This document shows, one piece after another, positions 1 through 64,000 of a stretch of DNA of 64,000 bases. Where the stretch lies: assembly GCF_004210375.1 (NCBI RefSeq), contig NC_134828.1, forward strand, positions 25,288,400 through 25,352,399. The letters run 5' to 3'. Position 1 is the stretch's first letter. The number at the start of each line of letters is the position of its first letter. The DNA comes from Tachypleus tridentatus (Eukaryota; Arthropoda; Merostomata; Xiphosura; Limulidae). The position numbers were made by a program, and so were the translations under genes. The notes beneath the pieces are model-generated. The model worked only from the letters and a program-made list of their open reading frames with translations, searched no databases and had not been told where the DNA came from.

Positions 1-267
1 AGTAGAAAACTGAATTTACTGCTGTTGCCTGAAATATTGTTTTAATTTGACTTAAAGTGTTTTCAGTATTAAAATTTAAAGTTGTTGTAACATCTTACAA
101 CAATACATTAGTGAAAAGCCTATTGCCTTTATCATTTCTTATTTGGTATTAAGGTTGTTATTTTTTTTTTTTTTACTTTAGTATGCCTAATTTGTGTGGA
201 CAGTTTTACATGTTAATGTAACCGTAGTTAACATTTAAGTGTTTTTTTGTTTTTTTCTCTCCGGTAG
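1..267 (+). other. UBR4 intron, 3' part
   Basis: Non-coding AT-rich sequence ending in a T-rich tract and the acceptor ccggtag at 267. Nothing else is recognisable. Confidence 0.7.
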
Positions 268-3200
268 GTCCAAGCTCTTGTAGAGGTTATTCATGCTTTT
301 ACTTCGTGTGATCTTGAAAATGTTCCTCTTGCTGTTAAACTCTATGTTCAACTTCTTCTCTCTGATGACACTGCTGTCAGCTTTGCTGCCAAGGATGCAC
401 TTGTTCGGTTACTGAGACCAAGGCTTCGTCGAAGAAAGGTTTTTATTCCGTCACCCCCACATTGTAGTACACCAGGTAAAGGTTATTAAAAACAAAATTT
501 AACTTTTCTTTGATCAGTTTGATCCTGAATGAAACATCTAGAACTTTTTTTGTAATATCTTTTGTTATCCCTCAAGTACTTTTGATGTTTCTTCATTAAA
601 ATTTATAATGTCTAGGAGAGACCCAAGATACTGAAACCACAGATTCAAGGACACTGAGTCAAGGACAGGCTGCTGTTCAAGCTGCCCCCCAGGTTCAGCG
701 GGCTGTTCAGACTCAATCCCAGAACCACGTTTCCCAAGAAGAGCAGCAAGATTTTGAAATGGTTGAGGGTTTAGAACCAGTTGTTCTACTTCCAGGAGAA
801 AATGAATCTGTGGGAGCCAATTTGGAAGCTCTAATAGCAGGCCAAGCCAGCTTCCCTCCACTACTGGACATTCCTCCTGACGCTGATGATGAAACTATGG
901 TCGAACTAGCAATAGCTCTCAGCCTACAAGTAAGGTTAATAAAACTTGCAGAAATAGAAGATAAATGTCTCTGCAGAAAAATATGAGCTTTATTTAGCTG
1001 GAACTTTAAATTATTTAGACTTTACCTTTCAAAGAGAGATCTTAAACATAATTAAAATTTACTTTATTTATATTCATTGGTTATTTTACTGAGGGTTCTT
1101 GATATAGTGAGAGTTCTCAGCTGAGTTCACCATTGTCTAAATAAGTTAGCAGTTGATGACTGATTTCTTTGATTAAAAAGTGGCCAGAGAAATGTATATA
1201 GATAACACCAGATACTAGACACGGTTTGTTTTAAATGTTTAACTGTAGGAAGATATTTAAATTAGTCAGATATTAAAGTATGACTGAGTTGTAAGAAGGA
1301 CATCTTGGAAAAACTCTTAGTGGAGTTTTGGTTTAGTAGATCTACCATTATACAGAGGAATTAGCAAAGAGACAGCAAATGAATAAAAAGATTTGCAGAT
1401 GGACAGAACAGATACATAGCAATACATACTGGGCTACCATTCCTAAACATCCAGCTGAAGTAAATAATGCCAAACAAATTTTCTTTCTGAGCTGCTGAAA
1501 CAACAGTTCAAATTCCTAAACCCCTGAAAACAGTTTTTTTTAAATATATGAAATCATTAATAGTAATTACTAAAAGAATCAAACAGAATTTTGAAGTTTA
1601 AGTAGAATATTGTAGGTTCATTCAAGTCTACTGGTTCAGTACAATAAAATATTATCTTAAAACGACTTTTGTGTTGATATTTGCAAGAGACCTTGTTCTA
1701 GTGTACCTGTTGTAGGATTTAAATTGTCATGATTTACTTTTACTAACTTCATATCTAATTTTTGTTTTTTTTTGTACAGCCCTGTATGCTTCTTTATTTG
1801 TTGTTTTTATCAAATATTTGCCTTACATTTATAAACTTGTTTCCTTTATAGGACCAACCAGGTCACTCTGAAAGTTTAGGTTTACAGAGTTTGTCCTTAA
1901 GGTCTCAAGGTCCACAGAGAGCATCGTCATTAGAAGGTGGCCACTACTCTGACACAACAGCTTCTGCTGGTGCAAGTGATGATGAAGGAAGTACTGCTGC
2001 TACTGATGGGTCCACTCTCAGGACTTCCCCTGCTGAACAGGTGAATAACTTAGTTCCAGACTAAGCAGATAATTATCTGAGTTGTTCTGTGAGTTGTCAT
2101 GCCCCATAAGATTTCCAAGTATGTTATTACTTAATCAGTAACCTTAACCAATAAAGTTTAATGCTATCATCAACTTGAGCTTTTAACAGTAGGTTGTTTT
2201 ACTTAATATTTCGCTTTTCACTGTAATGTGTATAAATATATTTTGAAACATCTGTCATAGTTGTTTGATGTTTATGGCCTTTTAAACGTAAGTATATAAA
2301 CTCTTAATGAACATTTTAGAAACTACCAGTATTTGAAAGATGTGTTTTTGTTTTAAAGTTTTTCTCTTTATTCCAGGGAGGAAGTGCTGGTTCAGAGAGT
2401 GGAGGAAGTGGAGTTGATTCCATAACGGGTGAGCACAACGTGAGTGGACGCAGTAGTGCTTATGGTGATAACGTTCATGAAAGCACAACCACTGGAGCTC
2501 GTTCTGAAACCAGCTCCGTAGGTGTTCCAAGTACATCAATGCCACATGAAGCTGAAGGACTGGAACTGGAAACAGATGTTGATACAAGTTACAGACTGCA
2601 TTCATTACGGCTAATGCTCCTAGAAAAGTTGTTACAATATCTACCAGAACTTCGAGATGTTGCAGGAGTGAGGGCTATTCCATATGCCCAGGTTTGTTGT
2701 CCTGTCCTGAGAAGAAAAGCTTTGTTTTAGTTGTAAATTATCATTTTTTGTTATTAGTGGGTACAATATTTTAACAGATTTTTCTGTTTATTTGCATAAG
2801 CATAAAACTTAAAACAAGTACTACTGATTAAAAAAACAACTAATGTCTGGTTTTAAAAAGTTTATTTCAAGATATATAATTATATTAAAAGCTTGTTTTA
2901 TAATTTCACTTCAGATTTTTGTATGTAGTGGATGTGTGGTAATTAATAAGAAATGAAATCTCAATGTTTAAGAGAGATTACAATGTAGATTGGAGAGTAC
3001 AGACAGCGCTGTTTCCATTAAAATGCATTTTCATTTAAGAGTTTCATACCTCCTTTCAGGTACTGTTAATGCTAAGTTGTGACTTGCAAGGAAAGGATGA
3101 AAAAGACAAAGCTACTTTGGACAACTTATTGTCAGCTGTCATTGCTGAACTAGATATGGGAAATCATGACGTGAGCAGACTTACTAAACGCACTGCTCAT

Positions 3201-6200
3201 CGTGAAGTTCAGCTGATACTTATGAGATTATTGAGCATAATGATGTCACGAGTGAGAACCTCCCTTAAACCCCTACTTGGGGAAGCTTCAGCATTTTGTA
3301 GCACCAATGCTGCAATTGCTCTCCTGAACAATAATACTGTTGACTTCTGTTTACAAGTGCTGAAGGTCATGCTGGATTACTGGAAGGCTACTCATGGAGA
3401 AAAGTCAACAGGGAGCATAAGTCTACTGAAACCCCACCCTGAATCCCCTCCACCAGATATGTCTCCTTTCTTCTTGCGGCCATATGTTAAGGGTCATGCC
3501 AATGATGTTTTTGAAGCTTACCAGCAGTTGCTGACAGAAATGGTAATAAGACTTCCTTATCAAATCAAGAAACTGACTAGTTCTTTGCCTTCTAGCCCTC
3601 CACTTGTTTTTAACCAAGCCTGGTACTCTTACTTGTGTGAATACATGATGATGCCTCAAGCTCCTTTTGTGAAGAGACAAGTTAGAAAACTGTTACTCTT
3701 CATCTGTGGTTCCAAGGAAAAGTACCGTCAGCTACGAGACTTTCATGCATTGGAATCTCACGTGAAAAATGTCAAGGTCATTTGTCATCAGGGAGGTTAC
3801 GATGGAGGAGCAAGAAGCAGTGCTGTCATTAGCTTGCCCTACGATTCACTTATTACCCTTATTGAACACCTAAAAGCATGTACTGAAATTGCAACAACAC
3901 GCACCATCAACTGGCAGAAGTTCTGCTTAAAGGATGAAAGTGTTTTGTCTTTCTTAATCCACGTGAGTTTCCTGTTGGAAGAAGGAGTCTCTCCAGTTCT
4001 CCTTCAGTTACTGCAGTCTGCTCTTTGTGGTTCTGCTGGTATCCAACCTTCAAGTTCTCCAGTCAAGCAGAAGAAAGACAGAGAGAAGTCTGAAGAGGGC
4101 GAGGAAGCTCCAAGATACGATGAAGCCCAGTGTATTGCTCTAGCTCAACAGGTGAACAAGTTTCTGGATAAGGCTCTGCTCAGCCAGTTTATTCGTTACT
4201 TTCTGTTGGAGTCGAATGCCACATCTGTGCGTTGGCAGGCTCATTCACTGATTTTCCACTTGTACAAGAACTCAAGCTCGTTGCAACAGGAACAATTACT
4301 GGATCTAATGTGGAAATTGTGGCCTCTGCTACCTGTTTATGGTCGTAAAGCTGTCCAGTTTGTTGACTTGCTTGGATTCTTTACTCTAAAAACTTCTGCT
4401 TCTCAGAAGAAAGAAAAAGACTACATGGAGAAAGCTTTGGGAGTTATTCGTCAACAGAACCAGCAACTTATGACACACCCCAATTCTACCATCTACAGTG
4501 CTTTACAGGGTTACGTAGAGTTTGATGGATACTATCTCGAAAGTGAGCCTTGCCTCGTTTGTAATAACCCTGAAGTTCCCTGGAGCAATATTAAACTCTC
4601 GGCTATCAAGGTTGATTCGCGATTTACCACCAGCACTCAAATGGTCAAACTTATTGGCAGTCACACTATCTCTAAGATCAGTTTACGCATTGCTGAGTTG
4701 AAGCGTAGCAAAATGGTGAGAACTTTGAATATTTACTACAACAACCGTACTGTTCAGTCTGTGGTGGAGCTTAAGAACCGGCCTTCCATATGGCATAAAG
4801 CCAAAAAGTGTGTGTTGACTGCAGGCCAGACTGAGCTCAAGATAGAATTTCCTTTATCCATAGTTGCTTGTAACCTGATGATTGAATATGCAGACTTCTA
4901 TGAGAATTTTCAAGCCTCATCAGAAACACTACAGTGTCCTAGATGTAGTGCCTCAGTGCCAGCCAATCCTGGAGTCTGTGCTAATTGTGGAGAGAATGTT
5001 TTCCAGTGTCACAAGTGTCGAGCTATCAACTACGACGAGAAAGACCCTTTTCTTTGTAATTCCTGTGGCTTCTGCAAGTATGCCAAATTTGAATACACGT
5101 TGACAGCAAAACCTTGCTGTGCTGTTGATCCTATTGAGAATGAAGAAGACAGAAAGAAAGCTATAACTACCATCAACAACCTCCTTGAGAAAGCTGACAG
5201 AGTATATAAACAGCTGATGGCTAACATCCCAGCTCTGGAACACCTTTTACTTCGGATCCACGAACACGGGATGGTAGAAAGAGCACCAGAAGATAGTGCT
5301 GCTGCTGGAAATCCTGCATCCAATGTCAACCGGGGCATTCAACAGCTAGCCCAGAAATATGGCACTGATTGCAAAGCTTCATTTGATGAACTTAGCAAGA
5401 TTGTACAAAAGGTGAGTTTTGTATTTATCCAACATAAAAATCTTATTTATGTAACATTTAAAAACTGAAAGTATTATAACTTATTGGATTGGACACAATT
5501 AAAACTTTGTATTTAATATTTGACCAAAGCAAGACAGATATAAGTATAAAGTATAAAATGCAATTCTTCTTAGCTATTCAAACTTGTAAATAATTTGATG
5601 TCTTATGGTATAGTTTGGATTTCTGTTTACATCAAATCTTAATATTGTTCTTAAGCAGAGAATTTTTAACTTGTTAATTTATGACAGTACTATTAAAGTA
5701 TACACCCACTCCCAAAGTACAGCTAAGTTATATATGGTACATCTCAATCGTACATGAGTAGGTTGAAAATGTTTATTTACTAATTTTACATACACAAATA
5801 TAAATTCTGATTTGGACTTACATTAGGAAATAGGACAATATCTTATTTGTCTAGTACAATGAATGAATAAGTTTTTTTGTTGTTTTCACTGATGACTCGC
5901 TTATCTTATTTGAGAAACACTGCTTCTACCATGTGCAAAATACAAATATAAGGAAAACAAGAATGGTAAATGTAATATTAAGATGGATGGTATTGGTATT
6001 AAAACTTTAATTAAAATAAAGTACAAAATGTTCTGACCTTTTTAGGTCACGTTCTGTACTTTTATTTTAAAGTTCTAATACCCATACCAGCCATCTTGAG
6101 AAACGATTTTTACTTCAAGTGGATTTCTCGTCATCATAAAGAATGGTAAGTGTTTAACCTGACCTTTATTTTCTCAATGTTTGTTATATCAATGCTCTTA

Positions 6201-9200
6201 TTCATATATTTCTTAATATCTGAGCAGTTATTTTAGCCTAATACTAACAACTGCACCACAAATCTCATGCAACATTTATTTTACACGTGTGTGGGGTTTG
6301 GGGAGGTGGCATGGTGTTCACTGTGCAGGTCTACTGAATACAGGCTATTGGAAAGATGCCTGTGTCATGTGTGGCATTAATTGTCACTTTTGTTGGATGT
6401 TTGCTTCATATAATGAAATAGAAATGGCTTCCAGACTTGATCTGGTCAGCCATTTACTCGTCTATTTAATCTCTGTCTCCGAGTTCCACTTCTACTACAA
6501 TCAGTTTTTTGTAGCTTGTAACACCAGACATATAGGCAGTCAACCCTGTTTTTTTCGCTCTAGTTAATTTATGACAGTACCATTAAAGTATATACACCCC
6601 CAAAGTACAGCTTTGATCCTTGTGAAAATACAGGGATTATAAGAATTTTCAGTAGAAGTGGATGTGTGTGTATATAGAGAGAATAATTTTACTGTAATAG
6701 ATATAAAACAAAATCTTATTCCCTTGTAAAAAAGAGAACTTTGTGTTCATTCAAATACATTTGAAACATCAACAACTCTAGAAATGAATGTATATATATA
6801 TATATATATATATTTGTTTGTTCTTCATGTGGTTTTTTTATGTAACAGGTTCTAGCTTCACGGAAGGAACTGGTTGAGTACGAGAGGCGACAAAGAGAAT
6901 CTCGTGCCAAAAATGCATCTTCTACCACATCGGTATCCACTGATGGTATTGTTCGAATTATGGCATCATCAACAGAGAAACTTGGCACAGCTACGTCTCA
7001 GGGCCGTTGTTATGGCTGTTCCAGTGCTGCAGTGGAGCACTGTATTACATTGCTTAGAGCCCTAGCAACGAGTCAGCGTTACCGACAGGATCTCTGTAGT
7101 CAGGGGCTAATAAAAGAACTTGTGGAATGTAACCTACGGAATGGAAGTGTGCAGGTTCGTTGTGAGGTTCGTAAATTACTCTGTCTTCTGACTCTGGATA
7201 ATCCAAAAGCAACTAATGACCTGAATTCCTTGTTAATGGAAAAGATAGCCACTGCTCTGAAAGGACATAAGATCAACCCTGATTTAGCAGGAGCTGTACG
7301 ACATGAAGTGGCACTTCTAGCAAGTAATTTACAGAAGGAAGATTCATGCTGGGAACAGTCACTAAGGTTTGTGATAGAGAAGTTTTAAATTTCTGTATGT
7401 ATACTTGAGTAAGATGCACTTGGATTTGGAAATAATTTTATCTGAAATATGGACATTTTGATCATGTACAGATTGACAGCATGTTTATGAGTAGTTTGAT
7501 GTTACAACTTCTGTAAACTTTGGTGTTATAAAGTTTTTGATAGGTTTTAGTAACTTGAGTTTTTTTTTGGTTTTTTTACATCTAAGTATTCGAAATAATA
7601 CAAGACTTGCTGTTAAGAAATTGGAGTTGTTCAATGGTGTATGTCGAACATTAGTTCCTGACCAATACCAATTTATTTTATTCATATTTTTAGAAATTTG
7701 TATTGAGACATCAAAAGTATTGTTGGAATAATTATGGTCTTTCTATTCTGATTGTTTAGTTTATTGTTTGCAAGTTGCCAAAAAAAATACAAAACCTGTT
7801 TGTGAACAATTTAGTTCCTCAGTTTATTTACATTTTTCTTTATACAATGCAACAAGTCTTTTAGAACAAAAGCACTTTTTAACTAGAATCATTGTGAAGT
7901 TTTTACATAAACATCCTCATAGACTGAACTTGGCTGAATAAAGTGGGTATTGGATGACATTGCAGGTGCATAATCCTATTGCTTAACATTTGTTACCTGC
8001 TTATTAAAATCCCTAATACAGAATTTGGTAACCTGTGAATTTTTACATTTTCAAGCTGACATCAGTTCCTGGTAATTCCTTTTTCACCAATTTCTGTAGC
8101 TTTCTATTTAATCTTGTGTCAATCTGAGAAGGTAATCTATGGTTAAAGTTATCCAGAAATTCTGGATTTGTTAGAATGACAAGTGAGAACTTTGTGTTGA
8201 AAAACCAGTTTATCTTTTAAAAACATTTAAGCTGTTTTTTTGGTTTTTTTTTCAATACTGTGATAACAAATTGAGCTTAATTTTAGTTATTTCTCTTAAT
8301 TGTATATTTATCTGATACATAGATTAATGTTCATTTTGATACGGTTTTAGTAATTAATAAGTAAATAAGGAGAAAAGTAGTGAAGCAGTTTTCTTTGTAA
8401 AGTGCTCGGTGTGTTATGCAACTGTTTTTTTGTTGGTTTTTTATTATACTAGGTGTGTTATGCAGCTGTTCTTGGTGGGTGTAAACAGCAGAGCTCCAGT
8501 TGTTATGGAAAGCATCACTCTGCCTTGCCTAAAAACCTTGCAGATGTTAATTAGATCTGAAGCCCCAAGTAATAAGAAATTGAAAGATAGGACAGTAGAG
8601 GCTCTGGCAAGTGTAAGGACCTCAGGTTAGCACACTCTCATTTTTACACATGATAAACTATGAATACCATACTGTGAGAAGTTGAGAGAGATTAGCAGTA
8701 AGGGGAACTAGGATTATAATATACGTGGAATAGGAACTTGGCATGCTTGGCTCCTGGAAGGTAAACAAAAAGAACTATAGTACTCGTGAGACAGTAAACT
8801 GTGCTGAAGATGTCTAAGCAGTATTATTTCAGGAAGAGGAGCTGAAATAATAATTATTCTTATTATAAAATAAAACATTAGCTAGTTTAATGGTTCTGCT
8901 TTTATTTAATGTTAGTTCTTGCTCTTCTCTAAGCAACTCAACATTCATGAATTGTATTCATGCCCTGTGTACAGTGTAATTTAATTTGTGATGAAAATTG
9001 AATTTCAGTCTTTTTATGAAGCCTCTTTTGATGCTTTATTTTGCATAAAACTAAATAAATATTAAGATTCTTTGATTTGTTTTACTTATTTAATATTTTT
9101 TAATGCTGAAATCCATCTTTCAGTAGTTAAATAGTTCTTTCCCAATATGTTTTATACCACAGACTATTATGCAATATCCAAAGTACATTCAGTGTCTTCT

Positions 9201-12200
9201 GATGCTGTCATCACAGATTTTGCTCTGTAACTTTTAATATCTATATCAATAAGAGATGTGCCAGCTATTTTCAGTAATAAGCCTTTGTTGCTCTATCTAG
9301 GAACAACAACTGGTGTCAACCTTCATAAGTGGCTTGCTGGAGACCCTCATCACACTTATCGAGCTTGGAAACAGTCCATGCCCAAGAGACAGCCAGAATC
9401 TTCTGTTGTTAAACCTCAAAAACTGCGAACTGAAGAACTTCGTGCTCAAGTTTTGATGAGAAAATATGCTACCAGGTGGCTGGAAAAAACTCGACGACAT
9501 ACTGTCAAGCTGAGGCTGTTGCACTCTAATTGGCTTCGACAGGTGTTGTTCAGTCAGTCATCTCGTGCTGCACGTGCTGTGGCCTGTTCTGTGATGGATT
9601 CCCTCTGTCAGGTAAGCTTTGTCCTTGTAATCATAAATATTTGATGTTTTACATCTAAGTTATAATATTAAAACTTGTAATAATTTGTAGTGTTCTGGTT
9701 GATTATGGATATTAAATGACTTTACTTACAGGTTCCTACTCGTAAACGAGAAATTCTGGACATGCTTACAGCTTACTTAGATGACCTTGGGACAGCTGGA
9801 GAGAGTGCAACAGAATACTTAACGTTATATCAATGCTTGATTCACTCGGGTCACTGGAAACACTACTTGGCACTTCAAGGATTGCTTCCACGTTTAGGCA
9901 ATCTCATTACACAAGAAATAGAACGTCTGACTCACTTGGAAGAAACAACGTTAACATCTGATCTTTCTCAAGGTGCGTGCAATTGTTTATGGTAATATTG
10001 TCAGGACTCTTGCAGATGTGTTAATTTTCAGTTAAACACATTATAATATATCAGTCATTCCATATCTGTTACATCCATTGTTGGTGAGTCTTGTAAAACA
10101 ACACTAAGGCTCTTCAGGCTAGCTTGGATGTGATAGACATACTGTTTTAGACTTGAATATATTAACAGTTCTGTTTACAACAGTAGTTGTGGTTTGAACT
10201 GGATTAAAATTGATTAATTTTTCATTGATTTTGTCACATGTAAAAATTAGGGTAAGAATTTTCTACATCTATGGTATTAATCATTATATGTATTATTTTA
10301 ATTAACTTGCTTATTAATGAGAAGTGGCAAACCAGTTTAGAGTTGTAAACAAAAGATTCTTTAAAACTGAAAATGTTTGAAAGAAATCAAGATGGTTGGA
10401 GCTCAGCTAGAAATTCTGAAACACACCTTAACCAATGAAAACTCCTTTTTTGTGTGTGTGGTTAAGGTGATGGAAAACACCCAACGAATGAACTTGTACA
10501 TGAAATTGAGTACCTTGTTGTTTTAAAGATTTGATCATTAATGCAATTTATGATACTTAGCTTCCAAAATTTAAATATTGTATCTCTTCCCACTTTTGTA
10601 AAACTGAGGTAACTAATATGTATTGTTTTTAATGTTGTAGGAAACTTAATTATCTAAGTGAACCAGCTTTGAAGATCAATGCTACAGAGGCATGTGACAT
10701 GGCATGATGGTTAGCATGATGTTATGAGTGACTCGCAAGCTCGAATTATGTCACTGAACATGCTCACTTTTTCAGCTATGTTGATTATAATTTGATGTTT
10801 GATCCCACTTTTTATTCATAAAAACATCCCAAGAGTTAGTTGTGGGGGGGTGTGATTAGTTTCTTTACATTTTGTCTTAACTCTTCTAAGTTAGAGATGG
10901 CTAATATAAATAGCCCTTGAATGGGTTTGCATGAAATTCTTTTGAAAGAAAACAGTCAGTATGCTAAAATAAACTTGTTTTCATCTTTGTTCTTAATGCT
11001 TTATTTTGGATTATCATGTTCTTATTTATTTTCTCACTACCATTATTATGAATACAATAAAACATTAAACAAGGATTTACTAAACAAAAAAAGACTTGTA
11101 ATAATTTGCTAAATCAATTAATTATTACTTTTTAAATTTTATACTATGTTTCATAAATTCATAATTTCCATGCTGCTTCCAAGTGGTTCAGCAGTAATTG
11201 TGAAAACTCATAACTATAAAAAAATTGAGCTCTGTTACTCGTGGTGGGCAAAGCACAGATAGCCCGTTGAGTAGTTTTATGCTCAAAACCAAATGAAGGA
11301 AATAGTTTTAACACTAAACTGATCCACATTCAACTTAAGTCTCTACATGAGTTAAGTAGACTTGACAGCAATATTAAGTCAGATATGTATGAACACTGCT
11401 GCTCTGCAAACTGTTGGGTAGAATATAATTTATTAATTTTTTCAGGTTATGCTCTAAAAATGCAGACAGAGCTGCTGGCTTCATTTATTGAGGTAGACAG
11501 TATAAGACAGCATTACAAGAGTCGACTAGTAGGATGTGTGCTAAATGGTTACTTATCATTACGAAAACTAATTGTCCAGCGAACAAAGTTGATAGATGAA
11601 ACTCAAGAAAAACTGCTGGAACTTCTTGAAGAAATGACCACAGGTATATTTGTTGTTTGTCTTGTTCTCCTGAAGCTTATGGATTCCTGATTTTGCTCTT
11701 ACAAACTCACTCAAATGAAATCCTTCCCCTACCCTCCTCTTTAATTTGTACAGGATTATCTTACAACTTATATTGGTCATCCATAAAAGTGGCCAAAGGT
11801 GTAAACAAACAAACAAACAAAAAAAAACAGATATGTAATACCCGAAACATTTTGTTTTTTATACCAAGTACCAAGAGCTTTTTCTAATTAAATTCAAAAC
11901 TGATTCTTCATATAGTTTTGAAAGGAAATAAATGATATTTAACATGAATAAGTATATAACTGTTTTTGTCAAAAGTGTAAATTTTAATGTCTGTTAAATA
12001 GAAGACAAGTGAAAGTGGAAGATCAAATAAAAATAAATATCTTTCTCTGAGTATTTTTTCAACATTTGTCTTGAGTATTGAGCACTCTAAGTACATTATA
12101 CAAATTTGTTTAACAAATTCTCAGTAATATATTTAGTTTTCTAAACACTTGGGATGTTTGTATGCTTTAAAAGCTATTTTCTTTTATTTTGTTTTAGGTC

Positions 12201-15200
12201 TGAAAAACATATGCTAAAATTAAGCTATCTTTAACAGCATAAACACTGTTTTAGCTTTAAGGTAAAAACAAACAAGTTTTGAGTCCATATTACACTTATT
12301 CTGTAGGAACAGAATCAGAGACCAAAGCATTTATGTCTGTCTGTGTGGAGACTGTTAAAAAGTACGAGATTGAAGACTTGCGTACCCCAGTTTTTATCTT
12401 TGAGAGACTTTGTTCCATTATATATCCTGTAAGTACTTGTTTCAGACAATTTTTTATGAGTTTAGTCAAATTTGAGTCCCTGAATACACATGTTTTGGAG
12501 AGTACTTGTTTCTTTCCTTTTCATTATGTATCTTACATTATCTGTGAAAGGGCATTTCATCTCCAGATATTTATATATAACATGTAACTTCATAGTAGAT
12601 CTTGGTCTGATTTAATTGTTCTTAACTGAATATTGTTTATACATTTAATGTTGGTAACAGGATGCTATTTTTACACCTCATGCTTGTAACAGGATGATGG
12701 TTTATACTTACTGTTGGTTTCCCTTGCTAACAGGAAGAGAATGACACTGGAGAATTCTTTATCACACTGGAAAAAGATCCACAACAGGAAGATTTCTTGC
12801 AGGGCAGAATGCTTGGGAATCCGTACAGCTCTACGGAACCTGGAATGGGGCCATTAATGCGAGATGTGAAGAACAAAATATGTCAAGATTGTGAGTTGGT
12901 AGCATTGCTGGAGGATGATAGTGGTATGGAACTCTTGGTGAATAACAAGATAATCTCTCTTGATCTCCCAGTCAAGGATGTATACAAGAAGGTATTGGTA
13001 CCCACATAAGTTTTGTGTAACTTGGGTGTTGAAATCACAATGAATTTAACCTATTTTAATATCCCTCTGTTCTTTATTATATGAATGAGGAGAGTTTTTA
13101 TTTAATATTAATTGAAAATCAATAATACCTTTTTATGTGCTGTATATAGCAGATTAATATTTTCTAAAAGGGAGAAAAATATAACTTAGGTTAAAAAAAA
13201 AAAAAATCTGTTTACTAGGTTTGGTGTAGTGAGAACAATGAGACAGAAGCCATGAGGATTATTTATCGAATGAGGGGGCTTCTGGGTGATGCCACAGAAG
13301 AATTCATTGAAAACTTGGACAACAAAGATACAGAAGAAGTAGACACAGAAGAGGTGTACAAAATGGCTAATGTCATGAGCCAGTGTGGTGGTCTTGAGGT
13401 CATGTTGGAAAGACTAGCTGCTATCGATGACTTGACAAGAGGACGACCCCTGCTGATGGTCTTGCTGAAATTGTTTGGCTATTGCATTAAGGTGTGTTAA
13501 CAGATGTTATGGTTAAATAAACTGGTGTACCACAGATCACTGCCACTACTAAAATGCAATTTTAATAATTTAACTGATTTGGTTCTTGCTGGTAATTAGG
13601 GAAAGGTGAAAAATCAAATTCTCACAGTTTAACATACATGGAGCAGACTGATTTGTGGTTTAATACTTGGCTGAAATAACACCTCAACCATGACTGTTCT
13701 CTCTCTTACTACTACAAGAGCATAGAAATCTTGAGAGTGAACTCTTGTCAAACTGTATTAATAAAAGATAAGCAAGCAGTATGAATGACTATACAAAGAC
13801 CAAATTTTAATACAAACAATGCAGAATGGGCTACAATGTCATGTATAGTAAATAATTGTAAAATGTCAGTAATAACTTATTAAACAATGTCCTTAGTTGT
13901 GCCAAAATTAAATCATTTTTACAAAAACATAATACATTGTTTTGGAACTTCATTTAACGGTATAAGTATTGCCATATAAAAAAAACAGCACAGGTTAAAT
14001 GCTGTTAACATTATCACGAATCTTGTATACATTTCAGGTGTTCAGTACACACTTGCATAACAAACTTCAAAATTTAAGTAAAAATGATAATTCTAACTAT
14101 AATATTTCAACAATATTGAAAGTTTTATAAAAGCATTAAGTGAGCCTCATTAGGTTTAACAAGTACCAACCATGCACAATTAACAATAGCAACTTAAGAA
14201 AAGTTGAATAAGCTATAAATTGCAAGCCTTTCACAACTGTTTATATCTGCTTCTTTTCATGAATGAAATGTATAGATTCTTTGTCCTAAGCTATCATAAT
14301 TAATTGACCAAAACAATATACTGTTATGTTATTTAGTTTTATCTTCTTTTTTCAAAGTATTCCTTCCTAAGTTGTGAGAAGTTGAATACTTGGCTTGTTT
14401 CTTGTTATTTTATTGGTTCTTAGGAAGTTGCTGAGTTTTGTTTTTATTCCATCCTATATGTTATTAAATTCTATTTGGTGTGAGAGAAAAAACAAAAGTT
14501 TGTTTTATTTAATTCACAGAAAAGTTAATGTTATATTTTTTAAACTGTGATGTCATATCGAATATTGGAAACTGTTATCTGTCTCTGTGATGACTTTATT
14601 TGAATAAAAACTGTTGTTGATTGTAATTATTCAGGTGAAATCAAACAGGCAGAAACTTATAGATCCAAACATGGGAACTATTCGAGTAATGTTAGGAACT
14701 CTCTGTCTGGCACTGTCTGCTGAGTCATCAGAACTGGTGCAGGGCTCTCCAGGTGGACCAACTATTACAGAGCAGATCATTCAGATAATGGAGCCTATAC
14801 TAGTGGAGGCAGCTGACCAGTCATTGGAGACTTACAAAAAGTTCTGTGCTGCATCTGGTGATAAAAAGGACATCACCTTCCTGCTTTCCACTGTTACCAC
14901 ATCAATGGTTCGAAATAACTCAAGCCTTCTCCAGCTCCTGATGAGAGTAGTTCCATTTCTCACATTAGGAAATCAAGTAAGCTTCATTTGTCATGGTATT
15001 TGGTATCGAGACATATCGTAGTGTCTTCTGGTAAAGGAAAACTACTTACAGGACACACTGTGTGGTATTAACAAGAGTGATAGTTTAATGACTTTCCACT
15101 TTCCGTATCTTGGGCTGCGATAATCCAAATTATCGCATTTTACAGTGGATGTGCTCTGGTGGACTCCATGGCCCGGGTGGTTAAGGCACTCGACTCATAA

Positions 15201-18200
15201 TCCGAAACTACAGATTAAGACAATTAAGACAATCCCACATTTGTAATTGTGGGATTCGATGCCACAATCTGAAGGTTGTGGGTTCGAATCCCTGTTACAC
15301 CAAACATATTCGCCCCTTCAGTCATGGAGGAGTTGTAATATGAAGGTGAATCCCACTATTCATTGGTAAAATAATAGTCCAAGAGGTGGCAGTGGGTGGT
15401 ATTGACTAGCTGTCTTCCCTCTAGTTTTACATGCAAAATTAGGATAATTTTTGCAAGGGCAAAATGCAGATAGCCCTTGTGTAAGTTTGCATGAAATTGA
15501 AAAACAAACAAACTACTGGTCTCAATTTTGATACATGTCATTTAAAGATGATTCGTTAAGGAATACCCAAGATATAACTTGTCCAGTTTTGGTTTTCTTC
15601 CAGTTTTTTCTTAGCAATGAAAATACAGAAACTTTATTTGATAGAAAAACTTTTATAGATTTTTTTTTTTTTTTTCAAATTTCAAATGCTGATAGATCAT
15701 TACATCCTATAATTAGGTTTTTGCTTGGTGTAAATATAAACCATATATGCAAAATTATTCAGTAAAACCCAGTCATATTTAACAAATTTTTGGGCATGTC
15801 TAAACAAAATCATGTGAGGTATCAGTGTAGAAAAAATGCTAGATCTTCACCTAAAAGTGCACTGATTTAGAGCAGCAAAATTATAAGATGAAAAATCCTG
15901 CAGGTCATAAGTATTGGTCATCAGTGTTGATCAGTTTCTAGCTGAAGTTTTCAAAAAGTAATGCAAACGGACAGTTTTTATTAATTATTCATTGTCAACT
16001 TTTCAGCATGTATATTTACTAAATTTTATAAAATTATCCTAATTCAAGAACATTTAGTATCACCTGATATTAGCTTAAGTAATCAGCATAAGTGATGTTA
16101 CTTGATACATCGTTACTGATTGCAATGGTGGTGGTGATTGCAACAAACTGTTAATCTAAATTCCATAGCGTCAGTGTCAATGAAACTATTAACATTGTTT
16201 TAGAGAAGAAAAACTACCACCATATATTTTAAAGAATCTAGTTGGTTCTGTAAAGTACGAATTTGTTCTAAATAATAGGGTTGCAGTCCTAAACGTAACG
16301 CTAGTTACTAATGAATATCACTCTTTCTGTAGTTTGTTGGTGTGTATTACCAAAAAATCTTGTATTTAACGAAAAGTACCTTAGGTGTGAAAAAAAAAAA
16401 CAAAAAGGAATGAATGTGAGACTTCAAGAAATAAAATTATAATTGGTGGCTAAACTGGCTACTACACCTGTAGCATTTATACAAATCTTCAGACTTCAAG
16501 AAATAAAATTATAATTGGTGGCTAAACTGGCTACTACACCTGTAGCATTTATACAAATCTTACAGTAGATATTAATTAGTTAAACTAAAAAACGTGGCCT
16601 GACTTACTAATGTATTTGTTGTATAATTGTTACAAGTGTAGCTACAAGTTTAGTCAGCAGTTTTGTTTCCACTCCTTTAAGTTGTGCTCAGTCTATATTT
16701 TTTACCACCCCTTCTTTCACTCCTAAGGTGTTTTTAATTAAATAATAATTGTCTTACATTCGTGATGTTGTAGTTCCTCTTACTTATGTTTATATATATT
16801 GTGTACTTAATACTTCTCACATTAATATAAAATATTATCCTTTGTTTTTTTGTTGTTTTTTTTTTATTCTCCTCCCTCCAGTGGTTTAGCAGCTGAGGTG
16901 AGGCTGAAGAATCATAAAGATAAAAACTGGGTTTCAATACCTGTGATGAACGCAGCACGGATTACCCATCGTGTAACTTTGTGCTTAATAACAACACAAA
17001 CAAGTCTTTTATTGTGTTTTTATTATTGTATTCTTTTCAAATTGCATCTCAGTCTCAGCTGCTGAACTCACTTCTTACAGACGTGGTTTTATGAAATAAA
17101 CACTTGTCTAATCCAGCAATCTTCTTGAGTTAACTTTTGAACTACTGTATAATACTGGGTATTTTATCCCCATAGGTATCCTGTTTTACCCAAGCCTCAG
17201 AACTTGTGGCAGAACCAGTTAACTCTTTTAGTTGGTTATTCAGCTTTGTATTCTTTTAATGTAAAATTATCGTCAACTGATTTAGTTTAATATCTGTTTT
17301 AAAAAAAAAATAATGTGCCATTTATCATAATAAACTTTTTTGTTAATTGGATTTTGTATGCTTATGAATGATATTTAAGGTTTATTTGCAAACTATAATA
17401 ATGTCATGAGTTTAGTGTTAACTGAGTTTTATCACAATAAAATATTCTTGGAGCTGACTGTTTGTTGGATGCAGGATAACCAACTAATAAATATTTACCT
17501 TTTTTTTTTTTTTTTTTTAAATACCACTTTTTCCAGACCAATATTTTGGGGGCTTTACAGGGAAAAATAACATCAAATTTTGAAGTTATTCATGATGTAT
17601 CCACATATTTCCACCATGATGAAATTATAATTGAAATGTTAAGACACTTTTTTTTTTTAATTAACATTTGTTTTGGATAAAGTAATTGAAAATTGAAACT
17701 GCTAAACCTAATTTTCAGTTATTTGACTTTCTGTTGTTATTATTATTCAACTGATGAACATTTTTAAATTTCATGCCTGTGCACATACAACTTTTCATTG
17801 GATGTAAATAAACCATGGAGCCTCTACATTCTTTTTGTCCCCCCCCCCTCAGATAGTTTGAAAACAGTAAAGTTTACAAGTTTTTTTATGTAAAGAACTG
17901 TAAAAATTCAATGATCCACATGTTTTGTTTTACAATTTTTAAACTTTTCAAAGCTAACAAAAATCATAACCATACTGTCTGAAACCTGGGATCACTTTAT
18001 ATTTTTGATTGAACAGTTTTAGTTTTTCATTGGTTTTACTTTTGATACTTGATGCAAGATTAATAAAGACAACTAGTAAGGTGTCTAAACTTCTACAAAT
18101 GTTTCGGACAAGAGGCGCATTGGAAGCACATCAATGTACTTCACAACCAGTTTTTAAATATCGTACTGCACAGAATGTGAACATGGACAGCGGTCAGTGG

Positions 18201-21200
18201 ATTATGTTGTTTTTTTGTGATGGTATCTTCTGACTTTTTCTCAGTATAAGATCCATAATGTTTTGTTAAATGAAAAAATATAGCTTCCAACATGTGATGA
18301 TAACTTCCATGTTTCCTGTAGGAGAAAATGGAAACCCTAATTAATCACTTCCGACCGTACTTAAACTTCAACAAGTTTGATTTTGATCATACCACCGAAG
18401 ATGATCTACAATTAGAATGTTTCTGCGTGTTGACTTCGGGAATCGACCGTAGTATCCAGGGTCAACAACTGAAAGACCTGATGCTGGGCCGTGGAATTGT
18501 ACAAGATGCGCTGGAGTACCTAACTGTTCATGCTCCACCAGTCAAGTAAGTTTTGATTTTGTTGCTTGGGGGATTTCTATTGCTGTGGTTAATTTTAACG
18601 TCACATTTGAATATTTCTTCTTAATTCTGTTTAAACCAACTTTCTCAAATTTGTCACCTTAAGTCAATAAGTGTAAAATATCACCATTTGTAGTGGACAT
18701 AACAGCTAAAACCAAGAAAGGTCCACATCAGGCTGAAATATCATAAAGTAGTCCAACCATGTAAGAGTAAAGAAAGCATTATTGTCCATTTGTTCTAGCT
18801 GATGACAAGTATCTAGGTGAAATTGAACAGACAAAAAGTGATGCATCCACATATAGTTATTTAACTGTTGAAGATTATTATTTTATTTTATTTTATTTTA
18901 TTAATGTAAACTCTACTAATTAAGAGAACAGATATGTATTGACTGCTTAGGTTAACTATTCCCAAACTATTTCTATCTTAAAATGTAGTCATAAATGTGA
19001 GAATCATAATTTTAAGCTACTTAGCTTTGTTAATTAAAGAAGTTTTAAGAAGCACTAAACATATTTTTAAACTTGCAGCTTCCATATATGTTCGTACCAC
19101 AATTAGAAGCTGTAAATAAATTGGAAGCATCATTAGAATGTGTTTAATTTTATGTTTGTTACTTGTTGGTAACAGGACAGCTTTGTTGGTAGCATCTGAT
19201 GATTGGAAAGAATTCACCTCAAAACCAGCTTTGAAATACGTCTTGCGACTGTTAACAGGACTTAGTGCTGGGCACGTGAACACTCAGTTGTGGGTCAGTG
19301 CAGACTGTATTCCAATCATACACAGGTAATTGTTCAAAATGTTACATGGCTCACTTTTCAGTTTTTATGATTGAACTACATTTATTGATTTTGTTGTGTG
19401 ACAATTAACTTCTGATGTTGGATGAAACGAAGAAATTTGATCAAAGAATAAAATTTCACTTTGATATTAAGTTTCAAGTTTTGCTGTTTCAGTTTTCCTA
19501 TATAATTTGTGGACATTTCCAGATTGGAACAAGTTTCTAGTGATCAGCGTTGGTTCTTTGGCTGAAAACCTAATGGAAACCTTAAAAGAGAACCCCAATG
19601 TAGCTGCTAAGATAGAAGACGTGAGAAAACAGACTAGAGATGAGAAGAAAAGATTAGCCATGGCCATGAGGGAGAAGCAACTAGGAGCTCTAGGGATGAA
19701 GGCCAATGAACGAGGCCAAGTAAGTTGAATGATCATTGTAACATGTAATTTATCCAAACCCAATATTTGAATAGCAAGTGTGTTATACCAAGCCAGCTCC
19801 ATCAACATGTAATCTGTGTAATACATGAACATACACTTTTTTCATGTAAGAAGTTCAAAATATAGTAAATGAAACTCTTAAACTTTTTGTTAACATTAAA
19901 CTGGTTTTATTTTAAAAACTTTAATCAGTATACCTGTTGCAACTCTCGTCGATTTGCTGTTATTGTTTTTGTTGGACGTATAATCTTCGAACAGTACACT
20001 TGTTGTGGTCTAAATTCTTTGTATTATGTGTTTAGTGAATTCTATACATATCTACTCCGTAAGGACAAAAACACACACGTACACGTGCGTTCATACACAT
20101 ACATACATTTCATTCCTTCTTAATGTGTATCTAGTGACTCCATTATCTCTCTATCCCATAAGGTTGAAGGTCAATAATTGCCACAAGCAACCACCTAAAA
20201 TCAAAATGGCACAAAGAAAGGAGCTGGCAGACATATAAAAAGAATGTTTATTATGAGTGTCGGAAACATTGTATCCAAATTCACTGTTGTTGGTAATGTG
20301 AAGAAATGTGAAGTGCTGGATGTGCTAGTGCTGGTACATCTCTCTATAGTTTAGTCTAAATGCATCAGTGCAGGAGTAAATATATCCCAGCACTTCCACT
20401 GTGACTGTCAGAAGTGGCTGCAGTTTATCCACCAGCATGAAGACTCCAGGTACAGTCTCAAGACTCGCTGAGGTTTGAACCATTATTTGGAGAAATTAAT
20501 TCCATCACCTGCTGCTTGTTAGCTATGGATAAGCATGAGCTTGAGGCCAACATTAAAAAAAGGTTTTTATTTGACTGTGTTAGCCTAAACATATAAAACA
20601 ATATTACCATGTTATGAGTCTGTTTTAGCTGGTTTGGACTAGTTCTGTTGATTATAGATACAGAAGCAATGAATGGCTTGTTGCATTACAATGTTTCTGA
20701 TAAAACTGCTTTGAAAAACTTCTGTTAAAAAAAAAAAAAAAAATGTGCTCCATAATATTCAGTAGTTAGTGAAATGAATCATATCTAGTATCTGCATTGG
20801 TTAGTTGAAAGTTTCTCAGTTTACTAACTTTAAAAGATCTTGAAGCTGAATCACAAAAATGTTGGTCTATTGTATTGGTAGTTATCAAAAAAAGGTAGAA
20901 ACAGCATCTAGTTTGTAATTAACACTGAAAGTGAAACCACTTACTGTTAAAATGGTATTCCAATGTAGAGACATAAGATTCCTTCTAAGGGTGTGTTATT
21001 TTACTTTGGTTTACTGTAAATTTTTTCCTGAAACTGTACTACTAAAACTGTTGTCTTTTATGTAGGTTAAAGCTAAGAGTACTTACGTGAGACAGTTAGA
21101 AGAACTGGGTGAAGAGTCTGGCCTCGTCTGTATCATCTGTCGAGAAGGTTACATGTTTCAACCCACCAAAGTTTTAGGCATTTACACCTTCACTAAGCGT

Positions 21201-24200
21201 TGTAATGTAGATGATTTTGATAATCGCTACAGGAAACCCCCCAGTTATACCACAGTTCCAGGTTATACCACCGTTACCCACTTCAATGTGGTACACGTAG
21301 ATTGTCACATGGATGCTGTCAGGTAGATTTATACGTTTTAAAAGTTAATTTTAACTTAAGTCTAATCCTTTATAGCTTTTTGTTTCTAATGCAAAGCTAA
21401 ACCAATGGAAATTTTTATCTTTCTAAAATCTTGACAAACAAATCTTTTGATCTTTAAATACAGCATTTCCCAAAATTATCATCTGTGCCCTTCCTTTCTT
21501 TTAATAACTTGCACATCGAGTTAAATGACTAATTATAACACATGGATATCCATTAAAATACTGTGCTGTAATTAATTGTTTGTTATTTTTATTAATAAAA
21601 AAAATCAATTCAAATGTTTGATTGTAAATTAATCGCTCATCCCCACACCTTAAGAGATCATTTGCATCCTCCTGGGGAAATGCTCCTTTAATATATGTAT
21701 ATAACCAACAGTGACCATTTGAATTAGGTAAAACCTTTGTTACTAATTTATAGCAAACAGTCTAATGGCTTGAGCCACAGTTAGATTGTGGTTTCTGCTA
21801 CATAGTAGACTGATGGGTGGCTCAAGCCATGGTTAGACTGCAGCTTCTGCCATGTAGTAGACTGATGGGTGGCTCAAGCCATGGTTAGACTGCAGCTTCT
21901 GCCATGTAGTAGACTGATGGGTGGCTCAAGCCATGGTTAGACTGCAGCTTCTGCCATGTAGTAGACTGATGGGTGGCTCAAGCCATGGTTAGACTGCAGC
22001 TTCTGCCATGTAGTAGACTGATGGGTGGCTCAAGCCATGGTTAGACTGCAGCTTCTGCCATGTAGTAGACTGATGGGTGGCTCAAGCCATGGTTAGACTG
22101 CAGCTTCTGCCATGTAGTAGATTGATGGGTGGCTCAAGCCATGGTTAGACTGCAGCTTCTGCCATGTAGTAGACTGATGGGTGGCTCAAGCCATGGTTAG
22201 ACTGCAGCTGCCATGTAGTAGACTGATGGGTGGCTCAAGCCATGGTTAGACTGCAGCTTCTGCCATGTAGTAGACTGATGGGTGGCTGCCATGGTTAGAC
22301 TGCAGCTTCTGCCATGTAGTAGACTGATGGGTGGCTCAAGCCATGGTTAGACTGCAGCTTCTGCCATGTAGTAGACTGATGGGTGGCTCAAGCCATGGTT
22401 AGACTGCAGCTTCTGCCATGTAGTAGACTGATGGGTGGCTCAAGCCATGGTTAGACTGCAGCTTCTGCCATGTAGTAGACTGATTGCCTAATGAATCAGA
22501 TAAATCTAATTATGTTTAATATATTTAGTGAACTGCTGGGTGGTTTTAAATAGGTTTAATTTTTCTAAGAGAGTTCCCTAAATTAGTAGGAGGTTTTATT
22601 GTTGGAGACAGCTGTAATAAGGAAGATGTTATATCTTTAAGTAATATATCATAGCCTTAGTTTATTCACCCTTCCCAATTTAGTGTTAATCCTAAACAGA
22701 TTTAGTCTGTTTTATAAAACTGTAGTTTATTATAATATATTTATCATGTAATAGGCATGCTCGAGGACGAGATGAATGGGAGAGTGCAGCTCTTCAAAAT
22801 GCAAACACAAAGTGTAATGGTTTATTACCTGTTTGGGGACCAAAAGTACCAGAGTCAGCATTTGCCAGCTGTTTGGCTAGGTAGGCAAGTTCTATGAGTT
22901 GCAATTGTCCAGTTATTTTTGTTGGAACATAAATAAACACATCCTTCATTACAGCTTATCAGCTGGGTGAATAGAGTTTCTTTATTAAAATAGCAAGATT
23001 TAATATGACGAGTTTTTAAGTTTTAAACTATCATCTTGCCCTCATTTCTTTGAGAAAACAGGTGTTGATTATTGTGTTAAAACCATGTTTTTGACACAAT
23101 CAGATTGTAAAAAGTGTAATTGTTTTTTGCATGATTGTTATTGAAGAATGAAGTCTATTCAAAGTTAATGTTTCTTTTATTTAATCAAGATGCCTTTAGA
23201 TATACTGAGATCAGAAAGCTCATATTAATTTATTTAAAAGTACTGTCTTGTTAGCTTCAAAATGTGTTCCGTTTCTTACATAATGCAACGTTTGTTTTTT
23301 TTACTGATTTTAATCAATGAATAAGATCTGTAACCATGTGGAGACTATTGTCTCATCCATTATTTTCACCATTGTTATTACTTTGCTTTTCTTCAAAATA
23401 AAGTAAAAAAAAAAATAATATTAAAAGTGTTGTAAACTTTATTTTTTTGTTTTCTGTTTGTGATATTTTTGAATTTGAAAGAAAACAGAAAATCTGGTAC
23501 ATCTGCAGACTTATAGTGCTAAAAACAGGATTTCAATGCCTGTTGTAGGCAGAGTACAGATTGTGTAATTTTGTGTTTATTTATGGATGAGCTTGTTTGT
23601 TTTAAATCAAAGAATAAACAGCTTTTCTCCAAGTACCACCCACAACTTTCATCAGTTTGTTGTACTTATTTAAATCTCTTGTGAAGCCATTAAAACATGT
23701 TACTATTTGATCAAATCATACAGAATGTATTTAATAAACAGAGTATTTTTATTTTTTCTTGACCAGACATAACACTTATCTGCAAGAAAGTACAGGTCAT
23801 AGAGATATTGGCTACTCTTCCACGGTCCACGACCTTAAGTTGCTTCTCTTAAGGTTTGCCAAAGAAAAGTCCTTTAGTGAGGAAAGTGGAGGTGGTGGTC
23901 CTCAGAGCAACATATACCTTATTCCTTACCTAACCCACATGGCTCTCTATGTCATCAACACGTAAGAAAGCTTGTTTTTCTGTTCAACACTTGAGGGTTA
24001 TTTCTGTACAGCTCTAGTCATTTCTATTTTAACAGGTCACTATAATGTAAATTACTAAAAACCTGATATAATATTTCATGCTTTACTAATCCACTATTTT
24101 GCTTATCTCCCATATGTATGTGTATTTTTTTCTTACACCCAGTTAGTTAAGATGTGCTATTTAACTTCATCATTGATATGAGTTACTTTCGTATGTCCTT

Positions 24201-25716
24201 AGAACAAGATGTACAGCTAGAGAAGACAAGAACATAACCAATTTCCTTGAAGCTCCTCCTGACAAATGGGTAGAAAATTGCTTTGAGGTATGGAATTCCA
24301 AACTTTGACAGGGGAAAATTAAAAGAATTATCCAGTGAAATATATTTCCTATAGTTATGTTAGAATCAAATATTTCTATTAAACTTTTCCCTTAAGCCTA
24401 TTTAGTGTTAAGAACTTGTATATCTTTTAAGCTCAAAATATACCACTGAGCTGCTTGAAAACATTTCTTGTGGTTTTCCAGAGTAAGGCTTGATTACATA
24501 TATACTGTAGCTAACTTTAACTACCAAAAATTCTCCATCTACAAAATTGTTAAAAACTGATAAGATCTATTAACATAAGGAATTACAACTAATACCCGAG
24601 GTTTTCTTAAAATGGTTAATATTTTTTATAACTAATTTTTACTTTTTTCATCAACATGCAGCCCTCTTGCACGCCCTAAACGTTAACACCTGGCTGTGTT
24701 ATTGATGAAGAAAGTGTAATAAAACCCTTAGTATCTTGGATGAATCCTAGCTCTAGTTTGTCTTGACTAATAAATGTTTTCTAGAACATTCGGGAGTTAA
24801 AATTTTATTATTATTATTATATGTTCAAATTTTGAGTTTTAGTATTGTAGGTGCTTTCTCTATACCACTACAGACATTTTCCATTAGGTTTGGACAGTCA
24901 ACTCCATTGGAGGGTGGGAGTGGATGTATATTAATGTAATGCTTTGATTTTGTTGACTGTTGTTTTCTATAAAGTATATGTTCATATTTCCCTAGGCAGA
25001 AGGTCCATACTACTGGTTAACAATGTCTGTTCTCGTGCATTCCAATACCAAATGGCACGAAAACCGTGTGACTTACTTGAGAAGATTAATTATCCTTGCC
25101 CAGGCTAGGCACTGCTCCCCTCAGGGTACTGCTTCTCTTAGTGACCTTCAGCCAAAGGACTACAACGTTTACAAGTCTGCTCTTCTATTTTTCGGGCTGA
25201 TTAACGCATTTTATTCAGTTCTACTGAAGGTATGAAAATCAATGTTGTTTCCTTCCTTAATTTATAAAAAGTAGTTTCACCCTTCCTAAGTCAGTGTATG
25301 ATGTAAAAAACAAGAAATAACCATAAATGTTTCAATACTGATTTGTACGTCCCATAACATCTTCATACCTGTTTTAATTTGCCTTTCAGAGAGTCTCTGT
25401 CGGTGTCGGAGAAGAATGGGCTCCCGTAGTAGCAGACTACATCCGAAACAATGATCAGGCTCTGTTGGAAGCTGGGGATAAACTGCTAAGGACCTATGAA
25501 GACGAACTGCTACCGTGTCAGTCCTTCATGGAATTCTGTGATGTTGTTGGTAAGGTTTCCTTCTTAACTTCAGTTGTTAGTGAACCGTATATTCCCCTAC
25601 TACATAGTGTAATATTCTCGTCTGGCTCTCTTTTAGGCCTCCTGAGTAGTATTCCAGATCCAGATAGTTTTCTTCAGGAGACTCTTCAAATGGTGTCAAG
25701 AACCCAAGATGCTTGA
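268..25716 (+). CDS. UBR4: E3 ubiquitin-protein ligase UBR4, C-terminal half (24 exons)
   Basis: UBR4 (poe/pushover in flies) is a giant N-degron-pathway E3 ligase. Exons: 268-475, 616-929, 1852-2040, 2377-2691, 3060-5411, 6849-7366, 8453-8625, 9301-9611, 9732-9972, 11446-11643, 12307-12428, 12734-12991, 13219-13491, 14635-14976, 18322-18545, 19176-19325, 19523-19719, 21066-21322, 22755-22880, 23767-23961, 24203-24287, 24997-25229, 25390-25549, 25637-25716 (TGA 25714). All introns are GT-AG and phases agree exon to exon. The translation follows vertebrate UBR4 without a gap, e.g. [36 protein letters not shown] and ICREGY. Seen here are about 2,507 residues of a family near 5,000, so the N-terminal half with the UBR box lies upstream. 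A UIM-like helix (LAIALSLQ) ends exon 2. Frame breaks occur in exons 19523-19719 and 24997-25229. Identity is very secure; a few splice edges could shift by a codon. Confidence 0.96.
3060..5411 (+). CDS. UBR4: UBR4 giant exon with cysteine-rich zinc-binding segment
   Basis: A single 2,352-bp exon (784 codons, phase 0 at both ends) bounded by a pyrimidine-rich acceptor (ctcctttcag) and the donor AAG/gtgagt. It begins [11 protein letters not shown] and ends ELSKIVQK. A helical-repeat-like region is followed by a beta-rich stretch (from about 4500) and then a cysteine cluster at about 4935-5082 with CPRC, CANC, CHKC and CNSCGFC pairs. That spacing is typical of zinc coordination and is conserved in UBR4. 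The same stretch is, to my knowledge, split across many exons in vertebrates, so this looks like intron loss here. No internal stop or frameshift was found. Confidence 0.93.
5980..6097. repeat. Foldback (MITE-like) inverted repeat in UBR4 intron
   Basis: Arms of about 55 bp (agatggatggtattggtatt... and ...aatacccataccagccatct) face each other around a very short loop at gacctttttaggtc. The hairpin lies inside a 0.9-kb stretch bounded by two direct copies of a roughly 50-bp sequence (5678-5728 and 6565-6613, ttaatttatgacagtac...). It is probably a small non-autonomous DNA transposon remnant; the family is unknown. Confidence 0.6.
6790..6813. repeat. (TA)n microsatellite
   Basis: A run of alternating TA in the intron about 35 bp upstream of the acceptor of the 6849 exon. 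Confidence 0.85.
10838..10948 (+). repeat. Degenerate SINE tail fragment
   Basis: Contains gatggctaatataaatagcccttgaatgggtttgcatgaaatt. This resembles the conserved 3' body of the tRNA-Thr-like SINE seen intact at 56706 (cagatagccctcgagtagctttgtgcgaaatt). A second short piece is at 11224-11295 (acagatagcccgttgagtag). Both are old and diverged and lie in the intron before the 11446 exon. Confidence 0.5.
15160..15512 (+). mobile_element. tRNA-derived SINE, diverged copy with internal expansion
   Basis: The tRNA-like head (atggcccgggtggttaagg, cgactcataatccg) is interrupted by about 60 bp of repeated aattaagacaa/cccacatttgtaattgtggg before the B-box-like gggttcgaatccc. The common body follows (caaacatattcgcccc, atcccactattcattggtaa, agtgggtggt, tagctgtcttccctctag) and then a CAAA-type tail. 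It lies in a UBR4 intron, sense to the gene. Confidence 0.85.
16419..16561 (+). repeat. 72-bp tandem duplication
   Basis: Two essentially identical adjacent copies of a unit beginning agacttcaagaaataaaatt and ending atacaaatctt. The near-identity implies a recent duplication. It lies in the UBR4 intron between exons 14976 and 18322. Confidence 0.9.
19523..19719 (+). CDS. UBR4: UBR4 exon with 2-nt frame break
   Basis: The exon opens in frame as LEQVSSDQ, matching the invariant LEQVSSD of UBR4, but this frame hits TGA at about 19562. The conserved continuation [15 protein letters not shown] lies in another frame from about 19552 on. The shift is between GATCAGCGT and TGGTTCT (19546-19556) and equals a missing dinucleotide. 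The downstream part ([18 protein letters not shown]) is well conserved and ends in phase 0 at CAA/gtaagt. The exon is therefore real, but the gene as assembled would be truncated here. Confidence 0.85.
21066..21322 (+). CDS. UBR4: UBR4 hemiRING exon
   Basis: This exon starts in phase 0 ([14 protein letters not shown]) and encodes [11 protein letters not shown] followed by [15 protein letters not shown] and FNVVHVDCH. These are the zinc-ligand Cys/His residues of the atypical hemiRING in the UBR4 C-terminal E3 module, which in human UBR4 works with the E2 enzymes UBE2A/UBE2B. All C/H positions I expect are present. A small tandem ([14 protein letters not shown]) replaces the shorter vertebrate linker before the HFNVVH motif, apparently a local codon duplication. 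The exon ends in phase 2 and splices to 22755 ([15 protein letters not shown]). Confidence 0.93.
21760..22486 (+). repeat. 52-bp minisatellite (about 13-14 copies)
   Basis: Head-to-tail units of about 52 bp (agactgatgggtggctcaag then ccatggttagactgcagctt) are almost identical through the array. The first unit is diverged, one unit lacks ttct (about 22206), and one lacks caag (about 22286). It lies in the UBR4 intron between the hemiRING exon (ends 21322) and the exon at 22755. The unit contains a CCATGG core and PstI-like ctgcag but no open frame of note. Confidence 0.97.
24997..25229 (+). CDS. UBR4: UBR4 exon with 1-nt frame break
   Basis: The previous exon ends in phase 0 (WVENCFE/gtatgg) and this one starts AEGPYYWL, matching UBR4 DGPYYFT. 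The conserved remainder ([17 protein letters not shown] then [12 protein letters not shown]) is one base out of frame. The break is at about 25018-25022, within ggttacaatg, where one A appears to be missing. The 233-bp length is one short of a codon multiple although both flanking introns are phase 0, which independently supports a single-base deletion. Confidence 0.85.
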
Positions 25717-25756
25717 TAATATTAGGGTTTATCTCCTCTTATTCACAACTTATTAA

Positions 25757-25762
25757 AATAAA
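25757..25762 (+). terminator. UBR4 poly(A) signal (AATAAA)
   Basis: A canonical AATAAA 41 bp after the UBR4 stop codon. A second one lies at 25848-25853 (ggAAATAAAttt). Either could direct 3' end formation before the convergent VPS52 gene. Confidence 0.65.
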
Positions 25763-25887
25763 GTATAATTTGTGTGCATGTGTGATCCCCTGCTAGGTGT
25801 AGTTTCTGAGCATTGCATTGTTGTATAATTAGATGTTAATTATTGGAAATAAATTTACCACGCATTCACCGTGCACTGTGAAACAAC

Positions 25888-25893
25888 TTTATT
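25888..25893 (-). terminator. VPS52 poly(A) signal (AATAAA on minus strand)
   Basis: TTTATT on the plus strand 23 bp beyond the VPS52 stop codon (25917-25919). Its cleavage site would fall inside the UBR4 3' UTR zone, so the two transcripts may overlap. Confidence 0.6.
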
Positions 25894-25916
25894 TTCCATC
25901 CTTTCTACATTAAAGT

Positions 25917-28900
25917 TTAAAAATTAGGTTTGTATTTCTTCACCTCCACCATTAAGTGGTGAATATTGATGAGTTCACTCCGAATGGGAAGGTTCTTGAA
26001 AGGATTATGGGATAGAACCTTGTGAAAACGATGGTAGTACTGGATCAGTTGAGTTAATGCCACCTGTTTATAAAAACAAACAAACCATGAGGTATGCATG
26101 GAGTAATGTTAAATAATGTTGAAGTTACTATTAATAAACACACTAACCTGTAAGATGTTGGTTCCATTTTTGAAGTTTGTGAAGGATTTCATGATGTCTT
26201 TGTTGATGTCATCAAGAGAAGCTTTCCAGCCACAGTTGAAAGAACGTACAAGATGGGCAACTCTTTCTACAAATATTAATGACAGTTTTATTGTGAGTGG
26301 AGGGTAGGTTCTCAAAGTATGAGAGCAGGCATGGGGGTATTATGATCACTGGAAACATCTCTTACATTTTACTAGTCAACACACATGCTCACAGTCAAGG
26401 GAAATAACGCACATTTTATACTTTGTTATAGCTAACCTGTATAAAAATTTATTCTTTACTTCTACCTCACAAGAAGCAATGAAACTAGTTGATTTGACTA
26501 GGTGAGAAAGAATTTTCAAAGCAAACTATAGAATGTGAAAATCATTTTTCACACTAACAACTTAAGCTTTCCTACTGGCTTTGTTTGGTCTTAGACTAAA
26601 CACACACATTGAGTAACTTTTGTTTATAGTCCTTACGATGTATTTATATATTTCTCTAGTATAACTATTTCTCCCTTCTAAATTCAGAAGGAACTTTTTC
26701 TTATTTAGTGTCAATGTCTCCATCAGACAGAAAAGGCTTAAATTTTGAGATTCCTTCTTCTAATGTTTTTATGTTGCATTTATTAACATGAACACATGAC
26801 TGACCTACACTAAACTTCCACAAGCCTTAACCCAAGAATTACAATCAGTTAACTTACTTTCTTCTTTCGATAAGTGTTCAGGTTGGCCTCTCTCCAAGTA
26901 GTTCTCGCACATCTTCACAAAACTGATGAGCCCTCCAAAGTGGGGAGACAGAATTTCTTCCACATACTCATGTGTTCGTGCATTCAGTAATTCCTTGAAA
27001 CTTTCAGACTCTTTGGAGTCTTCACGAGTTCGCTCCTCAGATTTAAAAAAACAGAAAAAGTTCTTGCTAGGTCCTGTAACCAATACTACCTTTGTTTGAA
27101 GTGACAGAAAATCATATTATAATTTAGTATTATTTATAGAACCAGGGTTGCTTTTTTAGCCTAAAGTACTCCATTTGTAAGATATTATGAATCCTTACAC
27201 TGAAGCAATTTATAAAATTATTTCTTAAAGCTGGTAACATTCCATTTAATTACTTACAATAAAAATAGAAATAACCAAGGATATTTGGAGGACCCGATGG
27301 ATAACATTGGTGTAAAATTTGTTAAGAAATCCTGCCAGACATATGATATAACTATTATCTTTAACTTACTAAGAGCACACTGAGCATCATATCATAGTTG
27401 TTGATGAGAAAAACCAGCTGTTCTTTGCGACCAGGAAACTCTGCTGCCATTCGGAGAATGAAGTTTTCCACTTCTCCTTGTAGTCCTCCCAGAAGCCGAG
27501 TGACTTGTTCGCTGGGGAAATTTTCGTTTATTCCAACGAGTGCAGCAGAAAATTCAGCATATCTTCTTGTGATCTACATGAGAATAAAACAGTTTCCATG
27601 CTTTCTGTTTAAGACTGGAACAACATTGTCAACAAGAAATCCAAAACTTTTAAGTTTGGATAAATCAGGATGTGTTTGAGCCTGTTGTTGAACTGTATTG
27701 AGAGAACTGATTTGTACTAGAAAGCATAGTACAAACAGGCCAATTTAATTTTAAAATCATACATTTCAATCTGGGTAGGTGTTGATTTTTGAATGGCATT
27801 CAGAGTAACTTACCATAACCTTGTACACAGGTGTAAGGATTTGGAATTTTAACCAAAGCCCACTTACTGGTCACTTTAGACAAACTTCAAAGCTAGCAAC
27901 ACAAGAAAACCATAACCCTGAGGAAATAGGTCAATTCATTTGACCAACAATATTGGAGAACCAATGTTTACTGTAAATTTAAAAAGCCTTTATACATATA
28001 CTAAAGTCTGCAGAATTTTTCCAAAGTTTTTTGTGAATTTAAGAAGTAAATTTGCATGAGTAATAAAAGCAACTGATACCTCTTCACATAGTACATGACT
28101 CTTTGTTAGTGAAAAAGGTGAAGCCTCAGTTCATTATTCAACCATATATTTCAGACAAGGTAACAGCTCGGCATTTTCTGTTGGTTATAAATAATCCAAC
28201 ACCACGTATCAGGAAGAATGGCTGGTGGAGGTGGCTTGGAGTTAATAAATTTAGATTTGCTAAAGTCAGTCATTAAAAACACCCTCAGAAGATCATATAA
28301 GAGCAAAGATGAAACCTTGATGTTGAAATTAACATTTAAATAATATAAAACAATTTATAGCTCCATGTTTTAATGACATACATTGATAATAATAAATACA
28401 ACTATTTTAAAAATATTGTTACATGCGCAATTTGGAACTCCCATAGGTATAAAACTAATAGAATTTTCTTTCAATCTTCACCATCCCCAAAGAAAAATAG
28501 CCAGTCCAACCCTCTTGGGCTACTCTTTAGTAATGTATATTAAGACTGACTGTCACATTATAATCATGACTGGTTTCAATTCCACAGACTGTGGATTTAG
28601 TGACCTAACCCCCAGGCCCACAAATGTGATTGTGTCACACACTTAATTCTACTGTTGAAATTTTAAGATACCATGTTACTTCCACAACAGTAGCATGGGG
28701 GAAAAAAATACAATAAAAAAAATTATTACATTATATGACACATAGACCAGGTCTGTACTAGTGACTGGCATATCAGAAGGCACATTCTATTTAAACCTCT
28801 AATGTATACATAACAGGAAAAAAGTCAAAACACTTACATAATGAGGCCGCAAGTCAAACGACCCAAATTTTTGTGGGTCACAGTCCCGGACACTCTGGAT

Positions 28901-31900
28901 ATTTAACTGCAAGATGTACTCAAACCTTGGCCAAAAGATCTGCAGCAAAGCTTCCCAGTACCTTGAGAATCAGCAATTTAATTGATGTTATATTTTCTCT
29001 TTCCTAGTAAAAAGCAGAAACTGCAAACACTAAAACAGAGGCTAAATATTTAATTATGGGCTAATAAAAGACATGGTTTATATTCAAGAGGTACCTAAAT
29101 GATTTTTAAGACCACAATGACAATAGAGATTAATAAACATATTTCTATATTTTTGAGAGTAGATTCTCAATAAAGATGAACTTCTCTCAAAGTAAACAAT
29201 CTTTTATGACAATATTTGTTTTCAAATTTTTCTCCAACAGCTCAACTAAAATTTATAGTCTTAGGTTCTACAAACTAGAGTTAACATCAGTCATCATGCA
29301 AAAAACAAACATCTACTCACTTATCCAATGCAGGGACAGCCCTTTTGTGCATCAGTAGTTGGTAACGATGAATAATGTGGATACACAAGAACAAAGCAAT
29401 AGAGTCGTAACAATCTTGTACATAAACGTCAATGTGTTTCTAAACAAGAAAGAAAACTTCAAACAAACTCTTTAATATGAAGTCAAGTTTCTGTTAAAAA
29501 AGTAACTGTGTTAAAATGACACAATAAATAGGCTTAACATTCATAATAATAAAAAATCACACTAGACCACAGATATTTTTTTTACTTGTTCTTCTAAATT
29601 ACTCCACTGTGAATGTTATATTTTTACCACCTGAATCTCTTCAAGGTGTTACTGCATAAGCAGTGTAAACCCCTAACTAATTTGCAGAAATATGCAGTAA
29701 AACATGTGTGATAATGAATATGAGACCCACTGATTTCATTGTTTCATACTGCACATCAAGTAGTAATATCTTGAATGTTGTTTTAAATATAATTAAAAAA
29801 AAGAAATCTGAAAAAAATAAGTCTAAAAACAAACATATTCACATATTTAAAACTTTAATAAGGTCATCAATGGCTTCCACTTAAACAAACTATATGATAA
29901 AGGTTATGTTATTTAGTGTATTAATTAATACAACAGCCTGTATTTGATCTGTTTGAAAAGCAAGGAGGATGTATGGATAGATATTACAAGTTGTATCACC
30001 AACAGACATCTGAAGAACATTACATTTATACACTTTGAGCCTAATAACAGAGTTTACTAAACAGCACTCACCATAAACATGGTTAGAGTTTTACCTATCA
30101 CTGCATGAAATAGATCCTGTGCCCCTGTCCCACTAACCATAAAGAATTCTGTCAGAAAGAGATATTCTCTGCATGCATTGTCCACTAAAGCATACTGCTG
30201 GCTACGAAAGAGACACTCAAATGTGTACTGAAAAAAAAAAAAAGACTTAAGCAGCTTGTTTCAAAGAATGATACATGAAACAAATATATAATTAGGTTGT
30301 AAATTATTTAATATGTTTATAATTTTAGTTTGGTTCTTAAGGTACGTTTATTATTTAAAATAATAACTTAGGTGTTAACCGAACAATGAGAGATATAATC
30401 CAAGTCCCACAGCAGCTTATGACTGTTAAGGCAAATTAGATTTGGGGCTGATTTTACCTGACAACACCTATTTCTTGTCCAGGAAGGCAGCTAGTTAACA
30501 CTACCAAACACTTCAGCTACTTTTTTTTTTTTTTTTGTCAACTAATAATGGAATTGACCATCACAAATTTCCCAAGAGTTAAAAGAGCGAGCACATTTGA
30601 CAAAGAGGCTTTAAACCCACAACTTATAGACCGAGTCAAGTTCCTAACCATTAGGCAAAATATATTATTACCAGAATCGTATCATTAACAACACATTTAT
30701 AATGAATAACAACCAAATATTGACCATAAAAATAATTTAAATTAAAAAGAAGGAAACACATCACAATCAAAACATTACTAATAATATTTTTGTAACAAAT
30801 ACAAGATCATGGTAGAGTTATGTCTCTAACTTTTTTTTTTCTGATTTTATTACAATGTAAGCAACTAGTTTGGGGATACAAATAAGACTGAAAAACAATA
30901 TATGTACAGACTTTATACTGTTTTAAATTATACACACAAAAAACAGACATTTAATACTTAGAGTATTTGTTTCGTCATAAAAACTGAATTAATTCTAAAC
31001 TCCAAACAAACTCCAATGACTTTACAGCAATTTCTATTTTGAAAACATCCAGCATATTAAAAAAAAAAAAAAACATACAGCAGACTCTGAAACCAATTTG
31101 TTTGGTTCTTGGTCAATTAGTCATGCCCAACTTAGAAATACGAATAATAACAGAGCTGACTTTACTACTGGAAGGCAGTTTGATGTTGTTTTTACATGGT
31201 AATACAACTAATCATTCTTATGACAGTAAGTATTTTTTTTTGTACCTTAGTTTCATTTTTTTGGGCCGTATGAGGTACCAAAATTGGACTTTCGAGATCA
31301 GTGGTCAGTATGTTTCCACGATCACCAAGAGTAAAAGTAGTGGCCTTGTTCTTTAATGAAGGTTTGGTGGAGAAGATACTTGAGAACAGTTAAAGTCACA
31401 CTACATACTAGAACCTATACCACACAGTTTAACACTTCAAAAAATAACTAGAAAATTTTACCACAAATGAAATACTTCAACTTCTTGTTCAGTGTAAAAC
31501 ACCATGAAACTTGGTTGCAGATAATCGTAAACACTCCACATAAAATAAAATAAACTACAGTTGAATTTAATCTAGCTCACGCCAAAACAGCTATTACACG
31601 ACGTAACACAAATTTTGTTCCTGGGTAGTATGTGTTATTTCCTAATTGCTTATGTTGTAAAAGTACAGAAAATGTCCATTATTCCCTTCAAACTTTGCAT
31701 TTGTGAACTGGATAATGAAATTTAGAAATTAACCTATTTTATATGTAAAAACAGGCAAATTTGCACATTTTCATTTACATAAGGTTTGAATAAAACAACA
31801 TATGAATCAAGATTTACATGTATTAAAACTAAAGTTATAGAAAAATAAACAATGTTTAAAAGTGAGTAGTTTTTCAAGATTTTCAATTGTAACGTAAATC

Positions 31901-34900
31901 GCTTTCACGTATCAGCCCCCAAATATAGTCTCCCATCATGTTTTTGTTGTACGCTCCTTGGTAGCAATGTTCAAAGTCCAGTATATCTCAGTGTAAGCAT
32001 TCGCCTTGCTCCTCCGAGTATGCTCCTATGTTCTTGAATTTGTCAAGATGAGCTTTAAGGACATGGACTTTCAGGGACATCCTGCAGCCCACTGTGCCAT
32101 AGTTCTTCACCAGAGCCTCTACCGGTTCCACATAATATTTGGCCTTTTGATTGCCCAAGAAGCCCCTAACTACTGCGACAAAGCTGCCCCAAGCTTTTTT
32201 TTCCTTCCTTCTGAGCTTCTTGTGGAATTCAATGCACTCCAGGATCTTTATTTATGGTCCAATGAACACACCAGCTTTGACTTTTGCCTCAGACAGCTTA
32301 GGGAAGAAGTCTCAAAAGGTACTTGAAGGCTGCAGACTCCTTATCAAGAGCTGTGACAAATTGTTTCATAAGACTCAATTTTATGTACAATGGTGGGAAC
32401 AACACCTTCTAGTGGTCCACTGGTGGCTCACACTTAACATTGTGCCTCCCCACAGAGAACTCGGTCAGTTGTGATAAACTGGTCACATACATAGCAGAAT
32501 GCATCTTTAGAATGCTTGCAGCTTCTTGATGCCATCTCTGACAAAATCAGATAGGTCTGTGTGTTCACTTGGGCAGCTGGAACTAAACTGAAGTGGTGAG
32601 TGGTGAATAGCCCCTATATATATATATATTACTATGGAAAGTTCTAGAAAATTCTAAAAGGTTCTTGAAAATTCTCATAAGATATACAACATTTCAGAAA
32701 ATTCTTATAAGCTTGAGAAAATTCCTTAACAACTACTCAGCACTGAATCTACCTAAAATGTTCTGGAAAATGAGTAAATTTGAAAATTTCATTACCCAGG
32801 TGACAAAAGAGACAAACATGTCTTTTCCACTTACTTTAGGCATAAGCAACTGGGAAATAACACTTTCTGCCCAGGAACAAGAAGAAGTAAAAATTTTGTT
32901 ACATAGTGTAATTCAAGTCACTGATAATGTAAATAGTTTCAACCACAATTAAGCCCGTTTTATTATACTCAACTTCATGAACCCTAGTATTAACAAAAGG
33001 ACCTCTTAGACATTGGAAACAATAGACATAGTAAGTTTGGAGGTAGGAATATATTCACTTTTACTTTCACTCAATGTTTTTATAACTATTAATGTAGTAC
33101 TTTTTCACAAAGGCTGTAGTAACTCAACCAGCTCCAGAACCAAACCAGAGGCTAATTTACTGGTCTGTAAGTTCTTCTGAATGAAGAATGACACAAGTTC
33201 AGGTTAAATAAGTATGTGATAAACATTAATAATAAACAAACAATCAGATGTTAAAATAAGTATTGTAACTAAACATCACAAATATAATTCTGATATGTAG
33301 TAATTTAAATTAGCTGACAAGAAATTAAAAGTTCCCACCAAAACACTTGTTTTCCAATTAGCCTGGTAAGCCCTGGTAATGGGTAAAAGGCCTCATCAGC
33401 AGTGGATACAGCAAATACGATGTGGGTTACATATTATTATATTCTTCTCTGCTTTCAATTTTGAGTTATTATTCTGACTTAAATAAAATGTAACAAACAA
33501 CCATTAAGAAACCAAGTTTTTCTGTCATTTTTTTAGTATTCAGTACATAAATTTCAAATAAAATGGTTGAGAACTAAAGGATATTTTTCCTTGCAGTGTC
33601 TTCTACTCCCATTAAGTCATCCTTGTCAGCAGTTTCTTCAAACTGTCAACCAAAAAATTAAACTAAGTTGTACATGCTGATTAGGTCACCACATCTAAGT
33701 AAGCCATTAATACTTAAAATAGGAAATATTAGTATATTCTAATTCATCAGAATATCTATCAAGTTTGCAGGTCCTAAAAATAATTTACATTTTATGAATT
33801 TATTAACCCTTTCCAGCCTGGTGTCCACTTCTGCATTAGCATCATAACAATGCTAATGTCATAAATGTCATCACATCTGGAATACAACAGATCTTCGTGG
33901 TGCAACATAAACACTGAAAACTTTTTAACCTAAGTAACATTTTCTGGGGGGAGTAACTACTTTAACAAAGCTGTAAGCTTTGTAATAAACCCACAACTAC
34001 TAACCTGAAAGCCAGGTTTCATATGGATACTTGTTGGTATTAAAACAAGTCACTGACCTTAAGTTACTATGTGCTAGTCCACTTTGCTTAAAGAAACTTT
34101 GAAATATCTCACCTATCATTAAAATATAAATAGATTATACTTATCTTACTATATATCTAGTGATAAGATATCTTACTATATATCTAGTGATAAGATATCT
34201 TACTATATATCTAGTGATAAGAATTATCCCTATCATCCTTATAGATATTACGGACAGCTGTATTCTGCCAAATTTAAAAACTGACACCAAATATATGGAT
34301 AAAGGGCACATAGATCATAAGAAAGAAAACAAACAATCCTAACTGTCAGGATATATAAATATAATTTTGTTTGCTTTACAACCATGGATAGTTGTAAAAT
34401 AAAAGAGACTGAATTAAATTTTATAGTTTTTGACTAAACCAATTTAAAAAATTCAAGGTTTTCAAACTTTTAAGCTGGAAATGAGCAAAAAACATGTCCA
34501 AAAACCACTAACTTCTGACATGCTAACTAGTTTTACCTGTAGAGAAAAGTCAAAATATTTAAACTACTAAAATAAAATATACACTTCTGTGGGCAAAAAA
34601 TAAGTCCTAACATTTCAATTACAGTCGTGTAATTTAAATGATACATGTTGGTAGTTCAGAAAGGTTTAAAACTTAATAATGAGATTTGCTTTTGAAAAAA
34701 AAAACACAAGATAATGATTAGAAAGTGTCAAAGAACTGAAAAAAATAATACAAAGAAATATTGGCTTCTCCTTAAAACCAAAAGTGATAGTTCTTACAGG
34801 TGTATTTTAAAACAAAATTCTGCTATATCACTTCTCAATGAACTTTAATTCTATTAACAAAATTTTGACCTGAGCCTAAACTCTGCACTAGCTGAGATAA

Positions 34901-37900
34901 TATAAAATTTATTTCAAACTAATATATCCTCTAACTTGTAGTCATATTTTAGGAACAAGTAAAAGAAAAATTCTGAATACTAAACACATTACATTATTGT
35001 ATATGAATGTTACTCTTTTAGCACTGACAATGATTATACTTACCTGCAGTTTCATTAGTCTAGTGGTGTAACTCTTAAAATATGAAAAGTATATCTTGGA
35101 CATCGTGTCAACATACTCGTCTCGAATCTCCCGTGCCACCTCTCTTTCATGAGTCATCAAAAACTGGTAGAAAAACTTAAACTTCAGCATTGTATCTTGT
35201 GTTACCTGGTAGTTTGTCATTGGTTTACGGAAGGAATAGATTCTTTGTAACAGGTACTCTCGAATTTTGGATAATGCCTGAAACAAGAATTAAAATCAGA
35301 ACTTCTCCATCTTACTACATAGTATAATCATAACGAGAAACCAAGTAATCCAAGTGCTTTCAAAAACATAAAACTTCACTCTTCATGGGTGAATTGAAAA
35401 TGAGGTGTAAGGTGTGAAAATATTTTATCTTTAGTAAAACTGAAGAAGCCCACCATGCCAAAGTTAAAAAGAAATACAAAAAGATGCAAAACAAATGGTT
35501 TCAGGTGTAAGGTGAAACAGGAATAAGATCTAGTTTCAGATGTAAGACAAGATAAGTACAAGGTCTGGTTCAGATGTAAGGTGATATAGGAACAAGGCCT
35601 GGTTTCAGGTTTGTAATGCAGTAGAGAAATACGGTCTAGTTTCAGGTATGAGGTGAGACGAGAATAAGGTCTGATTTCAGGTGTAAGACAAGATAAGTAC
35701 AAGGTCTGGTTCAGGTGTAAGGTAAGACAAGTATAAAGCCTAGTTTCAGGTGTAAGGTGATATAGAAATAAGGCCTGGTTCAGGTGTAAGACAAGATATG
35801 AATAAGGCTTGGTTTCAGATGTAAGACTAGACAGGAATAAGCCTGGTTCCAGATGTATGGCGAGATATGAATAAGGCTTGGTTTCAGATGTAAGACGAGA
35901 CAGGAATAAGCCTAGTTCCAGGTGTATGGCGAGATATGAATAAGGCTTGGTTTCAGATGTAAGATGAGACAAAAATAAGGCCTGGTTTAGGGTGTAAGGC
36001 AAGATGAGAATAGGATAAAAAAGAAAATGATAGAAATACAAATAATTAGTAAAACAAGGAAGACTTAAAGAACGTTTGTTACTTTTAAGCTTCCAAACAT
36101 CACTAAAGATCACCACTAACTTTCAAAGTCTCCACATATAGCAAATCCCCTTTTGAAAAACAAAGGTTTGCCTATCAAAAACAGTCAAGTAACTCAGTTC
36201 CTTCTTTTTTATCCAATCTTATACCTTAATGTTGATTCCTCAGTCAAAACAATCTATCTGTATAAATAAGAAATAAGAATCAACCTAATGATGATTACTC
36301 TAATTAAATAAACTGTTCTTACCTAAAAAAAGATGACAGCATACTGTTTCAGCAGTTGGTTAGTACCAATTGGTACTACAGATAAATAACATCAAAGGTG
36401 AAGGAAAATACTGTTGCAGACATTCAATAATTATCATTCTACCAAACATACAGTTTCCTAAATTTATCCTAACATTAGTACAGAAAGAAGTTAAGCTCAA
36501 GATGCTCGAATATGTACTGGTCGAAGAGTTCAAACTAGTTCTTATCACAATGTCTTCTTCCTAACCAAGAACAATCAGGATAGAAATATTTGACGTGTTA
36601 TCTTTCAGAACCTCATTACACACTCCAGAAAAACACAATACAGCAATCACTATTTTTCACACAACTGTATTTCAGTTCCACTACATTCACTGAAAAGTAA
36701 GAACTGTCTACAATATTATTATTTATATTGTTTCCCAAAGTTAATTCTGTGCCATCATACACGGTGCACTGATGAAAAACTGATCAGGAATACATTACAC
36801 ATGGAGAGATTTCCAGAAGGGTATTCTGTAAATTTCAACCAAATTTTTGGTTGTATTTATAGGTGGAACTAAATAATAAAATATTTTTAAACCTATATTT
36901 ATGGTGTTTAAACCTTTATAACTGAACACAGAATCAATAAGGTCAAACTTGTAATAAACTTTCCTTCATTAATCATTCAAGCTGTCCTTAAATTCTATAT
37001 TCAGAATATTTAAACCTCTAGCGTTAAATGAGTTTGTGTTTTACATTAGTAATTGTTAACTTCAATAATTAAGATAAACACTTTCAGTATAATTACTGCC
37101 ACCTAATCATAACCTTACTTCTATGAATGAACAGTAATATTTTTCACTTGGTTATCTCTCCTTACCTTGAACTTCAATTTATCAAGTATGTCTCGTACAT
37201 CTTGGCAAGAGTAAACTTCCTTGAAAGATTGTTCTTTTACAAAGGATATTTTATGATCCAACACATAGAGTTGTTCAAGAAAGTCCTTTTCAACTACAGG
37301 TGTCTCTAAAATGTGACTTCGCACACACACAAAAACAAATTATACATAAGTTTATCTTTATAAACAGTTACAAATCTTCCCAAAATAGCTCACTTTTGGT
37401 AAGCAATTCTAGCCTGAAAACCATCATGTAAACCTTTCAAAAAACATTCATCACACCAACTTTAGAATACTTTCTTTCATGAGCAATAAATAAACAATAA
37501 ATTTGAGTAAAATCTTACTGAATATAAAAACATGCAATCTATCTTGAGATAAAGAAATATACCAAAATGTACCACATACTTTATTCTAATTAATCTAGGT
37601 TTTCCAACAGAAAACATGAATACAAAAACTAAGAAAGTTTTTATTAGAAAAGTATATATATTTACATACTTCCACATAATTTTAAAGAACAGTAAGGTTT
37701 CTGGTCCAGATAATATTTTCCTATGGGTTTTGAAGGTTAAGAAGATGTGAGCCACTTGCTACTATTATTTGTAAATCCTTGAACAATGGGCAATTACCAG
37801 AGGGTTGGAAGATGGCTAACGTAATTTTTTTTAATTGATAAAAATTGTTCCAGTAATTATTGGCCTATTAGACTTACATCACTTGTGTGAAAAATTCTGG

Positions 37901-40900
37901 AAAGTCTAATAAAAGATGCTTTGCAAAATAATTTTAAAAAAGTTTAAAATTTCATTGTGTTGTCAAAACAGAAAATCCTTTGACATTCTTTGAAAAAATA
38001 TATATTTGTAGTTGAGGGTTTGATTGTAAATTTAGTATATCACAATTTTCAGAAATCATTTGAGAAAGTGTCATATGAAAGCCTTGTGAAAATAATTATT
38101 TTTTACAGGTGTGAGAGCTGAATTGGTTAAATGGATAGAAAAGTGACTGGATGAAAGAAAGCAGAAGGTTGTTCTAAATGAAGGTCAGTCAAACTGAATT
38201 ACTGTCATAAGTGGGGCACCTAAAGACTCAGTATTAGGACCTTTGCTCCAATTCACATTGATGACTCAGATGAAGGAATAGTCAATAAACTACTTAAATA
38301 ATTTAAAAAGGCTTATAATGGGGTGAATAATTTATGGGACACCCTGTATAACAAACATGGATTGCATTTAGTGGCAAGTGGATTTTAATTATAATAAATA
38401 CAATCCATGTTTGTTATACAGGGTGTCCAATAAATTATTCACCCCATTATAAGCATTTTTAAATTCTCTATTATATTAGTTATCTTAAAACGGTTTGAGA
38501 CAATTAATAACACACAAGAAGTTTTTGTTTTAATAAAGGAAATTATGTAAACTACCACAGTTCAGTCAATAATTCAGTAAACTTCCACATGAGCCCCATT
38601 GGTAGCACTCAGAATATCAGGGCAGATGTTTACTGAATTATTGACTGAACTTTGGTGGTTTACACAATTAAAACAAAAATTTCATGAGTCATTATTGATT
38701 GCTGCAAACATTTTAAGATAGCTCATATAATAGAGAATTTATAAATGTTTATAATGGGGTGAATAATTTATGGACACCCTATACTTTAAAAATCCACCAA
38801 GGACTGTAACAAATTTTAAATATGGACCTTAATATTGAATACGTATTCTCATTTTAATTTATAATTTTAGTTTTTAAATGTTTGAGGTATTTACATGTAG
38901 ATGACTAAACAAGTATTATTAAATTTCAATAACTCATTAACAAATTTTATGAGTAATCCTTTTTGATGAAAAATTTTAATAAAATGTTTTAAATCCTAAA
39001 TAGCTTTGAAAAACATTAACACACTTACTTTATTAAAACATCAGGAACCACTATGTCATCCACAAACTGACTTAGTTCACCTCGAATTGCCTAAAATTAA
39101 AGAAACTATTATTTTCCATTTGAAACTTTTTAAGAACAGATAAACTATTAGATGAAACATTACACTCTAGGAAACATTTTTCAATTTTCAGGCAAAAACC
39201 TGAACCTAATTGTTTTATTTAGTAAAAACAGTTCTCTAAACTTGTGTTATAATATTCTTATCAATAATTCTATAACAGAACATTCCCCCTAATTATAACA
39301 TTTCATCAGCTTTATAATTCCCCATTCTATATATATTAAATTGTATAGTATTATTTACACAATATATGTTCAAACAGTCAATGACCACTAGCCTAACATA
39401 TTCGCTTTTGGAGTGTCAAAGCACACACTTGTGCAGGATTGGTGAGCAAATAAACCTGATCGTAAGATGTTCTTGCAATAATTTCATCACATAATATATA
39501 CACACGCACGCACATATTGTTTGAGTGTGTGTTTATAACACCTATTAAAACAGGCACATCCATATGTATGTTTCAGAAACTGAATGAGGAAAACTTTCAC
39601 AAAATACATAAACATTCCTTATGTATAATTCTTACGAACTTATAGCTTGTCATACAGATGTAATGATAAAATACATGAGCTATAAATAAAATTAGACTAA
39701 AAATAAATTGCTTGCCACACCAATAAAAACCTATTCAATTTCTTAAATTATTTGACAACAATTAGTGTAAAATCACCTTTTAAAATTACCAAAGAAATTT
39801 TGATATCAGAATTTAAAAATCACTGAACACATCATAAAACACTATTTAAAAGTTTAAAACAAAAATTACTTAGCTCCACATCCAAAGGAAAACATGTAAG
39901 GATATCTCTTCAATACTATTAGCAATGACTATAGATATGTATACACATGTGATTAATAAAAACTAATTATTTCTTAAAAAATAAAACCTATACAAACGTA
40001 TATAAGGTTGTACAGTACTTTCAGTAATAAAAATTAAATGCAAAATATACAATAGCCTCAAAAAACAGAGACGGAGAAACAACTTTTTACGTTTTATGGT
40101 TGACAAAACAAGTATTACTCATACAAGAAAAACTAAAATGTTTTAGTATTAAAATAATTTCACTCTGACTGACCTGTCGATTTTTGAGTCTAATATTCAT
40201 GGACACTGACTGTTCTTGCAGTGTTAAAATCTCATGACTAATACTACCTAGGTCTTCTTGGAATGTTCTCAGCATCTGTTCCATTCTCTGTAAATGAAAA
40301 CAAGTTAAAACACCAGAAAGTCTTCACCCATAGTTCTCAGATTAATTTTTGCATCCATATTTCTCCTGATTTTACTATTTTATATTCAGAAAAATTGAAC
40401 AAAGGCAGTCTCTGAAACACAATTTAACAATTTATATAGAGCTTTATCTTGTGGGTGCACTTAGAATGAAATATAAAAAATTAACAAAAGGTCTTTTGGT
40501 AAAACAATTATTGCACCAAATGGTTTGTTTCTGTTACCTCTTACAAGGACAAAGTGTGGACTTCATTTTAATTAACAATGCTTTTAGAGTGAAAACACAC
40601 TCACCTCAAGTATTCCATCACAGGCTGCAATTTGGTTGTGAAGACTAGCAATGTTCTGACTTTCTTGTATGTCTGTACGTTAAGTTGTTAAGAGGTATAC
40701 ACAGCAAGACTGATAAAATTACATGCCCATACAACATGATTCACTTTAATACAAAAAACTGACAATAAAGGTCTCTTTGCTGTAATTTAAAAAAATTAAT
40801 CTATGGACTAAATTAAGTTTGAATGTTTATTCAAAGTGACCATGTCAGTTAGAATAGTTGGTAGATTAACGCAAAAATGGGATGACAGTATGAAACATTT

Positions 40901-43900
40901 TCTAGTCTTTATTACCTGAAAATACAAACTACCAGCAACAGAGATTTAAAAGTTTTTACAATGTTATTATATAATCTATAGTTTAAAACACATAAGGAAA
41001 AAATAAATTCATAATATAAAAACAGGTTTTACTAACTCCCAGAGACATAATTTTTCACCCAATGACCTTAAAATTTTTTGTTTTTGTTGCTCCAAGGTTC
41101 AAAGTTGATTATTTCGTACTTTGTATGCCTACAGGTAAAGATATTTGCTATCTTTACTCTCTTACAAAGATCACATTTAAGAGATACTGCTAGAAAATCA
41201 AGGACAGTAACATGAATGCCCAAGGTCACATAATGGAATAACTGTAAGAAGATGATGTTAAAAAAGCTTCATTTCTCATATGTTTCTTTACATCAAAATG
41301 ACTGTATTAATAATTAACCATCTAAAACACAGTTCCACAACTGGCAAGTTTTGTACTTTTACAAATTTGAAAAATTCAATTTTCTTTTATTATTAGAATG
41401 TTTCCTTAACAGATTAAAAAAAAAGCCATAAATCATAAACAGTCATTTCTTTTCTTTCTTTCTTTCTTTTTTATAATCAGGTCCTTCATCCTTTCTTCAG
41501 TCCATCTAAACTAAACAACCTTGACAACACTATTATTATACAGTTAATGGAGTTTTAGAAAATTTTGCCAAGCACAAGTTTGATTTCATAATCGTCTATA
41601 ACAACTCCACATATGTATTCCTGCCTCACTCTCTCCATCTCCACAAAAACTTTATTAAATTCATAACAGTTCCATTTACATATGAATTCAATACAACTAA
41701 AAAAACAAAGGAGGATGAAATCTTATAACTTGTTTACCTTATCATCTTCACAGTACTCTCCATCCACACAAAAATCTGGATGAACTAACGAGATACTTAC
41801 TTGAAATGTTTGGAACAAGCATTTGACAACAAATTGTTAACAATGTTACGTCAAGCACTTCATTCATTATTTGTGTAGCATCATCTGCACTCCAAACTGA
41901 AATACTATGCCATCAAAGAAGCTTAGAATTTCACACAAAACTACACAAGGGCATTTTACCCTAATTTAGCAGTGAAAGACCAGAGGGAAAGCAGTTAGTC
42001 ATTACCAGCCACCATCAACTCTTGGGCTACTCCTCTCTTACCAATGGAGAGTGGAACTGACCACCACATTATAACACCAACACAACTGAAAGAGCAAGTA
42101 TGTATGGGGATTTGAACCTGCGACCCTCATGTTGAGAGTCAAATGCCCTAACCACCTGACCATGGCAGGTATATAAACGATTTACTAGGATAGGATATAA
42201 AGCTACAAAATGTGGTCCTCATTTTCAAAATTATTAATTGGTATTGTTCAGTTAATATTTTAAAGAAAATCAACTTACAGTTTGTTAAGATAAATTACTC
42301 ATATAATACAGAATTTAAGTGAGCAAACTATGAACGCATGCTGAAAAGTATCATTTCCCACAAATTTGGTTGAAGGAGGTTACCTCTAGTACTTTGTTTG
42401 GCTGCACATTGTTTAAACAGATATTACACATGATTTGGCTTCAGAGCAACCACATTTCACTTGAACAAAATCTTATCACTCAAAACACACAATTAATTTG
42501 CCCTTGAAAATGGTTGATATACTACAGGGACAAAATCAAAATAAGTGATACAATCTTGAATCGAAGCATTTTCTACTTCTTTCAGTTCCTTCTCCACTTG
42601 GCGGGAGTACTGCCGCAGGTCCATACCCTAGAAAATTAAAAAACATTCAAAAAACAATGCTACATCTATTTATCTGAATCACTACAAAATTTTCTCATTA
42701 AAATTATTATCACATTTTGAATTTTAGACTTACCAATATCACAATATTTACATGCCCTCACCTTGGTACATGCTGCCAATCACCTTATTTTAACATTAAA
42801 CAGGTATCAATGTTACACTACCTTGGTAACTAAACAAAATATAAACATAACTTCCATAATCAACTAGACTTATTTTTTTTGATAACCAAAATGACTTAGT
42901 AGCTAGCATTCTATGTCTTTGAAACAAACCTTATCATGATTTACTGCTTTTCCAAAAATTTAATAAAATGTTACAATTTCAAAAAATTGTTACTGAAAAT
43001 ATTTCCAGCCAATATAAGCCCCATTATTTGGTTATCTTCTTCAATTAGTTCGAAACATCCACCACTTTACCAACTTACCATGCTTAATGTCTAACTGAAA
43101 GATTGCCAAATTCTGTGAAGATATACATACTGTACTGAAAGTTAGAAATATTAAGTCTATAAGGACTTTAAACAAATACAAAAAGGTCACATGGTTGGTC
43201 AATCTGACCGAGCCTATGTTAAAAAAAAAGTTAAAAATTTATTAAAATCATATGTATCACAGTTACAATAAAATGTATATAAACAATATTTTAGAATATG
43301 CCACAATTTAAACTTCCATTATTAATTCATAAATAATTAATATATATACAATATTTTACAATATGCCACAATTTAAACTTCCATTATTAATTCATAACCC
43401 TAAGCTTCAAAATAAAGTATTAACTCACAGACTTAAGAGCTTCCTTTATTATGTCATCCTCTAGGTTCTCCTGAATATGAACTATGTATATAAAAAGATA
43501 TAATATTACAAACAATTCTAAGATAACTTTATTTTACAATTAATATGACACATAATACTGATCAATATTTTGTGGACATCACAAATATATTGGTACTAAT
43601 TTTTACTAAATCTTTCTTTACTGGCCCTATACTACAGGTTTTCTGTGAGGTCATAATGCCAACTCAGCTACAGTATAGGGCTTGTAAACAAACATGAAGT
43701 ATATAATAATAACTTGACCATCATATAATGCTAGTAAAACAAAAACATGAATATATATATAATAGTATTAGACAAGAAATATGCAGAATATAATAGACAA
43801 GACATATGCAGAATATAATACATCATACAATTTCACCACAGTTTGGGACTAGTTAAGAAATATAGAGTATATAGAAGTAACTTGACACAGTATGGGGCTA

Positions 43901-45901
43901 GTTGAGAAATACAGAGTATATAATAGTATCTTGACACAGTATGGGGCTAGTTGAGAAAGATGAAGTACATCATAGCAACTTGACACAGTATGGGGCTAGT
44001 TGAAAAATACAGAGTGTATAATAGTAACTTGACACAGTATGGGGCTAGTTGAGAAAGATGAAGTACATCATAGCAACTTCACCACAGTTTGGGGCTAGTT
44101 AAGAAATATAGAGTATATAGAAGTAACTTGACACAGTATGGGGCTAGTTGAGAAATACAGAGTATATAATAGTAACTTGACACAGTATGGGGCTTGTTGA
44201 AAATACAGAGTATATAATAGTAACCTGAAACAGTATGGGGCTAAATGAGAAATACAGAGTATATAATAGTAACCTGAAACAGTATGGGGCTAATTAAAAA
44301 ATACAGAGTATATAATAGTATCTTGACACAGAATAGGGCTAGTTAAAACATACAGAGTATATAATAGTATCTTGACACAGTATGGGGCTAATTAAAAAAT
44401 ACAGAGTATATAATAGTATCTTGACACAGTATGGGGCTAGTTGAAAAATACAGAGTATATAATAGTATCTTGACACAGTATGGGGCTAGTTGAAAAATAC
44501 AGAGTATATAATAGTATCTTGACACAGTATGGGGCTAGTTGAAAAATACAGAGTATATAATAGTAACTTGACACAGTATGGGGCTAGTTGAAAAATACAG
44601 AGTATATAATAGTATCTTGACACAGTATGGGGCTAGTTGAAAAGACAAAATACATAATAGCAACTTGACACAGTATGAGGCTAGTTGAAAAAAACAAAAT
44701 ATATAATAGTAACTTGACCACAGTATGGGGCTAGTTGGAAGAGATAAAATATATAATAGCAACTTGACCACAGTATGGAGACATATTTGTTCATAGTTTT
44801 CATCAATGATCTAATGTCACACTAAGCACTGATCAAGAAATTTATATCACTGTAATACTGTACAAAGTAAAATAAAATGTTTAAAACAGGATAAAACAAA
44901 ATTGTCATAAATAAAATAAATATTTCTTCACATTTTTAAACATACTTAAACTGCTTTATTTAAAAACACTGTTTTATAGCTTACTAACAGATGACAATAA
45001 CTTTCTGTAAACATTCATGCTGTACACAAATTTTGAGTATACAACAATTTGATTAATTTATTTAACAGATGAGAATAGTTTGAAAGTTGTGTTGGAACTT
45101 TATTCAATAATATTTTAGGTTGAAAATAAAAATTTATATCTTAACACCTGATCTAATGGAATCTGTAAAAGGAAATTTTACTTTCCCAGAATATAGGAAT
45201 TAAAATTCCAATTATAATTTTAAGATGGTTTTGTTTTGCAAATAAAAAATACTTGATGATTTTGCAGTATTTTTATGCAAAGGACTATCTGACCATAACC
45301 ATCCATGATTTTGAATGGACAAACCAGAGCAGGGGTAGGCAAAATACAGCCTGTGGGCATGATCCAACCTGTCTAACATTTGTATCCTGCCCACCACGAC
45401 TCCTGTCACTTGTGAAAAGAAACTAACAGTGTCTTTATGTAATTGATGTGGAGGTCATTTAATAAGTTGTTGAAATGTACACCCTGTGATGACTTATCAA
45501 ACATTGTGGAGTGTCCCCCTGTGATAATAATTACTCCCACTCCCCATAACTAGAGAGAAAGCAACTGTTCATTAAAACCCCTTTCCAACTCTTAGGCTCC
45601 TGCTGTCTGAATGAATAGTTCCCTTCATCATCATTCATATGATTCACCCACAACCTGAAGACACTGAGCACATTTTCAGCAACAGGACATAAGCTATCAA
45701 ATCTTAGATAACAGTCTAGACACGTTAATCAATAGATTATGCCCAGTCAAAAATGGAAAAATAAAGTCAACAATAATTGACAATAAATTCTGAATCAGAT
45801 CACAATTGTTTCATGCAGAACGTACAAACAAAAAAAATTATAAAATATCAAAACTGTAACATACCATCAACCTCCTCCAGAGTTTGATCATCAGTTGCCA
45901 T
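25917..45901 (-). CDS. VPS52: Vacuolar protein sorting-associated protein 52, complete (17 exons)
   Basis: VPS52 is a core subunit of the GARP (VPS51-54) and EARP tethers, acting in endosome-to-Golgi retrieval and endosome recycling. Exons in transcript order: 45865-45901, 43429-43481, 42552-42627, 40605-40672, 40174-40287, 39029-39090, 37166-37316, 35044-35277, 33585-33642, 31246-31379, 30072-30227, 29321-29439, 28838-28961, 27370-27573, 26858-27035, 26148-26266, 25917-26063. They total 2,034 bp, 677 residues plus stop, against 723 in human. The start is MATDDQTLEE. Family motifs: VHIQENLEDD, NIASLHNQI, MNIRLKNRQ, SFRKPMTNYQ, EIRDEYVDTMSKIY, KDDLMGVEDTA, ILVPHTAQ, LINNYDMML, LLNARTHEYVEEILSPHFGG, and the C-terminus NIHHLMVEVKKYKPNF. 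The N-terminus is coiled-coil-like. No frame break was found. The acceptor of exon 26858-27035 was chosen at 27035 (not 27073) because it gives the conserved LLERTREDSKE junction. Confidence 0.95.
28480..28630 (-). repeat. Degenerate tRNA-SINE fragment
   Basis: Contains ctcttgggctactctttag, gtcacattataat and a corrupted tRNA-like end (gtgacctaacccccaggccca), in the order found in better copies. It lies in a VPS52 intron. Confidence 0.5.
30425..30660 (-). repeat. Degenerate tRNA-SINE copy
   Basis: Recognisable landmarks are ggaaggcagctagttaaca, a T-run replacing part of the body, caactaataatggaattgac, gagcgagcaca, and a decayed tRNA-like end with taaacccacaacttatag. It lies between VPS52 exons 30072-30227 and 31246-31379. 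Confidence 0.6.
31380..33584 (-). other. Candidate U12-type (minor spliceosome) intron of VPS52
   Basis: On the minus strand the exon ...GVEDTARK is followed directly by ATATCCTTTA, a match to the U12 5' splice-site consensus. No usable GT donor of ordinary type is nearby. At the 3' end, GACTTTAACT resembles the U12 branch site, with the likely branch A at 31390, about 10 nt from the exon. Frame continuity to IFSTKPSL requires AT...AA ends, or equivalently a one-base-shifted TA...AG. The lengths of both flanking exons (58 and 134 bp) make the full VPS52 CDS divisible by three only with this choice. Confidence 0.65.
31883..32535 (-). pseudogene. Degraded copy of an uncharacterised multicopy arthropod gene
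   Basis: Reading the minus strand from ATG 32535 gives MASRSCKHSKDAFCYVCDQF, a paired-cysteine start. After stops, frameshifts and an internal deletion, later pieces read FKYLLRLLPKLSEAKVKAGV, AWGSFVAVVRGFLGNQKAKY, EALVKNYGTVGCRMSLKVHV and DILDFEHCYQGAYNKNMMGD, ending RESDLRYN and TGA at 31883. I recognise this as a protein family of unknown function present in very many copies in arthropod genomes, probably mobile or carried by a mobile element. No formal family name is known to me. It sits inside the U12-type VPS52 intron. The plus-strand reading frame at 32006-32326 is its shadow. Confidence 0.75.
34143..34224 (+). repeat. 27-bp tandem repeat, 3 copies
   Basis: Three exact copies of a 27-bp unit (atcttactatatatctag + tgataagat) start at 34143, 34170 and 34197, in a VPS52 intron. 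Each unit is partly self-complementary. Confidence 0.92.
35500..36010. repeat. About 34-35-bp minisatellite, diverged
   Basis: About 14-15 imperfect units of the type taaggcctggttcaggtgta + agacaagat lie head to tail. Two units make 69 bp, so the minus strand stays open as a 23-residue periodic frame (ETKPYSYLAIHL...) through 35376-36116. That open frame is a by-product of the repeat period. The array lies in the VPS52 intron upstream of exon 35044-35277. Confidence 0.9.
37695..38305 (+). mobile_element. Non-LTR retrotransposon (LINE) reverse-transcriptase remnant
   Basis: The plus strand shows decayed but ordered RT landmarks: GPDNIFLWVLK at 37700; EQWAITRGLEDG, a broken form of the usual LPEGWKMANV segment; PIRLTS at 37863-37880; VYHNFQKSFEKVSYESLVK at about 38034-38090; WLNG and DWMKE; then a corrupted SGVPQGSVLGPLLF block near 38210-38250. 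This order is that of CR1/jockey-type LINE reverse transcriptases. There are many stops and frameshifts, so it is non-functional. It lies in a VPS52 intron on the opposite strand. Confidence 0.75.
38311..38784. mobile_element. Foldback Tc/IS630-like non-autonomous DNA transposon with partial second copy
   Basis: The termini tatacagggtgtcc and ggacaccctata bound 38416-38784, each followed inward by the inverted stretch aataatttatt...caccccattataa. Inside is a second inverted pair (gtaaactaccacagttcagt / mirrored at 38645). The minus strand between them encodes NSVNICPDILSATNGAHVE and a stop, resembling the C-terminus of Tc/IS630-superfamily transposases. An extra inverted copy of the terminus at 38311-38370 forms a 60-bp-arm hairpin with the left end. 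Confidence 0.7.
41932..42173 (-). mobile_element. tRNA-derived SINE copy (VPS52 intron)
   Basis: The reverse-strand order is tRNA-like head (gaccatggcaggt end, gatttgaacctgcgaccctc B-box region), atcccact-like segment, cttgggctactcctctctta, cagttagtcattacc, and the end ctacacaagggc. It is moderately diverged. Confidence 0.85.
43276..43400. repeat. About 65-bp AT-rich duplication
   Basis: The stretch atatgccacaatttaaactt + ccattattaattcataa occurs twice in succession (about 43307 and 43361), just downstream (in transcript sense) of the VPS52 exon at 43429. Confidence 0.8.
43770..44795. repeat. 49-bp minisatellite (about 20 copies)
   Basis: Units of about 49 bp (cttgacacagtatggggcta + gttgaaaaatacagagtat + ataatagta) run head to tail. 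The central units are nearly identical and the edges more diverged (gacaaaatacataatag variants). It lies in the VPS52 intron between its first and second coding exons. Because 49 is not a codon multiple, all frames cycle and the small open frame at 44535-44771 is not a gene. Confidence 0.95.
45326..45420. repeat. hAT-like terminal fragment
   Basis: Gcaggggtaggcaaaatacag + cctgtgggcatgatccaacc resembles the CAGGGGTxGGCAAACTxxGGCC terminus shared by a group of hAT transposons. No transposase is visible nearby, so it is only an end or a very short non-autonomous copy. Confidence 0.45.
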
Positions 45902-47545
45902 TTTAATACTTCCTAGACATCTGCTGTGATTGAACTATAAAACATTTACTGAAATAAATATTTTACTTTAACAAATCTGGCATCTAATCATCAGTTGTTC
46001 ACACATTTTACTTAAAACCTTCTATAAATAACAATATCACTGTATGTCATCTTTTTAACACACACATACATGCTGAAATACATTCTAGGTTTATTGGCAT
46101 TTTATGCAATCAGACAGACAAGTATAGAACTTTCATTTACCACAGTGTACATTACAAATCAGCACTGTCCCACTGAATTCTATCAGTAAGTAACACTGAA
46201 TATACTTTAAAAAATAAAACTATTGCCAAATACCACTATTCGCACTCATGACTATTAATCTTAGCTAAATATAACACGAGGTACTGGAACCAAAAGCTGG
46301 GAGCCAACAGTTACATCTGATCTATTACCAATTGCTTATTCTCACATTTAACCAATTCAGATTAACAAAACAGGTGAAGTATTAACCAAACCATCGTTAT
46401 CACATTAACATTTAAACCAAATTTTGACATAAGGCTATACTCTACAAAATATTTGAACAGTTGGTATTTAAAGTACTAGAAGTGTGTCAAGAACTCACTT
46501 TTAAATATAACACAGTTCAACATTCTACTAATAGTATTCCAAAACACTTGGAATTAATTCATAATAGCCTACCAATCATTATATAACACAGGATGAATGA
46601 CCAATCATTTGCTTCTCAAAGCCATGACATTGTCCAGTTCATTTACTCCAAGAGAAATTAAATATCTTATATCCAAGTTATTTTTTAAACCTGTATTTCA
46701 TGCTAGACCAACACACTTTTTACTTTCATATGGTACTAATAAAAGCAAGATTACACATATTCTTTAAGATACTTCAGTTTAACAGTGTAACATGGTAACA
46801 GTCACATTTTAATTATAAATTGCATTAAAAAAATGTACAAGAAAAAATAAATGCAATACTTTAACCCACAAAGCAGTCCTGGGTTAAATCAACTGATCAA
46901 GTAACTATAAATGAAACAACAAACGAATAAATAAAAGTACTGTGTTGTTGCATCAGTTGTAAACACATCCTAAAGACAGGCCTAACCAGTAATGATACCA
47001 TCAACCCCTATAACAATATTACAATTACCATCGTATCTACGATTAATAAAATTTAGCTAGAGAAAAGTGCTACAAAACTTATTGTAACACATGTACAGAC
47101 AAATAAATGTTTTGAAGAGTACGGCACCTTCAACCTTTGCATAAATTTGTTGAGTTAATAAGATAAGTAGAAAATTAGAACAATATATCCTATCATAATC
47201 CGACCAAAGAATCAAGTGAGATTAACAACGAAATTGTAACTTCTGGTTTGCACATAAAAATAATGTCCCCCGCATTCAAATCAAACAAATTTAAACTACG
47301 GAAGACATTCTGTTATCGTATAGCACGAACTTAATTAACATATTATATACAGCTAAATAAATATATTATTTATATATACAAACTGCCCGTAGTTGTAAAA
47401 TATTTATTGTACATTTAACATATTTCTCATAATATCAAAGAAATCACAAAATTAGAAAAATATATGTCACTAATTCTGGTAATTCATTAAACTAAAGAAC
47501 AAGAAGCTAATAATTTATAAAATTAATTTTGTAATAAAATTGAAT
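45902..47545. other. Presumed VPS52 5' flank, no gene seen
   Basis: AT-rich sequence upstream of the VPS52 start codon (minus strand). I see no convincing exon, TATA box or CpG-rich promoter. The 5' UTR and promoter must be here or further up but cannot be placed. Confidence 0.5.
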
Positions 47546-47649
47546 ATGTGTTTTCATTTAGCAAAGCCACCTCCAACTAACTACTGAGGGTAATCGAACG
47601 GCTGATTGGAGCGTTGTAAATCCGTAGACTTACCGCTGTACTAGCGGGC
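47546..47649 (-). mobile_element. tRNA-derived SINE, second family, diverged copy
   Basis: Shares the order of the better copies at 52154 and 56225: tttagcaaagccac, actgagggtaatcgaac, gttgtaaatccgtagactta and ccgctgtactagcggg. Read on the minus strand, the last part is A-box-like and the middle is B-box-like. The 47700-47960 stretch next to it holds further SINE scraps (atagcccgttacgtagcttt). Confidence 0.75.
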
Positions 47650-47965
47650 AACATTGAAAAATGTAGTAATCCACCAGTGTCCTTCACTTAACGGCGGATT
47701 TGAAAGCTCACATGGCTAATAATAAAAATCGAATTTCGATATTCATGGGCATAACACAATATAGCCCGTTACGTAGCTTTGCACTTAGCAGTTAACTAAC
47801 AAAAATACGTCCCTAGCAAGTCGGCAAAGAGAAGTTATCACTGTAGACTCATAATTAATAATATATTGTTTCCGAAGTGGTTTAGTGATTAACATACAAT
47901 TATGCGGCTCGGATTATAGACAGCGAGAGACGACTACACTTAAACCTTGGGTACTCTAATCTTAA

Positions 47966-48885
47966 TTGGTTTTAGCCTATGTTGTACACGATGCCTTTCA
48001 GTTTGAAAACACTAAACACTGTAATGTAATAGTTTTACAAATTTTAGTATTTTACACTACTCACAATTTTCTTTATACGTGTAATTTCATAAATATGAAA
48101 TTTAAATGTGTTCAAAAAGGTTTATTTTGTTATTATGCACAAAGGGTTATTCTGCGCTCTGCGCATCGCGAGTATCGAAATCCCTTTTCTAGCATTATAA
48201 CTCCCCAAACATACCATTGTGCCACTGAGGGGCTGTTCAAAAAAGGACTGCATTTTTTGTCTTTTATGCATATATTAATCTATCAATGATAAATTTGAAT
48301 AATAGGCGTATATTCCTATATAAAACAATGGAAAACATTAATTTAATTAGTTTTATTTTCAAACCTCTTGAAATTAAAACTTTATATTTTGATGCTTTTG
48401 AAACAGATTATCAAATAATTAATAATCTATTAACCCCAAATGTTGATCCAGAAGTGAGATTATTTAACTTATAAACAAGAGAAGTTACGTACAAGCTTTC
48501 CTCGCTCCAATCATGGAGTCCCATCGAAGTTCATTTGTCAACGTATTTGAGATGGGGTTGTGCCGTCCATAATTTCGAATCATAGAATAAAGGAAAACAA
48601 ACGACCAGTAACAAACACTTTTACTCTGTTATTTTAGTATTCTCAGATGGGCCTGACGTTTCTCAGAGTAGCTTACAGAAACAATAAAAATAGAAAGATT
48701 CGAGAGCAAAATGTTTTTTTACAGAGCAGAGACGAACTTTCTCTGACTTTTGCCGAGCCTTAATCAAAATAAAAGATCTAAACACAGCGTGTTAATAATT
48801 GCAATCTTTATTGTATAAAAATTAACGTCAAATTCAAACGAGTCTAACAATTTAATTTTTTGTAGTGGGCTAAAGAGTTTGTTTG
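47966..48885. other. Intergenic stretch, no gene supported
   Basis: Two open frames (47966-48289 and 48286-48474) have AT-rich composition, no splice or domain support and no similarity I recognise. Treated as non-coding. Confidence 0.5.
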
Positions 48886-49152
48886 TTTTGAATTTCGAGC
48901 AAAGCTACACGAGGGCTATCTGCACTAGCTGTCCCTAATTTAGCAGTGTAAGACTGGAGGGAAGGCAGCTTGTCATCATCATCCACCGTCAACACTTTGG
49001 GCAATTCTTCTACCAACGAACAGAGGGATTGACCGTCACATTATAAAGCCCGCACGGCTGAAAGGGCGAGCATGTTTGGTGTGACGGGTATTCAAACCCA
49101 CGACCCTCGGATTACGAGTTGAGTGCTTTAACCACCTGTCCATACCAGACTT
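48886..49152 (-). mobile_element. tRNA-Thr-like SINE copy
   Basis: Well preserved on the minus strand. The tRNA-like head has the B box in the plus-strand form cgggtattcaaacccacgac, and gattacgagttgagtgc is the anticodon arm. The body motifs are gagcatgtttggtgtgacgg, accaacgaacagagggattg and taatttagcagtgtaagact. The tail end is gtttgttttgaatttcgagc. Confidence 0.9.
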
Positions 49153-49800
49153 AGGCTGAAGAAAGATACTGATTTATTGACGTTTTCTCACCACTGTACC
49201 TCTATCTTAACTGTTACCAAAGTGTGTTTCTTAACACACTAGAATCATGGTAAGTTGCTAGGGGTTTTGAAAGTTTCAATAAATATGGAAGATTAAGAGC
49301 ATAATAAAGTCTCTACAAAAAATATTGCATGTAGTAGCAGGGTTGTCATGCAAACCAAAATAAGTGGGTTTGGGTGGTATCAGTGAAGGAAGTTTGGGAA
49401 GTATTACCTCAAAAGTTTAAAGTTGTGTGATGAACCTCTATCTCATACAGTAAGTAATTTCAATAAGAATGTTTACAACATTATCTGAATCTGCAAGCAT
49501 GGTTAAAATTCCCTTTAAGTTTCAAAAATATTTCAAAATCTGGTAAACAGAATATAACATTGCATTATACAAATAGACAGTTACAGAGTTATTTCTCCTT
49601 GGAATCATTTTCCTGTCCACAAGTCAAAAAGGCAATTCTATGATTTACTATCAAAACAGATCACTGCTTCTATTTGTGTCGTCATCAATACGAAAATGAT
49701 CTTTTACATAAGCAAAGACTTCCAGAGAAGAGTATTCCAATTTACAAAGAGAAGTCCTAAACTTTACTTAGCAAATCGAAGGTCTGTGCTTGAAAAAAGA

Positions 49801-50050
49801 TTGGTTTTAGTTTAAATTTCGCGCAAAGGTACACGAAGGCTATCTCTGCTAATTTTCTCTAATTTAGCAGTGTAAGACTAGAGGGAAGGCAGCTAGTCAT
49901 CACCACCCACCGCCAACTCTTGGGCTACTCTTTTACCAACAAATAGTAGAACTGACCGAAACATTATAATGCTCCCACGGCTGAATGGGCGAGCATGTTT
50001 GTTGTGATGGGGATTTGAGCCCTCGACCCTCAGATTACAAGTCGAGGCCT
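49801..50050 (-). mobile_element. tRNA-Thr-like SINE copy, head truncated
   Basis: Body motifs in the same order as other copies (tttaaatttcgcgcaaaggt, taatttagcagtgtaagact, cttgggctactcttttacca, gcgagcatgtttgttgtgat). The tRNA-like end stops at gattacaagtcgaggcc, so the outer tRNA arm is missing. Confidence 0.88.
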
Positions 50051-50429
50051 GCTTGAGAAAGAGAGACCTTATTATTAATTAAAACTATTCTCAGAATGCG
50101 TTAAATATTTATGTCTGTTGTTCATTATCACCGAAACAAAAAAAAGTAGGGCATAACCTCAAAATATTGCATAACCTGCCATTGAAGGACATCTTTTCAC
50201 AGCACACAGTACTGCAGCATTATTATACACGGGCGGAACGGATATTATCTCGTAAATAATAACAAAGGAACGTATTCAAGTAGAATAAAATAATTTTACT
50301 GGCTTTATCGACTACGTTCAAATACATTTTAGGATTTCAATTACCAGTAGCAAGGTGGTCATACGACTGAGGAATTAATGTCTTAAAATTAACTGTATTC
50401 CGTGTTTTCCATGTTAGCAGGCAATATCG

Positions 50430-50592
50430 TAAGGTACGGTGTATTTACCGTATTTTATTATTAACTCTCTAAGGTACGGTGTATTTACCGTATTTTATTA
50501 TTAACTCTCTAAGGTACGGTGTATTTACCGTATTTTATTATTAACTCTCTAAGGTACGATGTGTTTACCGTATTTTATTATTAACTCTCTAA
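50430..50592 (+). repeat. 40-bp tandem repeat, 4 copies, with palindromic core
   Basis: Four units of aaggtacggtgtatttaccg + tattttattattaactctct lie head to tail. The last has two substitutions (tacgatgtgtttaccg). Each unit carries a perfect 6-bp inverted repeat, TACGGT-gtattt-ACCGTA. Confidence 0.95.
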
Positions 50593-51076
50593 TCTTTAGA
50601 GTTGAGATGATTTGTTGATCATGATATCAGCTAGACTGAAAGTCTTTTGTGACACTCCATTTCTGAGCTAAAGAGTGAATTTCTAAGGCAAAAATATTTT
50701 ATAGTTTTACGAGAATCACATATTTAACAAGCATACTGAAACACGTGTGTACAAAACTTAAAGATATACTGATATGTTATTTAGGAAAACTCCTCAGTTT
50801 TTTAAATACTGACATACACCTCAATGTAATAATACCTGTCATATATACTTATTCAAGTAGATTATCATAAACGAAACATAGGGGGCATATAATCAAAGTT
50901 TCTTTATTTTAGAAACTATATAAAACATTTCAAAACTAAACTATTCTTCCCCGTTGTGCTGATCTTCACACACTACTATGGCGCAACTTAAAACCGTTGT
51001 AAGTAAAGACACTTAAAGTATCACACATACATAGGTTTACTGCCTATCATTACAGAATACAGTTTGCAACTATAAC

Positions 51077-51345
51077 GGGCTCGGCATGGCCAAGCGTGTT
51101 GAGGCGTTCGACTCGTAATCCGAGGGTCGCGGGTTCAAATCCCCATCAAACCAAACATGCTTGTCCTTTCAGGCATGGGGGCGTTAAAATTTTACTAGCA
51201 ATCCCACTATTCGTTGGTAAAAGAGTAGCCCAAGAGTTGGCGGTGAGCGGTGATAACTAGCTGCCTTCCCTCTAGTCTTAAACTGCTAAATTAGGGACGG
51301 CCAGTGCAGATAGCCCTCGAGGAGTTTTGGGCAAAATTTAAAAAA
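51077..51345 (+). mobile_element. tRNA-Thr-like SINE copy
   Basis: The head at about 51079-51152 folds as a tRNA in outline. The A-box region is atggccaagcgtg, the anticodon loop is ctCGTaa (CGU, threonine) and the B box is gggttcaaatccc. Body motifs (aatcccactattcgttggta, taactagctgccttccctct, gatagccctcgaggagtttt) and an A-rich tail follow. It is not a functional tRNA gene: the acceptor pairing is poor and the SINE body follows directly. Confidence 0.9.
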
Positions 51346-52153
51346 AATCAAAGCAAGTAGAACAAATTGTATGTCCGCTAAACATTAAAACTAGCAACAG
51401 TTTTGTATCAAAACAAACTTACATATTCTTACACTTTACATGCAATTACAGAAAACTAAATGCCTATTCACAATATTTAATGGTTGAATAGGAAGTAGTC
51501 TTCAACTTCCAGGTGGCTATTTCCTGCTTTTGATCCAAAGCTCATATATTTATTGTTTAAATATAACACTAAAAGTTATATAGAGTCTAACTTCTTGAAG
51601 GTGTGATAATTTTTGCATGTAAAGAAATATCAGTGTCGTCCACCTTATAACTTGAACAATTTTGTCTAAGTGACAAATTCCTCTGACAGTATAATAACCT
51701 TTGTTACTTACAAAAAGAAACACAATATATATGCATCACCAAGATTAAATTAACTTTCATACAAGTTAGTGTATATTTCTTGTTATACTTCTGTTGCTCA
51801 CAATATTTACCAAAGTTTGATGTAGTAACAGGAATAAGTCATATCAAATAGTTCTACATAACTTACTGTTGTCTACCTTTTGTATTAAAGAATAAAAAGT
51901 GACTTGTAGTGACTTTTATATTAGTTTTGCGATAATTTATATCTCTTAATGGTAAATTGGTGTGTACGTATTATCAAAACAAAATTATTTATGCCAGTGT
52001 AAAGAAAAAATTAGGAGCAGGGTGTTTGACAGCATTCTCAAGGTCTCATGCTAAGAAAATGTAACAGGTAATTGTCGAGATAAACAGTTTTCCTCAAACC
52101 AACAAACTAATATTCAATCTAAACATACGATGACTTTCATAAAGTCCAAACAG

Positions 52154-52266
52154 GTGTGTTTTCTTACAACAAAGCTACATGTGTTATCTGCGGAGCCCAC
52201 CGAGGGGAATCGAACCCCTGATTTTAGCGTTGTAAACGCGGAGACATACCGCTGTACCAGCGTGTT
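52154..52266 (-). mobile_element. tRNA-derived SINE, second family
   Basis: Read on the minus strand: tggtacagcggtatgtctcc (A-box-like), then gcgttgtaaacgc anticodon arm region, then ggggttcgattcccctc (perfect B box arm), then gctttgttgtaagaaaacac. It is one of several copies in the window. Confidence 0.85.
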
Positions 52267-52290
52267 ACGAAATCCAGCTATAAATATATT

Positions 52291-53071
52291 GTGACGGAGG
52301 ATCTAATCCCGTGTACTCTAGTTTATAGGTCAGTTGGAAATATCTCAACTAAAGTTAATAATTGTTATAGTATTTCAACGGATACTTTGATACATTTTCA
52401 GCCAACACTTTGTGCAGCCGAAAAACACGTTCTCTACTTTATGGTACTATTGGGTAATCATCCATCACGCGTTCACAACGACACACTCTCTGCTGGCAGA
52501 ACTTGGAACTACGAACTGATCATCTTTGAAGCGACATCCTTTTCTCAAGATAGTTCCAGACGACTCACTATTTATGTTTTCATTTCGTGTCTTGTTATTT
52601 CTTTGTATTTTTGCTGTATTGTCTAACAAGCCTTTATTAAAACATGTGTATTTTTATTTGTCAGTCTTTTACTTCGATGTTTTAATGTATATTTCATTAC
52701 TTTCTTTTTACATTACATTACAAACATTTACATTTAATCTGTTAAAGATAGATAGTCCATTTCATGTATTTAATTACGTTATATGAATGTTTATAATGCA
52801 TATTTGTCAGAAATTTACTTGTTAGTAGTATAGCAAAAATTACAGTAACTATGTCGGTGCGTTGAACTAAGGATTCTTCCATAATAAATATCTGTGACGT
52901 ATTTGCGATAAATTTGACAATAAACAAGCAACGCATACTCCATTTTGGTAAAAGTAATACACATATTTGAAACAAGTTAAGGAGATCTTAGGATTATCAT
53001 AAACTTTATGTACTTTTTTCCTAATGTCAAAAGCCCACTTAAGCCTATTCAATTGACTAGCTAAACTATCA
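52291..53071. other. Intergenic, unsupported open frames
   Basis: An open frame at 52291-52626 (111 codons) ends in a hydrophobic segment (IYVFISCLVISLYFCCIV). It has no family match I recognise, no obvious splice context and starts at a SINE edge. A further AT-rich frame (52526-52786) overlaps it. I do not call either a gene. Confidence 0.4.
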
Positions 53072-54030
53072 AATGATCCCTTAAGTAACATCCGATTTTA
53101 GGTTCAGAAAAAGAGAAAGGATTTCAAACGCTTTTAATGTTATTTAATCAGTAATGTATGTTCCATTATTATTAATTACTTCCTGTCAACAATTCACAAA
53201 CTTCTGAATGCCACTTCTATAAAATTCTTAGGGTTTGGAGGAAAAGAATGTAGAGAGGGTAGTTTTGACATCTTCATGTGTTTCAAGCTCTTTTTCATCA
53301 AGATAGTTCTGCAAACATCGGAATAGATGATAATCACATTAGGCAAGGTCTGGAGAATAAGGAGGATGTGGAAGTTTTTCCCAGTCTAGCTCTTCAATCT
53401 TCACAGATGTGATCCTAGCTGTATGGGGCTGTACATTATCCTGGTGTAACACATCACCTTTATGAATGTTTAAAGCAGGCCTCTCTTCTTTCAGTGTCTG
53501 TGCAACATTCAAGCGCTCTAACCTTTCCAAGCTGATGCAGATGACGGTGAACTGTTGAATGGGTTGAATTAAGCTTCTGTGTTAGTTCTTCAACTGTTAC
53601 AACACAATCTTCATCAAGAGCAGTCAGCAGCAAGTCATCATTAAACTCAACAGGATGACCTGAATGTGGCGAATCACTTAAGCTGCAGTCACCTTATCTG
53701 AACTTCTGAAACCACCTTTGACATTTTCTTTCATTGAGAGACTCTGCACCATAAACACCTTGAATGTTTCGTGTAGTTTCTGCCGCACTATTGCCTTTTT
53801 TAAACTCACAAAGCATTATATGTCTAATGTGCTCCTCAAACACGTTCATCTTCATAAGGGTTATTTGATTAATGATTTAAAAAAGTGGAGTTGAGTTAGT
53901 TTCTTTTATTTGTCTGAATATTTTTATACACGCACTACTACATATCTTAGTTATTAAAGCCTTCTACAAAGACAGAAATGATGAGGCACTTTCTGTATTA
54001 ACTTTTCGGACATTACTTATGGGATGACCT
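53072..54030 (-). mobile_element. mariner transposon, internally deleted
   Basis: Terminal inverted repeats are at 53072-53094 (aatgatcccttaagtaacat) and about 54007-54030 (minus strand aggtcatcccataagtaatg). The transposase reads on the minus strand from ATG 53855 (MKMNVFEEHIRHIMLCEF, KKGNSAAETTRNIQGVYG, the N-terminal mariner HTH) through TVHRHLHQLGKV. It then jumps to LNVAQTLKEERPALNIHKG and on to the catalytic-region motifs HQDNVQPHTA and PHPPYSPDLA. The segment with the first catalytic Asp is missing, and stops are present. It is therefore a dead, non-autonomous copy of about 960 bp. Confidence 0.92.
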
Positions 54031-54391
54031 GATATAATTCTCTACTTTTATCGCACTAGTATTCTTTGAATAATTTACTTACAATGTCATTTACCGCTTT
54101 TCCAGTAAGCATCTGGTGCATGTATTTTAGATATCGTGTGTTGCTTTTATCAAATTGAACTCATTCTGGTTCAATTACGTAAGAACTTGCTTGATTGTTA
54201 ATTTTCCTTTAATAGGTTAAACGTTAAGCCTATCACTTCTACAGCAGTTAACTTCACGATGAACTTTTTTTTAGCCGTGAATTTACTCTCTTTTCCGACT
54301 GTCTGCTGTTTCCTGCACTGTTTATGTTTTATTTCTAAATCGTCTGCTAGTTATATTCTCCAAATCAGTGAGTTACAAACACAACTTCCAT

Positions 54392-54793
54392 TAATCCGTG
54401 ATGACAAGAAAACCCACTTGTAGAGAAAAATATATATGTAAAAATGCTGGCATAGGTAGAAAAAGTACTAAGTTGAAGAGCGAACAACGTTTCCACCTTC
54501 TGCGGTCATCGTCAGGTTCACAAAGAAAGAAAGAAGTAACTGACCGATAACTGAAGACATGTTTGAAGGAGGTTGTGTAATTCAGTGTAGGAATGTAAAG
54601 GGCGTGCTTAGATGTTTGATTATATTTATTAATATAGGTATAAAGATGTTCCTTCGTATTGGTTTATTTTGGGCTCGAGTTGTTGTATAAGTAAGGCTTC
54701 TTTAATTTTGCGTTTGTTTATGTTTGTTTCTTTATTTAGTATTTGAGTGTTTTCTATGGTTATGTTGTGTTTATCTGATTTGCAGTGTTCGCA
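54392..54793 (-). mobile_element. Penelope-like element, 5'-truncated copy
   Basis: The minus strand starts in the GIY-YIG C-terminal coding zone (gcgaacactgcaaatcag) and continues with codons matching the copy at 57734-58780 (KPYLYNN-type tail zone). It then runs through the non-coding terminal repeat (gtgaacctgacgatgacc...) to the conserved end acaagtgggttttcttgtca. No complete ORF remains. Confidence 0.82.
54480..54521 (-). ncRNA. Candidate minimal type I hammerhead ribozyme (Penelope terminus)
   Basis: Minus strand order: GTGAAC (helix I 5'), CTGACGA (core), tgacc-gcagaa-ggtg (helix II, one mismatch), GAAAC core, GTT cleavage triplet, GTTCGC (helix I 3'). Helix I pairs GTGAAC with GTTCGC over 6 bp including one G-U. 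ACGT at helix III is self-complementary, as in minimal hammerheads that work as dimers. Hammerheads of this kind are known from Penelope-like elements. Inferred from motif order only. Confidence 0.5.
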
Positions 54794-55051
54794 TTTTTTA
54801 CTTTTTTAATACTGTGTTTTGATATTAATTATTCTGGTATGTGCAGTTTCACATAACATTATCAGAAAGCTCCCTTGATATAACACCTGGTAAGTCTATG
54901 GAGAGATTTTGTCCGTAAAGTTTCATCTTCTATTTAAATGTACAAAGTGTTGTCTCCAACGGTAGGTTAGGTGATGCCTTGAAATAAATCCTCTTACATT
55001 TGAATAGAGATGAACAGTCACGTGATAATCCCATCACAGAGTTAATCTGGT

Positions 55052-55305
55052 GTTTGTTTTTGAATTTCGCGCAAAGCTACACCAGGGCTATTTGCGCTGG
55101 CTGTCCCTAACTTAGCAGTGTAAGACTAGATGGATGGCAGCTAGCCATTAGCACCCATTGCTAACTCTTTTACCAACGAATAGTGGAATTTATCGTAACA
55201 TTATAACACCCCCACGGCTGAAAGGGCGAGCATGTTTTGTGTGACGGGATTCGAACCCGTGACCATCAGATTATGAGTCGAGTGCCTTAACTACCTGCCT
55301 ATGCA
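55052..55305 (-). mobile_element. tRNA-Thr-like SINE copy
   Basis: A good minus-strand copy: gattatgagtcgagtgcctt (anticodon arm), gggattcgaacccgtgacc (B box), gcgagcatgttttgtgtgac, accaacgaatagtggaattt, cttagcagtgtaagactaga and end ttttgaatttcgcgcaaagc. Confidence 0.9.
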
Positions 55306-56224
55306 TCTTTAAGGTATTATCACTTGATCCACCAATGGATAATAAATAACTTGATCAAAAGGAACTTAGTCACATTTCTTGACCAACATTCTATTATTAA
55401 AACTAGAAACTAATGTGTGTGCTTGTGGATATCTTGACAATTCTTAGTGACCTTTGTTTTACTAAAGAAGAAACGAAATGCTTCGTATGCATCTGTATAC
55501 CAGAAAACAACAGTTAACAGTCTTGAGTGACTTGTGCTACAGCGAGTAATAATCTAGTCCAAGTTTAAGAAGTGTCCTCCATTCCAAACTTTTAAAGGAA
55601 CTCATTCAATTTTCATAAGCCCAATAAAATTATATTTGTAAGAAAAATGTAGTTTCTCATGGAATTTACAGAGCACAAGACTGGGGAAAGTTATTTATTG
55701 AGATAGCATTGGAAATGCATTCTTTCGTTATATAGGCAAGAATCAGATGTTGGAGAACAGCGGGCCTTGAAACAGTTTTTTAAAAAATAAATAAATTATT
55801 TACCTTCAATGATGTTGTGGCCATTTTGATTCTGAAAACTGTTAAGAATGACTCAAAACAAAATGCTTGAAACGCATTTCAGTATAAAGTTGAAATGAAC
55901 TTAAAACGTCACTCTCCAGTTTGTTGGATTTAGCAATGATTGTAACACCTGGTTCGGATTACTTGATGTTGTCTTGCGTGGATTAACCTGGTATTCTAGC
56001 GTTATTTAAAAGTAGCTGCAAAAGACGAATGTAACACACAACATGCATTATAGTTTTGAAGTTACTGAAAACGTATATCTTTCACTTGAGGTTTCCATCC
56101 ATACATGAAGCAGAACTTATAGCGATAATTACGTCTTACTATAAAATATATCGTAACAAAGAGGACTAACTCTGCCGGCCTCTTTAGAGCCTAAACTAGT
56201 ATTATAATTTATTTCCATAAAAAT
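55306..56224. other. Intergenic, with one candidate first exon
   Basis: Mostly unremarkable AT-rich sequence. On the minus strand at 55804-55824, caaaATGGCC... encodes MATTSLK followed by a good donor (AAG/gtaaat). I found no partner exon, so it is not called as a gene. Confidence 0.35.
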
Positions 56225-56343
56225 GTGCTTGCATTTTTCTTATAACAAAGCCACACAGGGCTACCTGCTGTGTCCATTGAGGGGAATCGAACCCCTGATT
56301 TTAGTGTTGTAAATCCGAGGACTTACCGCTTTCCCTGCTGTGG
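56225..56343 (-). mobile_element. tRNA-derived SINE, second family
   Basis: ttcttataacaaagccacac, cattgaggggaatcgaaccc, tgattttagtgttgtaaatc and cgaggacttaccgct follow in the family order. The B box on the minus strand is ggggttcgattcccc. Confidence 0.88.
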
Positions 56344-56705
56344 ACTTCTATAAGAAAACTATTATTATGTACATATGTTCTAAATGTCTCAAATTGTTTT
56401 CAATTTACATCTATCTCTAAATCGGCAAACATTAAGGCCGAGCTCACCGATAACACAACATAGAGAGTATTTAATTGATTAAACAATGGATTCTAATCCT
56501 TATAACTGAATACGTAAGAAATATAAATTTGATTAACTATGTTTATTACCAGGTTGATATTGTAATTGTTCTCTAATAGAGTAACTTGCTCTAATCGTAA
56601 GTTTAATATTAATTATACTGGTAGCTAAGGTTTGCTATATCAGTATATATGAAAGTCAATGTTGGTAACGCTCCGTTTTTCTGAAGTTCATAAGTTACAT
56701 AAGTC

Positions 56706-56985
56706 GGGGCCCGGCATGGCCTAGCGCGTAAGGCGTGCGACTCGTAATGCGAGAGTCGCGGGTTCGCGCCCGTGTCGCGCTAAACATGCTCGCCCTCCCA
56801 GCCGTGGGGGTGTATAATGTGACGGTCAATCCCACTATTCGTTGGTAAAGAGTAGCCCAAGAGCTGGCGGTGGGTGGTGATGACTAGCTGCCTTCCCTCT
56901 AGTCTTACACTGCTAAATTAGGGACGGCTAGAACAGATAGCCCTCGAGTAGCTTTGTGCGAAATTCCCAAACAAACAAAACAAAC
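56706..56985 (+). mobile_element. tRNA-Thr-like SINE, best-preserved copy
   Basis: Full length and close to what I take as the family consensus. Head: ggcccggcatggcctagcgc, aaggcgtgcgactcgtaatg and cgcgggttcgcgcccg. Body: aaacatgctcgccctcccag, gtgacggtcaatcccactat and tgactagctgccttccctct. Tail: gctttgtgcgaaattcccaa followed by CAAA repeats. It probably inserted recently. Confidence 0.93.
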
Positions 56986-57137
56986 GTTACATAAGTCTAA
57001 TTCCATTCTTACTACTATAATACTTCCTCTTTTGATTGCTTGTTCCCATTTTAGTGAAATTCAATCGCTAACATAGACGTAAATAGCTTATACATTTTTT
57101 TTTCCATTTGGTAAAAGCTTGTACAATAGGATTTACT

Positions 57138-57250
57138 TGTTTAGAATTAAACACAAAGTTACACCATGAATTATATGTGCTCTGCTCACCATGGATATTG
57201 AAACCCGGTTTCTAGTGATATAAGTCCGCCGACATACTGCTGTGCCACGT
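57138..57250 (-). mobile_element. tRNA-derived SINE, second family, old copy
   Basis: Diverged but in order: aaacacaaagttacaccatg, tgctctgctcaccatgg, attgaaacccggtttctagt, cgccgacatactgctgtgcc. Confidence 0.6.
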
Positions 57251-57733
57251 CAAATAAGATCAAGCATGTGTGACATCGCATCATTATGCCGTAAAACTTG
57301 GTAGGATCCACATAGGAAAGCCGGGAAATTCCTGTGAGAGATAAGTCAAAATTGACGCAAATCTATGCTTAGAAATTATTTCGAAAAAGCCATTGTTAAA
57401 AAATACCCACAAGGTATCAATTATCTGGAAGTAAGAGGGCGAATTTTCCTGAGACGAAGAACGAGTGTGCATGGTTAACATACGTTTTAATCTCTTATCC
57501 AAATACACCGATACGTAATATGCTTGCTCTGTTATATGTATACAGGATTCAGAAGTAACATGTACAATGTTATTGTGAAAGGATATTTTATATATGTTTT
57601 ATTTAGTTATGTATTGCGTGTTTTGTATGGAATAGCTCTGGTTTCTCGTCATTTTTGACAGGCTTTTACGTAAATTATATAATAGTAATCAGATGTCTAT
57701 CTGGAAAGTTCAACATTTTGCGAGAGTAATAAC

Positions 57734-58780
57734 TATATATGTAAAAACGGCTCGTTTGGGTTGAGAAAATATTTTACGTAGAGGATTGAGAATTTAAAAC
57801 AGAAATCCACCGAAAAATCACCCATACTGGACTATACATTCCTTGGGACTCAGCACATGAAACAAAACAAAAACTCAACATACTAAGAAACCAAATAAAC
57901 ACAGCCATAAAACTATGCTCACCAGATAAAATTAACGACGAATTAGACAAAATAAAACAATACTTCATCAACATCAATAAGTTTCCTCCACAAACCGTAG
58001 AAAACATTATACGCACACACCTAGACAGAAAGCAAAATCAACCAACAAAAGTAAATATACCCCACGATTTATAAAATCACGAAACCATATACTGCTGCAT
58101 ACCATATATGCCCGACATAAATAAAAAAATAACCAACATTTGGCAAAAACTCGCAACAAAATATGACATTCCAGTTGATACCAAATTTATTTAAAAATCA
58201 GGCACAAAACTAAGGTCTATACTATGTAATAACTACACTGACAAACACAAAACCAACATTATTTATAAAACACAATGTGATAACTGCCACAACTTCTATA
58301 TTGGAGAAACAAGTAGAAAAATGGAAACCAGATTCAAGGAACACAAAAAGTCACCTTCACACGTTTTCGAACACTGCAAATCAAATAAACACAACATAAC
58401 CATAGAAAACACCGAAATACTAAATAAATAAACAAACGCAAAATTAAAAAAGCCTTACTTATACAACAACTTAAACCCAAAATAAGCCACTACAAAGAAC
58501 ACTTTTGTACCAATACTAAAATAATAAAATAAATAATATAAAATTATATATTCAAACATCTAACACGGCCTTCTATATTCCGACACTCAGTTACACAACC
58601 CTTTTCAAACATGTGGTCAACATCCGGTCAGTTACCTCTTCCTTTCTTTGTGAACCTGAAGATGACCGAAGAAGGTCGAAACATTGTTCGCTCCTCTACG
58701 TAAAATATTTTCTCAGCCCAAACGAGCCGTTTTTACATATATATTTCTCTACAAGTGGGTTTTTTCGGCATCACTGATTA
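57734..58780 (+). mobile_element. Penelope-like retroelement with RT thumb and GIY-YIG endonuclease remnant
   Basis: Bounded by inverted terminal stretches: 57734-57784 (gtaaaaacggctcgtttggg) and 58690-58745 (its complement). Coding traces on the plus strand run from TGLYIPWDSAHETKQKLNIL through LDKIKQYFININKFPPQTVE (reverse-transcriptase C-terminal/thumb). After stops at about 58072 and 58192 comes the GIY-YIG domain: IIYKTQCDNCHNFYIGETSR, then METRFKEHKKSPSHVFEHC at 58258-58380. A further stop and frameshift follow, then LIQQLKPKISHYKEHF. The order RT then GIY-YIG defines Penelope-like elements. It is 5'-truncated, since the RT fingers and palm are missing, and inactive. Confidence 0.88.
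58650..58691 (+). ncRNA. Candidate minimal type I hammerhead ribozyme (Penelope terminus)
   Basis: GTGAAC / CTGAAGA / tGACC-gaagaa-GGTC / GAAAC / ATT / GTTCGC in that order. All hammerhead core positions are satisfied: CUGANGA, GAAA, and UH before helix I. Helix I pairs over 6 bp and helix II over 4 bp, with a single extra U before helix II. Helix III is only 1-2 bp, as expected for minimal forms. Confidence 0.55.
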
Positions 58781-58985
58781 TTAGAGTAATAACTATTGAA
58801 TAATATCACTAGATAAGATAGCCGTTTCAAATACATATGAGAGACAAATAAACTATACTACAAGTTAAAGAACTGAAATGACCTTTATGTATATCTTGCA
58901 CATACACAATCAGCAGAATCCATCCACATAATGACCAAAAATCGTATTTACTGTCAACCATGTTATTTTAGCAATATAACCAATG

Positions 58986-59258
58986 TTTGTTTTTGAATTT
59001 CACACAAAGCTACTCGAGGGCTATCTGCGCTAGCCGTCCCTAATTTTGCAGTGTAAGACTAGAGGGAAAGCAGCTAGTCATCACCACCCACCGCCAACTC
59101 TTGGGCTACTCTTTTACCAACGAATAGTGGGATTAATCGTAACATTATAACGCCCTCACGGCTGAAAGGGCGAGCATGTTTGGTGCGACGGGAATTTGAA
59201 CCCGCGACCTTCAGATTACGAGTCGCATACTTTAACCCACTTGGCCATGCCGAGCCCC
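58986..59258 (-). mobile_element. tRNA-Thr-like SINE copy
   Basis: A well-kept minus-strand copy ending in the tRNA-like head (ttggccatgccgagcccc at 59238-59258). Body motifs: taattttgcagtgtaagact, accaacgaatagtgggatta and gcgagcatgtttggtgcgac. Confidence 0.9.
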
Positions 59259-59450
59259 CTAATTTAGTAGTGTAAAACTAGAGGAAAGGCAGCTAGTCAT
59301 CACCACCCACCGCCAATTCCTGGGCTACTTTTTTACCAACGAATAGTAGGATTGATAGTGACATTATAATGCCCCAACAGCTGAAAGGGCAAGCAAATAT
59401 GGTGGAATGGGGATTCGACCCCTCCAACCCTTAGACTGTGAACTTGGCCC
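59259..59450 (-). mobile_element. Partial tRNA-Thr-like SINE abutting the previous copy
   Basis: Begins inside the body (ctaatttagtagtgtaaaac) directly after the preceding copy's head and ends in a decayed head (ggattcgacccctccaaccc). This looks like one SINE inserted into another, or a tandem pair. Confidence 0.8.
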
Positions 59451-59461
59451 AAATTTTGATT

Positions 59462-59563
59462 GATTTAAATTAAGCACAAAGCTACACAATAAACTATCTA
59501 TGCTCTGCCTACCATCGGTTTATGACGTTTTTAATCCGTAAACATGCTACTGTGTCATGGGGG
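59462..59563 (-). mobile_element. tRNA-derived SINE, second family, decayed
   Basis: Gcacaaagctacacaataaa, gctctgcctaccatcgg and ttaatccgtaaacatgctac + tgtgtcatgggg follow the family order. B-box symmetry is lost. Confidence 0.5.
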
Positions 59564-59569
59564 GTTGGG

Positions 59570-61545
59570 GGCATATAACCAGTGATAGCGCTGATAAACT
59601 AGTAACGGTGCAACAAAAAATCGTAAATACATTTAAGTTGTTTTAACATACGTAATTTTAAAACAAGTGGATTGTATGCTGTTTGTTTACTGTTGAAATT
59701 TATTGCCAACAAGGCACAAACACCTACTGTAAAGAATGTGATCCATACATATGTACATAAAAATATTCTAACACCTACAAATACAAATGATAAATACTTA
59801 TATTTATTAATCCAAAATAGTTCAACACAAATATAATTTCAATTTGATGTCTTTGTATCTCATTAAACATTAAGAGCATTTTTACACAAAATTACACGTC
59901 TAAAAAGTAACCATGCTCAGTTGAAATGTTCACACTAACATGACAAGAGTTATACATTTTAACAAAGTGGAATATTAACAAAGTTGATATTATAATATTA
60001 CTCAAGGGAAATTTTCCAATCAATGTCATACATTTTTCAGATTTACCAAAAGTTATACATGTATTAAATATATATCATAAAAATTAATCCATGTTATACA
60101 ACAATAAACACTACATGTTTAGCAAAGAACCATTAGACTGTGCCAGAACCACCAAGATCTTTTATACTGATTCACTTGGATAGAAAATCTGTGACCAGAT
60201 GGGCAGTAAACATGCTATAATAAAAATTCAACTTTCTAATTGTTGGGCTTTGGGACATTCTAGAGACATGTTCTCACCATATCAATTAAAAGGTTTGGGA
60301 TATATTGTTTTGATAGTGGAACCAGACATAACTTCAAGTGTTTCACAGAGTTGCTCACCTAAAGGGAAAGGGAAAAAAATCATGAGGTGAGCTTAAGAAA
60401 TAACATGCTATATACTATGACTAGAACACATGTACTACTGATCGGCACCTATGAAATACACACATTAAATATCCTTCAGAAATAAAAGTTTCTTCATGAA
60501 GAATACAACAAAGCAAAATTCATAAACATAAATACATAATAAATATAATTTTCAATTAAGTCCACTAAACACATAGTTGGCAAACACAGAAAATACTGTC
60601 ATAAAGACTATAATATATTGTACAGTTACTCAAACATTCATGTGCAATATGTGTGTGTGAAAACATGATGGTTGTACTCCTACCCTGGACTAACTGTCTT
60701 AATTACATATTGTTATAATTATGTATATGTAGTTTTACAGTCTCATTCTGTAAACATCTGAAATACTGGTTTTTGTTGTTGTTTTCTAGTTCTAACTGGT
60801 TGAGTAATGTTTTAAAAACAAATATATCTCTGTAAAATGCTTTAATTTTACAGATTCATTACTTCAGACACATAAATGCCCTTTTTGATTAATCAAATAT
60901 TATTATTATAATTCATTTATCAGTTCATATAGATCATTTGTATTTAGAAACAAAAGACTTTTCCAAAATGGTTCAAGCCTTTACCTTATGTACATGTTTT
61001 ATAGATAATACGCTCCAACATACAAATGAAAACCTTTGTCATAAAAACATGTCAGCTGTACTTTGTAAAATGAGCAAGCTTATATATATATATTTCACTA
61101 AATTACAACTTTAGAGTTCACCAAACACATACAATGTTAGGAATACTAGATAATGTGTTATTTAGGGTTAGTTTCCAATGTTTAAATAAATATCCGCATT
61201 ATTCATAACGTTCTATACTGAACAAAAAATGTCGAAACATTTAACACAAGGTGTTCAATTATACATTTCTGAAGTGTAGTAAAAACTGGAATACTACTGC
61301 AACAAAGCAAATATCCAGTATTTATATACATTTAAAAAACACATAAATGGGACACACTCTGGTGAAGACATCAGCAATCTTTGTCCAATAGGGAACAAAA
61401 AAAAACTGTGGATAAAGCTTGTGTTATTAATTAGAAAATTGTAAAAAAGCAGATGTGGCATCTGTTTATCTTTTCCAAAACAAACATTTTAACTTTAAAA
61501 TGCATGCAGGGTTACTGAAAATATGTTAATTAAAAGTCTAAACTC
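59570..61545 (-). other. Possible 3' UTR / downstream flank of the gene ending at 61546
   Basis: About 2 kb of AT-rich, repeat-poor sequence with no convincing exon. The absence of SINEs, common just below 59.5 kb, fits a long 3' UTR of the minus-strand gene. Several TTTATT words (AATAAA on the minus strand) exist, but none can be singled out. The open frame at 60199-60390 (plus) has no support. Confidence 0.35.
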
Positions 61546-62886
61546 TCAGTGTCTTTGGAAGATGAACCTCTCCTCTTTGTAGTTAAGGAAAGTCCACCAT
61601 CTGAAATACATCAGTTTAGAGTTGCTCTTTCTCTCATGATATCGTGACATGTTTCTCACAATGTTAAATGGCTGGATGTTGGAAATAAAAACAAAAATAA
61701 GATAAACAAATCAATTTGTATTGTCACTTAAACTCTAGGTTCATTCAAAACAGAAATTCAAAATCTTTATGTGTTGAGAATAATATAAACTTTAACAACA
61801 TAAGGCAACATACACTTTAGTAAAAAGACGACAAATAACAAGTGTATCTGTCTATTTAGGATAAAGTTATAATAATGATACTTATATATTTAAAAACGGC
61901 TGGTATGGGTAGAGAAAGCACTAATAGAGGAGCAAACAACATTTTGACCTTCTCAGGTCATTGTCAGGTTCACAAAGAAAGAAAGGGTTACTGACCGGTA
62001 GCTGACCACATGTTTGATCCACTTGCATGATTACAATAATCTTTAAAAGCACATTTTAAACTCAAGGAATGAAAATCAAGAAGTTTCACTTAAGAGTTCT
62101 CGTTGGTTTGGAGCAGCTAGTAGAAGTAGCTATGAAACCAAGCTTTATTAGTCCTCCCAATATATTCTGTGTGTTTTCTTATAACAAAGCCACATCAGGC
62201 TATCTGCTGAGCCCACCAAGGGGAATTCAACCCCTGATTTTAGCGTTGTACTAGAGATGGGCCCCAATATATTGTCACAGATGAAATGAGCAGATAGATT
62301 TCTATTGGAATTATTGTACATTTACTGAACAGGTTACATTCAGAAAAACTATTAAGAAGTTAAAGCATTATTGTTAATGTAACTTACTTCTTCTCAATGT
62401 ATCTTTAACCTAACAACTCTAGCAATAATAGCTTATTATATGTAAAAACGGCTCATTTGGGTTGAGAAAATATTTTACGTAGAGGAACGAACAATGTTTC
62501 AACCTTCTTTGGTTATCGTCAGGTTCACACAAAGAAAGAAGAATCTGACGATGACCGAAGAAGGTCGAAAATGTTGTTCGCTCCTCTACATAAAATATTT
62601 TCTCAACCAAAATGAGCTGTTTTTACATATATATTTTTCTCTACAAGTGGGTTTTCTCGACATCACTGAATAATAGCTTATTATTTTTATATGATATGCA
62701 TGTTGTTATAAATTAGACAACAAAAGTTGGGCATGATACCAAAAGGTAATTAATTTAATATCAAAGCTTACCTTTCTTTGCTCAGAATGACAGTTAAAGT
62801 AAGTATTCTCATTGGGATGATGGCTAGATGCCCGAACTACAGATGGTCTGCTTCCAACATGCCAAAACATTGGAGGGTTGAAAAGT
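61546..62886 (-). CDS. Unidentified gene, last two coding exons
   Basis: The exon at 62772-62886 has acceptor ttatag and donor AAG/gtaagc. It encodes LFNPPMFWHVGSRPSVVRAS then SHHPNENTYFNCHSEQRK. It ends in phase 0 and splices to 61546-61671 (acceptor catccag), which encodes PFNIVRNMSRYHERKSNSKL then MYFRWWTFLNYKEERFIFQR, H and TGA. Both exons are free of stops, rich in aromatic and basic residues, and have consensus splice sites, so I judge them real. I do not recognise the family. The first exon begins mid-codon, so more exons lie upstream beyond the window. The intron holds Penelope-like termini and a SINE. Confidence 0.65.
61888..62015 (-). mobile_element. Penelope-like terminal fragment
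   Basis: The minus strand runs ggtcagtaaccctttctttc, ttgtgaacctgacaatgacc, then the terminal ctacccataccagccg. It matches the terminal repeat of the copies at 54392 and 57734. A decayed hammerhead-like motif is at 61932-61973, with core CTGACAA instead of CTGANGA and therefore probably inactive. It lies in the intron of the unidentified gene. Confidence 0.75.
62168..62255 (-). mobile_element. tRNA-derived SINE, second family, truncated
   Basis: gtgttttcttataacaaagc, tcaggctatctgctgagccc, aggggaattcaacccctg and attttagcgttgtactagag follow the family order. The anticodon-side end is deleted (gttgta joins directly to ctagag). Confidence 0.8.
62437..62670. mobile_element. Head-to-head pair of Penelope-like termini (large palindrome)
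   Basis: The left half (62437-62535) is the reverse complement of a Penelope terminus and the right half (62536-62670) is the same terminus in direct orientation, joined at aaagaaagaa. The pair can fold into a hairpin with arms of about 95 bp. The outer right end (ctacaagtgggttttctcga) matches that at 58750. No coding sequence is present. Confidence 0.85.
62487..62528 (-). ncRNA. Candidate hammerhead ribozyme with covarying helix II
   Basis: Minus strand: GTGAAC / CTGACGA / tAACC-aaagaa-GGTT / GAAAC / ATT / GTTCGT. The core is intact. Relative to the 58650 copy, helix II has changed GACC:GGTC to AACC:GGTT, a paired change that keeps the helix. The partner motif in the right half (62545-62581) has an intact CTGACGA core but has lost the helix I 5' strand. 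Confidence 0.5.
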
Positions 62887-63689
62887 CTATAATGATCCGG
62901 AAACGTTAATCAGTTAATATTTTAATACAAGTTGGTACTTGATTCAAGTAGTTTTAAATCCTAATTTCAGGAAGGTATTTTCACTCTGTATGAATTATAT
63001 AAACTCTTTTGAATCCTTCTATGATTTGTAAATATCTCTGTGTCACAATTTAAATACACTTGTCATAACTCTATATTCATTCATGGTTTTAACATTTAAA
63101 ATATAATAAACACTATTTCGTTCTAAACAGGAAAGTAAAAAAATCCATGTTTCATAATTGCTCTTTCTCAGTAAAAGCTGATACCAAAGTTTTCAGGCAT
63201 AAAACCCATACGTCTTGAGGGAAAACTTATGTGGGTTTGGTGTTTGCCAACACCAATTCAGCTTTATTCATTTGAAAGACAGATATTACTTCCATACTGC
63301 AAGTGGCTAAAATAAAAGCTTGCACAACTATAATTGACCACAAACACAGAAGTATATATAAACATCTCATCTCTATCTTTGAACAAACAGATTACATGTC
63401 AAAAAGTATGTTCCCCTGATTACCTCCCAAATATCAGAAATAACAATAAACCTAAAAATACTGTTGTTCATTATGCACATGTATCAGTGAAAAACTATGG
63501 AGGAGCACTTTAAATATAATGTTGTAATCTATATTTTCAATATTATAACTAAGTTGTTTTCTAGAGGGAGCTGCTACATAGGATGATGGTGATACTAGAT
63601 TTAGAGTATTATTAAAAATTATTCTAAAATACTGAGTTCATAATGATGTAATGATCTAGAGATGAATTTAGAGAAATGATATAACATTA

Positions 63690-64000
63690 CGAGGTCTGTT
63701 CAAAAAATACGCGGACTGTTTGAATTGTGCGGCTCCAGTTGGTTCCAGGGGAATCCGCTTGGTGTCGCTAGGTTCACACAGATCAGCTGATTACGATGCC
63801 ATTTCCCGATTGCAGATATCTTCATTTGTGTATTAGCTACGTGGTTTTAAGTGAAGTGCGATTTTTTCGTTTGGCGGATTTCAGAATGAATGACCTGAAG
63901 GAGCAACAACTTGCTGTGAAATTTTGTGTTAAACTTGGAAAATCTGCGACTGAAACATTTGCTATGCTTAACACGGCTTACGGTGATGTTGCTATGAAGC
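63690..64000 (+). mobile_element. mariner transposon, 5' end, cut by window
   Basis: After a TA dinucleotide, the terminal sequence cgaggtctgttcaaaaaata starts at 63690. About 195 bp later ATG 63886 opens a frame that stays open to the window end: MNDLKEQQLAVKFCVKLGK then SATETFAMLNTAYGDVAMK. This is the N-terminal helix-turn-helix of mariner transposases. No stop or frameshift is seen in the 38 visible codons, so this copy may be young. It differs from the mariner at 53072 in termini and protein. Confidence 0.88.

What the first reader, a model, noticed from the sequence alone, without database searches (positions are those of the whole stretch)
31380..33584. U12-type intron in VPS52 with non-canonical termini
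The exon encoding GVEDTARK is followed by ATATCCTTTA, the minor-spliceosome donor consensus, and no GT donor fits the frame. GACTTTAAC lies about 10 nt before the next exon, as U12 branch sites do. Frame continuity to IFSTKPSL requires the intron to end in AA (AT-AA) or, shifted one base, TA-AG. Either is a rare combination. A 2.2-kb U12 intron that has also absorbed a transposable gene copy is worth examining.
Basis: partly seen in the sequence, partly recalled or inferred. Interest (0 to 1): 0.7.

Follow-up and report, generated by a model that had tools for sequence, protein, structure and literature searches.

The report
AT-AA minor-spliceosome intron in VPS52
One of the sixteen introns in this animal's VPS52 gene looks like the rare kind cut out by the cell's minor splicing machine, and it most likely ends in the unusual letters AA, a known though uncommon variation rather than a new mechanism.

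Summary
VPS52 lies on the minus strand with 16 introns. Fifteen fit GT-AG in frame; the one at 33584..31380 (2205 nt, phase 1; 'intron 8' here) does not, except with a very poor donor. Its donor is an exact ATATCCTTT, with a U12-like branch site, GACTTTAAC, ten bases before the 3' junction. Of the 15 introns scored, its donor has the best U12 score, pairs best with this genome's own U11 and U6atac, and worst with U1. The genome carries U12, U11, U4atac, U6atac and CENATAC. Best reading: an AT-AA minor intron joining ...DTARK-S-IFSTKPSL.

Some claims need trimming. A GT-AG and an AT-AC pair also keep the frame; both score badly. TA-AG breaks the AT start. AT-AA is the commonest non-canonical minor pair in one survey's animal set (PMC10639083, passages). 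Branch-site evidence is modest (1.5% of random windows do as well; U12 pairing not distinctive). No transcript or orthologue was available. The intron holds a decayed, unidentified coding stretch. Intron 2 also looks partly U12-like. Verdict: real, a new example of a known kind, low interest.

The parts
33585..33642 (-). VPS52 exon before the intron (FEETADKDDLMGVEDTARK plus the first base of the split codon)
31380..33584 (-). VPS52 intron 8 in my numbering (ninth from the start codon), U12-type, AT-AA, phase 1, 2205 nt
33576..33584 (-). U12-type 5' splice site ATATCCTTT
   Evidence: pairs with own U11 and U6atac
31389..31397 (-). U12-type branch site GACTTTAAC, 10 nt from the second A to the intron's last base
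31246..31379 (-). VPS52 exon after the intron (last two bases of the split codon, then IFSTKPSL...HTAQKNETK)
31988..32251 (-). longest open piece (87 aa) of a decayed protein-coding stretch inside the intron; similar reading continues, broken by stops and frame shifts, over roughly 31880-32560
25917..45901 (-). VPS52 coding region, start ATG at 45901 (weak match, E 0.25, but exact frame and GT-AG splice) to stop at 25917; 16 introns

Best explanation
The intron is a minor-spliceosome (U12-type) intron of the A subtype. U11 pairs with CCTTT of the 5' splice site and U12 with the ACTTTAAC branch site; U6atac then replaces U11, and the second step uses the AA ten bases after the branch adenosine, joining A|GT into a serine codon (...DTARK-S-IFSTKPSL...). 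The terminal C of an ordinary AT-AC intron has probably been replaced by A. Shown: sequence, frame, donor match, snRNA genes, computed donor pairing. Inferred: that it is spliced, the exact 3' base, the branch base, and the ancestral AC.
For: The joined exons of the 15 introns mapped first keep one open frame of 665 codons; 14 of these 15 are GT-AG, and so is the further first intron. Donor U12 score 13.5 bits against 2.5 for the next of 15 and -12.4 or less for the other 13; 3 of 127,982 window positions score as high, itself included. Duplex energies with this genome's own RNAs, 15 introns: U11 -8.5 (best; 0.22% of random 10-mers as low), U6atac -6.4 (best), U1 +2.0 (worst; U1 5' end recalled). 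Branch site 10 to 11 nt from the junction, near the stated optimum of 11-13 (PMC3584512 passages). Protein length agrees with recalled human VPS52 (AKKGFFSKPSL against ARKSIFSTKPSL, one residue longer), so no extra exon is needed. U12 127.7 bits, U11 94.4 and 84.8, U6atac 128.3 (best of 4), U4atac 83.1, all over the Rfam cut-offs, with 0 of 14 control genomes ringing. CENATAC/CCDC84: 4 matches over the cut-off. AT-AA is listed among human minor introns (PMC8280824 passages) and as the commonest non-canonical pair in an animal set.
Against: No transcript and no orthologue could be examined. The branch site departs from TTCCTTAAC at three of nine bases, and its best computed pairing with own U12 (-3.1) is weaker than that near 12 of the other 14 acceptors. 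Introns 2 and 9 have branch scores of 8.0 and 6.1, so 6.6 is not special. Pyrimidine content before the acceptor (0.65) lies within the other introns' range (0.53-0.88). [quoted passage not shown] The U12 matrices were approximations from memory. A base error at the last intron position cannot be excluded.
Confidence: 0.86

Rival explanations
1. The same U12-type donor is joined to a canonical AC nine bases upstream (intron ends at 31389), giving an AT-AC intron and ...ARK-MFSS-IFSTKPSL.
For: In frame, no stop; canonical termini.
Against: That AC is the end of the branch motif itself, so another branch site would be needed; the best one 8-20 nt upstream scores -9.1 bits. It makes the protein three residues longer than the AT-AA reading, away from the recalled human length.
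Confidence: 0.04
2. U2-type GT-AG intron, TTTA|GTTCTC ... CTCAAG|TATC, adding NILY (...ARK-NILY-IFS).
For: In frame; its acceptor score (-2.3 bits) lies inside the range of the gene's 13 modelled U2 introns (-6.4 to 13.2), and TTCTCAAG is also the acceptor of intron 11.
Against: Donor score -7.6 bits, below all 13 modelled donors (-3.9 to 12.2); leaves the exact ATATCCTTT as coincidence. Intron 2, which was left out of that model, has a donor nearly as poor (-6.6).
Confidence: 0.04
3. TA-AG intron: the same U12 signals with both cuts shifted by one base, giving ...ARK-N-IFS.
For: In frame; ends in AG.
Against: The donor would be cut inside the ATATCC consensus; +1 to +3 are read by U11-48K; TA-AG does not occur in the main text of PMC10639083 (its supplementary table was not seen).
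Confidence: 0.03
4. Assembly error or polymorphism: the true last intron base is C, so this is an ordinary AT-AC intron.
For: One substitution away; single-base errors occur.
Against: No positive evidence; not testable here.
Confidence: 0.03

Closest known systems
A-type (AT-AN) U12-type introns, AT-AA subclass
   Same: ATATCCTT donor, U12-like branch site close to the 3' end, AA terminus; AT-AA is listed among human A-type minor introns that respond to CENATAC loss (PMC8280824 passages) and called the commonest non-canonical pair in animals and plants (PMC10639083 passages).
   Different: Nothing structural. VPS52 as a minor-intron gene was not found in three library searches (VPS52 with 'U12-type', 'minor intron', 'U12 intron'); gene lists in supplements could not be read, so it may be listed there.
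Canonical AT-AC U12-type introns
   Same: Donor and branch-site spacing.
   Different: Last base A instead of C.

Membership tests
U12-type intron (A subtype) | 5' splice site ATATCCTT at the exon end | tested here: met
   exact 9 of 9 to ATATCCTTT
U12-type intron (A subtype) | pairing of the 5' splice site with U11 and U6atac rather than U1 | tested here: met
   best of the 15 introns scored for both, worst for U1
U12-type intron (A subtype) | branch site like TTCCTTAAC, about 11-13 nt before the 3' splice site | tested here: met
   marginal: GACTTTAAC, 6 of 9, 10-11 nt; 6.6 bits, 1.5% of random windows as good; computed U12 pairing not distinctive
U12-type intron (A subtype) | no polypyrimidine tract | tested here: inconclusive
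   0.65 pyrimidine, within the range of the gene's other introns
U12-type intron (A subtype) | minor spliceosome present in the organism | tested here: met
   U12, U11, U4atac, U6atac, CENATAC
U12-type intron (A subtype) | AT-AA termini used in the transcript | not testable with these tools
   no RNA data
U12-type intron (A subtype) | minor intron at the same codon in orthologues | not testable with these tools
   no related genome is held for this one; one VPS52 copy seen in this genome (7 matches of 14 candidates scored, all inside the window)

The most novel reading that the evidence does not exclude
The AA|G end works as a one-base switch. AT-AA splicing keeps the frame; AT-AG, one base later, gives ISSPPNLH-stop, and retention stops after NIL. 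If minor 3' splice-site choice is as error-prone as reviewed (PMC3584512 passages), the fidelity of the minor spliceosome would set how much VPS52, and so how much GARP/EARP tethering complex, this animal makes; intron 2, also partly U12-like, would add a second such step.
Probability: 0.08. Interest if true: 0.45.

Novelty: new member of a known kind. Interest (0 to 1): 0.2.

Why it matters
It adds one well-supported candidate for a non-canonical minor intron in a conserved trafficking gene. Annotation pipelines that allow only GT-AG or AT-AC would misplace this junction by a few codons or break the gene model.

Tried and rejected
Extra exon in the intron: not needed, since protein length across the junction agrees with the recalled human guide. 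Frame-keeping, stop-free junctions between -57 and +59 of the last full codon and -45 to +59 of the ATC codon were enumerated (1682 pairs); of the 7 GT-AG or GC-AG pairs among them only GTTCTC kept the start of the next exon. A duplicate VPS52 or a spliced retrocopy that would show the junction: none at E <= 0.001. Rfam scan of the window at gathering thresholds: 0 matches; tRNA scan: 0. PDB sequences related to VPS52: none at E <= 0.001. The decayed stretch: no Pfam family; 17 weak PDB matches (best E 0.015), treated as chance. Editing of the terminal A was considered from PMC4176328 (passages: GT-AA and AT-AG introns edited) and not testable. The N-terminal exon: one search failed on a wrong option, a crude pattern scan, printed nothing; the corrected search found it. 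A positive control in the same genome (PHB2), the copy number of the decayed stretch and a hemocyanin search to place the species did not complete, so the species was not determined.

Full report
What is there. The window (64,000 bases, no N; G+C 0.334) lies in a 2.17-Gb genome of 205 contigs, at C4:25288400-25352399. VPS52 runs on the minus strand. A recalled human VPS52 matches 15 blocks in order. From these I placed 15 introns by frame and splice site and numbered them 1 to 15; the joined exons give one open frame of 665 codons ending at a stop, with Vps52_CC and Vps52_C domains. A corrected search then found the first exon, MATDDQTLEEVD (E 0.25, but in order, in frame, and ending G|GTATGT), whose GT-AG intron leads into VHIQ. 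That makes 16 introns; the first was not included in the scores below.

The intron. Fifteen of 16 introns are GT-AG. Intron 8 (ninth from the start) has no acceptable GT donor. Immediately after ...GCAAGGAAAA comes ATATCCTTT, identical to the minor-spliceosome donor consensus. The intron is 2205 bases long (33584..31380) and interrupts a codon after its first base. Its last 20 bases are GTGACTTTAACTGTTCTCAA, with the branch-like GACTTTAAC at 31397..31389.

How strong is it. With approximate matrices the donor scores 13.5 bits as U12-type. Intron 2 scores 2.5 and the other 13 score -12.4 or lower; 3 of 127,982 positions of the window, this one included, score as high. Using snRNA sequences from this genome, the donor binds U11 (-8.5 kcal/mol) and U6atac (-6.4) better than any of the other 14 scored, and U1 (+2.0) worse than any. 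The branch site scores 6.6 bits; 1.5% of random windows do as well, and introns 2 (8.0) and 9 (6.1) are comparable, so it is supporting evidence only. Its computed pairing with own U12 (-3.1) is not distinctive: 12 of 14 other introns have a stronger best pairing in the same stretch. Pyrimidine content before the acceptor does not separate it either.

The machinery. The genome has U12 (127.7 bits), two U11 (94.4, 84.8), U4atac (83.1) and four U6atac-like loci (128.3, 97.6, 86.1, 51), all above the Rfam cut-offs, while 0 of the 14 control genomes rang in each search; some U6atac loci may be pseudogenes. CENATAC/CCDC84, which in human cells promotes splicing of AT-AN minor introns (PMC8280824, passages), has four exon-sized matches.

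Which junction. I compared five readings. AT-AA gives ARK-S-IFSTKPSL. TA-AG gives ARK-N-IFSTKPSL. AT-AC nine bases upstream gives ARK-MFSS-IFSTKPSL. U2-type GT-AG gives ARK-NILY-IFSTKPSL. AT-AG breaks the frame (ISSPPNLH-stop). Recalled human VPS52 reads AKKGFFSKPSL. AT-AA is preferred because it keeps the donor consensus, places the branch adenosine 10 to 11 bases from the junction, near the 11-13 optimum (PMC3584512, passages), and keeps the protein length to within one residue. The AT-AC reading would end inside its own branch motif and has no other good branch site (-9.1 bits). The GT-AG donor scores below all 13 modelled donors. AT-AG is described as disfavoured, yet exists among human minor introns; here it would be unproductive.

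Is it unusual. Non-canonical termini are about 3.8% of the orthologous minor introns in the animal set of one survey, and AT-AA is the commonest of them (PMC10639083, passages). AT-AA is also counted among human A-type introns. Against its being common in arthropods, the part of a table seen in PMC7367187 gives 0% other termini among U12-type introns of honeybee and fruit fly. So this is a new example of a known kind. I did not find VPS52 named as a minor-intron gene in three library searches (the one listed paper has the terms in unrelated places), but supplementary gene lists were out of reach.

The insertion. Intron 8 holds a decayed protein-coding stretch on the VPS52 strand, with an 87-aa open piece at 32251..31988 and recognisable continuation broken by stops and frame shifts. 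It resembles, from recall only, an unnamed multicopy arthropod gene family; Pfam and the PDB sequences name nothing. Long introns with old insertions are ordinary in genomes of this size (general knowledge).

Limits. No RNA data, no orthologues, and no same-genome positive control, because 34 of 41 genome searches did not complete. The 3' base rests on frame and spacing.

Noticed in passing
window 42551..40673 (minus), VPS52 intron 2: GT-AG intron with donor T|GTATCACTT and CCTCTTAAC 15 nt before the AG, phase 1: the best branch score of the 15 introns scored (8.0 bits), second-best U12 donor (2.5, against -6.6 as U2) and second-best U11 pairing (-4.1). It may be a second, degenerate minor intron.
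   Followed up: partly
window 3039..5468 (+) and 25378..25716 (+): Convergent neighbour gene UBR4: PF24079 146.8 bits and, in the last open piece, PF13764 39 bits reaching the end of that profile; it ends about 200 bases from the VPS52 stop. Exons between were not mapped.
   Followed up: partly
window 43837..44778; 35496..36012; 21803..22484: Minisatellites: 49-base unit x19 in the first VPS52 intron, a 35/69/138-base array in intron 6, and a 52-base unit x13.
   Followed up: no
L012-L015 (G000 C6:76516748, C4:81078628, C8:8296194, C11:68671440): Four U6atac-like loci; three match less well than the best, and L013 lacks the GAGAGAA stretch, so some are probably pseudogenes.
   Followed up: no
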